This document shows positions 1-64,000 of a DNA stretch of 64,000 nucleotides, in pieces. Positions within the stretch are counted from its first letter, which is position 1. Each line of letters opens with the position of its first letter. A program made the translations under genes and the position numbers. The notes beneath the pieces are model-generated. The model did no database searches. It was not told the origin of the DNA and saw only the letters and a program-made list of their open reading frames with translations. Source of the stretch: Asterias amurensis (Eukaryota; Echinodermata; Asteroidea; Forcipulatida; Asteriidae); assembly GCF_032118995.1 (NCBI RefSeq), contig NC_092659.1, forward strand, positions 8,845,177 to 8,909,176, written 5' to 3'.

Positions 1-1865
1 TAATATGTTGCGATACACCAAGTGAGAATAGGAAAATACTGGTCGTTGAAGATTCACCAAAGCCTGTCCAGCTATGTGTCTTTATACGTGTATGTGCTTC
101 ATCCTTCAGATGCTGCGTAAATCTGGCTTCAGGTCCGAAGTCTTTAAATATTTGAGTGGAAAGTTACCTCATTTAAAAAAAACTATCGTGACTGAAAAGT
201 TGTACCAACATCTCTTCATTGCTCGTTCCCAAGTAAGTTTTGTGTGTGATAAAATTTTGAGCATGGAGGAAGGAAGAGAAGGAGCTCGAACGAAGGGACT
301 TCAAAAGTCGAACCTGCGGTACCGCGGTCGCTTAACGACACCTCGTAATCACCCACATACCTTATTTTTATACAGACAATGGGCGACCTGCTGGCGTATG
401 TGAGTTTGCGCGTGCGCACTTGGTTCTTCACTCAACTATGGTGTCGTATGTCGTATGGATATAATACAGAAAAAACAACTTTTTTGAGACCTGATAAAAA
501 TTGTGTACACTTGTGCCCATCAAATCGAAAAACACAATTGAATACCTACCACCCTCGTGTGGTAATACCCAAACTTTGAACCACCGCTTGTGACTGGAAA
601 GTCACAAAAAATGTAAAAAATATGCCATGATGTTTCCGTGAAACACCACAAACGGTAAATGAAAACGTGTATATTCACAATTCTTGTCTCCAATGATTCA
701 ACTTTACAAGCAGGCAAGAGCGCAGACTGGCGGTACCACACGTTCTGTACAAAGAGATTTAATCCTACTCGTTAATCGGCCGTCCAGCTGGAGGTCCCCT
801 ATCTTTTTCCACTGGTCAGACAGGGGCATTGGCAGGGTATTTTTTTGTGACTGTGGTTTTGCGGGTCGTTCGAGCTCCTTCCCTTCCTTCCTCCATGGTT
901 TGAGTAACTAACTAACTACCAATAGTGCCCAGTGTATTTAATTCATTATCTGTCTTGTTACGTCAGTGGCCTCAGTTTGTATGGGGACATTTTATTAGCG
1001 GTGGATATATGACGACAAATAAAAATAAAAAAGGGGAAAAGAGTAATGGAAACGAGATCTATTATAAAACGGCCTATTATTAAAATTGAGCGTTATTAAA
1101 ATCATATGAAGCGCCAGTTTATGTGGGGCTAGGCGAACCACTCAAGTGGAAAGTACAAAAGGAAAAATATGACAATTATTTTTCTGGATCCAGTAAACTT
1201 ATGAAATTCGATACGTATAGGCGAAAGTTTGACAAAGAATAAGGATGATGGAAACGTTATAGGGTCAAAGAAGCATTCAGTATAGCTCGGCCAATGATTT
1301 GGAACAATCTTCATCTTTAAAAAAATACAACTCACATCCATTCGTAGGACACAAAACACAATTGTTTAAAGATAATGATGGTAGAAAGCTTCCCTTAAAA
1401 TATTACTTGCTGAGGTGCTGGTTGTTGAGAAATTCGTAAAACAAAATTCACGAGAATTTCTTTTACATGTTCAATGGATTTACATTGCTCAGTGATTGTC
1501 ACTCTTTTTCTCAAAAAACCTTATGACCGATGAAGCTAAAACTTCTACAGGTGAACTATTATTTCATACAGCTTCATTCACAGCGAGTGGAGATTCATGT
1601 CATGGCCAACAAACTTGTTTATACAAAAAGTATCGAACCAGATTCAAGTGGTATTGGTTGCATTGCGCCTTTATATGGCAGTTATTGACGTCCTCATTGA
1701 CGAAAGCGAAACCTTGGCTAATCCTTTGAATGACTTGCGTAAAGTTATTGCATCACTTTTCTAGTTTGCCACACTTTGCATTTTGAAACTTAAACAGCTA
1801 CCTGAGCGTAATGTTTTCAACGGAAATGGTATTTTAAATTGTTTATAATGCACCTGTTCACCATT
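1..1865. other. Intergenic stretch without a recognised gene
   Basis: No open frame here resembles a known protein; the longest are about 100 codons with no family signature. The first 60 bases resemble the end of a TTAA-flanked MITE (words such as ATACACCAAGTGAGAA). A fold-back element lies at about 262-899. A fragment near 1365-1440 (GAAAGCTTCCCTTAAAATAT) matches the element at 17023-17426. Confidence 0.6.
262..899. repeat. Fold-back element
   Basis: The arm at 262-294 (core GGAGCTCGAACGA preceded by GGAGGAAGGAAG) recurs inverted at 867-899. Inner parts also pair loosely: about 308-345 is like the reverse complement of about 770-810. This looks like an old non-autonomous DNA transposon with degenerate long inverted repeats. 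No transposase is present. Confidence 0.5.
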
Positions 1866-2238
1866 TTAAAGCCATTGGACCCTTTCGGTACAGAAAAAAA
1901 AAAAAAGTTCACAGATTTACAAATAATTTACAGGGTTTATAGAAGGTAATGGTGAAAGACTTCTCTTGAAATATTAGTCCATGAAATGCTTTACTTTTTG
2001 AGAAAACGGTAAAACAATATAAATTCTCGTTAACGAGAATTACGGATTTGTTATAAACACATGTCATGACACGGCGAAACGCGCGAAAACAGGAGTGGGT
2101 TTTCCCGTTATTTTCTCCCGACTCCGATGTCCGATTGAGCCTAAATTTCCACAGGATTGTTATTTTATATATAAGTTGTGATACACGAAGTGTGGGACTT
2201 GGACAATACTGTTTACCGAAAGTGTACAATGGCTTTAA
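1866..2238. mobile_element. TTAA-flanked MITE, family C
   Basis: It begins TTAAAGCCATTGGACC and ends with the inverted form (CAATGGCTTTAA). It contains the inner word TTACTTTTTGAGAAAAC and a small palindrome AATTCTCGTTAACGAGAATT. Copies are at 27875-28212 and 36018-36384. The flanking TTAA suggests a piggyBac-type target site, which is inference. Confidence 0.75.
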
Positions 2239-3607
2239 TGTAATTTTGATATTTGTACACTTCTGAATTTTTCGTAATTATCGACTATAAACTCTGGCCC
2301 AAACCTAAAGGTTCTGAAAAAATAAAAACACTTCTGCCGTCGAGAGTGCGCGTCAAAGGACAATGCCGCTGACGTCATCTCTGGGAGCTTGCTTTGTTAT
2401 GCCTCCACGCTGCAACAAAGCGGCTTTACAAATTGGAGCTCCCAGAGATGACGTTTTGAGAGTCTTTTCGCAAATCTCTCAGAAAAGCGCTGGATAAGGG
2501 CATTCAAAATGATTGTTTTTTGACACAATCGAAATCTTTTTATAGTCATACGACTCGATTTCCCTATTCTTTGAAAACATTTTAAGTGAATTTCAGCAAA
2601 GTTTACGAAATTTTCGTTCAAGCAGGTCTTTAAAAACACACAGCTATATTAACATATTTAGCAAATTAAACTCCCAGCAAAAATACTATAAAATGTGAAA
2701 ATGTTGCCAAATCATTTTATTTCACAAGATTTTTGCTAAACAGCTGCAGGAAATTGGACCTAACCTGGTGACCATGACAACCAAGTAAACAAACAATTCA
2801 GGTAAAAGGCGCTTTATTTTTCTTCAGGGGAACTTTTATTTCATTACTGAACTGGGTATAATTATACTTATTAAGTAGAATTTACTATGGCTAATAGCTG
2901 CAGCAACAGCATTGAATTGACCTAAGCTCAATGTCACCAAGCCTGTAAGCACAAAAGAAAATTGCTAAGCACAGACAAAATCTTGATTACCAGAAACAAG
3001 TTATCAGCCAACATTCCACAGACTTTCAACAGGTGTTCCACAAATTTTGGCTTACCAAAGAAATGTTTTCCGCTAAACAGCTTTATGAACCTGTGCCCTG
3101 GCCTTAGTTTTTTTTTTTTTTTTTTTTTGGGGGGGGGGGGGTGTCATTTTTATGACCAGCAGTTTGAAAACAATTGATTTAGCAGTAATCTTAAAGTTTA
3201 ATAATTAAATATCCATTCATAAATACCTGACAGTTTCGCTATTCCTATTGGTGGAAAGCGCGAACTGTGGGTGTGTATAAACCTTTGTTTATGACCAGTA
3301 AAAAGTGTTAAAACATGGGCGTGACACGCGAGCTTGCACCTGTTCTTATAAGACAGTCGAGAGCAACGGCTGAAACAGTTGTGCCACATCACGCGATACG
3401 CGCGACGCGCACAGCATTCCCTTATAAGGAGTTGTTTACCCGAGGGCAGCGGAGGGCCTAACCATTTCAAAGCTGGAGGGGTTTTGTGTTGAAAGAAATC
3501 CTTGAACAATTAAAGTTTTTGCATTTATTTTACTCTTTGATCAAAAGTGTTGATGTTTTTTTGACCGGAAAGGTATTTATGAATGGGAATCAAAGTGTGT
3601 TGAATCG
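2239..3607. other. Intergenic stretch
   Basis: No gene is recognised. It holds a compact inverted repeat at 2371-2454 and a homopolymer block at 3108-3141 (about 21 T followed by about 13 G). A CpG-rich patch at about 3230-3480 has no supporting exon. Confidence 0.5.
2371..2454. repeat. Short inverted repeat
   Basis: The 18-base arm ACGTCATCTCTGGGAGCT near 2372-2389 is repeated inverted near 2437-2454. A second small pair (CTTTGTT/AACAAAG) nests inside. It may be a short MITE or a hairpin. Confidence 0.55.
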
Positions 3608-3895
3608 GTTTTCAACTAGTGGTTTAAACCCGCCGAGGCCTGGTTCTTGATAAGTTACCTCGACTTCGTCTCGGTAAAATTATTAAGAACCAGCCGTCGA
3701 CTTCACAAAGAGTTAGGACTCGTCTTATCTCGAGTTAGGACGAGTAACTCTTCCTAACTTAGGACTAATCTTAAGGTCTGCATGCTACAGTGCAGGGTTG
3801 GGACTCGTCCTAAGTCCTAAGATTAGTCTTAACTTAGGAAGAGTTTTGTGAAATCGACGGCTGGCCTCAGTGGGATTAAACCACTAATTGAAAAC
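3608..3895. repeat. Nested inverted-repeat element
   Basis: The outer arms GTTTTCAACTAGTGGTTTAA and its inverted form lie at the two ends. Inside, about 3705-3862, sits a different palindromic element (words GAGTTAGGACTCGTC, ACTCGTCCTAAGTCC, TTTGTGAAATCGAC) that recurs at 9160-9240, 21574-21717, 48258-48420 and 58845-58925. One element appears to have inserted into the other. Confidence 0.65.
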
Positions 3896-4867
3896 CTCTT
3901 CACCACACATTGATTCCATTATTATTAATCATTTGCAAATGATTAATAAAGTGCTGGAGTTTGTTGACAGCAAGATCTGTAAAGAGTTGCTCAATATTTA
4001 TCTGTTGTTCATAACACAAAAGTGACCCACTATTGTGGCTGGAAAAAGCCTGTGAATGACAAAACTTCAGTGGTTTAAGTACCAGCACAAAGTCTGAATA
4101 ATTAGTGATATTTTTTATCATTGAATTTAAATAAGCAATAAATATATTCATGAATCAAATAAACAAGTTGCTCGCAATCAGATGACCACATATGAGGATT
4201 CAAAAATGAATTTAATAATGTGTAAAACTTATACTAAGTTAAGTAGGATTTGAAACTTTGCATGGTGGAAATACGATATAGAAAGGTTTGCGGTAACACC
4301 ATGTAATGACTATCTCTAATGAGTTGGGGTGGTTCTGAAAAGAACCGTTGGTTTCAACTCGACGTTTCGATCAGTATGCTCTGATTGTCTTCTATACTAA
4401 GTTGACAAATGATGCTAGCTATTCCAAGCTACATTATTCCGCTTGCCACATCATTTGATTGTGCTCTTTCAATAAACCATCTGCAAGTTAGATTTGAATA
4501 ATGTCTAGTACAATAACTTACTTAGTCACAAGTTACCGCTTATACATTTGAATTCCTCAGACAGTTGCTATGTCTTTGCATAGCATCCTTCATATGAGCA
4601 CATCCTGGTACCATTGTGCCATACACATTCATTCGGAATTGATTATCGGTATTCACCATCTCAAAGCTTGCCCTGAATCATATGGTGTGGTAATGTTTAT
4701 AAGAGCCTGGAATTTCATCTTTAAGGGGGGCAAGGCCATTGTCATTTTGCAAAGGGCACTTCATTGAAACATCTTAAAGTATATTGGAAACTTTTGAAAG
4801 GGGCACCAAGGCCAAGACCATGGCCTGTTATACAGAAAACGAATTCTCTAAAGAGTTACCAAGAGCT
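3896..4867. other. Intergenic stretch
   Basis: No gene is recognised. An 83-codon minus-strand open frame (3900-4151) has no recognisable motif and no convincing splice signals. The block 4310-4400 (GGTTTCAACTCGACGTTTCG) looks repeat-like. Confidence 0.45.
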
Positions 4868-5485
4868 CCCAATTTCATGGCTCTGCTAACCGTATCAGCG
4901 CTTACAGAATGAGGGAATTATGAGCTTACGTCAAGTTTATTTCAATGGCTAGCGGGGAATTTTTGCTTAAGTGCTTTTTTACGTTCACAACGCTACTAGG
5001 CATTCTTCGCTTACGGCCCGGTCACACAGGAAAAGGAGAACAAAAACAAGAATTAACAATGCACGCCCTCGATTGGTTGAATGAGTGTGGGCGTACTTTG
5101 CGTGGAGCAATTCAACCAATAGAATGCATTCTCTTTGCGCCGTGATCATTATCGTTGCAGTATGACTCAGCCTGTATGAGGCTAGTGCAGAAATTCAACG
5201 CTTGCTATGCAAGCGGAGAATGGTAGTCTTAGGGCCTTGTCACACGAGGCAACTTTTACAAGCAACTTGGAGGCAACCAACTGCAGTGCATGCTACAGGA
5301 ACACTTTAGTAGCGTATGAGTAATTTCGAACAATGTCTAACGATTCCCAAGAAAATTATGTGAACATTCAATTGAGAATGGATTCTCTTCTTGGAGATTG
5401 CCTGGAACTGGTTGCCTGTAAATTGCCTCGTGTGACATGGCCCTATAGCGCAGAATTTGGCGGTTAGCAGAGCCATGAAATTGGG
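4868..5485. repeat. Three inverted-repeat elements, two nested in one
   Basis: The outer arms are a 25-base perfect inverted repeat at 4868-4892 and 5461-5485 (core AATTTCATGGCTCTGCTAAC). Inside lie an element at about 5015-5173 (starts GGCCCGGTCACACAGG) and another at 5231-5444 (AGGGCCTTGTCACACGAGGC, with the inverted form at the other end). A relative of the first inner element is at 10647-10816. The cluster begins about 58 bases past the stop of cassette A, so it may be part of that 3' UTR. Confidence 0.7.
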
Positions 5486-5542
5486 CACAGGTTGCAAACT
5501 GATTCTAGCACAAAAAATTGGCGGTCTGTATTCTTCAAAGGC

Positions 5543-5839
5543 CTACAGCATCAAGTTGACCGGCTCCTTAGACAAATGGAAGATTAGTTTGATCACTGAC
5601 TCAAACTTCGTAGTGTAGAGGCCAGCGAGCGGTTCGATGGAGGCTGTGTACGTCTTGCACTGAAGCGTGATGTCTTTCTCTTTCTCTAGGAGGTCCAAGC
5701 GTACAGCGACGTAGGGATGCTTGTACATAGCTCGCTTGGTCTTGTTGGTGGTACCCACGAAGGGGTAGTAGTAGAAGGGTACACCACCCGAGGGGTACAT
5801 ACGGGTGTTGTTCCCTATCTGTTCGGGGTGCTTATTTTT
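5543..5839 (-). CDS. ATP1B: Cassette A exon 6 (C-terminal, with stop)
   Basis: This exon encodes residues 213-310, the extracellular immunoglobulin-like C-terminal part that contacts the alpha subunit. Family motifs are PFYYYPFVGTTNKT and YVAVRLDLL, then the last conserved cysteine in ITLQCKTY. The acceptor is CCTCCTACAG at phase 0. The protein ends in EPVNLML, with no KDEL-like tail, unlike cassette B. Sequons: N222 and N244. Confidence 0.95.
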   Translation of the reverse strand, partial: KNKHPEQIGNNTRMYPSGGVPFYYYPFVGTTNKTKRAMYKHPYVAVRLDLLEKEKDITLQCKTYTASIEPLAGLYTTKFESVIKLIFHLSKEPVNLML

Positions 5840-8800
5840 CTGTAGGAGGAATAATTGGAAACACCAGTTTCATTAAAAGCACTGGATACTATTGGTTATT
5901 ACTCAAACTAAATGTTAGCATAAAAAATAACTTGGTATCAAGTAATGGAGAGCTGTTGATAGTAAAAAACATTGTGAGAAACGGCTTCCTCTGAAGTAAC
6001 ATAGTTTTTGAGAAAGAACTAATTTTCCACTAAAATATTTGAATTCTATTTTGAGACCTCAGAATTAGATTTTGAGGTCCCGAAACCAAGCTTCTGAAAG
6101 CACACAACTTTGTGTGACAAGGGTGTTCTTTCTCCCATTATTAGTTTGCAACTTCGACGACCAATTGAGTTCAAATTTTCACAGGTTTGTTATTTTATTA
6201 TTTATGTTGAGATACACAAAGTGAGATGATTGGTTTTTGACAATTACCAAATGTGTCCAGTGTCTTTAAAGAGTTTTGATAACTTTTTAGATCAAGTTTT
6301 TTGGCCACGACGTGAATCCCTACTCACTGTGAATGAAGATGTATGTATATGTAGTATAATTTTCATGTAGAAATTTCAGCTTCATTAGTCGTCACATTTC
6401 GAGAACTCCATTCACTTTGACTGGATGGGACACTGGCTTGTGACGAAACTGAGCGATTTAGTTCTAGGTGGTTTAAAAAGTCAAATAGTTCATAGATTGT
6501 TTGCTTCGTCAGGGATTCTGCGCCAGGAGTGTACCTGTGACAGACATGGCGCATTTTAAGTCTCCTATATTATTTATTAAATGTGTTGTCACACTAGGCT
6601 CTTCACAACATAAACTAATGGATTTGGGTCCGGGAGCAGATTTATAAAGAAACAAATAAAGACCCCCAAGTTAAGCCTGGTTCATACTTCCTACGAATGC
6701 AATGCGGAATTGACTTCACAAATTTGCAATGAATAATTCCCATAAGTTGAAATGTGCTGAACTCCTACGAAACATTTGTTGTGAAAACGCCCATGTGAGG
6801 TCAAAATTCGTATCACATTCTTGGGGAAGTATGAACCAGGCTTAACTTGGGGGGTCTTCATTTGTTTCTATATAAATCTGCTCCAGGACCCAAATCCATT
6901 TGTTTTTGTTGCGTAGAGTGTAGTGTGACAACACATTTAATAATAATAATAATAATATAGGAGACTTATAATGCGCCATGTCTGTCACAGGTGACACTCC
7001 TAGTGCAGAAACCCTGACTAAGCTAACATCTAGGTACTATACCACATAGAACAAAATCGCTCAGGTTTTAATCATATTCCGATGTACTTACGTAGGAGCC
7101 GCATTTGAAGGCAATATGTCCAGTCTCATATACATCAGCAACTTCCTTGGGGATTTCACTGGCTTCATAATCCTCGGGCTCCCACTCCACAACCTGAGAA
7201 AGATCAAGAGTCAACTTATAAGAAACAGTGGTGTGTCATGGTCGAGCGGTTAAGAGCGCCGGATTCAAGCTCTGGTGTTTGATCAGCAGAGTGTGGTTTT
7301 TTGAATCCCGGTCGTGACACTTGCTACGTAAAATTTGGGAGGTAGTGCTTTCTGCTCTATCGGCCAGGCTACAGACTGATGATACCCAAGTCTACATCCG
7401 TGTGGACTGTAAAAAGGGTAACCCTGTTTCAGCCCTAGGAGTAGGTGGCAATGGCCTCTGGAATAAAATAATTGTAGCCCACACCTTGAAGTGGCCTTCA
7501 GGCCTTGTGTGCCTGGCGACTTGCATACAAAAACCAAAAATAAAAAAAGAAATAATTTAAAAAGTGACGAGAGTCAATACTGACAAAAAAGGCCAGAAAC
7601 TTGGATTGGATCAACATATTGGGAAGAATGTTGAAATAATGGGACTTTCAACTTTGATTCTCTATGAGCTCATCTAATTTTTTTGCTCAAACCCCTCCAC
7701 CCCCCCTCCCGTAACCCAAAGGAAATTTAAATGACAAAAATGAAAATAAAAAAAACAGAATTAGCTGTTGCAAACTGCTTACCAACTAAAATGACTTACA
7801 GTATAAATGCAAAAAATACTTAATGGCCTGACCCTAGCAGAGTCTTTCTCGAAGGCTAAATGACAACACAACAAGCATGAACAGGGGCCAATTTCATAGA
7901 GCTGCTTAAGCAAAAACTGTGCTTTAGCACAAAAATAGCTTGCTTATTTTACACATGTTACTGGCCAAAATTTCATGCCAAATACATTGCTTGTGACTGG
8001 TATTTAGCTGTTGTTTACTTAGCATAACAATTGAGGGGAGTCATGGCTGGTAATCTGATTTCTATAAGCAAGGACTTTTTGCTTAAGCAAAATTTTGTGC
8101 TTAAGCAGCTCTATGAAATTGGGCCCTGGTATCTAAAGTGTAACATAAGCAGTGAAGCAGAAACACATGAATAAAAATCGTACATTTTAAGAAAGTTTTT
8201 CTTGTCTATGATTTGGTTACTTAAGACAGCGAGATTCACAAAAAAAAACTGTTGCTGCTGTTCTGACACATTAATTTGGTCACCGAGCATGATTTTCTTT
8301 TAGAAGTCCCGCCACCAAGAGGTTAAACCTTGCCTACATTCAAACACAGTAACTGTAAGTGTTCGTTGAATATGACAGTATTGCGAAGGTTGTGGGTGTG
8401 ATTCTCTAGGAAGTACTGAGTAAACATTGCTAACACACATTGGTCTATTAGGGTAAAACCAAATTTATCACCACAATACTTACGCGGTTCAAACTCAGAA
8501 AGATACATGGCTTGGATTTGTCGTAGCCAAAGTCTGGAGGGACGCAATATTCACCCAATTTTTCACGGTTAAACATGCAGTACTTTCCGGTCGGTGGACC
8601 AGCCGTACCCTCACAGTTGACATATCCTTGTTCCTTAGTCTGATTGGCAGGGTCAAGAGCTGCACGGAAAGAAAAAAAAACCCAGTTTTATGAAACATTT
8701 ACGCAGATAATTTAAGGTCTATCCGAATGTGAGACTTTTGAACACTAGGTGGCAGCAGACTAACCAGGTAAGTTTCCATTGATTGCATATTTTTTGCTTA

Positions 8801-10559
8801 TGTTGAGGTACACCAAGTGAGAAAACTGGTCTTTGACAATTACCAATAGTGTCCAGTGTCTCTAACAAGTTGTAAAACATCTTAAATTCAACTATCCAAA
8901 TTTAAGGCCTTCAAGTGGTCTGGGTACTTTTTGTAGGACAAAAAACACTATGTCCTCACAGATTTAAAGGAACACGTTGCCTTGGATCGGTCGAGTTGGT
9001 CTTTGAAAAGCGTTTGTAACCATTTGTTATAAAATGCATATGGTTAGAAAGATGTTTAAAAAGTAGAATACAATGATCCACACAAATTTGTCTCGAAATT
9101 GCGCGGTTTTCCTTTTACTTTGTGAACTACCACGGTCGGCCATTTATGGAAGTCAAAAATATCTCGAGTTAGGACGAGTTACTAGCCATATGTTTTTACT
9201 ACCTCCTAGGACTAGTCTTAACTCTTTGTGAAATCGACCCCTGCGCCTTTTAAGAGGGTCTCCAAGGTCAAGTGCTGTGTGGCGTGTCATGGCCTAGCGG
9301 TTAAGAGCACCAGCCTCAAGCCTCTGGTGTTCAGCAGAGTGTGGGTTCGAGAGTCATGACACCTGTGTCCTTAAAACAAGACACTAAACCATGATAGTCC
9401 CTCCTTCAAATGGGACTTAAAGCCGTTGGTCCTGTGTGTTGTTTAACGCAGGAATAGAACCCCGAGGTTTGCCCCAATGTTCCTCGTCTAATCAGCAGCA
9501 AATTGTACCTTAGCAAATAAATAAATAAATAAAATAAATAAATAAAAAATAAAAATAGCACCTTGTAAACCATTACATGGTGCTATAAAGATTCGGTCTC
9601 AAAGTTTAAGCGTAGTTCCACATCTTGCAGGAAATACTGTTTGTTACAGCGCCAGGAGCGTCACTGAGTGTCGGACATGCGCGCTATATGAGAAGCCACT
9701 ATCTTATTATACTCACAATCCCAGATAGCCTGCAGTTGGTCGACATACTTTGCGTAATCGTTGTTATTGGCAGCTGAGAATTTGATGATTCCATCCTCAC
9801 TCTTAGGCGTGTTGGTCAATCCTTTAAAGAGAACAAGTTAAAGGAACATGTTACCTTGGATTGGACGAGTTGGTCTATAAAAAGCGTTTGTAATAAAATG
9901 CATATGGTTAAAAAGATGTTTTAAAAGTAGAATACTTTCCTTTTGCGAACTACCACGGTCGACCATTTATGGGAGTCAAAAATTTGACTCCCATAAATGG
10001 CCGACCGTGTTAGTCGACGAAATAAAAGGAAACCGTGCAATTTCAAGGCATGTTTGTGTCGATCATAGTATTCTACTTTTACATCTTTCTACTCACATGA
10101 ATTTTAACGCTTTTCAAAGACCAACTCGACCGATCAAAGGCAACAGACCAAAATTATTAGAGGCCAAAATTATTAGAGGATACGTTCGGTAATCACTGTT
10201 TTGGTGAGAAGCCTACAGCAGCTTTCGCTAGTATAGAGCGCTTTGAGAAACATTTCAGATGTGCTTACGTAAATCGATACCAGAATAATGCTTAACAGCC
10301 AAACTACCATGCCACATGTACAATTTGTGACTGGTATCCTGCTCATTTTTGCTTAGCAAAAAAGTGTCAAGCAATATATTATGTTCTGCTTAAGCAGCTC
10401 CTTGAAACTGGGCCCGGGTGTTGGACTTACCAGGTCGGCTAACATAAGAGCTATAGGTAGGTTTTTCCAAGTCCACAGTTTGCAAGAAGACGTAGAGCAG
10501 ACCGGCCCAGAAGGCTGCCAGACATGCATAGTAGATCACATAGAAGAGAGTTATTTGAG
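5543..10559 (-). CDS. ATP1B: Na+/K+-ATPase beta-subunit cassette A (exons 2-6)
   Basis: Five exons (10431-10559, 9717-9821, 8484-8659, 7092-7193, 5543-5839) encode the transmembrane segment and whole ectodomain of a P-type ATPase beta subunit. Beta subunits are type II glycoproteins that fold, stabilise and deliver the alpha subunit to the plasma membrane. Joined to exon 1 at 30964-31087 the product is 310 residues, the usual family length. The membrane helix is at about 43-66. Six ectodomain cysteines (135, 147, 158, 171, 209, 273) match the three family disulfides. N-glycosylation sequons are at 125, 222 and 244. All introns are GT-AG, with phases 1,1,1,0,0 as in cassette B and gene C. No private exon 1 was found between 10560 and 15805, so the cassette either splices to the distant exon 1 or lacks a recognisable start. 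Confidence 0.93.
5873..6269. mobile_element. TTAA-flanked MITE, family A
   Basis: It begins TTAAAAGCACTGGATACTAT and ends with GTGTCCAGTGTCTTTAA. It contains the family words AACGGCTTCCTCTGAAGTAA and TGTGTGACAAGGGTGTT. This is a slightly diverged copy. Confidence 0.8.
6503..7021. repeat. Long inverted repeat with about 190-base arms
   Basis: The arm at about 6503-6693 is repeated inverted at about 6822-7021, with a loop of about 130 bases. Matching words are GACAGACATGGCGCAT with ATGCGCCATGTCTGTC, and AAGCCTGGTTCATACTTCC with GGAAGTATGAACCAGGCTT. One arm carries an AAT microsatellite expansion. The innermost part looks like a separate small element nested in a larger one. Its edge lies about 70 bases from cassette A exon 5. 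Confidence 0.75.
7092..7193 (-). CDS. ATP1B: Cassette A exon 5
   Basis: This exon encodes residues 179-212 (34 codons, phase 0 at both ends). It contains the motif EWEPEDYE and conserved cysteine 209 in AFKCGSY. The acceptor is TTCTCAG and the donor GTAAGTAC. The equivalent exon in cassette B is 105 bases and in gene C 120 bases. Confidence 0.94.
7232..7560 (+). mobile_element. tRNA-derived SINE, body type 2
   Basis: The head looks like a tRNA-Leu/Ser gene: GTCATGGTCGAGCGGTTAAG (A box) and TTTTTTGAATCCCGGTCGTG (B box). The body is unrelated to that of the SINEs at 20282, 39655 and 52277. It ends in an A-rich tail (CCAAAAATAAAAAAAGAAAT). It lies in cassette A intron 4, antisense to the gene. 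Confidence 0.75.
7882..8128. mobile_element. MITE with AATTTCATAGAGCTGCTTAAG ends
   Basis: The terminal inverted repeats read CAGGGGCCAATTTCATAGAG at the left and the inverted form, ending GAAATTGGGCCCTG, at the right. A well-kept copy is at 62515-62760. Diverged relatives are at about 10281-10420, 12430-12617 and 15096-15248. Confidence 0.8.
8484..8659 (-). CDS. ATP1B: Cassette A exon 4
   Basis: This exon encodes residues 120-178 (176 bases, phase 1 in, phase 0 out). It holds four of the six conserved ectodomain cysteines (135, 147, 158, 171) and sequon N125 (NQT). It ends with the family motif KPCIFLSLNR just before the donor GTAAGTATTG. Gene C has an exon of the same length. Confidence 0.95.
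8964..9240. mobile_element. TTAA MITE family E fragment joined to another element
   Basis: It begins TTAAAGGAACACGTTGCCTT, matching the end of the fuller copy at 9838-10146. It breaks off near CGGCCATTTATGGAAGTCAAA, where it meets ATCTCGAGTTAGGACGAGTT of the unrelated palindromic family. The join suggests insertion into the MITE's central palindrome. Confidence 0.6.
9275..9556 (+). mobile_element. tRNA-derived SINE with ATAA tail
   Basis: A box TGGCCTAGCGGTTAAGAGCA; B box GTGGGTTCGAGAGTC. The body contains AAAGCCGTTGGTCCTGTGTG. It ends in repeated AAAT/AATA units (about 9517-9556). It lies in cassette A intron 3. Confidence 0.8.
9717..9821 (-). CDS. ATP1B: Cassette A exon 3
   Basis: This exon encodes residues 85-119 (105 bases, phase 1 to phase 1), the stalk just outside the membrane. 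The translation includes GIIKFSAANNNDYAKYVDQ. The donor is GTGAGTATAA. The acceptor CTCTTTAAAG has a short pyrimidine tract, and a MITE end (9838) lies 15-17 bases upstream of it. Confidence 0.93.
9822..10430. other. Cassette A intron 2
   Basis: About half of this 609-base intron is one TTAA MITE (9838-10146). A diverged fragment of the GAGCTGCTTAAG family occupies about 10281-10420 and runs up to 10 bases from the exon 2 donor. Confidence 0.7.
9838..10146. mobile_element. TTAA MITE family E with central palindrome
   Basis: It begins TTAAAGGAACATGTTACCTT and ends with CCAACTCGACCGATC plus AAAGGCAAC in inverted sense. The centre is a near-perfect palindrome (GGGAGTCAAAAATTTGACTC) flanked by CCATTTATG and its inverse. 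The two halves are inverted copies of each other. Confidence 0.75.
10431..10559 (-). CDS. ATP1B: Cassette A exon 2 (transmembrane)
   Basis: This exon encodes residues 42-84 (129 bases, phase 1 to 1). It reads AQITLFYVIYYACLAAFWAG and continues through the single membrane helix to QTVDLEKPTYSSYVSRPG. The FY..YY pattern is typical of beta-subunit membrane segments, which pack against alpha helix M7. Acceptor CTACCCCACAG; donor GTAAGTCC. Confidence 0.95.
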
Positions 10560-11307
10560 CTGTGGGGTAGAGGAAGCCAGAGTAAATAGAGTTAGAGTGA
10601 GTAGGTTACAATCAAACAGGGGACCTATAACAAAAGGGGTCCTAAAGGCCCGCTCACACAGGCCTCGATAACGAGATTAAAACAATGTTAAAAATGTAAG
10701 CCCTCGATTGGTTGAATAGGTGTGGGCGTTTTCTATGTGGAGCAATTTAACTAATAGAATGCGTTCTCTTTGCGTCGTTATCGTTGTTCTCGTTATCGCT
10801 GCAGTGTGACTCGGCCTTCAGAGCAGTGCGCATATAATCTAAAAGAGCCCTTTGCTAAAACCACAATAGCCTTGAAAACAAGTTGGTAATTGTTAAGCGT
10901 AGTATAAATGTAGTTACGGAGACAGTATTACATCCTCAATCCCAGTATGTGTGTGAGTCAGTCGCAGTTAGGGCTGCTTACGACCTTGCCACGCGCTACT
11001 TACAACCGTTGCATGAACAATAATCGCAATGTGACTGTTGCATTAGCGGCAGAATGTGTGTTTGAGGCGGCGTTTACGACTAGTCATCAAGTCTATTAAC
11101 ACGACAAACATCCAATGACTTGTCCACAAGCTTTTAGCGTAAACATGTAGCACTCTGTCCATGTGTGATGAAAAAAAAAACATTAATCACAGGAACAAAT
11201 AAAGACCGCATTAAACGGGAATTTTTTTGTAATACAGTAAACATACAATAAAATCAAAAATACAAATATTAACTCTGCATGCAGTTTTTTTTAAGGGAAC
11301 GATAATT
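10560..11307. other. Spacer upstream of cassette A exon 2
   Basis: It holds a fold-back element at 10647-10816 (GGCCCGCTCACACAGGCC, with GTGTGACTCGGCC at the far end). The rest is without coding signal. No beta-subunit first exon was seen on the minus strand here or up to 15805. Confidence 0.6.
10647..10816. repeat. Small inverted-repeat element
   Basis: The ends GGCCCGCTCACACAGGCC and CAGTGTGACTCGGCC are inverted. The internal words CCCTCGATTGGTTGAAT and GTGTGGGCGT are shared with the element at 5015-5173. Confidence 0.65.
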
Positions 11308-11313
11308 TTTATT
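11308..11313 (-). terminator. Possible polyadenylation signal
   Basis: AATAAA on the minus strand, about 570 bases past the stop of the orphan terminal exon at 11879-11953. The intervening DNA is AT-rich and free of recognised repeats, as expected of a 3' UTR. Confidence 0.3.
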
Positions 11314-11878
11314 GAACCTCAGTTACCAATGTCAATGTATATTTTGACAGTGGGTATCATTCACACAATTACAAAAGGATACTATTTAAGAAGGAAACGA
11401 AATAAAAATCAGATACGGGATAATTAACTTACTTCATCTAAAATGAAGGAGTTCAATTCAATAAAAGAATATCAGTTTTGTGCTGGTGCAAAGCAAGTGT
11501 AAAATTTTTGGATTTTGTGAAACAAACTTCGAAATGTTAACTTTTTTTTCCCCCAAGCAGAGTTGAAGTAGTTCTTATAATACCATGAACAAGTTTGTAT
11601 ATTCTTGTACTTGTAATAAAAGAAATGCTCTTCTCCCCCAAAAAACTACCCCTCAGTTTTAACTTCCCATTTTGAATCAATGTTACTTTTTCAAATTAAT
11701 GTTCCTTTCCAACCCAAATTATACCCCATCCTAAGTAAATGCATCAAACTTTTGCATAGATCTTTAAAACCTGCACCTAAAGATATTTCACAGCATTTTC
11801 TTTTAAATTGTTATGACTTAAAACGTTCAATACATTGAATGATAAATACATCGGTGATTAATCTGAATACACTTTTTC

Positions 11879-11953
11879 CTATTTCTCCTTCTGTATACAT
11901 TTGATTTTTACATTAGGTCCCTCAGGGTTCATTGCTTGGACCACATCTTTGGC
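11879..11953 (-). CDS. Orphan terminal coding exon (24 codons plus stop)
   Basis: A strong acceptor (long pyrimidine tract ending TTTTAATACTAG) is followed by a phase-0 frame reading AKDVVQAMNPEGPNVKIKCI, then QKEK and a stop. The other two phases stop within about ten codons. I do not recognise the protein. It could be the last exon of an unrelated minus-strand gene whose other exons I did not find. It could also be an alternative or decayed exon 6 of a beta subunit: its start loosely resembles the start of cassette B exon 6 (KAKQVDAVNA), and KIKC resembles the family's last cysteine region. Cassette B exon 5 ends in the compatible phase 0. Confidence 0.4.
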   Translation of the reverse strand, partial: AKDVVQAMNPEGPNVKIKCIQKEK

Positions 11954-12949
11954 CTAGTATTAAAAGCAGATAGAAAAAAAGAAAGAAAAGATATTTGTTT
12001 ATAAGCAATGTACTGTATTTACTTGAAAATGCTGAAAGGTTATGTGTATAACCACCACCAGTGGGGCATCTGTTATTTTATTTAAACAGAGCTCATGAGC
12101 ACAGATCATAATAACTTTTAAAAACACATTCCCGTAATGCCCTCAAGTTTTCAAAATACTGATGACAAATATTGCTTTCCCGAAGTCTTTCTACCATTCC
12201 AAAAAGATTTGTCGACTAATAGTGTTAATAATTAAAAACAAATAACTGCAGCAAAATGGGATTTTTAGAATTTTGTAGAACCACCATCAAATTATCAATG
12301 TGCATCATGAAAGCCGGAAAGGAAGGTATCTGTAGCTAGCCACAATCACTCACAATCCTGGAGCAACTTGTTTGATTATGCCAGGTGTTAGCAATTACCT
12401 TGTGCATTCAAATTCCAACCACGACTCTATTTCAAAGAGCTGCTTATACATGTACACACTAAGTAGCTAAGCAGTACAACATTTCGTTTACCAAAGTGTA
12501 ATGTTACCAGCCAAGTCATCATGTCACATGTACAATTTGTGACTGGTGTCCTGCTCTTTTCTGCTTAGCAACCAATTGTTAAGCAATATTTTACAGCTCT
12601 TAGAAATTGGGTCGGAGTCTGAAATTTAAAAATTTTCATTTAGATATTCAAAAAGGATCTTTAGAAAATTTGTCAGAAATCCACAAAATCTCCATTGCTG
12701 CAGTTGTCTACGAGTGCATTAAACAAAAATTGTTTTTAGGCTAAAACAAAGTAATAATAGTTTTAAGTAATGGTGGACAATCACTGCAAGGGGATACCAT
12801 TTTTAATTAAAATATTGGTTTGAAAACCTTAACTCACTAGTCAACCTTCCAAGTTAAATATAATCCTTAACAATCAGCCATGATTATGTGTTCGAGACTT
12901 CGATCGCTACTTTTTGGGGATGAACTTAAAGATTTACCAAAGCATTGAA

Positions 12950-13230
12950 TGTGGTTAAACCTGGTTTGGATCACTGCCAAAAACTGGTTAACCCTGGTCA
13001 AGGAGTTACCAAACCATTAGCAACAGTTTAAATGTTTTTGGCAATGGTAACAGTTTAAACCTGGTTAAGGTAAAGGATCAATGCCAAAACACTGGATGTA
13101 CCTCAACTGGTTAAACCTGTTCAAGCAATAACAAACCACTGTTAACAACCAACGCCAATTCAATGAATGTGATAACTGGTTATAACCTGGTACATGTAAC
13201 CATAACTAACCTAGTTAAGAGTAGGTTACA
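12950..13230. repeat. Degenerate AACCTGGTT / AACTGGTT repeat
   Basis: Words such as GGTTAAACCTGG, AACTGGTTAACC and CAGTTTAAACCTGG recur irregularly and in both orientations. This looks like an old minisatellite or a decayed fold-back. Confidence 0.5.
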
Positions 13231-13693
13231 ATTCTGGTCAGACCCAGCGAGTTATCGTTTTACTTTGGCAAAGGTTTTCAATCCAGCTGCACTATTGCAA
13301 TTTTAATCTAGAATCATAAATCGACTATACATGTATTTATCTTTAAAAAATTCACAACACTATTAATCAAACTTACAATAAATTGTACATAAACTTTACA
13401 CCTTCAAAACCACTTACCCCAATTAGGCTTAATCTATTTCTCACCAGTTCACTATTTATCACAACTCCACAAGGGTACAGTGTCACTATGACTCCAAAAA
13501 ACAACAGTCATTTTGATATTATACTTAAATTACAGAGGGGTGCCAATAGAGTAAAAGCTGGTGCAGATTTTACGAGTATTCGACCTTCATCGGTCCCCCC
13601 TATTCTCAACCGGTAACCAGTCAGCTTCATGGGTAGTGTATGATAACACAACTATACACAAAATGACCCGTGTACAATGTACTGTATAGATGC

Positions 13694-13985
13694 ATTCAAC
13701 TGTGGTCAAGTGGTTAGACTGCAAGACTTGCAATCACAAGATTGTGGGTTTGAATCCTACCATGCTAACCGCTGATTCCACAATGACTAGAATAAATATT
13801 GTTGTCTACTAACTGAAGCACAGTTTCTTGATTTGTGCAATTCACAATCGCAGACTTAAACCAATGTTTGCATGAGAGAGATTGGTTCCTGCCAGCTTGG
13901 TGTTTATATACCCTTGCGGGCAGTTGTCGAGTTCCCTTGACGAGAAGATCATGTAGGTAAACAAAGGTTGCATTTACCATTAAAA
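13694..13985 (+). mobile_element. tRNA-derived SINE, second family
   Basis: A-box-like GTGGTCAAGTGGTTAGACTG and B-box-like GTGGGTTTGAATCC sit at tRNA spacing. They are followed by an unrelated body (GGTTCCTGCCAGCTTGGTG, TATATACCCTTGCGGGCAG). The head differs from the Leu-like SINEs elsewhere in the window. The 3' edge is uncertain. Confidence 0.6.
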
Positions 13986-15653
13986 CCTATGCAGATGATG
14001 TTAACTGGTCATAAAGTAGGAGGGTTAACGTTGATGGATAAATACAGATTAGGTCAACAGAGTCAAAGTCAAGTCATAGCTTATAAGATTAATATTGAAT
14101 CCATACTTAGTACATATTGGTAAAATACATGAAAATACTTTAGTTAAACACCCGCTCTCACACAACTCCCCCACCCAAATTTTTGTTTAACGGCAATTTA
14201 CTGAATGAATACATCGGAAATGGTGGATGCTAACTAGTACTGTTTAGTAGAACTCTCCTGAGCCTAATAACTTGTTATAGAGGTACAAGACATAAATTAG
14301 GAATTAAACATGAGAAGAGCCAAACTGAAACGATTGTCAACCAAATGTCCTGAGATATCTAAAGTACTGTCGCTTGTTAACATTTGTCTCCGCCAAAAAA
14401 AAACTCTGCTCGATTGTGGACAGGAACCTCGGGCAAATAAAAAGCGCTCATGGTGGTGTCTCCATAAATAAGACCACCTGTACTTGATGAAATCTTAAAA
14501 AGTAGAGAAAAAATATGAACATGATTTCTCCGAACCCGACGTATCCTTCTGTTAGGATAATTACTTTGGAGTACGCCATCCGTAGAAATGTTTAGAATTC
14601 CCTGCCTTTTTTGAATATCTCCAAAGTGGGAGTTTGCCGACAGAAATAATAGTTTTATTTTCTTCACAAGAGGATGTGATGAGAATTGGTTTCAAATTAG
14701 AAAGACAACTTTGTACAGGGACTACATTTTTTTCTGTTCAGTTGATTACATCACGGTAATTTTTGTTTACTTTACAATCGCGTTCAAACTACATCATTAA
14801 AAAAAATTATGAAAATTGATACTAAGTAAGTTTTTTAAAGTAGTACAAATTGACAAAATTTGGTGGTGCTGCAACCAAACTGAACTTAGTGTTTACTTTT
14901 TGGTCGAAAAGAAGAAAAAAAAAAAAAAACAGAAACAAAAATCTTTTGATCAGGAACATTGAATTTCAGCAGTGCAGCATGATACTCAGATCACACTGAT
15001 TGCCACATCTCCAAAAAATGGAAAACATCAATAAAGATGAGACAAATTCCCACAGGGTCTAAATTTCACCAAGTCCAAAGTCCAAAATGTTACAAAGCAC
15101 GAGACCATTTTGCTTACTTAGAATAAGGTAACCAGCCAGAATACTACATTGCAATTGCATGTACCATTTGTGACTGGTATCCTGCTCATTTTTTTACTTA
15201 TCAGGAAATTGTTAAGCAGAACTGCCGGTTCTTTGAAACTGGACCCAAGATGCAGTGATCATCATAAGACAGCAACAGCTCATCAAATAGCCCTATCAAA
15301 AGGGGGCTAAAGGCTTACAATCAACGAAATTGTAGGTAAGCTGACAAACTCTGCTTAGCTGGAGAGACTGTTACACCACAATGATCTGCTTAAAAGATAA
15401 ACATGGGTAGACAAATCAAAGAACTTTGTCAGGAAAAAAATGTGAACTTTAAACATTTTCAAATAAACGAAAAAGAAAGAAGTTTCTCGGAAAACAGAAA
15501 CTTTCTCCACAAGACCAACCAACTTCATCCAAACTGCTAAAATGTGTTATACAAGTATGGGTCAACTGGTTCCCTGTTGGTAACCACCAAGGTCTGCTTA
15601 GCAGCATTATGGAATTGGGGCCTTTGAGACACTAGAGGGCAGCAAATTAATTT

Positions 15654-15659
15654 TTTATT
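15654..15659 (-). terminator. Polyadenylation signal for cassette B
   Basis: AATAAA on the minus strand about 150 bases after the cassette B stop codon. Placement fits a short 3' UTR; actual use is inferred. Confidence 0.45.
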
Positions 15660-15805
15660 GTTTAAAAATTCTTAGCATCCGCACAATCTTCAACGGAAAC
15701 TATTTCCCCCTATTTAGTCTACTGCCACCTAGTGTCCTGGAAAGTCTCCCTTGCTCAAATAATTCACAACATTTAAAAAAGAAATAGATTATTATTATTT
15801 TTTTT

Positions 15806-16096
15806 TTAAAGCTCATCCTTCTTCACGGCGGCGGTCATTTCAAACTCGTAGGTGGCGATCGACTCGTAGTCTGTGTCATAGAGTCCCCCCTTGGGGGCGA
15901 TGTTGCCGACGTAGGTCCTGCATTCAACCTTTATCTTGAGATCCACCTCCAGCAGGGCAAACTGAACAGCGACGTACGGCTGGACATAGGAGTCTCTCTC
16001 AGTCTTGTTGGTGCTCCCCTGGAAAGGGTAGAACCGGAAGGGGATCCCAGCGGCGGGATAGACGGTGGCGTTGACTGCGTCTACTTGTTTGGCTTT
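15806..16096 (-). CDS. ATP1B: Cassette B exon 6 (C-terminal, with stop)
   Basis: This exon encodes residues 211-306. Motifs are PFRFYPFQGSTNKT, YVAVQFALLE and the last cysteine in KIKVECRTY. The final codons read AAG AAG GAT GAG CTT then TAA, giving ...VKKDEL. The acceptor TTTTTTTTTTTACAG is strong. Cassette A ends differently, and gene C ends in IMVTE. Confidence 0.95.
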   Translation of the reverse strand, partial: KAKQVDAVNATVYPAAGIPFRFYPFQGSTNKTERDSYVQPYVAVQFALLEVDLKIKVECRTYVGNIAPKGGLYDTDYESIATYEFEMTAAVKKDEL

Positions 16097-19000
16097 CTGT
16101 AAAAAAAAAAAGGACAATTATTATACAGGTGAACAGGTCTGGAGAGCCATTTTCATATTGCGAAAAGTCCTACTCTAAACGGAATTTCTTTTTTCATCAG
16201 GGAAAAACAAACCAGAATTCGTTTAAAAATGGAGAAATCACATTCCTGTAAGAGTAATTCCTGTAATTTTCTAAGAGTTTTGTACATATCACTTTAAAGT
16301 ACATCAGGTAGAAGTTATGCCATGAATTGTATATTGTGTATGTTGACTTGCTAAACTGACATGTTGTAGAAACAAATATTCTGCAAATGTCGGGCTGACA
16401 TGTTCGCAAAAGAGAGGAGGATGTCACGGTCAGGTGTTCATAAAATAACACCCCCCGTTTAATTTTGGTTAATTCCTGCTTTGCGTAGCGCCCCCTACGT
16501 TCTCATTTGTATTTCTCGCCGTTAGCGTCATTATTAAATTGGCCGAACTATCATCAACATCTCTGTTCATCCAATTTACAGGTACATGTATGATTCTTAT
16601 TTATTTTATTATAACTTTATGCATTATTTCTTAAACTTTCAAGTCTTACCTATTTATCAATAGAATGCATGATAATTGATTGTTTCTTTAAATCAACATA
16701 TATTTGTGCTATTCAGTGTATTTTTAATCAACGTTCTTTTGGTAAACATGAGATATGTGAATCGCCAAGATGGCGACCGGGATTTAGTTTTATTTATTTT
16801 CCATTTAAGCTATTCGTAATTATTGTTTAACTGTTATTGTTTAACTGTTATTGTTTAACTATTTTGCTTAATGTGATTCTTAAATTGGCCGAACTATCAT
16901 CAACAACTCTGTTCATCCAATTTACAGATTCGATCTGACAATAAACCATATTCAAGAGATCTGCAAATCCAGTTTCCCCGTGCCTTATTAAACAGTGACT
17001 TCTAACAACATCGCTATGGTCACAGGTACTTTTTCAAAATGTCCATAGATTTACATAAAACTTACAGTTTGAAGATAATGATATTAGAAAGCTTCCCTTA
17101 AAAAATTACTTACTGAGGTGACGTCGTTTTTGAGAAATGAGTAAAACAATGTCACGTCAATAATTTTCGTCTCAGTTTTAGCTTGTAAAACGTATTAACC
17201 AGTTGTTGTATGTTATGGTCTAATACCATAACTTGTTAATGAATTTTGACACACTAAAATAATTTTCGACTCACTGAGACAAAAGTTATTTTGTGACTTG
17301 TTTTACTCATTTCTCAAAAACTATAGCACCTCAATAAGTAATATTTGAAGGGAATCTTGCTACTACCATAATGATCAAACCGTGTTAGTCTCATGTAAAT
17401 CTGTAGACATTTTGAAAAAGTACCTGAATCCTTTAATAGCGCACTGACAACTTTTAGTGGCAGTGACGTCATTACTCTTTTAGAATTTGTATGTGAGTGT
17501 GTTTCTGCAGTGATCTTTTATTAATACGGCAAACTGAAAACAGTCTGCATGCAACTTACATAGCTTCGGCAGTAGAAAGCAATGTTTCCGGGTACGTAGA
17601 ATTTTTGAACTTCTTCAGGCAATGAAGACACATCACTGTAATCCTCAGGCTCCCACTCCGATACCTGTGAAAATAACACACACAAAATAATGACAAAAAG
17701 TAATAATAAATAATAATATATGCATGATATTTGGCCCTTGGAAAAAAAGTAGGAGTCAAATTTTGAGCACAAGGGCTGAGCTACTTGATCAGTTGGTGTA
17801 GGCTTTAATAGACTTTTCAGGTTACTTAAACGCAGTTTTTCTGCCTTTTCCAAAGGAAGAAAAATCAGACAACAGACTTTGGTAGGAAGTACGGAGCTCC
17901 AGAACTGCTATCCAACATAATTGAGTACATTTCAGTAACTCAAAATGTTGGATGGCCCTCATGGAGCTCTGTAAGGAAGATTAATTTAGCACCTAATAAA
18001 TGTTGTGTAAATTATTACTATTAATAGACCCTTCCCATGAAATATGTAAATTGCACATTGTTTTGTACATGGCTAATGGGTGCATGACGCAGACGCAATT
18101 GTGCGTCTGCTTAGTGCACAACTCTATGGTGTTTGCCAACCAACAGGGTATGTACGCATGCGTGAATGTTATTAGCATATTTCATTGGGAAGGGTCCATT
18201 GGTTAAAGGCAGTGGTCACTATTGGTAATTACTCAAAATAATTTTTAACATAAAACTTACTTGTATTAAACAAGCAATGGAGAACTGTTGATAGTATGAA
18301 ACATTGTGAGAAACGGCTCCTTCTGAAGTAATATATTTTTTTGATAACGCAATTTTTCACGAATTTGACTTCGAGACCTCAGAATTAGATTTTGAGGTCG
18401 TGAAATCAAGCATCTGAATGCACTCAGCTTTGTGTGACAAGGGTGTTTTTTCTTTCATTTTTATCTTGCAACTTCGACGACCAATTAAGCTCAAGTTTTT
18501 ACAGGTTTGTCATTTTATGTATATGTTGACATACACCATAGACTGGTCTTCGACAATTACCAATAAGTGTCCAGTGTCTTTAACCGACTGGCCATTTTGG
18601 CTCACTTACCCTGTTGAGACTGAGGAACAGGCAAGGTTTGCCCTCATCCCAGCCAAAGTATGGTGGTTGGCAACTTCCAAAGACATTGCGGTCAAAGCGG
18701 CAGGCCTTGCCGTCACCATCAGTCTCGTTAGCACAATCATCAAACATATCGCCGGTCATCATGCCTGGATCCAGTGCTGCAATAACACAAACAGGAAAAT
18801 GTTGGTATTTCAAAAGTACTTTAAAGGTAGTGGACATTATTGGTAACTACTCCAAAACAATTGTTAGCATAAAAACTTACTTGGTAACAAGCAATGGAGA
18901 GCTGTTAATAGTATAAAACTTTGAGAGAAACGTCTCCCTCTGAAGTAGCGTAGTTTTCGAGAAAGAAGTAGTTTTGATTGAATTTTATTTTGAGACCTCA

Positions 19001-20877
19001 GAATTAGATTGAGGTCCCGAAATCAAGCATCTGAAAGCACACAACTTCGTGTGACAAGGGTGTTTTTTTTCTTTTATATTTATATTGCATATTTATGCAT
19101 ATGTTGAGTTACACCAAGTGAGAAGACTGGTCTTTGACAATTACCAAAAGTGTCCAGTGTCTTTAATAATAACAATAAAGACTTGTAATGCGCACAAAGC
19201 CCCACTGCTGGGTATCCAAGGCACAGTGTAACCAAAAACAAAACGAAAGAAAACAGACACAAGAAAATAAGTCTCTTGATACCAGTGACATAAGATAAGT
19301 TTTGAGAGGAGATTTTAATGTTGTGGTTCAAAGACAAGATATAAGATTAAGTGGTAAAGAGTTTCAGATGCATGGCGCAATGCTTGGTAATAAGCATTGG
19401 AGAGCTGTTGATAGCATTAAGACATTGTACGAAATGACTACCTCCCAATTAAAGGGAAGAAACACGTTTGGTAGTTACTCAAAACAAATATTAACTTCAA
19501 AACTGACTTAGTAACGAGCGATGGAGAGCTGTTAATAGTATATAACATTGTGGGAAACGACTCCCTCTGAAGTTATATAGTTTTTGAGAAAGGGGTAATT
19601 TCTCTCTAAAATAATAAAAGACTTCTAGCTCGAAGTCTTTTACTCTCATCTGAAACACACAAACCCGTCCAACAAGGGTGTTTTTCTTTCATCATTTCCT
19701 CACAACTTCGATGACCGATTGAGCCCAAATTTTCACAGCCTTGTTATTTTATGGTTATGATGGGATACACCAAGTGAGAAAACTGGTCTTTGACAATTAC
19801 CAACTGTGTACCTTCCCTTTAACATATTTTATCTTTGGATTTAAAAGCCCTAATCTGCAACTCAGGACATTCTATATGGTTTAATATTCAAGTTCTTATG
19901 AATTTGATCTTATTTATTAAAAATTAAAAATTAAGAAGAAAAAAAAAATTTAAAACAGAGAAATCACATTTCTGCATAGCGGACACCACTCCCCTCTCCA
20001 CATTGTTACCCAAGAAACTTAAAGAAGTCAACTTACAATCATAGATGTCTTGAAGTCCGTCAGTGTGACTTGCGAATGTGTTATTGTTATTAGGGTCGAA
20101 CACAACAGGTTTATTATCAAACCTGGGTCGTAGAGATACACCTGTTGGGAGAACATAAAAAGGGTTGAGAATAAAATTATAATGAATCACCTGTCGAGAA
20201 AAGCTTCAAGATGTTTTTTTTCTCCTTGAGTGTCGGTGCAAAAGCAAAACAATTGTGCACGTATAACTGTAGAAATAACAATAATACTTGGTTCTTACGT
20301 AGCCCTTTATCACATCTCTAAGGGGTGTTTTAAAGTGCTCAATTTCTTTTTATTTCCGGCAAGGTATGTGGAGCTACAGATTTTGAAGTGTGGGACATGT
20401 TCCTTTAAAGCATCATGTAATGGTTTACAAGGTGCTGTTGGGCTATATGCTGCTGATCAAACCAAAAATACAGGGGAGGCCCCTTCTCTTTTCGATAAAT
20501 GCACTGGGTTCTTCTACGTGCATTACAAAAGTTTTTGTCCCATTTGAAAAGAATGAAGCAACGTTTTTAAGTATCTTGCTTAAGGAGAAAGGTGTCACGA
20601 CTGGGACTCGAACCCACACTCTGCTGATCAGAAACACCAGAGCTAGAGTATGGGGCTCTCAACCGCTAGGCCACGACACACCACCGAGCTCGACAACGCC
20701 AGCTTTGGGTTAACCTTTGATTTCGAGAAGAAATTAAGGAAAATTTACCTGGAACATTGACGTAGGAGTTGAACGTTGGCTTATCAGGGCTGACAGTCTG
20801 CATGAAAATAAACAGCATCAACGCCCAGAACAAAGCCAAGCAAGTGTAGAAAATCAAATAGAAGATTCCGATTTGAC
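15806..20877 (-). CDS. ATP1B: Na+/K+-ATPase beta-subunit cassette B (exons 2-6), KDEL-ended
   Basis: Exons 20749-20877, 20037-20141, 18610-18776, 17560-17664 and 15806-16096 encode a second beta-subunit transmembrane segment and ectodomain. With exon 1 (30964-31087) the product is 306 residues. Ectodomain cysteines are 134, 145, 155, 168, 207 and 269, the family's three disulfide pairs. Sequons are at 104, 136, 219 and 240. Splice sites are all GT-AG with phases 1,1,1,0,0. It is the nearest cassette to exon 1 and so the likeliest default partner. Its last four residues are KDEL, on the luminal side of a type II protein, which is not usual for this family. Confidence 0.93.
16535..16927. repeat. 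Direct repeats flanking about 300 bases
   Basis: The sequence TAAATTGGCCGAACTATCAT and the following 27 bases, ending CCAATTTACAG, occur at 16535-16581 and again at 16881-16927 with one or two changes. Between them lie three tandem TGTTTAACTGTTAT-like units. This could be a small retroelement remnant or a tandem duplication. Confidence 0.6.
17023..17426. mobile_element. MITE with CAGGTACTTTTTCAAAATGTC ends
   Basis: The left end CAGGTACTTTTTCAAAATGT is repeated inverted at the right (CATTTTGAAAAAGTACCTG). The halves are extended inverted copies, e.g. GAGAAATGAGTAAAACAA against TTGTTTTACTCATTTCTC. A fragment is at about 1365-1440. Confidence 0.75.
17560..17664 (-). CDS. ATP1B: Cassette B exon 5
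   Basis: This exon encodes residues 176-210 (35 codons, phase 0 at both ends), reading VSEWEPEDYSDVSSLPEEVQ and on to AFYCRSY with conserved cysteine 207. Acceptor TATTTTCACAG; donor GTAAGTTGC. The open frame runs into flanking intron, but the splice sites match cassette A exactly. Confidence 0.95.
18025..18199. repeat. Fold-back element
   Basis: The arms TAGACCCTTCCCATGAAATA and the inverted form near 18177-18199 (TTCATTGGGAAGGGTCCA) enclose a smaller palindrome GACGCAATTGTGCGTC. It lies directly beside the MITE at 18203. Confidence 0.65.
18203..18583. mobile_element. TTAA-flanked MITE, family A
   Basis: It begins TTAAAGGCAGTGGTCACTAT and ends GTGTCCAGTGTCTTTAA. It has the inner hairpin around GAGACCTCAGAATTAGATTT and TGAGGTC. 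Confidence 0.85.
18610..18776 (-). CDS. ATP1B: Cassette B exon 4
   Basis: This exon encodes residues 120-175 (167 bases, nine fewer than in A and C). Four conserved cysteines are at 134, 145, 155 and 168, and a sequon at N136 (NET). It ends KPCLFLSLNR. Acceptor TGTGTTATTGCAG; donor GTAAGTGAGC. Confidence 0.95.
18821..19166. mobile_element. TTAA-flanked MITE, family A
   Basis: It begins TTAAAGGTAGTGGACATTAT and ends GTGTCCAGTGTCTTTAA, with family words AACGTCTCCCTCTGAAGTAG and ACACCAAGTGAGAAGACTGG. Confidence 0.85.
19449..19822. mobile_element. TTAA-flanked MITE, family B
   Basis: It begins TTAAAGGGAAGAAACACGTT and ends GTGTACCTTCCCTTTAA. The interior is related to family A, but the centre reads AAAAGACTTCTAGCTCGAAG. 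A second copy is at 36976-37352. Confidence 0.85.
20037..20141 (-). CDS. ATP1B: Cassette B exon 3
   Basis: This exon encodes residues 85-119 (105 bases, phase 1 to 1), including VVFDPNNNNTFASHTDGLQD with sequon N104. Acceptor TTCTCCCAACAG; donor GTAAGTTGAC. Confidence 0.94.
20282..20690 (-). mobile_element. tRNA-derived SINE, full-length Leu-like family
   Basis: The head, at the high-coordinate end, reads on the plus strand as GGGACTCGAACCCACACTCT (inverted B box) and CTCAACCGCTAGGCCACGAC (inverted A box). The body includes TATGTGGAGCTAC, TTACAAGGTGCTGT and TTTATCACATCTCTAAGGGG. Related copies are at 39655-40035 and 52277-52607, with a partial copy at 48890-49150. It lies in cassette B intron 2, co-oriented with the gene. 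Confidence 0.8.
20749..20877 (-). CDS. ATP1B: Cassette B exon 2 (transmembrane)
   Basis: This exon encodes residues 42-84 (129 bases), with membrane helix QIGIFYLIFYTCLALFWALM and the following stalk QTVSPDKPTFNSYVNVPG. Acceptor CTTTTTACAG; donor GTAAATTTTC. Confidence 0.95.
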
Positions 20878-21573
20878 CTGTAAAAAGACAATTAAGAATG
20901 ACGTTAACATTGAACTGGTAATCCTCATGTTGGTACCCATGCAGTTGCTTCACCACCATGCAGACCCCGAAAGCCTGTCAACACATCAGGGAAATTCCTT
21001 AGAGTTGCTTAAGCACAAACTATTGCAGGGAACGATTTCATCCGGAAATTGTATGTAGTAAAATATTTCGACTGAACAGATTTTGTGCACACTGGATGCT
21101 AATATTGAGTAGCAAATGATGATTTTTGAGCAGCAACCGACAAATTTTGCGTTGCATTTTGCTCTGCTATACAAGGGAAATCATTCACTGTATTGCTAAT
21201 TGCAGAAAACCTTTTACTCAGCAGGGTTAGTAGTGTAGCCAGAAAATCTGACTCCCTGCTAAATATTGCACAGCAATATTTTATGTTAAGCAACTTTATG
21301 GCCCCGGTCATGACTATGCTGCATCTTCCACTTTGAAGTCTGAAAATTAAAAATAATGTTTTTTTTGGACAGTGACCAGGCCGACATCCTTCAGTCACTG
21401 AAGTTTCATGCAAACAAAAACTTATTTGCAGTCCAAGCAACATTCCCACCTACTCCTGAAAAATCAAATTCATGTCAATTATTAAATAACATTTTGATGC
21501 TTATGTCTCAGATAAGTTTCACCTTTGAGACGAGACAATTTATTGCTTATACAATGGATATTCTGTTTCCAAG

Positions 21574-21717
21574 GGTCGGTTTCACTAAGAGTTAGGACTA
21601 GTCCTAGGAGATACAAAACGTGTCGCTAGTCCTAAGTTAGGATGAGTAACTCGTCCTAACTCGAGATAAGACAAAGAGTTAAGACTAGTTAGTCTTAACT
21701 CTTTGAGAAATCCACCC
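21574..21717. repeat. Palindromic GTTAGGACGAG element
   Basis: The ends GGTCGGTTTCACTAAGAGTT and AACTCTTTGAGAAATCC are inverted. The interior is made of repeated GTCCTAAGTTAGGACGAG words in both senses. Relatives are at 3705, 9160, 48258 and 58845. Confidence 0.65.
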
Positions 21718-22090
21718 CATGGGCACCAGGGCAATGACACAGGGCGTTGAGGCAATCACCTTTATTACCTCTGTGAAGCACATATCAGGCCTGATTTTGT
21801 TTCACCCACATGTATGTGTACAGATAACCCGCAACATGTACAGATATTGGATATAAATCTCTGGCCCTATAAACCATGCAATCCACTATCTGCTTATAAA
21901 TCCAGTTATCATTTCTAATGCAACCTGTACTTTGACCTCAACTCCTCTTACTATCTCACACCAAGAGGACCCTTGAAACAGGTGTACATCCAAACTGGAT
22001 TCTAATTAGCTTTATCTGTTTTTATATGTACAATGTAGGCTACTGTTTATATTACTCAAGTGCTGGATATTTCCATCATGAGTCTGACTA

Positions 22091-22474
22091 TTAAGGGAAC
22101 ATTACAGAATTGTTTTTTGCTAACAAAACAGTTGTTGGCAGTGTAAGCACTTTATGTAATTCATCAAATACATAAACTGACACACCTGTAGTAGTTTGAG
22201 TTCAATTGGTCATTTGAGTCATGAGAGAATAGTGAAAACCTGATTATAAATTTTGCATTGCATCCATGCCAAAACAAATTTGAATAAAACGCTCACTGAG
22301 TGATAAACTCCAAAAGCGAAATTAGATTATTTATTTCTCATCAAATATGACATTTCAGACAGACATATTTCAAGGGATGTTTTCTACTATCATCATCATT
22401 AGACTGTGTAAGTTTTATGTAAATCTGTGATCTTCATTTTTTTCTTTTTCTTACCAATTCTGTAAGGTTCTTTG
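22091..22474. mobile_element. TTAA MITE family D
   Basis: It begins TTAAGGGAACATTACAGAAT and ends CCAATTCTGTAAGGTTC. Internal words AAAACAGTTGTTGGCAGTGT and AAAACGCTCACTGAGTGATA recur in the copy at 53947-54312. Confidence 0.75.
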
Positions 22475-25400
22475 AAAGTTCTAGATAGCACAATGTGAAA
22501 GATCAGGCCTTGAATTTTGTTCCCAAATGGGCACAGCAATTTTCCTTTGACAAGGGGGCAGCTCTTTCTTTTGTTTGTTTGGAATTTTCAAAGGGCACCA
22601 CAGCATAAGCACAGGGCACCAGCAGGGCACGGTGGCAGTTACTGTGCTGTGGATTACTTCGAGGCCTCACAGATACAGTATCGAAACAGCCAGGGTTTTC
22701 CCTGTTCATACTTCTTGGAATGTGAATGCGATACAAATTTTGAGTTGTGCTCAACTCCTGCGAAACATTTGCTGCTAATACAGCCCTTTGACTTTCCTAT
22801 TAGCAGGCAGATGAACCGGGCTTTAGTAACTGTAGCCAGCAGGACCAGATCCATAACTTGTTAAATCACTTCAGGGAAAAATGATGTGGTTGGAATTTTT
22901 GGGGGTACACACTGAACCAACGACAATCAAGGAAAAAATTGTTGCATATATAGCCATACAAAATTCCTAACTAAAGATCCCATTTTGCAGTGGATTTAGT
23001 TTTTGTTTCACTATAGTAAACATTTCAAATTATGACCTTTGACCTACTTAACATGTATGGGTCAACAATCAATGATAGCCATCTTTTTATACAAATTCAT
23101 TCTTGTGCATTGCCTAACACTTCCAAATTGACGTACAGTAAAATCCCACCAGCTCCTAGAGATACACCCGATACTATCTGTGTAATAAGAAATGAACACC
23201 TGAGCATGCAGTAGCAGGCATATCAATGCCACCATGCAGGGGTTGCCATGCAAACACATGCAAACAAGGTGAACTCACCTAACAGTAAATCGGTTAAGTC
23301 TGGTGGATATAGGTTTCGGTTTCGTGTTTTATGCAAAGTTTAAGCGCTGGCAAGACTGGAAGACTTCACGGGTAACGAAGACAATAGAAAAGTGTTGGAG
23401 GGCTTTGCGACGTGCTGGATGCTACACATGTATACATGTACAATGCTAAAGGGTGGGGGGGGGGGTAGGCCCTATTTGGTGTGAACAGGTATCCCAAGAA
23501 GGAAAACATGGATGTATTTTTGATTTTCATGCAAAGAAGATACATTTAAGATTCAAATACAGCAAAAGTTAGGAAAACCCATAGGGTTTAAATAAAGCTA
23601 GTAACATGTACCCGCTTAAACCCTAAATCACCTATACTATCAAAATCCATTAGCATGGTGAGATACGTTGCTTGTACAAAAGCATTGTTTCAAACTAAAA
23701 GGAGTAATTGGATTAATTTACATGTACAATGTAGAAAGATCACACAGCATGTCTACAATATGACACAAAAACAAAGCAGATATAGAAACAAATCATCATG
23801 CACAACACCAAACCATTTTACAACTATTTTGTCCTTGCAAGGGCAAAGCTGTTTTTCCTACATGTATGTAGAGGACACCTCTATGATGGAAATGTATTAG
23901 TGCACTAGACCGCTCCAAAGGGCACCAAGGCAATGACCAGGGACATGGGGGCATTTTAAGTGTCAGGCCTGGAATTAAACGGTAAAATGTGTAAAGTGCC
24001 GTAAAAATTTCTATTCTACACGCTGCAAGCTTCTTGTGGTCACAATTAAAGGAAATCTTCCTGCAAATTCATGCTCATTGATAGTGTATTACATCAGTGC
24101 TATCATTTTCATAATGAAGTCTCCCACCATCCTGCATGTACACTGTACGGTGTATGCAGACAGCCGTTTATGCTAATGTGAACGCAATTAGAGATGTGTT
24201 GGTGCTCAATGACACTATTGTCAACATGGAAATGTTAAGCGCATTAAACAACACAAGTGGCTACGTTTTGTTCGATGGAGGAATAGAATTACATGGCCAG
24301 TAATCAGAGAAACCTTTTAGGGACACTCAAAATCCCATTCTGCACAATTGAGCGTAAAAATAGCCGCTAAATTATGCAAAATGAGACGTATGCATACACC
24401 ATGTAAGGGCTTACAATGCTTTAGCTTTAACGTGATTGACAATGCTACATTTAAAGGGGGATTGTTCTCATGATCATAACAGATCTGTGGATGTATTCAT
24501 TGTAAGAACTCTCACTTGGGAAAAAAGTGGGAACATACAAGGGCTGACAATAGCTGTGCCCCAGCATGTGAACTATGTCGACGTCCAAGAACCACTTCGA
24601 TAGATTTCTCAGGATGTTTTGAATCACAGTTAAAAAAAAAAAAAATTCAAGTGAAAAACACTTTTGAGACTGCAGAGCATGATTTGCATAATGAATATTT
24701 CAACCTGATGTTTTATTTGAAATGAATCCATCCACTATGATGCACATTTTTACATGAGACAGTGAACTCTCAAGAACCCTTTTTATGCCCATTTTTCAAA
24801 AATGTACATGTATGTACTTTGTCTCCTCCCATTCAAAACAGAACCAAGTCAAAGCTGTATGTGACCAAATGGTCTGGTGCCTTTACATAAAACAAGCACT
24901 ACATGTAGGACATTAACTGGACTACTGTTATTGTGTCATGTGTCTACAGGGACCAACTTGACCAAGATGGCCACACCACGAAGAAAGCCTGATTGAAAGA
25001 AGACCCCAAATAGAAAACAATCAATCGTGTTAAAACAAATTGTGACCCAATTCAACTCTTTCTTCAAAGATTCATGGGCTTAAATATCTCTTTAAAATGA
25101 TTTGTTACAAACAAATTCTTCGTAATGTTTTGGTGTTGTGGTGCAACATTTCTCCTCCATACCTTTGCTATCTGTTTTTGTTTTGCATTTGTGGCTTTCC
25201 ACAGTTTATCAATCTCGGGCTGTGGCATTGCGATAGAAAGGTCTAACACAATGTAATAAAAATGTCTGTAGAGCAGATACACACACTGCACATGTTGCGA
25301 GGGTCTACGCTCTGATATCCCTAGAAATGTTCCTACAAGTCACCCTTACCCTAACCACAGCATTGTAGATGACCAGGGATTATCGAAACACACGGGTTGT

Positions 25401-27874
25401 CTAAACATTAATCAGCCATCCTATACACATGTAGGGCAGTGCATTACATTGTACAGACATATTATTATACATGACGATTGATGTACCTATGTACATGTAT
25501 ATAGGCCTACACACTAAATCCTACAATTTAATCTCCAAGATATTCACACCCACCACTTTGCACACGTTGGAAGTGCACATAAAATCTAATCAAACAGTGA
25601 CCTCCATTGCTAATTTAATATTTCCCTACAGCCAGTGAAACTGAAAGATAAGAAGATATACAAGAGAATATAATACCATGTAGTTATTATAATGAACTCG
25701 TGATAACACACAGCTTCCTTGTATCTTTTGATTGAGTAATGTACAGTCATGTTTCCTCGCTCATGAATAACATTTCACAGGCCTGAAACTTCAAGGAGGC
25801 AATGAAGGGAATTGCTTCCAAGCCCCTTGTCATTGCCTTGGTGCCCTTGAATTGCCCAATAGAAATTAACAATTTCATCAAGTGTGCCCTTAAATACCAA
25901 GGATAAAATACCTTGGTGCCATTGCCCTTCCAAAAACAAAGCAAACGGGCCTGAATTCAGATAATAAAATGAGCACTACTAATATCCATTCCAACCTACA
26001 TTTAATCCTTGCATATGTATGAGTGTTCCTTTAAATTCAGTGAACATACATTACATTATACTATGCATTTTAGACAAAAGACTATACATACCCGTACCCA
26101 TGAAAATATTTGTCAAGCAATTTACACAAAAATTATTTGTACTGAACATTTGTTTTATTGATAGTTTTGTATCTGGCCTAAATAATGTAGTTTGCTGTGC
26201 TAGATACATTTACATGGAAAATCTTTCACCAATGTATTTAAATTTTCTAAGGTCATGGCAGTATGTAATTCTAGGCTATTTTTTCAAAACAACTGCTTCA
26301 AGTATTGCACCAGAGATTGGAGTACTGCAATTTCCATTAGTATTTACTATTTAAACCACATTAAGGCAGCTTCGTTCTGCTTGTACTAAACTCCAGGTCC
26401 TTCAAACTATTACATGTGTATGTACATGTACAATACATGTTAAGTCAAAGATAACATTCACAAAGGTCTGACCCCTCTGTTAGTTTGTGAATTGCTGTAC
26501 AATATTGACTGAGCCCAGGTAGGTGTACATGTACAGTTAGCCAAGCCAGCACTTATGTATATGTACCTTAAAGGGACAGTACACGCTGGGTATTGAGCTT
26601 CAATATTTTGGCCTGAACATCATCATTTTCCTCTTAACTATTTCTCTGAATTACAAGTGTACCCAGTTGCTTGTTATTTCAAATGTTTTGTCGCAAGTTC
26701 ATCAAACCCCCAACATGACTTAAGTATATCTGTGTATTGTGTACAGAAAATGCCTACTGCTTAAATCATCCAAAATCAATGGAGGAGTGAACATAAAAGG
26801 TAGGATACTAGAATTATTGACCCACTCCACGGTGCCCAGCGCACTTACATGCACCTACCCTGTCCGGCATTTTGGGAGTTAAAACTTACACGAAGGATAT
26901 GCCCCCGTATGCAGACGAGTATTTTGCGGAGGTGCGTTCAGAATCTGCAAGTACATTACATACATTAGGTTGGGCAGTGAACAATTTCCCTTGTTGAGCA
27001 GAGCAAAATGCTACACAAAATGTATCAGTTGCTTCTCACTATTAGCATGCGGTGTATGCATAGAAAATGTTTTGTTAAAATATTTTGCTATGCAAAATTG
27101 TTAGACAAAATCGTTCCCTGCAGGGGGTGCTTTTCAATCACGGAATATCCAGCGGGAATTCTAGGAGAGAATTTCTACTCCTCAGTTGTTTCCAACGCTT
27201 TTGGCCATTGACAACTATTAAGGGCTAGTGCTGACAAGTTTCAAATTGAGAAACTACAATGTACAAATTCAAAGGGCCATTTGAAGTTCAAGGTCCGTGT
27301 GTCTAAGCTACATGTATACAGGCAGCATTGAATAATCGAGTTAGTCCTCAATGCCATCCCTAATGATAAGGTTATTCCTCTAAGTCAAACACTAACAGAG
27401 AACTGTGCCATTATCCCCTAATGATGGGTCTTATCAGTGTGAACCCCTTACTCTTCATTGACTGAATCATTGAACTCTGTCCCCATAACCCACAGGGTCA
27501 AATTCCCATGCTGAGACTGGGCTACACTACCACCCATTCAACCCAACCCCTGCTGTCCTGCTTTTGGTGTGTACCATGTAAATGTAGAGCAAGGCTTGTA
27601 CACAGCTCTAATCAAGGGTAAAGTTTGACCAGTTTAAAAACTGGTAACTACTGTGTACTGTAGGATAATAATTTCAGGGAAAAATCTTCCAGCTAATTTT
27701 CAGCAAATCCTTATGAAAATGCACCAAAGAGATCTTTTTATACAACATACATGTATGTGAATGTACCATCTGCTTTTCATTATGATACATATCAGGGAGT
27801 ATGACTATCAACATTGTACAATCCTGAGCAGGAATTGGTGGCAGTCAAATTTATGTTGTTTTGTATGCGCCTTC

Positions 27875-28212
27875 TTAAAACCATTGGACACTTTCGGTAC
27901 AGAAAAAAAAAAGAAAAAAAGTTCACAGATTTTCAAATAACTTACAGGGTTTACAGAAGGTAATGATGAAAGACTTTTCATTATTATTCCATAAAATGCT
28001 TTACTTTTTGAGAAAACATTTTAAACAATATTTATTTTAAACACATGTCATGACACGGCGAAACAAGGGTGGGTTTTCCCATTATTTTCTCCCGACTCCG
28101 ATGACCAATTGAGCTTAAATTTTCACAGGTTTGTTATTTTATATGGAAGTTGTGATACACGAAGTGTGGGCCTTGGAAAAAACTGTTTACCGAAAGTGTC
28201 CAATGGCTTTAA
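27875..28212. mobile_element. TTAA MITE family C
   Basis: It begins TTAAAACCATTGGACACTTT and ends GTCCAATGGCTTTAA. It shares TTCACAGATTTTCAAATAAC and CATGTCATGACACGGCGAAA with the copy at 1866-2238. Confidence 0.8.
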
Positions 28213-28910
28213 ATTTATATACTGTATAAACATCTAGGATCTTTTGAAACCAAAGCCTTTTAGCTTCGTCTTCAGTTTGGACTTTGCCAGTAATTTTGAA
28301 AATCAGAAACGGGCAGAAAATGTACATTTTCATAATTTTCAACAGACAGTGAATAGGCCTAACACCAGGTTGTGGTATTCCAAAACAGTCACAAAAACTT
28401 CTGGGTGACCGTGTTTTACATGTATATCCTTCATTCCAATTTATCACTCACAAATATTGTTAAACGACCTTGCACAAACTTAATGCTTTGGGCCCCCCAC
28501 TGTTTTTTGATAGACCTGAAAGGACTTGTACATGTAGTGTTTCAACATAAAAAAAGGGCGGTCGCTTTGGAGAAACATGGACTTCCATTTTTATTTTTTT
28601 CTGCATGGATATGGACACTTTAAGCTGTAAAATGTTTATGGATCTTCTGGAATGCCTAACAGTGCTACTGGGAGTCTATTGGGTTGGCGTTGAAGTACAT
28701 GTATTTCCACCTTGAAAAGCCAACCATTGTACTCTGAAATAACCAGCTTTACAGTTTAGAGATTCAGGTTAAAGTTGAGTTACCTAATATAAAATAAAAA
28801 ACATTCAGTACACTCTTTTTTGTTGAACCTACAGCATATTGCACAGTGGATAAAACAATCTACAATTGCGAATCTTTGACATTTTTTTTTTCTAGGAGAA
28901 TTTAATTGTT

Positions 28911-29104
28911 ATAGACCGTATTGAATATCCACAGAAAGTCGCCATCTTGTAGGTCAAACCGTATGCGCGTCTACACGCGAACATCAAAGAAACACGCAAC
29001 GTTCCCGGTTTGATTTCTACAGCGCAAGCATGCACACTCACACGCACACGCCATCTTGTAGGGCAAATATTTGGATGGTGACATCATATTCAAAACGGTC
29101 TATA
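28911..29104. repeat. Fold-back element
   Basis: The ends ATAGACCGTATTGAATAT and ATATTCAAAACGGTCTAT are inverted, with CGCCATCTTGTAGG occurring twice inside (about 28941 and 29049). The interior is CpG-rich. Confidence 0.6.
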
Positions 29105-30963
29105 CAGTAAATGTACATGTAAGCCGTTTTGAGATGACATGTATGGTTGAGACATTTCTTGTTTGGGTATGTACACCGAATACAAACAGTGTACTCCTAC
29201 ATCATACGTAGTGGTCACCATACCTCGAAAAGGCTAATGACGTTGAATTCTCTAACAGAACTTTGATTTCCATGATGTATTATGTTTGATTTTGGTTTAA
29301 ATTATTATATACAACTATCAACTTAGCAACTGCTGTACAATTTATAAGTAGAGTGTGGACAGAGTTAGAAAGACTCATTTAACAAAAAGGCCCGGGGAGT
29401 TTGCATAGCTGTAGCTAGCCACGTTATCATGACTGTACAGCTATGGAAAGTCATTTACGACCTCAGCCTTTAAAACGTGGGTCACCTTGTAATATAACTT
29501 CCTAACTTACGTTCAACTAGATATGACCCCTTTCAAGAGGCAAGTTGCACTACAAGGGAAGGGGGGATGTCGGTCCCCCAGGATAATTGAGGCAGGGTCT
29601 CATCAGTGATTCATTTCCTGAATAGAAAGCATGGCAGGAAAGTGGTGATTCCCAGTCACTTTCATACCCATTCCCATGTGGTAAAGATCCAAAGAGATTA
29701 GACTACTACTACAACCAATATCTGGGAACAATACAATACTTTTAAATGGTGTTTGAAGCTTTGCATGGTCACACATTAAACCAAAATTATCGTAGTCAAT
29801 AAAAAAAATTTTTTTTTACACCAATATTTAGTTGAGCCTGCCCAATTTGGGCTATGCATACCAAATTCTTTACAATTGTACCCGCTTGCTACAACATGTA
29901 GTGCCCAACAGACAATATTTTCCTGCCCTGTAACGCAGGAAAATACATATTTCCAGATGCCTAAACGAGCACGTACCGAGTATTTGCGATAAGGTCTTTT
30001 GCGCTTGGCACACCACTTTGGATTCTCCAACAGTTAGGCTGCATACTGGTAATCAATGGTTTGCTACGCGCAATGCTGGTTCCCCAAAACCAATGTTTTC
30101 AGACATGTTGGTTATCGTTGACCAGCGTTGCATCCAGCGAATCAGACATTTGTTACTGAAATGTGTAAAAATTTATAACATAAATAACGGTTAGAATTTA
30201 TTTACTTTTTGCAAACGAAAAACTGTAGTCGATTTACTGGACTTGCGCAATGCTCAAAGACAATACACTGTACAGAGAACAGGGAGAACCTAAATAATTT
30301 GGTGATATCTGGTTTCAAAAAACTCGAACTGCAGGCATGCAAATCATAAAATGGGAAGGGAAAAGTTCCAAAAGGTGTTTGTGACCTGGCTTTTTAGTGG
30401 TGTGGAGAAGATAGTGCAACACACCTCACAAGTTCTGGCTGGGTAAGACTCAGATCAGAGTAAGAAGCCAGTCACACCAACCAAGTTATTTAAACAATTG
30501 TTAATGATCATAAAGCTATGATCATCTATTAGTAGTCGTATTTAGACCATGTCCTTCCTCCATGTGGTGAATAGCCTATTAGACTTTTTTAGAGTAGACA
30601 ATTTAGACGATCACGATGGTATAAAAATAAAACCTGCAAAAAATGCCACAACTTCAAAGTTCAACAATCAAGACAAGTCACACATACGAGAGTTGGAACA
30701 CAAACCAATATTCCAACAATGATATACATGGATATTATAGCATATTATAGTAAAGTCAACTATCAAGACATCTTCAGACAAATGAAAATAAGGAAACAAA
30801 CTGTTAAAAGTAGTGGTTGAAACGAGAAAGTTGAGAAAACCCAACAGAAAATTGGAGGGCGCCCTCAAAATCGGCGATCGGATCGTGCCCATAAAAAAGC
30901 AAGCTCTAAAATTTTAAGCACAAAAACGTTTCGAAACAACCAACAACGAAATGAAATAATTAC

Positions 30964-31087
30964 CCCAGCTCTTCGCATTTCGGCCTAGAACCTCTCCCTT
31001 CTCTGAATCCCATACAAAAATACGGAATGCTGCCCAATTTGTTCGGACATTATCCATAAAACTTGGCTTGTTTTCTTCACCACCCAT
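30964..31087 (-). CDS. ATP1B: ATP1B first exon (cytoplasmic N-terminus) for the minus-strand cassettes
   Basis: This exon encodes residues 1-41 plus one base (phase 1). The short cytoplasmic tail begins MGGEENKPSFMDNV and ends with the family's pre-membrane motif FVWDSEKGEVLGRNAKSW. The start codon has a strong context (AAC ATG G). The donor GTAATTATT follows AGCTGGG. Exon 2 of cassette B (9 kb away) and of cassette A (20 kb away) both join in frame. Only this one recognisable exon 1 exists for the two cassettes. A missed exon 1 for A cannot be excluded by eye. Confidence 0.92.
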
Positions 31088-32780
31088 GTTGAGTTCTTAT
31101 CCGTACACCGGCGAAATTAGCGAGAGAGAGAAAATTTGTGCATGAGCAATGTATGCAACCCCCCGCGCACACCGACGTCGAATCACACAGCATAAAAACA
31201 CACACGAGAGAAAAATGCATGAGTTACAGACTGGTACCCTTTAAAGTATTCCATAAAATTTGTATTCAAACTAATAATTGGTCACTGTAAATACGTCTGG
31301 GCGTATGACAACTCACTGGTACCTTTTGCTTTTGGTTACCAGTGAGTGCGCTCATTATGCAAATTAGGGAGGGGGAACGTCGCGGTCGTAAAACCAATAC
31401 CTGTTTTGTTAGAAGTTGCCATTGGTTGATAAATGGTTCATTGATCGAGAGCGCCTGTTGTGAGCACACACGCCGTACCTGGGCCACCGGGGCAGTCCAC
31501 GCCCATGCTTTAATACCCAAATTTGTGTTTGGAAAAAAGAGGTTCTGCAGAAAGAAAAAAAATGTTGTGGTGGCCGGGAAGACTGGGGTGATGATGACGA
31601 TGAAATAGCCATGGGCGGGGGTGGGGTGAAATAGTGCTGGTTCTGATATAATGCATACTCTCCACATATCGGGATGTACACACGCAGGTGACTGAGCAGC
31701 AAGGTTGACATAAAAGTGCCCCCTTATGTCCATAGCTTGAAGTTTTCCCTTAAACATACCAAGCTTGTTAATAAACATGTCATTTTGAGTAGACTAACTT
31801 TGCAATACAAATCCATCCATCACAGAGTTGCAATTGATGTTGACCAATTATAAGTTGAATTGATAAAGGGGGCACAATCTCAACTAAACAATTATCCTCA
31901 ATTTCCATAGGCTAAATCTTGAGTAATTCCGCAAACTGAAAAAGCAAACCCGCCACAGAATTCTTGCATAGCGCCCTCTTTCGGTGAAACCATGCACGCA
32001 CTGTTTGTGGCCACGATCCAGTGAGAGCCCAATAAAAGCTTGGAGGTAGAAATATAAAAGGGATCAGTAAAAGAAAAATGTTGCCCAATAATTGTGACCC
32101 CGGGGTTGTTGACTTCCGTTGGATGACATCGGCCCTGAAATAATGGTCCACTTACCGAGTGTATTGCACAATTAATTTCAGATTGATTCTCAGACGTTTG
32201 GAAAATTACACATGTGTAGGGGTGTTTTATTAGGAGGGGCTCCCAAATCAAATTTAGTAGTGGATAAAAGTTCAAGAGTGAATAAATAATTTCCTTTTTA
32301 CTGTTAAAAGCTGTGATTCTTTTAAGTTGTTTGTGTATCTTTTAGTTTAGCATTTTGCACAGCAGCTACCTTGTGATACAATGGGAGTTTATTTAGTGGA
32401 TACACCCGGAAAGCCCACTGCCAATTCATGTTGAAGGAAGCGTGGGCCCGTTTTAAAGAGGTTATCTAGACAAAATTAATTGTTGATGTTTATCACAGAG
32501 GTACCACATAAAAATAGAGGCATACTCTTTTGGTACTACCTTTTCGGCATTACAGTGAGTCCTAACACCACAAAGCAATAGGCCCACCGTGCAGAGAATT
32601 ATTTACCATTCTGTTTTTCATGTCATTAACTTTTTCCGTGCGATGGGAGAAGAGTGCCACTTTAAGGATGATGAAATTTGTAACGGAAGAGCGTAACAAA
32701 ATAGTAGGCCTACTTCCACTTACATGTTTAGAACAATCAAGTAGAGTCATTCACTCATTCAAAGAAGAGAATTGGTTACA
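31088..32780. promoter_or_regulatory. Divergent promoter region between the minus-strand gene and gene C
   Basis: These 1.7 kb separate two head-to-head start codons. The part next to the minus-strand gene is CpG-rich with a GAGAGAGAG tract. An octamer ATGCAAAT is at 31357-31364. A hairpin (ACTCACTGGTA against TACCAGTGAGT) lies at 31311-31347. No clear TATA box was fixed for either gene. A 170-codon minus frame (31266-31778) has no family signature and is not called. Confidence 0.45.
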
Positions 32781-33456
32781 ATGGCCGAGCAAATTGAAGT
32801 CTCACCTCTAGAAGAACCAGAAGCAGAACGGCCCGATGGGGAGCAGCCCAAAAAGCCTCTAGAAGAGGGTGTAGAACCGGCAACAGAACAGCCCGATGAG
32901 GAGCAGCCCCAAACGAATACAGAAGGGGGTGCAGAACCAGCAGAAGAACAGCGCGATGAGCAGCCCCAAACGCCCACAGGAGGTGCAGAACCAGTAGCCG
33001 TACAACCCGACGAGGAGCAGCCCAAAAAGCCTCTAGAAGAGGGTGTAGAACCGGCAGCAGATCAGCCCGATGGGGAGCAGCCCCAAACGCCTATAGAAGG
33101 GGATGCAGAACCGGCAGCAGAACAATCCGGTGGGGAGCAGACTAACAATTCTACAAAAGGGAATACAGAACCAGTTGCAGAACCAGTAGCAGAACAACCC
33201 GATGGGGGCCCGCCCAAAAAGCCTGCAGATGGGGGTGCAGAGCCAGCAGCAGAACAGCCCGATGCTGGAGTGCAGCCCAAAAAGCCTACAGAAGGGGGTG
33301 TAGAACCAACAGCAGAACCGGCTGCAGAACGGCCCGATGGGGAGCCGCCCAAAAAGCCTCTTCTCACAACGATCAGAGAAGAGTGGCACAGCTTTCATAC
33401 ATTTGTGTGGAATTCTGAAAAGAAGGAGTTTATTGGACGAACTGGCAAGAGCTGTG
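32781..33456 (+). CDS. ATP1B: Gene C exon 1 (repeat domain plus pre-membrane tail)
   Basis: Start chosen at ATG 32781 (MAEQIEVSPLEEPEAERPDG), which has a strong context (ACA ATG G); the frame upstream has only a TTG. The repeat unit approximates EPAAEQPDGEQPKKPLEEGV, with variants QPQTNTEGGA and QTNNSTKGNT. The exon ends in phase 1 before GTAAGTTTTC. At DNA level it is a roughly 60-base coding minisatellite. In the tail, the Trp seen in exon 1 of the minus-strand gene (AKSW) is Cys (GKSC). Confidence 0.93.
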
Positions 33457-34977
33457 GTAAGTTTTCTCTTTAATCTCTTCTTCGGGTTTTCAGTGAAAAA
33501 ATGAATTTATTTTCACTTTGCTAGAGTTTTAGGATTTGCACAACGGGGTATGAACAGAACTTATGTTATTGCGAAGATATTTAATTGGTGTGTATACTTC
33601 ATTATATCTTGTTTTAGTCGGCACACCAATGTCAATGATTTTTCCTTATCCTGGTGTTTTATTTCATTCTTTTAATCCCCAATATGATGCCCTTTTTTCC
33701 AATAAAACTAACGTGTGAAAAAAAATCATTTTGAAAAGGTGGTCGCGTACTGAGATATTGCCGAAATTCTGAAGCGACTTGTTGTCCAAGCAGGAATAAT
33801 TATCACTAATAAGAGTTCGCAATCTGATACAGTAACGCTTCTCAGATTAAACTTTGTTTTGGGGCATAAAAACTTATAACCAATACTTCGAAGTGAAATG
33901 TTTCTGTAAATGCTTATAGACACTGGACACTATTGGTAATTGTCAAAGACCAGTCTTCTCACTTGCTGTATCTCGTCATACGCATGAAATAACAAACCTG
34001 TGAAAATTTGAGCTTAATCGGTCATCGAAGTTGCGAGATAATAATGAAAGAAAAAACACCCTTGTCACACGAAGTTGTGTGCTTTCTGATGCTTGATTTC
34101 GAGACCTCAAAATCTAAATCTGAGGTCTCGAAATCAAATTCAAGGAAAATTACTTCTTTCTCGAAAACTATGGCACTTAAGAGGGAGCTGTTTCTCACAA
34201 TGTTTTATACTCTCCACCTCTCCCCATTACTCGTTACCAAGTAAGGTTTTATGCTTTTTATGCTAACAATTATTTCGAGTAATTAGCCATAGTGTCCACT
34301 GCCTTTAAAACTGTCGGAAGTTGCTGTATAGGCTTAACCAAACGTTGACGACATTGCCATTAATTTTACGAGTGATCATCAAAGGTAACTTCCCTTTAAG
34401 TTTTAGTTCAGAACTTCGTTCTTTCATATTTATTGTGTAAACAAATATTAATATAGCGTTGAAACTTGTTCACATTGTCAGAATTGTAAACAATTATAAA
34501 TACTGATCTCCTGAAGTTGTGTACCTTCCCTGAATTGTCTGTTAAAGAATACATGAAAGGGAAAACAAACACGTAGGCCCATATTATGTTGTGGTTGACA
34601 AAATAAAGTATTAGCCAAAACTTAATGTGCATGTACATGTACTGTACATATTACAAAAAACCAAAACCAAACGGGAAATGGCCTTCAACTGTTAGAAACA
34701 TCCTCTCTTTTTTGCTATCTGTATCAGGAAGTTTATTGTGATCAATTTCACCTCAGGATAACGTAGTCTTAATATCAAGGCTCTTGCGGCTCCCCGGATA
34801 GTATACAAACACGAAACGGCTAGGCATGTCACGAAATAATATTGTTTAAAATCATTGTAAAAAGTCGAAAAATTACCTAAAAGGTCTATACAGCTAAATT
34901 GACACAATCTTCAGTAACACCATACGTGGCGGTGGCGGTAGCGGCAACATGCAGCAACAACAGCATATAAGCAACAT

Positions 34978-35010
<33 letters not shown>

Positions 35011-38000
35011 GTGACAACTTCAACGACAACGACAACGACAACAACAACGACAACACAATGACAATGCTCACGACGACAGCGACGGCGACGACGACAACAG
35101 CAACATCAACAGCAACATCCAGCAACAGCAACAACAACAATAGATGCTAAATAAATGTGTTATGGTTTTCTTTTGTTTTTCACAGCGCAGATTACTTTGT
35201 TTTACATTTGTTTCTACACGTGTTTGGCCGGATTCTGGGCAGCTATGTTCGCCATTTTTTACCAGACAGTTTCCCTGGAAAGACCGAAGTACACATCCCT
35301 CATTACTCCACCAGGTAAGAAAGCTAAAACACAGTCCCAAGTATACTGTTAACTTAAACAGCGCCCTCTTTTGAATTCCTTCGGCATCCTTGCTATGATT
35401 ATGCAGATCCCAGGTTAATCATAATAAACTGTCCCAATCGGGGTTTACTTATAATCTGGTTGAAACTAAACTTCCCTTTATAGGGGTACCAGCCGTACCC
35501 AATCGGGTAGGGAAGGGTCACAACTGATGAATTGAAACAGTGCCGCATTGTGGCCGTGTCAAAATTCGGCGCCCTTGCACTAGACTTGATTCAAGTCCCA
35601 TTCTCGTGTGAGAGGTCCCTAAGCATAATTATACCCCAAGTTATTATGGGTGCGTTCGTTTAGCTTCCCTGGGTCGACCCCGGTGTGTGGCATTTTTGAT
35701 TCCCAGGACGAACGTGGGTAATTGTCTGCACACGTTTGTCCTGGAAAAAAAACCCCGCTACACACCGGGGTCGACCCAGGGAAGCTAAGCGAACGCACCC
35801 TATAAAACAACACGTAGCATACAGTGCTGCGCGCTCGCCGTCAAATAATGTGGTCCAGAGAATGCAGAGCATCACAAAACAGTATTTTCCTGGGGATGGC
35901 ACGGGATTGGGCCTTGAGTCAAGTCTACCCTTGCACCTAAGCGGAGAATGGTGATCGTAAGCCAAGCGCAGAATTCGGCGTCAAGCAGAGCCATGAAATT
36001 GGGCCTTGACGTCACACTTCAAGCCATTATACACTTTCGGTTAACAGTATTGTCCAAGTCCCACACTTCGTGTGTATCACAACTTATATATAAAATAACA
36101 ATCCTGTGGAAATTTAGGCTCAATCGGACATCGGAGTCGGGAGACGGGAAAACCCACTCCTGTTTTCGCGCGTATCACCGTGTCATGACATGTGTTTATA
36201 ACAAATCCGTAATTCTCGCTAACGAGAATTTATATTGTTTTACCGTTTTCTCAAAAAGTAAAGCAATTCATGGACTAATATTTCAGAGAAGTCTTTCACC
36301 ATTACCTTCTGTATAAAACCCTGTAAATTATTTGTAAATCTGTGAACTTTTTTTTTCTGTACCGAAAGGGTCCAATGGCTTTAAAGGCAGTGGACACTAT
36401 TGGTAATTACTAAAAATAATTATTATCATAAAACCTTTCTTGATTACGAGCAATGGGGAGAGGTTGATAATATAAAACACTGTGAGAAACGGCTCCCTCT
36501 GAAGTGCCATAGTTTTTGCGAAAGAAGTAATTTTCCATGAATTTGATTTCGAGACCTCAAGTTTGGAACTTGAGGTCTCGAAATCAACCATCTAAACACA
36601 CACAACTTAGTGTGACAAGGGTGTTTTTTCTTTCATTATTATCTCGCAAGTTCGATGACCGATTGAGCTCAAATTTTCACAGGTTTGCCATTTTATGCAT
36701 ATGTTGAGATACACCAACTGTGAAGACTAGTCTTTGACAATTACCAATAGTGTCCACTGCCTTTAAAGGCTCGTGAATAACGCCAAAGAGGTGCCTCTAG
36801 CATAGGTCAATCCCCAGTCCATAATCACCTTTCACATGGAGAGATACGCATTTAAACCCTACATTATATTAAAGCGAGTCATATATGTACATTTCCATGA
36901 TCTGTGTTATTATTGGTCGAGTTGGTGCTCGGCAGCTGCATCCACATCACCTCGTACAAATCAGTGAAACACAAATTAAAGGGAAGGTACACGTTTGGTA
37001 ATTGTCAAAGACCAGTCTTCTCACTTGGTGTATCCCAACATAAGCATAAAATAACAAGCCTGTGAAAATTTGAGCTCAATTGGTGGTCGAAGTCGCGAGA
37101 TAATAATGGGAGAAACAACAACCTTGTTGGATGAACGAATTTGTGTGCTTTCATATAGGAATAAAAGACCTTTGGCTAGAAGTCTTGTTTTATTTTAGTG
37201 AGAAATTACCTCTTTCTGAAAATCTATGCTACTTCAGAGGGAGCCGTTTCTCATAGTGTCTTATACCATCAACATCTCTCCAATGCTCGTTACCAAGTCA
37301 GTTTTTAAGTTAATATTTGTTTTGAGACACCAAACGTGTACCTTCCCTTTAATATGGACAGATTACGTCACTGCACGCTTATGTAATGACACCCTTGTTG
37401 ACAATGAAATTACATGGTTCTAAAGCAAGTACCTGTTTTTATCGCCTTCTATCTATACGCGTCCGCGCAAATAATGAAATATTTCCGGTGTTTACTATTT
37501 TCAGGTTTGAATGTGATGCCGTATTCTGTCGATGGTAAACTGATCCAGTACGGAACGACGGAGGATAGAGCAAGAATTAAGGAAGAAATCCAGAAAAATG
37601 TTCTTAATGGTAACTTTCATATTATGACGTCCAATAAGAGACATCGTGAGATGGGTCTTTTTCATTCATTTTTCTCTTACAATTTCGATGACCCGACTGA
37701 GTCATAATTTACACAGATACATGTTGCATTTTGGGTCGCACCTAGTGAAAAAAAAAACTGGTCTTTGATAATAATCAAAGGTCAAGTGCCTTTAACCAAC
37801 ATACTAACATTACACTGTTTATCTTAAAGCCACCTGGAAATAGAGTTTTTTTTCTTTCAAACATAAGAGTATATGCTTACGAACAATAAAACAATTTTTT
37901 TAGTAATTGTTTGTCACGATTTATATGTTAAAAAAATATATAAAGTTTTTGGGGGCTGACTCCGTCTACCCCTTTTGTGACGTCAATCGAGGCAGACTTA

Positions 38001-40383
38001 GCCTGCAATGCGTATAGTAAACACAATTGCAAAGTACATGTACGTCCAAGTCGTGAGTTGGTACATTTCAAAAAGTGTTTTTCTGCATTCAGCAGCAATA
38101 CACCTGGTCGGCATTGCCGGGGGAAAAAAAAAATTGAAACGTTCAAACTCACGATTTGATCCGTACATGTACTTTGCAATTGTGTTTACTCTACGCATTA
38201 CAGGCAAAGTCTGCCTCGATTGACGTCACGAACAGCGCCCTCTCGGGTCGGGGTCTACTCTTAAAATTGTAAATAACATAAGAACTGATTTTTTAAAACC
38301 TTAGTTAACTGTTTATTCACATTCCACTCATCAAAACACATATATTAGTGACAAAAGCTTTATTTTGAAAAAATACCACTTCCAGGTGACTTTAAACACG
38401 TGGGAAGGTGTGTCATAATAGAACCCAGTGATGGAGTAGATCAACTCCTCCTTGGTGACGTTGTGTAAAACGGTAACGAGCTCAAACTTCCTTAAAGTTA
38501 GAGAAAGTTTTGAGAATGTTAGTCTGCCCGCCTGATGTTGCCAAAAAGATATTAGAGTAAACCGCATTGATCTAGATAACATAAACAATATCTCCACTAC
38601 ATAAAATAGAATTCAAGTGCTATCTGTATTGGTAACGAAAGTGGAAAATAACACATAGATCGATTTTTGCTTAAACGTAGTTCTCGCCAGAGATCAGTCC
38701 ACGTTCGAGGATTGTGAAAACCTTCCACCGGTTCTGAAAATAGCTAACCCGCCTGAGCAAAGATTCTGCCAGTATGATGTGTCCCAACTCGGCCCCTGCG
38801 CAACCAACGATAGCTTCGACACCAATCAGCCATGTTTGTACATGGGACTAAATAAGGTATGTGTCAATCAGAACTGCTGTCATTTGTCAACCTCGTGGCT
38901 TCCCCGTCTTCCACCGATGCTGACTTCAAAACCAACACCACAAAACCCCCCAAAACAGAACACAAAAAATAACTACAAACAACAACAAAACATCAATAAA
39001 CCCTAGCAAAAACAACAATAACGACAAAGAAAAAGACAAAGACAAAGACAGCGACAGTGGCAACGACAACAACAACAACGACAACGACAGTGCCAGCAAC
39101 AGCAACAACAACTAGCAACAACAACTGCAACGGCAACGGCAACGGCAAATATAGTGACAACGAGAGCAACAACTACAACAACAACGACAACAGTAACAAA
39201 ATCAACAGCATCAGCATTAACATCAGCAGCAAAAACAACAACAACAACAACAACATCGACAACGACAACGACAATGACACTAAACAGCAACATCAGCAAC
39301 AACACAACACAACAACGCCAGCATCAACATCAACAACAGCGAAGACAACAACGACATCAACAAGTATTGTATTATTGTGTTATTTATATTGTATTGTATT
39401 ATTTATATACTTTGTCCATATATTTTGTCTACAGCTTTGGGGATGGATACCTGAGAACTATGAGCCCGGGCCACCGGATGAATTGACTGAAATCCGCAAT
39501 AAATTGAAACTGAACGGAACTACAGAGGACCGAATAGCTGTCACGTGTATCAAGGTAAAATGATCAAAACATGCACACAATGTAATCAGAAAAGGGCAAG
39601 TTACTGTTCCATCAATACGCATGTCATGTTTCGAAATGCCCGCCGAGCTTATGATACTAGGTTCTAATATAGCGCTTTATCACATTCCTAGGGGCGCATC
39701 AGAGCGCCCAGTATTTTGCCCTGTAAGGTATGTGGAGCTACGTTTTGAGACCTATTCCGTTGAAACACCATGTATTTTTTACAAGGTGCTGTTGCGTAAT
39801 AATAATAATAATATGCTGCCGATCAGACCAGGAACACCGGCGCGAACTACTTCTCTTTACGTGCGTTACACACCACACGGAACCAACGGCTTTACGTCCC
39901 ATCCGACGAACGAAGCAATGTTTAAATGTCTGGCTAAAGGACCACAAGTGTCACGACTGGGACTCGAACCCACACTCGGCTGAAAAGAAACACCAGAGTT
40001 TGCTCTTTACTTACTGCTCTGCCACGACACTTTCAGTGTTTGTGGTGTTCATGCTGATGTCTATTCATTAAACAAAAAGTCGTTTTAATTTTCTCCATCA
40101 GTGTGACCGTAACAACAGTACAAACTGCTCTCCCCTTGATGTGTACCCAAGAGACGGTATATCCTTTGGTCATTACCCGTACGTCGTGGGTACCGACAAG
40201 GCGAAACAAGCCCGCTACATCCGCCCCATCGTAGCCGCTAAGGTTCCTCTCGACGCAGTCGGCAAGGAATACAGGGTCAGCTGTCGAGCATGGGCGGGCA
40301 ACCTGAATGAAGTAGTCGGAGGTCTGTTCGACAGCAGAGTCGAACCGGCGCGTTTCAGCATCAGGATAATGGTAACCGAGTAA
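32781..40383 (+). CDS. ATP1B: Gene C: ATPase beta subunit with a long repetitive cytoplasmic N-terminus
   Basis: Six exons (32781-33456, 35186-35314, 37505-37609, 38681-38856, 39435-39554, 40102-40383) give 495 residues, against about 305 for ordinary beta subunits. Residues 1-191 are about nine Pro/Glu/Gln-rich repeats of roughly 20 residues. Residues 192-225 match the normal pre-membrane tail (FHTFVWNSEKKEFIGRTGKS). The helix lies at about 227-250. Ectodomain cysteines 315, 333, 343, 355, 400 and 463 are the family set; 403 and 411 are extra. Sequons are at 346, 389, 406, 407 and 410. Intron phases equal those of cassettes A and B. Vertebrate ATP1B4 (BetaM) is a known beta relative with a long charged N-terminus; here the resemblance is only by analogy. 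Confidence 0.93.
33915..34308. mobile_element. TTAA MITE family A, reversed
   Basis: It starts AGACACTGGACACTATTGGT and ends GTGTCCACTGCCTTTAA. The central hairpin is made of GAGACCTCAAAATC and GAGGTCTCGAAATC. It is oriented opposite to the copies in cassette B introns 3 and 4. Confidence 0.85.
34943..35140 (+). repeat. CAACGA-type simple repeat next to exon 2
   Basis: It is mostly ACAACG and CAACAA units on the plus strand, so the transcript has a CA-rich tract with no T-rich counterpart. A similar tract precedes exon 5. Confidence 0.85.
35186..35314 (+). CDS. ATP1B: Gene C exon 2 (transmembrane)
   Basis: This exon encodes residues 226-268 (129 bases, phase 1 to 1), helix QITLFYICFYTCLAGFWAAM followed by QTVSLERPKYTSLITPPG. 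Acceptor TTTGTTTTTCACAG; donor GTAAGAAAGC. Confidence 0.96.
35648..35800. mobile_element. Short MITE with GGGTGCGTTCG ends
   Basis: The roughly 43-base inverted ends begin GGGTGCGTTCGTTTAGCTTC and are almost perfect. The interior repeats GGACGAACGTGGGTAATT. The flanks suggest a 3-base target duplication (TAT). A second copy is at 41960-42111, flanked by AGT. Confidence 0.85.
36018..36384. mobile_element. TTAA MITE family C, reversed
   Basis: It starts TTCAAGCCATTATACACTTT and ends CCAATGGCTTTAA. It shares CCTGTTTTCGCGCGTATCAC and the AATTCTCGCTAACGAGAATT palindrome with the copy at 1866. Confidence 0.8.
36381..36766. mobile_element. TTAA MITE family A
   Basis: It begins TTAAAGGCAGTGGACACTAT, using the same TTAA that ends the previous MITE, and ends GTGTCCACTGCCTTTAA. 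It is a well-preserved copy with full family words. Confidence 0.88.
36976..37352. mobile_element. TTAA MITE family B, reversed
   Basis: It begins TTAAAGGGAAGGTACACGTT and ends GTGTACCTTCCCTTTAA, with perfect inverted ends. It lies in gene C intron 2. Confidence 0.88.
37505..37609 (+). CDS. ATP1B: Gene C exon 3
   Basis: This exon encodes residues 269-303 (105 bases, phase 1 to 1), including PYSVDGKLIQYGTTEDRARI. Acceptor TTTACTATTTTCAG; donor GTAACTTTCA. Length and phase are identical to the equivalent exons of A and B. Confidence 0.94.
37610..38680. other. Gene C intron 3
   Basis: It contains a degraded MITE end (37655-37797) and an inverted-repeat element (37978-38228). The rest has no coding signal. 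Confidence 0.65.
37978..38228. repeat. Inverted-repeat element with about 75-base arms
   Basis: GTGACGTCAATCGAGGCAGA at the left is matched inverted at the right (CTGCCTCGATTGACGTCAC). The arms continue through CACAATTGCAAAGTACATGT. The inner loop carries AGTGTTTTTCTGCATTCAGC. Confidence 0.75.
38681..38856 (+). CDS. ATP1B: Gene C exon 4
   Basis: This exon encodes residues 304-362 (176 bases, as in A), with cysteines 315, 333, 343 and 355 and the ending QPCLYMGLNK. The acceptor at ACGTAG was chosen over CGCCAG ten bases on because only the former keeps phase and matches cassette A's exon length. Donor GTATGTGTC. Confidence 0.92.
38857..39434. other. Gene C intron 4 with CA-rich repeat
   Basis: Most of the intron (about 38993-39362) is a CAACAA/CGACAA-type simple repeat. 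Long Thr/Asn-rich or Val/Leu-rich frames over it, on both strands, are artefacts of the repeat. Confidence 0.8.
38993..39362 (+). repeat. CAACGA/CAACAG simple repeat next to exon 5
   Basis: Imperfect ACAACG, ACAACA and GACAAC units run for about 370 bases and stop 72 bases before the exon 5 acceptor. The same base pattern and strand as the intron 1 tract. Confidence 0.88.
39435..39554 (+). CDS. ATP1B: Gene C exon 5
   Basis: This exon encodes residues 363-402 (40 codons, phase 0 at both ends), starting LWGWIPENYEPGPPDELTEI and ending IAVTCIK with conserved cysteine 400; sequon N389. Acceptor TTTTGTCTACAG; donor GTAAAATGAT. It is 15-18 bases longer than in cassettes B and A. Confidence 0.94.
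39655..40035 (-). mobile_element. tRNA-derived SINE, Leu-like family
   Basis: It fills most of gene C intron 5, antisense to the gene. The inverted B box reads GGGACTCGAACCCACACTCG and the body TATGTGGAGCTACGTTTTGA. An AAT-type run (AATAATAATAATA) sits in the middle. Confidence 0.8.
40102..40383 (+). CDS. ATP1B: Gene C exon 6 (C-terminal, with stop)
   Basis: This exon encodes residues 403-495. It begins CDRNNSTNCS, an extra cysteine pair enclosing overlapping sequons, then the family region GISFGHYPYVVGTDKAKQAR and YIRPIVAAKVPL, and the last conserved cysteine (463) in RVSCRAW. It ends IMVTE. Acceptor TTTTCTCCATCAG. Confidence 0.95.
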   Translation, partial: CDRNNSTNCSPLDVYPRDGISFGHYPYVVGTDKAKQARYIRPIVAAKVPLDAVGKEYRVSCRAWAGNLNEVVGGLFDSRVEPARFSIRIMVTE

Positions 40384-42408
40384 AACTTTTGTCAAAGTGT
40401 TGTGTGCATAGTGGTTGCGAGTTGGTCCGTCTTATATTATTTTAAAGTGCAAACACGAATAGGTGGCGTAATTATTTGTAAGTGCCGTAGTAGTGACAGT
40501 TTGAATAATACACAATAGTAATATGCCGTGTTCCAAAATGCCAAATCAGACGGGCCAATCCACAACTCCGAAGACCAGCTTACAAGTCCGAAGGACACTT
40601 CACAACTCCGAAGGCCAATAATGGACAATTGTTCGATGACTATTCATATTTTTCATCTACAACTTTTTTGTTTTGGCTGTTAGGTTGTTTAATTTCGTCA
40701 ATTTTGTTGTCCTTTTATGCTAGACTAGGCATTGTTCTTTTTTATGTCCCCCCCTTTTTTTACCGGCCTTCTGACAAGTCTTGTCACTCTTTGTATTTTA
40801 TCATTTGTATAACAATTATTATGTGAGGGCCTCAAATAATCAGTTTTACAGGTGGGTCACCCTCGTTAATATCTGAAACAAAAGTAAATACGTACACCAT
40901 TTTTGACCATTAAGCGATTTTGCTTGAAGGTATTTAATGCATTGCCATGGAACATTGACTATGGTGGTTGACAAAAATATGGTCGCTGATCGGGAAACGG
41001 TGCCCAAACTCCGATGGCCAACTCACAACTCCGACGGAGAAATCCACAAACACGACAGAGACTGTCCTCTATTGCGTACCATGAGAAAAGATAGTAATAT
41101 GAAATGTAGTGAACCTTTATTGAGCCAGTTGTTATCGGTTTCACCTGTATTATAAATGAACTGCTTCGTCAAGAAACTTTACAGAGCATGTGACTCTAAG
41201 CACCCACAAGTGAGCCCTCTTGCGGTTTTGGTAAGCCAATGTACATATATATCCAACATGGCTCAAATAATTAGCTATGATAACCAATGGAGAAAATTGT
41301 TTTGTTTTGCCTGGGTTTTTTTTAATGAAAGGTCAAGAAGGACAGGTGTCCCATTTATATATTATCAATATATGACTTTGAATTCTAAGATATTCATAAA
41401 CTGTTGTTGTTTGTATTATTTCTTTTTTTTTTAAAGCTAACTTGGTTTAATTTAAAATCCTTTGCATTATTATCTGAAAGTACTGTAAATTAAAAGTAAT
41501 GTAAATCATTTATTTGCCCTATGTAGTGAAGTTTGGATATTAAGCTTGACGATAAAAACCACGTTTCCATTTTATTTTTATCCATTATAATCTCTAGACT
41601 TTTCAACAGGGTGTGATACATTTTTTCTTAACGCGCTTTTTAAACAAGATTAAATGCAACAATTGTTATTACGAGAACAATGAAAATCTGGTATTATTTT
41701 CTTGTTTGTATTTTGTGTAAGTCCTCTATGAAGCTTTCCGGGTTCCGAGGCCTGTATTTATTTAAACATTGTTTAATTTTTTTCCCCCAATAACATCACG
41801 TCACTGCAGTATGGCGCCCTCGCGCAGATATTTTGTAAAACAGAGATTTCGCCTGAACATCTGACGTCACACTTTGAGGTTCGTGAATAACGCCAGATAC
41901 CGATCATATAACATGCTTGTTGCCTTTCCATTTTCAGAATGTCCATGATACAATATAGTGGATGCGTTCGTTGAGCTTCCCTGGGTCGACCCCGGTGTGT
42001 GGCGGTTTTTTTTCCAGGACGAACGTGGGTAATTATCTGCACTCGTTCGTCCTGGAAAAAGCAAAACGCCACACATCGGGGTCGACCCGGGGAAGCTAAT
42101 CGAACGCACCCAGTACTGTGTTGGTGTGCACCCTCTCTCATGCGTGTAGTATCAGTCTGGTAGTTATAGGCGTCTGTCCAATAAAAGCAATGGGTTTATA
42201 GATAAAGACAGGGACCAGTCTATGAGGGTCTGGGTTTTTTTTGGCACACCATGTTTTACCGCTAGGAGAGCCTCAATGAAAATGGTCAAATGCAGCCTCA
42301 CTTTCATGCCATGTTACACCAATCCCCCATAGTAACGACTTAAGACCATCGTAAGTCTCTGCTAATATTAGCGTGTTGAGAAAAGAATGTTTGATATTCT
42401 ATTCTATG
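40384..42408. other. Region downstream of gene C
   Basis: No further gene is recognised. CACAACTCCGAAGG-like words recur at 40560-40620 and 41008-41050. A short MITE lies at 41960-42111. The gene C 3' UTR must start here, but I could not fix its end; an ATTAAA near 41488 is one candidate signal. Confidence 0.45.
41960..42111. mobile_element. Short MITE with GGRTGCGTTCG ends
   Basis: Second copy of the element at 35648-35800, with the same GACCCCGGTGTGTGGC arms. It is flanked by AGT on both sides, supporting a 3-base target duplication. Confidence 0.85.
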
Positions 42409-42793
42409 TTAAAGACACTGGACACCTTTGGTAATTGTCAAAGACCAGTCTTCTCACCTGGGTTTATCTCAACATATGCATAAAACAACAAACCTGGGAA
42501 AATTTGAACTCAATTGGTCGTCGAAGTTTGAGTAATTAATGGGAAAAACACCCTTGTCACACGAAGTTGTGTGCTTCCAGATGCTTGATTTCGAGACCTC
42601 ACGCGTACGGGTCCCGAAATCATTCAAATAAATTACTGAGAAACTACTTCTTTCTCAAAAACTACATCACTTCAGATGGAGCCGTTTCTCACAATGTTTT
42701 ATACTATCAACAGCTCTCCGCTGCTCGTTACCAAATAAGTTTTTATGCTAACAGTTACTTGAGTAATTACAAATATAGTGTCCAGTGCCTTTA
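42409..42793. mobile_element. TTAA MITE family A, reversed
   Basis: It begins TTAAAGACACTGGACACCTT and ends GTGTCCAGTGCCTTTAG. The last base of the TTAA is mutated. A fragment of another copy lies at about 42952-43020 (TTAAAGGCACAGGACACTGT). Confidence 0.82.
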
Positions 42794-43652
42794 GCTTTAT
42801 CATTTGGAAGGTGTGACTTTTCATAATCGGACTCCACACATCACGACGGGATACCTTCTTAATTGCTCAAGACGGGAAGATCGCATCGCCGGTTCGAGAG
42901 TCCTTGAAAGACTGCGCATCAACGAAACTTTATCTCACATATCGGAAAATATTAAAGGCACAGGACACTGTTGGTAATCACCAGAATAATTGTTTGCTTA
43001 TAAACTTACACACCACACGACTTAAATGAGTGAACTTCTTTCGACAACAGAATTTAGTATTAATGATTTAAAGACTTTATAATACAAGACTTTCCCTTTA
43101 AACCTTCAAAATGATGAAAAACATAATCTCTGACCGAAATAAAAAAAGAAATTCCTCACCCCCCACATACTTGAATTTTTATTTTAAATAACCTTGTTGT
43201 CATCACCGATCACCTTAGTGATGACAAATGTCCTCAACGTCTTGAATCATCTTCTTGAAGACGTAGTGAGAGTAATTTTGTTTTCAGACCACCAAGGAAA
43301 TATCTGAGAAATTTTGGCATTGGTAAAAGAAAAATACATTCTGGCCGAGCATGAAATAGTTGTTAGTTACACTGGAATGGTCGAAGGGTAAAAATAAAGC
43401 AAAGAATATAATAGTTGCTCTCTCCACTTTGCAAGTAATTAGAGTAGGCCGACATGAGGAAACACCATATACACCGGTTTAAATACCCTTATGTGGGCTG
43501 GTTACTAAAAAAAAATGAATTGCTCTGGGGGCTGGACCATTTCAGATATATGAGAAGGGGAATCAGGACCAAGATTTTTTTTGTTTTTGTTTTTAAAGAT
43601 GAATTTGTTTTTATTCATTGTACAGACATAGAATACAGATCTACCCTTGTAG
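42794..43652. other. Gene-free stretch
   Basis: Besides the MITE fragment at about 42952-43020 I see no recognisable gene or repeat; short frames only. Confidence 0.45.
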
Positions 43653-44395
43653 CCTTGCTCCAAGGCAGTCGCGCTATTCACTCCGGAAAGACGCCGCTGT
43701 AAAGCCAACTGTATACACTGTGTAATCACACCGCACGAACCAACCATATACACACTATCACATAGTCTTGGCCCAAGACTATGGTGCTTGATTCTGGATA
43801 GTGTACTACGCTTAAAATGGACGGCTTGAAATCTAGACTACACTGGCAATTTGCCAGTGTAGTCTAGATTTCAAGCCGTCCAATTAACTAAATCATACCG
43901 TGGCGGGGGCGCTTTGGCGATTCAACCGCGCGTAGCACACTATCCAGAATCAAGCACCATAGTCTTGGGCCAAGACTAACTATCACATCGCTCAACGCCC
44001 ACATGTGTACGACTACTGTGCACCAGTCATCCGCACTCGTACCAATATCCACATGCGAAGGCCGACGCATGCGGACAGCGTACGGGGGCATCGCGACGAC
44101 GCGTCGTGTCGTGCGATGTGGTTACAGGTGTGGCGGTTTCAACTTTCCGCCGTGTTCAGTTCTCCGAATGACCAAATACGGTAACATTACGTCATACGAC
44201 GCCTGCGCACAGCAAGTGAAAGAAGTCAATTGTTATATGCTTTACTGAGTCCCGGAAAACTGAACACGGCGGAAGACTGAAACCGCCACACCTGTACACA
44301 CATTTTAAGCACAGTGTATATGGGGTGAGCTTTTAAAGCGGCGGTCATTTTCGGAGTGAATAATTCGACTGCCTTGAGCAAGGCTAATCTATCCT
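43653..44395. repeat. Nested fold-back with a perfect inner palindrome
   Basis: The outer arms (43653-43717 and about 44307-44395) share CCTTGCTCCAAGGCAGTC-like words. Inside are a second pair at 43763-43804 / 43939-43979 (GGTGCTTGATTCTGGATAGT), a perfect 32-base inverted pair around one base at 43818-43882, and a separate pair at 44123-44296 (TACAGGTGTGGCGGTTTCAA). Confidence 0.8.
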
Positions 44396-45702
44396 AAGTT
44401 AACAGCCTTTATACGTTCCGAAGCCCCCCCCCCCCCTCCCTCCTTATTAATCAAACTTTTGGGTCAGCAACAGTTGAACCTTCCTGCATTTGTGTAACCC
44501 CTGATGTTCCCGCCGTTTTCACGACCAAAAACTGATTACTTTGTTTTCACTTTTTGGGCCTAGGTTCAAATCCCCATTGTTGGAGTGGTTTGAATCCAAC
44601 AAGATAACTTGATGCATTTTGTTTTGAGACTTCAATTCAATCCTGTTCAACGTACTCTAGTCTCCACATTATACGCATTTAATTAGATAATTTAACCGGT
44701 TTATCACGCGATAGTCAATTAACGATTAGTGGCAAGACTATACGGCCCGGTGGTTTGTCTCTATCGGAACACTTAACAGAGTTGATGAGCATGTTTAATT
44801 AAACTAATCAAAAGACAACAACGTGATCGTGCAATTAGGAAGATGGGGTGAATATAAATAAACGTCAGACTTAACATTGTACACAAACAGATCTGATGAG
44901 CAACATGGCGAGGATGACTGAAAATAATGATGACGAAAAAGAAAAAAAGTGCACGGGGGATTCGCAAGTGACGCGAAATAGCTTCGGCCGAGCCTGTGTC
45001 ACAATTATTGTCTACCGGTGTGTGTGTTTCCCGTGGGCTTACAGGAGTACCATTGTGTGCAGTTGTGGGGTCTTACGTTATGAAACATTGTGCCCCACAA
45101 GGGAATCCCGTGTTCAACCTGGACCCCTTAAGAAAATTCTTTTGAAAAAAAAAAGGAATAATAGGCCCGCAACAACAATATAAGGACCCCTTTTAACAGC
45201 CGGATCCGTTAAGTTGCGTGTCCCAAAGACATCAAAAATATAGAAATAATATTCTTAACGTTTTGTACGAAACTTACGACGTAGAGCTACGCATGAACAT
45301 TTACATTTTCCCTGGACCGTATACGTTATATTACGCCATGTGAGTGTAAGGGCGCCCTCATGCAAAACGAAGGACCGAGTTGACCCCGGTACCTGCTCAT
45401 TTTGCCCATCCTGTGTGTCGAGCGTACATTGTACATCAGCGGTTTCCTTGTTTTCAAAATGGCGGCGTGGTGACGTCAATGCATACTACTCCTTAAAAAA
45501 ACTGTCCATGTTGCATTCCAACAACGTTATGTTCTGTTATAACAAAATGCTGACTTTTCTTCTGCAGTACTTGGAAGCTACCGTGAGTTGATACATTAAG
45601 TTCAACCAGACAATTATGTTTTCAGGCAAAATGGCCGACCCATCCTCTCTCAGTTTTACTATTCAACAGTAGTTACCGATGTAATTTCCTTTGCTTAACT
45701 TA
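44396..45702. other. Gene-free stretch with a weak gene-start candidate
   Basis: A TATAAATA at 44853-44860 lies about 45 bases before clustered ATGs (44896, 44905, 44911) that open a 95-codon frame starting MSNMARMTENNDDEKEKKCT. The frame is Lys/Arg- and Cys-rich downstream and resembles nothing I know. It may be a short first exon or chance. Confidence 0.25.
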
Positions 45703-45960
45703 TAAAACCGAGAAGTCTTCTCCATTAATATCATAATAGCTTTGTGGAAATGTTTTTATAGTTAGAGAAGATTGATGGCCGGACCAGACTCTTCCATTAA
45801 TCGTTTCACCATCCTCCTCCATCATCAACGTTCCATCTCTCCACAATCTTGTAATTCTTCTGTAATAACATTGACCTCCTTCACCAATCAACACCCCAGC
45901 AATAGTGCTGTCAATCATCATCCATAAAGAGATTATAGAATACATGAAACAGCCGTTGGT
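45703..45960 (-). pseudogene. Possible decayed Ig-like domain exon
   Basis: The minus-strand frame reads VLIGEGGQCYYRRITRLWRD, then GRVWSGHQSSLTIKTF and YYDINGEDFSVL before a stop. The order Cys, Trp about ten residues on, SSLTI and an acidic-Gly-aromatic motif is that of an Ig-like domain from strand B to strand F. However, the F-strand Cys is missing (Val) and the D-x-G-x-Y-x-C spacing is disturbed. The surrounding frame runs to 46038. No neighbouring exon was identified. Confidence 0.3.
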
Positions 45961-46120
45961 ATGTAGGTGGACACACAGTATTTCTAGAAGAAGTATCAAC
46001 AACTGTTTGATATGGAAAACCACACAATTTAGTTTCAATCTGGAGGTTCATTGAATACCAATTGAATCAATTATTGAGAGAAGCATTTCAATGGTAGTAA
46101 GTAGCTGAAACAAATAACAT

Positions 46121-46420
46121 GATAGGCATTGGACACCTTTATTCTCACTTTGTGCATACCAACAGGAGCATCGATCACAACAACAAATCTGTAAAAATTG
46201 GGGCTCAGTATATAGGTCATCGTACAGTGTGCTTTTTTATTAGGCCTAAAGTATTTTATGATTTGAGTGAGACTATTACCTCTCTCTAAAAACTACTTTA
46301 CTTAAAGAGGGAGCCGTTTCTCACAACGTGTTATTCTATCAACAGCTCTCCATTGCTTGTTACCAAGTAAGTTTTTATGCTTTTCTGAGTAATATTAACA
46401 ATAGTGTCCAATGTCTCTAA
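46121..46420. mobile_element. TTAA MITE family A, diverged and shortened
   Basis: It starts ATAGGCATTGGACACCTTTA and ends GTGTCCAATGTCTCTAA. It keeps GAGGGAGCCGTTTCTCACAA. Both TTAA ends are altered, so this is an old copy. Confidence 0.7.
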
Positions 46421-46950
46421 AATACCCCACGACTGCTGTTTTGTTTCAAATACAGAACACGAATGTTATATATACAACATTCAAGTAAAACAAAACAAAA
46501 TTAGCGTCTTTTTTATTTTATTTACTTGCTATTTATGCGTAATTAATTTTATGACGAAACTTTCATTGTTGTAGACCCATAGCGTGTTTTGAAAACTGGA
46601 AAAAAAAAATAGTCCACCCCTTTCATGGTGTACTATGAAATAAAAAAAGAAAATTCATTTGAAATGTAGGTCTCTCTCAAATAGTCCTTGAATGATTTCC
46701 CAATTGGTATTTGCAATTAATGAGTCTCAGATACTCATAAAAAAACGTTCGCTTTAATTAAGCGATGTAAGAATAACAATGTTGCAAAAATGTTTATGCT
46801 GTTCAAATTTCAAGGCAAATAAATTGTTTGTTCTTCAAAAAGTGAGAGGCCATTACCGCTCCGGATCTTCGGCAATAACTTTAAAAACGCAACTACCTTT
46901 TGAAATGAAATTTTCACAGAACAGTTTGATTTTATGTATCTGCAAATAAA
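46421..46950. other. AT-rich gene-free stretch
   Basis: No gene or clear repeat is seen. Confidence 0.5.
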
Positions 46951-48088
46951 TTAAAGACAGTGTACACTATTGGTAATTACTCAAAATGATTATTAGCATA
47001 AAACCTCATTTGGTAACGAGTAATGGGGAGAGGTTGATGGTATAAAACATTGTGAGAAACGGCTCCCTCTGAAGTGGAGTAGTTTTCAAGAAAGAAGTAA
47101 TTTTCCACGAACTTGATTTCGAGGTCTCAAGTTTTGAAGGTCTCGAAATCAAGCATCAGAAAGCACACAACTTCGTGTGACATGGGTGTTTTTTCTTTCA
47201 TTTTTAACTCGAAACGTGGACGATCGATTGAGCTCAAACTTTCACAGGTTTGTTATTATATGCACATGTGGAGATACACCACCTGTGAAGACTGGTCTTT
47301 GACAATTATTAGTAGTGTCCACTGTCTTTAAAAGAATCGAACGTGTTCAACAACTGAACAAAACCACCAAACACTCAAACGAACATGTCAATTCTTCTCA
47401 TGTTTACCTTATATCCAAACACAAGTCTATAAAGGATTTACATTTTGTTTTCAATTCATTAGAAAACTGTTACCAAAACTGACATGATTTAGCGCTTTCA
47501 TTAACTCAGTTTTTCCTCCATGCTTAAAGGCAGTGGACTCTACTGGTAATTGTCAAAAACTAGCCTTCACAGTTGGTGTATCTCAACATATGCATACAAT
47601 AACAAACCTGTGAAAACTTGAGCTCAATCAGTCATCGAAGTTGCAAGATAATTATGAAAGAAAAAACACCCTTGTCACTCGAAGTTGATATGGTTGATTT
47701 CGAGACCTCAAGTTCTAAATCTGAGGTCTCGAAATCAAATTCGTGGAAAATTACTTCTTTCTCGAAAACTATGGCACTTCAGAGGGAGCCGTTTCTCATA
47801 ATGTATTATGCCATCAACCTCTCCCCATTACTCGTCACCAAGAAAGGTTTTATGCCAATAACTATTTTGAGCCATTACCAATAGTGCCCACTGCCTTTAA
47901 AAGAATCGAACGGGTTTAACCAAGGAACAAAACCACCAAACACTCAAACGACGATTCTTCGCGTGTTTACCTTGTATCCAAACAAAAGTCTATACAGGAT
48001 TTACTTTTTGTTTTCAATTCATTAGAAAACTGTAACCAAAACTGACATGATTTAACGCTTTCATCAGTTGTTCCTCCATGCTTTAACA
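46951..48088. repeat. Tandem duplication of a MITE plus about 190 bases of flank
   Basis: Unit 1: MITE 46951-47331 then flank 47332-47523. Unit 2: MITE 47524-47900 then flank 47901-48088. The flanks match directly (AAAACCACCAAACACTCAAA, TTTTCAATTCATTAGAAAAC, CCAAAACTGACATGATTTA), yet the two MITEs (both family A) are in opposite orientations. Confidence 0.8.
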
Positions 48089-50910
48089 TATTGATTAACG
48101 ATACTACAAGTACGCAACATTAGCCAGCACTTTAATCAACGCTAATAAATTACTCTGTGCCTTGGTTTTTATTGAGGGTATAAGGAAACCACAACTTGCA
48201 GACCATCTGGGATCAATTTCATAGAGCTGCTTTATGCAAAATGCCGAGTGAACTTAAGTTGGATTTCACAACGAGTTAAGTCTTATCTCGAGTTAGGACG
48301 AGCACTCGTCGACGAGATGCATAGTCCTCGGTTAGGATTCTGACTTAGGAGTAGCCATACGTTTTTTTATATCTCCTAGGACTTGTCCTAAATTAAGTTA
48401 GGACTAGTCCTAATGCTGGAGTTGTTTTTTGATTATGTATTGTATTCTAGTACAGTGGTAAAAGCAGTGTACCTTCACACGTTGAAAGTTTTCTGTGATT
48501 TTTTCCACAAAATAAAGTCAACCTTTCAATACCCTTCTTGATTGAATAATGACATCAAAAACAGCGATCAAAAGTTGCCATGTGTGTGATATTTTAATTG
48601 TCAAAAGACCCCAAATCAGCACTCGAAATTACTGAATTTTTCAACGATAAATGATATTTAAATTGAGTTTGGGATTTTGAATAAGGGAGATACAGTATTG
48701 GGAAGTGTTGCTTAAAGTTGGTTCCATTTAAGAAAGCTGATGTCAAATGGAATGTTGTCTTCCGGCGTGTTGTTCTCCCGTTCAGTAAAATAACATGGCT
48801 TGAAGGTCATTGATTCAACAGAGGGCGCTATCAGACAGAATTCCCACATAATTCGTTTTAAGGAGGCGGCAGAATCTCCGGGGCAGAGTGTACTGTCAAA
48901 TCTCCGAAAAACTCAAAACCAAAGTGCTGTTTCGAGTCCCAGTTTTGACACTTATTTCCATATAAGTTATACCAATAGGGTCTATACTCCACCATAATTG
49001 CTGCGTCCTTCGGCTGGAACGTAAAGCCTTAGGTACCGTGTGTTGCGTAATGCACGTAACCACAACCAGGTGGTTCGCCCAGTGTGTTCTGGTATATGGT
49101 TGGCTGCAAATTGCACCACAGCACCGTGTAAACGGATACATGGTACTGTTAGATACATGGGTCTAATAAAATATAGAACAAAACCCAACAAAATAATGGG
49201 CTGAAAACAAACCAGCATGTTTCTTGCTTTCAGATGACCTCCACTCATATACGAGGAAGAACCACGATCAAGGTTATTTTAACATGGGTTTAGTGACCAG
49301 CAACAAACAAATGAATGAATAAATAAAACACATTTTCTTATAAATTAATTCATAATTCATCTGGCCTTTACCTCAACAGCAGTCGACCTATGTTCTGTAA
49401 TCAGCCAATCCGGCTCTCATGAACACCCCTACCCCCATGCAACCGCGATAAGCAGTTTCGGACTCCACTAACATTTCATGAGTACTAAAATTGGATTTAA
49501 TATCCCGTCAAGTTGCGCACCACCTTGTGGAAACGGAACAGCCTAAAGCAGCAGACCATTCTCAAAATGTGATGACAGAGGAGGCATGAAACAGTTAGTG
49601 ACAAAACGCAGTATAGCATTGTTGCGTCGATGAGCAGACGGTAGGCTACATACACGCGGAAAAATACCAGCGTTGAACACAGACGGTTGTTCCACTAACC
49701 ATCAACTGCGTATAATAAAGTTGTTAACAAATTGATTCAATAGTATTAAGCAGAGTCCATTTCTGTCGCAATTAGAGCTTGGGAGATTTTCTGGTTTCTC
49801 GGAGAGCAGTAGATGTACCAGCATTTTATGAAAAAAAAGATCGAGTATTTAGACTGTTTTGTCTCGTCGTTTGCAATTATAACTGCAGGAGTTGATGTTT
49901 TGAGTGAATTAATAATTTCTGGATGAGTCGGCGCGGCTGGGAGTTGTCTGTGTACCGGCCATATCGCCGCTGGCAAGGCAGACCGAGCTACGATCATCCT
50001 CGCACTGCAGCCCCCGGGGCCGTTGTTTTAAGACAATCGTAACTGTTTTCTTTGCGGGAATTGCCTGCTCCGAAAGTCACCCCTTGTTTATTTTTGCAGG
50101 AGTTCATTATCATATTGTTCAGGTTTCATAAAAGTTGGATAACTGATAGGAAGATGTGTATCTATTGATCATAAACTCTCGGGAGGATTTTCGTCAATTT
50201 ATTCAGCGGCAAGATGGTATTCTGCGTGGAGCTCAACAAAGTCTAGTGAGCACGAACTTCGTTGCAATTAGTTTTGTCTCCACTGGGAGCATTGCGCCGT
50301 TCACTACGGTGAACCATTGCTGAATCACCTTGGATACGTTGAATGCAATGCAATCTGGTTGATGGGTAGTCTAATACATAATTATAGCAGTACATCTCCT
50401 GAAGCCAATCGAAGAGAACGGACCCTCAATACTGAATCAATGTATACATACTCTCCTATTGTGTGCAGTTAATTTCCCAAAGCTACATCTTCATGAAGTT
50501 ATAGAGCAGACAACAGACGTTATTATCGAATTGTTCGGAAGTAATTGCGCGAGTTGAGTTTATGCACATAACGCGCATCACGCTCATGTTGAGGTAATTG
50601 CAAATCTTTCGAAGATTGCGTGTCCCAGCCAGTCATCAACCCCTTGTTGAATTGTTTTACAGGACTGCAAGAGTGAAGTCGAAGAAGGATGTGTGATGAT
50701 GGAGAACTTGATTAAGTTGAAGCTATAAGGAGATTTTCATCTTTGTGCTTGTAGAATTAAACCGTCTGAGAAGACGGATCAAGGTGACAGCAACAGCATC
50801 GTCTTTGAGAAGACGAAGTATCGACCATATCTATCGTCCACAGACAAGGAGGGAGGATTGTGAAGTTTTTGTTACGAAGAAGGAAAGAGACAGACCGTCT
50901 TTATTTTGAG
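48089..50910. other. Gene-free stretch and putative 5' leader
   Basis: It holds a GTTAGGACGAG palindrome (48258-48420) and a partial SINE (48890-49150). From about 49990 the DNA is less AT-rich, consistent with a 5' untranslated region of the frame starting at 50911. Hairpin-forming sequences are at 50762-50777 and 50800-50815. Confidence 0.45.
48890..49150 (+). mobile_element. Partial tRNA-derived SINE
   Basis: A B-box-like TTTCGAGTCCCAGTTTTGAC is followed by body words GGAACGTAAAGCCTTAGGTA and GCGTAATGCACGTAA, the opposite orientation to the copies at 20282 and 39655. The A box is gone. Confidence 0.65.
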
Positions 50911-50997
50911 ATGGAGAGGGTGTTCGGTGTGATCTGGGCGGCGTCTCTGTATCTCATAGTCGGTGGGCTGCAAAATGGTGCAACATTTACACAACAG
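50911..50997 (+). CDS. First coding exon of a probable secreted or membrane protein
   Basis: ATG in good context (GAG ATG G) opens 29 codons, MERVFGVIWAASLYLIVGGL and then QNGATFTQQ, ending exactly at a consensus donor (ACAACAG before GTGAGTG) in phase 0. The first 20-odd residues form a typical signal peptide. The protein is not recognised. The best next exon I see is at 53078. Confidence 0.55.
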
Positions 50998-53077
50998 GTG
51001 AGTGTATTAACTGCTTGCTGGAAGTGGAAGTTGTTTTAATTTGTAAAGAGGTTTTTTTGTTTGTATACGGTCGGGAAGGGGGAGACGAAACCAGTGAATT
51101 ATTTCTGAAATGACGTAGGGCAGATATTATAGGTATTTTGGAGGCAACCGAATGCACTGCATGCAAAGGAACACTGCAGAAGCACAACATGTATTTGTTT
51201 CTAGTAGTGTTTTACTGTCCCAAAGAAATATGTAAAAACTACAGAGCTGAGCCCAAGTTCTTTTAGCTGCTTACCCAGACAAATTTGATTGTAACACGAG
51301 GGTGATTATATCAAATATAAGCGCATATTTACGCGGTAAGCAGTGTCATAACACTGAGCACCGGACCCCGTTTCATTAATGTCTAAAGACGGGTAGGGGA
51401 CACGAGACAAGTGATTTATTTCTGAAATATGAGACGAAGGGAATTTGTGCTTATGTTGACACATTTATCAACCAGTTTTTCAAGTCCATTTTATGCTCGT
51501 CATCTACCCCTGTCGACCTGACAAAGTTACGAACATAATACCAAGACGTCGTAGACCCTAGACAGTAAACTTAGTTTTACAAATTAATTTATAGTTTTGA
51601 GTTAATCTCAGGTCAACAGTGAATGGGACTGCGCCATCACAAATCATTTCGTTGCGAATTTCTTTTTAGGTCCGGCACCAGATGTAACAATGTAAACTTT
51701 ATGGAATTTGGACTGGGAACCAGGGTCTAGCAAGATTATTTTCTGCTTAGCAAAGTTGTTTGCTAATTGGTTGTGTGACGCGGACAATTATTTGATAGGA
51801 AGAGGAATATTGTTTATTTTTATTTTTTGAGATCTTACAATGTAATCAATTGTGAGCTTGTAATATAACTAATAAGGGGTCAAGACTTAAAACAAGACCA
51901 AGAACGTTATGGGTCTTATGTATGCGGTCGGTGGTTATAGGGGATTGTAAATGTGAAACGGGATATGGTTTTTGGGCAGGGGTTAGCCCTGGCGGCCTTA
52001 CACTTTTGTATCACACTTTGTATCTGTGTACAGAGAAAAGAGTCATTTATATAGGGGTTGGCAGGGGTATTCGTCAGTGGCCGGCAAAGGCAAATACTAA
52101 GCTGGAAATTGATTGGTGTGGAAACTGTTTCCTGTCCGGTGACATGGTGAGATAAATGCAGAGTATGAGATGGAATCTCGTGAAAATGACAGTGTCATTT
52201 TCAAAAATGCCTTGCGTTTTACTACTATTAATAATGGAATCGTACAAAGTAAACAAGTGAGCTTGTAATGTGACTAATACGGGCTTAACCACAACGCTAT
52301 TTATAGGGGCGTTTCAAAGCGCCCAGACAGTATATTTCCTGTCAGGTATGTGGAGCTTCGTACTAAAGTATGATACCTATTTCTATAAAGCACCATGTAA
52401 CCCCGGGTTACATGGTGCCGTGGTACAATATGCGGCCGATCAGCAGTAACACTGGGGCAAACCCCTTCTCTTTACGAAAAGTGTAGATTACAGCGCATAC
52501 GTGCAATACACAACACACGGGATCAACTGATTTACGTCACATCCGAAGGACGCATAAACAATGGTTAGAAGGGCCTTGCTTAATGGCACAAAATAAGTGT
52601 CACGTAGGCCTATGTGCGTAAAATACAAATATGAATGAACCTTGCGTTCACGACATTGCATGGGTCTCAATATTTAGCTAACGTGCGTGCAAGCACACAG
52701 GACTCTATGAATAAATTATCAACTTTTAAGATGATCCTCCATAAAATTATCCACCCGATATGGATAAATAAACAAAGATGTTTTTTCTACATTGCGTTTC
52801 ATACGATCCTCCAAATGCACTTAACAAGCTACTTATGCCATTTTAAAGGTGATAGGTTTTGTGTTTATATTTTTGGATAATGCAGTAGCGTTTGAGTCAT
52901 CAACGCAAAAAGTTAACCTTTAAAAGTTAAGAACACGTAACCTACTTTTATCAACTTGCAGACAGAACATTGGTGCCTCTTTCGGTTGCCCCTCCCCCAC
53001 CAAGAAATTCCCTTATTTTAAAATACAGTTTGATCATTCCAACCTTTTTTACAATTAAATTACTTGTCTGCTATCAG
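50998..53077. other. Probable intron of the signal-peptide gene
   Basis: It contains a SINE (52277-52607). Other open frames, such as 51922-52155, have no family signature. Confidence 0.45.
52277..52607 (-). mobile_element. tRNA-derived SINE lacking its tRNA head
   Basis: Body words GTATGTGGAGCTTCGTAC, AAAGCACCATGTAACCCCGG and GCGGCCGATCAGCAG match the copies at 20282 and 39655. The homology stops at AAGTGTCACG, where the B box should begin. Confidence 0.7.
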
Positions 53078-53257
53078 CCATCCAAGAAATTGAACTGTGT
53101 AGATCACATTGAAGAAAGGCTTCTGAAGTTGGAGCGACTGTTTCACACTCATGGTAGAGCAACAACAGCTGCTGATGACGTTTGTCGCCACATGCCTGGG
53201 GCCAATGTGATACAACGAATGTTTCAGAATGATAGAGATTTCAGCTGTGACGGTTAG
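53078..53257 (+). CDS. Candidate second exon of the signal-peptide gene
   Basis: A plausible acceptor (TTGTCTGCTATCAG) opens a phase-0 frame, PSKKLNCVDHIEERLLKLER, then LFHTHGRATTAADDVCRHMP, and on to FSCDG and a TAG. Joined to 50911-50997 it would give an 88-residue secreted peptide with three cysteines in this exon. It may instead continue through a weak donor (ACG before GTTAGG) to unseen exons. The helix-like ERLLKLERLF segment is visible; no family is recognised. Confidence 0.35.
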   Translation, partial: PSKKLNCVDHIEERLLKLERLFHTHGRATTAADDVCRHMPGANVIQRMFQNDRDFSCDG

Positions 53258-54920
53258 GCTAAGGGTACGTTCACACGAGTATAGCTAACTTTCGGGTACA
53301 TTCACACGAGTAATGAACTTCGCTTAACCTCACTGCTATAACAGCGAACTTTAATTGTAGACCGTGTGCACGCAAACATGCTAACTTCGCTGCTAAGTCC
53401 AAAAAAATCCGCCACTAAGTTTAGTATTTTGACGAGTGATTCTTGGGCCTATGGAATGAAAATGGTTATTATACTGTCCATGCTTGACTCTCATTACTTG
53501 CAAAAAGACAGGCCATTATCTTGTGAGTGATGAACACTTGAATTCAACCAAATTAAGGTAGTTTTTACACGAACAATGTGCAGATGAGTTATGTGAAACT
53601 CAAACGGATGGCATAATTACTGCCATATAAGGAAGTTTACGGTTGGGCAGTCTTTGGCAATCTCCATGAAGGAAACAACACACTCCTTCCAGTTTTCGGG
53701 TAAAATTTACCTTGTAGTAAAGATACATTATTTTCATTTTGCATCAGTGCAGTTGGCTGCACCAAACAACGCATACACACACAAAATTTGGAGAGCGCAT
53801 TAATTAGTTCCATTTCAACCTTCTAGTTTTCACAAAACACCATCAGCTCATTGTCTGGCCAAAACTAACGATAAGGAACAACAGATGACCACAACGAGTA
53901 CTTCGTCATTCGAAGTTCAAAAACCTAAACATCTTACAATTTGACATTAAAGGAACATTACAAAATTGGTTTTGCCAACAAAACAGTTGTTGCCAGTGTA
54001 AGCACTTTATGTAATCCACCATAAATCTATAATAAACTGACAAACCTGTATAAGTTTGAGATTGATCGGCCAATGGGTCACGTGAATATAGTGAAAACCG
54101 ATTACACATTTTGCATTCATTGAACAAAAAAATAAATAAAACGCTCACTGAGCGATAAACTCCAATCGCAAAGTTAAATTATTTATTTTTAAACAAATAT
54201 GGCAGTTCTGGCGGAAATATTTCTAGGGATGTTTAAAACTATTTTCATCATAGACAGTGTAGGTTTGTTGTAAAGCTGTTATCTTCACGATTTTGTTTTC
54301 TCCCTTTAACAGTATTTTTTTTAGAACCCTACGTACGGAGGCTACATATCATTGTCTTTCGGGAAAAATAAATTAACTCCTGTCCACTACACTACATGTA
54401 TAAAGAAAAATCTGCTCAGTGATTATGATTATTGATTAATTATGAAAGCTCCCTTATTAAATTCCTCCTCCCAGTAAAAAACTTCAGAAGAAAGATTTCA
54501 CGCGTCCGTAGTGCCATTTAAAACACACAGTCCTACTACGGTCCGAAAGCGCAGAATGCCACGGGAAGGAGAGCCATGACATTGGGTCCCGATGCAATTG
54601 ATCACAGGCTGGTTTATTTGATTTTTAATTAAAAGCTAGAAGGTGAGAATAATCCTACACCAAAGGACAATGACGTAACTAGCTTCCTCTTTTAATAAGG
54701 CGGCACACTCAATGCACCGGAGCTCGTGTCATACAGCTTTCGAGATAATCATCGACATTCGTCGACTTTTTGAAACAAAATTCACTTGAAAATTTCTTCA
54801 AAATTCTCAAGCAGAAAGACTGAAACTTCGACTCACCGTCTCAGTGTCAGCATTAGTCTATGATGAGATGAATTATCGCGGTCAAGCAACGTCTGTGATT
54901 TAGAAAAGGCATCTTGTTGT
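53258..54920. other. Gene-free stretch
   Basis: Just after the candidate exon is a TTCACACGAGTA duplication (53273-53302). A family D MITE is at 53947-54312. The rest shows no coding signal. Confidence 0.5.
53947..54312. mobile_element. TTAA MITE family D
   Basis: It begins TTAAAGGAACATTACAAAAT and shares AAAACAGTTGTTGCCAGTGT and AAAACGCTCACTGAGCGATA with 22091-22474. The right end is eroded. Confidence 0.75.
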
Positions 54921-55130
54921 ATAATTAGGACAACTCGACATTTTAGAATCAGTAAGTCGACTTAGCGATATATATTAAGCGAGGACAAGTCGACATCTGA
55001 CTTCAATAAGTCGACCTGGCGAGATGATTTTTAATGATAAGTTGACCTTTTTGGGTTCAGAAAGTCGACTGTGTAAAAACCTTATTAGGACAAGTCGACA
55101 TCCTTATCTCAGCAGGTCGACTTGGAGTTT
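54921..55130. repeat. Four-unit tandem repeat of about 53 bases with GTCGAC motifs
   Basis: The units share the layout AGGACAAGTCGACAT ... TCAGNAAGTCGACTTGG, starting near 54926, 54982, 55032 and 55086. Each unit has two GTCGAC-like sites about 20 bases apart, facing each other. Confidence 0.75.
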
Positions 55131-56506
55131 ATTTTACCTATGTGTCTGCTGATGTAGTGTGACACTTTAGAGCTTCGTAGAATAGATGAATAAATTAACA
55201 ACTGGGAAAGTTGCCACATCGCAGGTGTAAACACAAAATGGCTTATTCATCTTGAGGTTTTTCAATCAATAGCAAATGTCTTGAAGATGTTCGCCATTAT
55301 ACTTCACGAACACTTAACCTTCAGTACTATGCCTCCCCGCAGAGGAAGTGAGGGCGAGAGATTAACTAATCACAGATCCAAACATATCCGAAATAATCAA
55401 CCATTGCTGTCCCAGTAATTGGTCTCACCTGACCGTATGTTGGGATAATAATTCACGCAATGTGGCCAGGCGAAAGAGAAAAAAATTGGTTTTCGCCTCA
55501 TATAGAAATAATTGTCTTATGTTTGACACCGCACTTACCTTTACTTTGTTATATTCATTGTGCGTGGAGAATGGTAAGGAAAAGTTCAAAACAGCAACAG
55601 TGTTGTTTCTTTTTCTCACAAGGGATTTGAAGAAAAAAATATACCTACTTGTAGTTGTTAGTTTCTTTTTATCTGTATGGTATCAGGTTGGCTGGATGGC
55701 TCGGTGGTTTCTGTCCATGTCTTTAACCTCTGTTGACCCCGGTTCAAGTCCTCCCAGACCTAGTTGGATCCATGCTTGCGGTTCGGGTTTTCATTCCCAT
55801 CTACCCCTATGTACCTAAACATTTTTGCTCGTTTCCGGTTCACAATCGTGTTGATTTCGCTTGCGCTGGATATCAAATGAAATAAATAAATACACAAATA
55901 ATCAAATAGCTATATATGCATACTCATGAAAATTAAGTATCTAAGTTGTTTTAACAATAGAAAACTTCACTTGTTATTTTTGTTGTTTTTAGAAACGAAT
56001 AGTCTACCATTGCTTTAATAGTATATTATGATAATTGATACAAATATGATATAATTGAAGCATATATAATTATGAGGTTAAAACTAAATATCAACAAATT
56101 ACCGTTGGTTGTTTTGAAATAAATTATATGCACATCTTGGTTCTATCGTGTATGTATACTTTATAATTAAAATTTGTTAATGATTAAAATAATATTCTTC
56201 CAAAACACAGCGATGTTAAGTGTCTGTTGCATGCTTATGACGCCTTTATATGAAACAGTAGGATTGAATTAAAAATGGAATTACTCTTGAAGCGCAACAA
56301 CGTTGAATATATTATACCATGTACAGTTTTGATTTTCTAGTTGGCTCAAAGGGACGTTTTTTTTCATGAGACATCCCACGACGCGTGAATGCTGCTTAAT
56401 TACCGACTAGGGATTTCCCTTCTGTTCACGTCTAGGCTTATTAAGGGAAATCCACAATGACGATTCAATCATACTTCCTCCATGATTCAATCATGATTGG
56501 TATAGT
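55131..56506. other. Gene-free stretch with a SINE
   Basis: No gene is recognised. A tRNA-derived SINE is at 55684-55912; the rest is AT-rich. Confidence 0.55.
55684..55912 (+). mobile_element. tRNA-derived SINE, third family
   Basis: A-box-like TGGCTCGGTGGTTTCTG and B-box-like CCGGTTCAAGTCCTCCCAG are followed by a short body with CCCATCTACCCC and an AAATAAATAAAT tail. Its head and body differ from both other SINE families in the window. Confidence 0.65.
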
Positions 56507-57010
56507 GCCCCGTCCAATATTGGGTGCTGTGGTTTATGTTGTGACTTCGGCTGTAGCCCCGGATTGGCTTTGGATTTGACTTCGGATCTGGATCTGGTAG
56601 GCTATGGTTTTGGACTTGGCTCTGGCTCAATCTTGGAGTAATGAACATTTCCCTGCCTCCCTGGCCCTATGATTTGTATAGTACCCCATCCCAAATTGTT
56701 GCTGCGGCTTCTGTTGCGGGTTCGGCTGTAGCACCGGATTTTGCCGCGTGCGATTTGACTCCGGATCTGGCTCTGGAGTAGGCTATGGCTATACTCATAG
56801 ATTAAGATGTTCCTTGGAGTAATGAAGATATTCCTTAGAGTAAGGAAGATGTTCCTTGGAGTAAGAAAGATGTTCCTTTGAGTTAGAAAGATGTATTGGA
56901 GTAAGCAAGGTGTTCCTTCTTCCATGATTCACCATCGTGACTGTGTCTTATGTTGCGGATTCGGCTGTAGCTCCGGACTTGTCATTCGATTTGACTCCGG
57001 ATCTGAATCT
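56507..57010. repeat. Minisatellite block with two repeat scales
   Basis: Units of roughly 170-240 bases share TTCGGCTGTAGCACCGGATT and GATTTGACTCCGGATCTG (near 56545, 56725 and 56955). Between them, 56805-56925, a roughly 24-base unit (AGATGTTCCTTGGAGTAAG) repeats about five times. The repetitive minus-strand frame over this block is an artefact. Confidence 0.7.
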
Positions 57011-59622
57011 CGAGTAGGCCGTGAAGCCGTACCTGGCCTATCTAGGCTCCGCTTTAAGCTTCACCTCCCGCTTATATTTCTACTCTGTGGCTGAAGATTA
57101 AGCACTTGGACTACTTTAGGCATAGGCTTCGGCTCTGATGGCTCACGTTTAAACTTAGACGTTTTTATGTCGCCCAAAATAGCACCTTTAGACTTCGTCA
57201 GACCATGGACCACGAGCTGCAGCTTCGAGTGGTAAGGTAAAAGTGTGCAAAATAACCGTTGAACCTCATGCTAAAAGAACATGTTTTTCGGGATGACCAG
57301 TGGGACCACACTTGTTTATAATAAAGTGTATCAACTGCCAACCCCAATTGTATTGAAAATTGTTCTCCCTTGCATTGCCCCTTCGTGGACTCCGGTTTTG
57401 GAACCTCGCCTTCGCCAAGGAGCATTGATTACATTTTACGCAGTTTGCTTAGCAACTTAGATCGTATTACAAGCCCCTTCTACAGATGAATCATGAGAAT
57501 TCAAACGGTCACTATAGTACTGGAATCAGAGTTACGAACCGAAATCCGATTCTACCGGGTGGTTTACGGATCCAGCCCCCGTCGGGTACCACGCTGTGAC
57601 GGCATAGGTTCTCACGCTAGGCGCGGTCCGTAGCGATCTTAGAAATATGAAATTATACACCGATCTTTGATAATTAAAAAGGACACACTATCGTGTAACG
57701 GAAACACAATCGGCCTTGTTTCTAACGATGGGGAGAGGCTCTTTGTTTCTCTTTTCATTTATTTGCAATTTATCCCCAATTTATATTTTATAATTAGAGA
57801 GGAGATCGTTGGCTTGTGGAGGTTAGTGTTTGTGGTGAGGGGCACAGAGTGCATTGCTCCCGGCAAGACCGCACTGCTGTTCATTATTTTTCTACCATGC
57901 TGTGTGTTTTATTTTTCTCTTTTAGTGAAAAGGTTTCATTTGTTATGTATCTGTCGTAATTAGAGAAAATCAGAGTACTGATGGGTGATTATGGTGATGT
58001 GCTCATGCTCAGTTTATGGTGGTGAACTTAATAAATACACACACCAACTTACTGAAACTTTAAACATTGGAACAATAATACCCCGAGTTGTTCTTTGTTA
58101 TGGAGATGATTTCAGAGGTTCCTTGGAAAATGGATTAGAACAACAATGGAAGTACATGTACATCAAACAGCATATTTGTGTGATTACGTCATTTTGTTCT
58201 TTCCTTTATCCCTGCATGTACTCAAAATCTCCCCAACAGAACATTTCTTGTGGAGCACCGCAGTCTTAAGGTACCGAATATAAGCGGCTCGTAACTGCTA
58301 TAATATGTGTAAACGGGTAGGAAAACCTTGGAACTGGGGTGTTATAACAAAAGGGGACATTAAAGGCTCCAAGTTTGAAAGTGTGTACAAAACTAATGGG
58401 AGCTGTTGCTAAAAAGTTAAAGTAAAAGCAAAAGGGGAACAACAGGAGGTCCCCCAATCGCAGGTGTTTACACACCAACTTGTAGTTGTATTTAAATGTT
58501 CCCCAGTACCATTGTTTCATCTTCTACTACAAGGTATCCATGAGACCTTATGGAGACTTAACAAAAAAGGGAAAATCGGAGTTACCCATAGGGAAATTCT
58601 AAAGTCTGGGGTGTTCACAAGGAATTTGTACAAAGTATGCATAAGGGAGGCTATTAACTCTATGTAGGGACAAAGGAAGGAACAAAAGTTGTTACCACAG
58701 GGATACAAAGAAATAGAATCGGTGTACGGGAAAGAAGGGGGCCGTTGTTTTTATAAAAGTGCTTTCCTCCACTATAAGAACGCATCATCAACGCACGTAA
58801 AAGACCCCAGCCGACGAGTCCCAACCATGCACTGTAGCATGCAGACCTTAAGATTAATCCTAAGTTAGGACGGGTTACTCGTCCTAACTCGAGATAAGAT
58901 CGATCTTAGCGAGGACGGGTTCGCATCGATGTGTCTGGCAGTGCAACTATCTTCAGTTATGAAGGCTGCCCTAGAAAGGAAAAAGAGCAGTAAGAAGAAG
59001 AAGTACTGTACTGTTGTAAATTATTTATCTTATAATCACCAATATGTTTGTTTTATTGCTTTTGCGTTCCATACAACGATCTTCCCTGTTCTTATAAGTA
59101 GCATGTCACGTTCTGCTTGAGGGCTGGGCCGCAGAAAGGGCAAAGCTCGTATTACCTTACGAACTTAGGTGAACCGCGTGCATACTTTTAGGGCGGAGAA
59201 CACTTTGCTTGACGTGAGTGTTGGTCTTGCCACCGTAAATTAACGTGTATAATCTACGTCTCCTGAATGACAAAAAAAAGGCTTCAGTGAAAACATCGTA
59301 CATAATTATTCCCCCTTAGCTTAGAGGCAAATGGAAATGGTTAAAGTTCAAAACAAATTGATTTAATTTCATTTTTTTTATACCACCAACACACCTCAAA
59401 GTTTGAATATTTACTGGCTTCACAAGACAACCACGAACAAAGTATTAAAATTTAAAAGAAAACCTATAACATCCATACAGTTATAATACCTCAGAGAAAA
59501 CACAGAAAATAAGCAAACAGCTTTTTAATTAGCCAGCTATATAGGTATTTTACTACAGTACATAATTTGGTCTTAATCAACTGAACATCTGTTTTCAGTT
59601 TATTCTGTTGATCACAATTCTT
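57011..59622. other. Gene-free stretch
   Basis: A fragment of the GTTAGGACGAG palindrome lies at 58845-58925. Open frames up to 98 codons lack family signatures and splice support. Confidence 0.5.
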
Positions 59623-59993
59623 TTAAAGGCAGTGTACACCATTGTTAATTACTTAAAATAATTATTAGTATAAAACCTCACTTGGTAGCGAGTTATGGGA
59701 AAAGATTGATGGTATAAAACAGCGTTAGAAACGGTGACGTAGTGACGTAGTTTTCGAGAAAAAGGTAATTTTCCACGAATTTGTTTTCGGGACCTCGGAT
59801 TTAGAATTTGAGGTCACGAAATCAAGCATCTGAAAGTACACAACTTCGTGTGACCAGGATGTTTTTCTCTTTCATTGTTATCTCGCAATTTGAGCTCAAA
59901 TTTCAACAGGTTTTTTATTTTATGCATATGTTTGGATACACCAAATGAGAAGACTGGTCTTTGACAATAACCAATAGTGTCCACTGTCTTTAA
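59623..59993. mobile_element. TTAA MITE family A
   Basis: It begins TTAAAGGCAGTGTACACCAT and ends GTGTCCACTGTCTTTAA. The central hairpin has GGGACCTCGGATTTAG and TTTGAGGTCACG. Confidence 0.85.
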
Positions 59994-60376
59994 CATTCTG
60001 AATGACCACATAGAGATAGGATGAAAGGCAACATATGTTTGTTTCTGCTGGCAAAGATAATGCAAGGTCCATGTCTCAGTGATGAAGATTGTCACGGTTA
60101 CGGTGTAGTCTTTCCTACCAGTCGTTGACTCCTCTCATTATAATACACTCTCTGCAACCTAACCGAGCACAAGATTTCTCCACAGAATCCTTTCATTAAA
60201 TTGGCTGTCCTTTCCACATCAAAGCACAATATTTTATAAATCACTGGATAGTGGATCAATATTGGTTTAGAAAATAATGACCTTAACAGAATATGACCAA
60301 AGAAATATTGTTTTCAATTGACCTTTATTATCTAAACATCTAAAGCGACGAATACAACTTAAAAAGACAGTCCAAG

Positions 60377-60680
60377 TTAAAGGCACTTAACTATTGATAA
60401 CTTCTCAAAATAATTGTTATAAAAACCTTAGTGTAACACGTTGTGAGAAACGGCTTCCTCTAAAGTAAACATAGTTTTTGAGAAAGAGGTCATTTTTTAT
60501 ATAAATAATAAAATGCTTCAGGCTTGAAGCCTATTCATCTATATTTATGCATCTGAAATTACACAAGTTTGTGCAACAAGGGTGTTTTTACTTTCATTAT
60601 TCTCTTGTACCTTCGATGACCAAATAACTTCAATTTTTCATAGGTTTGTTATTTTATGTATTATGCGTCCAGTGTCTTAA
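60377..60680. mobile_element. TTAA MITE, family A/B hybrid, shortened
   Basis: It begins TTAAAGGCACTTAACTATTG and ends GCGTCCAGTGTCTTAA. The interior has AACGGCTTCCTCTAAAGTAA but a family-B-like centre (ATGCTTCAGGCTTGAAGC). Confidence 0.7.
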
Positions 60681-60789
60681 GGTAAATTAGTAAGTGGTAA
60701 AAATATACATCGGGAAATGAACAAAATAGACAACACGATAGTATTGTAACAGTAGAAACTAAACTTGTGTCAGGCGCATAATTTGTTTT

Positions 60790-60912
60790 TTAACTGAACG
60801 AAGTGATTTGTTTATTACATGTGTTCTCCAATATATGACAGTTCTTTGAGACTGTGTGGTAGAACCAGTCGGTCAGAACTTTGAATGCGGTTTTGTAATA
60901 CAAGTAAAGGGT
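60790..60912 (-). CDS. Orphan terminal coding exon (40 codons plus stop)
   Basis: On the minus strand a strong acceptor (AAATTCTCCTTTTTTGCAG) precedes a phase-0 frame reading TLYLYYKTAFKVLTDWFYHT and then VSKNCHILENTCNKQITSFS before TAA. The amino-acid mix looks coding. The frame is also open upstream through the supposed intron to an ATG at 61020, so a 76-codon unspliced frame is the alternative. Not recognised. Confidence 0.3.
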   Translation of the reverse strand, partial: TLYLYYKTAFKVLTDWFYHTVSKNCHILENTCNKQITSFS

Positions 60913-61245
60913 CTGCAAAAAAGGAGAATTTAAATACGGCAAATATAGGTAAACGGACTTTAGACTAATGATAATGTAATTGCAGAGATGGGCGACCTCC
61001 TTTCCTACGACCCCTTGCATTAGGGACGTCCGTCCAGAAGTTGTAAGACGTTCATTGTTTATTGTGGGAGAAGAGATATATGACGTAGATTAATAGAGAA
61101 CTTTCCAGACAGGTTAAAAAGTATTTGGTAATTACCCCCCCCCCCCTTCATCTGACGTCATAGTAATGGTTAAAGTCTTGGTTGCGTCGTTTTGGGAATC
61201 AGTCCCTGTGTATTAAGACAGTGTAGTGCGCATTGGCCTGTCACA

Positions 61246-61630
61246 CCATGGCGTTTCGCCTGAACGTATGCCGACGTACACACAAAATAGTTCGAAAATT
61301 TTCAAGCTTCCTCCATTGCGTATATCTACAGCGTATTTAACGTGCAAATAGCGTATGACCAATGTATTGATAGCGTATCACTAACTTATAACAACATGTA
61401 TGTATTTGACACGATCGCCAGGCATAAATTGTACATACCGTGGATACGTCAGAATACGCCGAGACTCGGTGAAGATATAGCATGCATAGGTTAGACATAC
61501 GGCACGTATACGTAATCAACGCGTCAGCCGACTTACATCAATGTATACAACCTACGAGTAACGCACCTCTAACGTGTGTCAGCGTATGTCAACGTATTAT
61601 GTCTAACGTACCACGAACTTACGGGCAACT
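61246..61630. repeat. CGTA-rich block
   Basis: GCGTAT, ACGTA or their complements occur many times (e.g. TACAGCGTATTTAACGTGC, CAGCGTATGTCAACGTATTA) without a fixed period. The words stand out from the CpG-poor surroundings. Confidence 0.5.
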
Positions 61631-62514
61631 TTGAAGCACACGTTCAGTAAGCCTAGCAATTTTGAACATGCTCATTTTTTGTTTGCGTGCTCGACGTGTT
61701 GCAAACTTTAACAGTGTATCACAGCGTGCTCTTAACGTAAACATTAAGACATAAGACATAAGAAGAGATACATGTATATAAGAAAACTTTACTGATCTCT
61801 AAAAGAAGAAATTACATTGCTCACACAATTTTCTTTTTAAACATCTCAAAAATAAAAATGTGCAACCGGCAGATACAACAATAGCACATGATACAACGCA
61901 CAAGGATTTGAGAATTAAAAAAACATGCATACCCCGACAGGCCATGTATATAATTATACAACAAGATAAAAATATAGAGAATAATTTATTAACATAAATC
62001 TCAGACAAAGATGTATAATTTACAAGAAGACTTCTTCTATGACCTTCTCTACCATGGTATACCGGTACCATCTCGCCAGGGATGATGATTCAGCACTACT
62101 AATAATTCAGTTCAAAATGACAGCCAGTCCATGCAGCATGTGTTCTCCCTTGTCACCAGACATATCCGAAATATTCTGTTTGTGTTTTTCTTTGGGTTTG
62201 GGGTTCATAAAGGTCTATCGTCTATCGCCTCCGTCAACTTTCTAGATCGTCAGGGGAGCGATCGTGTGTTCGCAAGTAATTTCATTCTGATCGTTATCAT
62301 TTTCAAGCACACTGGCTGGGAAATTTGACAATATTGATTTCTTGTGGAGAATTGTCGCTTTTTTGGGAGGTAAATATTAGCACAAACAGAACAAATTATG
62401 ATTGTTCCGGGAACTAATTTTTTATCTGATGAAATTTGTTTCATTTCAATAGCACTGACGCCATAAGTTAGCAGCGTGCGATTCATTACAACCTACTCTT
62501 AAAAATACCAAATG

Positions 62515-62760
62515 CAGGGCCCAATTTCATAGAGCTGCTCAGCACAAAAATTTGCTTAGCATGAAATTTCTTCCTTGATAAAAACAGGATTAACAACAAA
62601 ATTTCCATGTGTTGCATAATGCTTGTTACTGGTATTCAGCTTTCGTTTGCATATCCTGAACATCACATGTAAATTTGGTTGGTAATCCCGTTTTTATCAA
62701 GGAAGAAATTTCACGCTAAGCAAATTTTTGTGCTAAGCAGCTCTATGAAATTGGGCCCTG
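62515..62760. mobile_element. MITE with AATTTCATAGAGCTGCT ends
   Basis: It begins CAGGGCCCAATTTCATAGAG and ends with its inverse (CTATGAAATTGGGCCCTG). Sub-terminal AAAACAGGATTAACAACAA pairs with the right half. It is the best-kept copy of the family at 7882-8128. Confidence 0.85.
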
Positions 62761-64000
62761 GTTTATAGGCCATGCCTCACTAGACAGTCTACAAGCAACA
62801 AGTTTCAGGCAATCCGAGAGGATGAACTAGTTTACATTTCAAGTTTCCTAGTTGCTTATTATTTAGCTCCATCTATGACAAGCCTTTTACTCTATATCTA
62901 CAATAGCCCCAACGCGCATGATTGGAGCTAATGAAAATGATTCTGGGTGAAATACAGCACACAACCATAAAACCCGTCGTAGCCATGGCATCCATCTTGA
63001 GTTTGAGAACCGTTAAACTGTCAAAAACGTTCCACAGATGATGTATTGCAATTACGAATTATCCTCACGATATCTCGAAAACGATACCACCTTTTGAAAA
63101 GAAGTGTTAGCTTTATTGTATACATATATACATAATGAATTAAACGGTCAAATGACTTCCAAAACCCGGACTCTCATGGTATACGTTCACTTCATGCCAG
63201 TTGTAAGTAGGCCTGTACTGGTTTAATGTAGTGTTAAAACAATTCACACGAATATTCATAGACCTGAAACATTTTATAAGTGCAACCCCTGTTGGCTCCC
63301 CTCAAACGAAGACTTATTTATTTTCTGTTATTCTTGTGGGTATTTTATTACAAAGTGAAGAACTGTCGAACCGTGAACAGTAAAATGATATATTAGTATA
63401 GACCGACTAATTCCAGCCTTAATGATATCGTTTGCAACCTACTGCAGTCTAACCCTCGTAACAAGATACTTCATAATAAAGAGATCCATTTGGAATTTAA
63501 ATTCCTTCCATTTTCATAAAAAAAAGTCATAAATCTCTCAAGATTTGATATACCTCGTCTCTTTGGTAATGTCTCTTCGTTCTTAGAGGCAAATTGATTT
63601 GAAAGATGGTAGATTGTATCATAAAAGATTGTATCATAAAACATTAATAAATAAATAATTTATGACTTATTGGAGAAATCTTTACTTCTGATGATGCAAG
63701 GGGATTCTCTATATTAAAATTATCGTTCACAAAATTAACGAAGTACCATAAACCGTTCTTGTTTACGATTTGCCATTGAGGAGGGAATATTCTTTCCTTG
63801 ACATCCAACGTGTCCACCTAATTAATTGATGACATTTTCTCGTGTTGCTTGCATGATGTGTTTAACACTAACATGTCTGGGAATAATAAATGAGGTCTTT
63901 GATCTCTACAAACTGACATGTGTCAACTACAGCTCATTTTAAACTGAAAAAATTAAGCAAGGGTCCCATGCGAAATTGTAGCATGGTTGTCAAATTTTAC

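Follow-up and report, generated by a model that had tools for sequence, protein, structure and literature searches.

Gene C of the starfish Asterias amurensis lies within the 64,000-nucleotide stretch of DNA analyzed here (the window), and its first exon encodes a 192-residue N-terminal tail, after which a beta subunit of the Na,K-ATPase family follows in frame. We read the tail as a lineage-specific coding minisatellite within an otherwise ordinary beta subunit. With a probability of roughly 70%, gene C specifies an X,K-ATPase-type beta subunit that still serves the pump and bears a flexible acidic tail, the sequence and length of which are loosely constrained. The tail appears genuine, and its copy number is variable.

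Exon structure of gene C

The gene model comprises six exons on the forward strand, located at 32781..33456 (start codon, repeat tail, and the pre-membrane motif, TTIREEWHSFHTFVWNSEKKEFIGRTGKSC), 35186..35314 (transmembrane helix), 37505..37609, 38681..38856, 39435..39554, and 40102..40383 (stop codon included). All five introns have a GT donor and an AG acceptor, and the product is 495 residues long. The acceptor of exon 4 was picked on the basis of homology to P0001, an annotated Asterias rubens protein, and an alternative AG 12 bases downstream means that a start of this exon at 38693 is also possible. Exon 1 is spliced to exon 2 in phase 1, from a donor at 33457 (GTAAGT) to an acceptor that ends at 35185 (TTTTTCACAG). 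The original prediction had joined 33456 to 35186, and the join appears to be borne out at the protein level by P0001, which gives the same reading of exon 1 and continues across the junction in its annotation.

Five other open frames of the window were scanned against Pfam, and no family was matched in any of the five. By eye, the introns of gene C contain related-looking stretches, in either orientation, around ‘aattgtcaaagaccagtcttctcact’ at 33920–34310, 36380–36770, and 36980–37350, which look like dispersed repeats, and two introns contain simple repeats rich in CAA/ACAACG (34978–35139 and 39042–39363).

The tail is encoded by an imperfect 60-bp repeat

The minisatellite occupies positions 32814..33356 of the forward strand (residues 12–192) and consists of nine units, u1–u9, of 54–72 bp. 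These encode 18–24 residues each, with exactly 20 residues (60 bp) in five of the nine, have a consensus close to EPAAEQPDGEQPKKPTEGGA, and are 65–90% identical to one another in pairwise DNA comparisons. Tandem Repeats Finder reports a period of 60, 8.3 copies, and a score of 380 for exon 1; among 100 dinucleotide shuffles of the exon, a score of at least 30 was reached in 25, with a maximum of 63. The units, the repeat finder, and the shuffles thus confirm the description of the tail as about nine Pro/Glu/Gln-rich units of about 20 residues derived from an imperfect 60-base repeat. It was also correctly predicted that the repeat runs in frame into the pre-membrane motif and a beta domain, which matches Pfam PF00287 (Na,K-ATPase beta; E 5.7e-48, profile positions 4–271 of 284, obtained with a 491-residue provisional form of the protein).

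The 192 residues of the tail include 39 Glu, 35 Pro, 22 Ala, 20 Gly, and 18 Gln, and the 50 acidic residues (D+E) against 14 basic ones (K+R) give a net charge of −36. We also considered that the tail might be an array of SH3-type docking sites, but its six PxxP motifs are no enrichment over the shuffled mean of 6.0.

The start codon at 32781 has a good context, with A at −3 and G at +4. Another ATG lies upstream in a poorer context and is followed six codons later by an in-frame TAG at 32742–32744 (32724..32744, forward strand). In A. rubens, a Gln is found at the residue that matches this TAG, and the annotated start is located further upstream, adding 19 residues that include several Arg and Lys, at a place where the window has the stop codon. 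Given the poorer context of the ATG at 32724, both Asterias proteins more likely start at MAEQ. One could instead suppose that transcription or translation starts downstream, such that the array is mostly untranslated and lies outside the main protein, and the name ‘isoform X2’ of the A. rubens protein does imply that another form exists. We regard this as highly improbable, since the frame is open across all nine units whilst both alternative forward frames of exon 1 contain stops, the nine units all align in one reading frame, the A. rubens annotation includes the array as protein, and the well-placed ATG at 32781 supplies the only Met of the entire tail.

Tail length and the origin of the array

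A homology search found 53 proteins, of which 32, picked without a fixed rule, were aligned. Ahead of the conserved GR of the pre-membrane motif, there are 218 residues in the window protein, 220 in A. rubens (201 if counted from MAEQ), and 20–70 in the other 31 aligned sequences, and the tail is, as had been claimed, far longer than ordinary beta tails. When all 53 proteins were scanned with a looser motif, seven gave no match and, apart from P0001 and P0051, the maximum was 75 residues; the 148 residues obtained for P0051, a low-quality monkey model, are probably a wrong match. An additional homology search returned four proteins, none of which was new, perhaps because words from the tail filled its list of candidates, and a literature search at the level of titles and abstracts found no repeat-tailed beta subunit in an echinoderm. 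By eye, the Xenia sp. protein P0035 (438 aa) appears to contain the beta-subunit ectodomain twice in tandem, which may be a gene-model artefact.

The orthologue clade of gene C comprises Asterias, Patiria, and Acanthaster, with a support of 100/100. Patiria is placed in Valvatida, to which Acanthaster also belongs, and Asterias in Forcipulatida. The proteins of Patiria miniata (P0002, 337 aa) and Acanthaster planci (P0003, 343 aa) are 51–52% identical to gene C over the searched part, but they lack the repeat array and retain a Trp at the membrane edge. The simplest reading of these array-free orthologues is that the array grew on the Asterias side. They nevertheless have 64 (Patiria) and 70 (Acanthaster) residues before GR, versus 33–34 in the other echinoderm rows, which makes part of the lengthening look old and the array a newer addition. 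Most likely, the array would have grown from a tail of moderate length, such as the 64–70 residues of the Patiria and Acanthaster proteins, and a 60-bp segment of exon 1 may have multiplied by slippage or unequal exchange. The idea that a single ancestral unit served as the seed was tried as well. A unit-like motif in Patiria, SQPDGEP, is suggestive in that species alone (shuffle P 0.0055 against the consensus and 0.008 against the whole tail), and there is no such signal in Acanthaster (P 0.62 and 0.58, respectively), so a single-unit seed is not claimed.

Copy number differs between two Asterias records

The A. rubens protein P0001 (497 aa), annotated as ‘sodium/potassium-transporting ATPase subunit beta-1-like isoform X2’, is 96% identical to gene C over the searched region and represents a four-sequence cluster, one member of which was seen. 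The comparison with the window was made at the protein level only. Beyond the tail, the two proteins align without a gap and agree at 295 of 303 residues, with eight differences (97%), whereas the tail has 165 identical and seven different residues together with 23 gap columns (1, 1, 1, and 20 residues). Both proteins have a long repeat tail, an identical order of units, and the same exon 1–2 join. The A. rubens protein differs in its upstream start, in three additional single residues, and in a 20-residue gap that corresponds to one repeat unit; the missing residues fall in u7, a unit of 24 residues at 33168..33239 (forward strand). Counted from MAEQ, the tail is consequently 192 residues long in the window and 175 in A. 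rubens. It had been suggested that copy number might vary between individuals; the variation shown is between these two Asterias records.

A pump subunit that tolerates a changing 60-bp coding repeat at its cytoplasmic end, as seen in two Asterias records and not in the Patiria or Acanthaster orthologues, is of interest in view of a survey of human protein repeats in which most unit numbers proved deeply conserved (PMC3995336). Against that background, a change in the number of units between near relatives is noteworthy. Were the tail neutral, it would show how little constraint there is on this end of the pump subunit; were it functional, it would make gene C a second, separate long-tailed beta subunit beside the mammalian BetaM.

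The units vary almost neutrally within a retained frame

Among the nine units, the true frame has a pN/pS of 0.89, as against 0.90 and 0.63 when the frame is shifted (MAFFT rows unchanged), so no special constraint is visible in the true frame, and purifying selection on the unit sequence was not detected by this comparison across frames. Differences among units are most frequent at second codon positions (0.30, vs. 0.14 and 0.22 at the other positions). With the gap in u3 placed by hand, 16 of 66 substitutions from the unit consensus are synonymous (27% expected, P 0.68), and none of the 66 creates a stop, compared with 2.7 expected (P 0.06, which is weak alone). Such codon tests may overlook selection that acts on charge, length, or disorder, and exchange may homogenize the units. 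Variation among the units is, in short, almost neutral, with the frame retained. A frame kept without any visible constraint on residue identity suggests to us a tail that is translated and under loose constraint. The cytoplasmic tail would then act as a flexible acidic chain, the exact sequence and length of which matter little.

Alternatively, the length and charge of the tail might be selected whilst its sequence drifts, with the number of units tuning the pump or the binding of a partner. The acidic, Pro-rich make-up would suit such a tether, as would the fact that both Asterias records have a long tail of like composition and unit order with the frame kept. We nevertheless consider this quite improbable, as only two records are concerned, the Patiria and Acanthaster orthologues are much shorter-tailed, and the sole motif tested, PxxP, is not enriched.

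The beta-subunit body and the comparison with BetaM

An AlphaFold2 model was made for A. rubens P0001 with 32 sequences, rather than for the window protein. Averaged over ten-residue blocks, its pLDDT is 32–47 over residues 1–180, 62 at 181–190, and 61–97 from residue 201 on. The tail has neither helix nor strand up to residue 196, and a helix spans residues 224–255; the tail of gene C is, by extension, predicted to be disordered. Among fold matches of the model in the PDB (E up to 0.001), all 39 are pump beta chains. The best match by sequence among solved structures is the Na,K-ATPase beta2 of Artemia (PDB 8k1l, chain B; E 7.6e-34), which has the pump beta fold but is matched from chain residue 39 only, with about 38 residues before it. 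With its membrane orientation inferred via homology, the protein would be a type II membrane glycoprotein, and it probably still serves as a pump beta subunit.

Many hallmarks of the family are intact. The pre-membrane GR motif is present in 32 of 32 aligned sequences, all of which also have Cys at the six ectodomain positions (P0001 residues 317, 335, 345, 357, 402, and 465); the alignment to A. rubens shows that the window protein has all six as well. In the membrane helix, Y234 is an invariant Tyr across the 32 sequences, and the Tyr and Phe-Tyr of the helix, which presumably face the alpha subunit, are retained. Other features set the Asterias proteins apart. Both the window protein and that of A. 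rubens carry Cys at the membrane edge, against a Trp in all 31 other aligned sequences; the codon concerned, 33453–33455, is the last whole codon ahead of the exon 1–2 join. The pre-membrane signature, which we take to end in this Trp, therefore has one residue altered in gene C of Asterias. Two further cysteines, at P0001 405 and 413 (encoded in gene C at 40102–40383), are in columns that have no Cys elsewhere and possibly form an extra disulfide. In the tree, the path from gene C of the window to that of Patiria is 1.04 changes per column, compared with 0.70 for body B of the neighboring beta gene (below) and approximately 0.51 for body A (branches summed by hand, A. rubens to Patiria). The faster change of the gene C body may be relaxed or adaptive. 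Taken together, the Trp-to-Cys change, the two extra cysteines, and the faster body hint at an altered function of the Asterias protein.

The original prediction had likened the tail to that of eutherian BetaM (ATP1B4). Published work describes ATP1B4 as having an N-terminal domain longer than 100 residues, in which an Arg-rich nonapeptide and two Glu-rich clusters occur, and as residing in the inner nuclear membrane, having lost alpha binding whilst keeping the beta signatures (PMC4778017, PMC9962273). By this description (PMC4778017), the two tails are alike in that they are long, acidic, and attached to a beta-family protein, and in nothing more: BetaM has Glu clusters and an Arg nonapeptide, whereas the starfish tail is Pro/Gln-rich and repetitive. 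No Glu-rich clusters occur in the starfish tail, in which the 39 Glu are scattered over the 192 residues without a run of at least three, and no Arg-rich nonapeptide was found at the N-terminus of the window protein, which reads MAEQIEVSP. With these two hallmarks missing, likeness to BetaM was rejected as the leading reading; the parallel finds no support beyond length and acidity, and the near-neutral variation of the units also speaks against it.

A change of role comparable to that of BetaM, in which the beta subunit no longer belongs to the pump and acts in another membrane or in a binding role, has to be weighed all the same. The long tail with its net charge of −36, the Asterias-only Trp-to-Cys change, the two further cysteines, and the faster body would all fit, and the retained beta signatures are no counter-argument, given that eutherian BetaM keeps them as well (PMC4778017); the intact body of gene C alone is thus no proof of pump function. 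We judge a BetaM-like change decidedly unlikely nonetheless, in view of the missing Arg-rich N-terminus and Glu runs, the near-neutral variation of the units, and the Tyr and Phe-Tyr kept in the membrane helix. A broader version, in which the variable acidic tail, the loss of Trp, and the extra cysteine pair have re-purposed the Asterias subunit for some other or added role independently of BetaM, also strikes us as unlikely.

In the tree, gene C falls among the starfish and the remaining echinoderm rows and away from vertebrate beta1–3 (ATP1B4 is not among the rows). Because the array is absent from the Patiria and Acanthaster orthologues, an origin of the tail separate from that in mammals would be the simplest reading of these sequences.

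A neighboring beta gene that appears to have two bodies

Upstream of gene C, the reverse strand contains a divergent beta gene, the first exon of which (30964..31087) is apparently common to two alternative sets of exons 2–6. Body B (15806..20877, reverse strand) matches A. rubens isoform X2 (P0008), and its nearest row is from A. rubens, at 98%; body A (5543..10559, reverse strand) is similar to isoform X1 (P0010) of that species. When five first-exon peptides were used in a permissive search, no second first exon appeared among the best 40 matches. In A. rubens, X1 and X2 have 41 identical leading residues and are then identical at 124 of 263 aligned residues, and in Patiria the respective figures are 40 leading residues and 138 of 262. 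The Acanthaster proteins P0004 and P0015 have no common leading residue, P0015 being annotated as partial and without that end. X1 and X2 fall into separate groups of the tree, each with Asterias and Patiria (body A of the window is not in the tree), which, together with the common leading residues, suggests that, in two starfish orders, one first exon feeds two anciently diverged bodies. The two upstream beta genes appear to be a single gene whose first exon is spliced to either body. Between this first exon and gene C, which face away from each other on opposite strands, lie 1,693 bp (31088–32780), and the interval is a possible two-way promoter.
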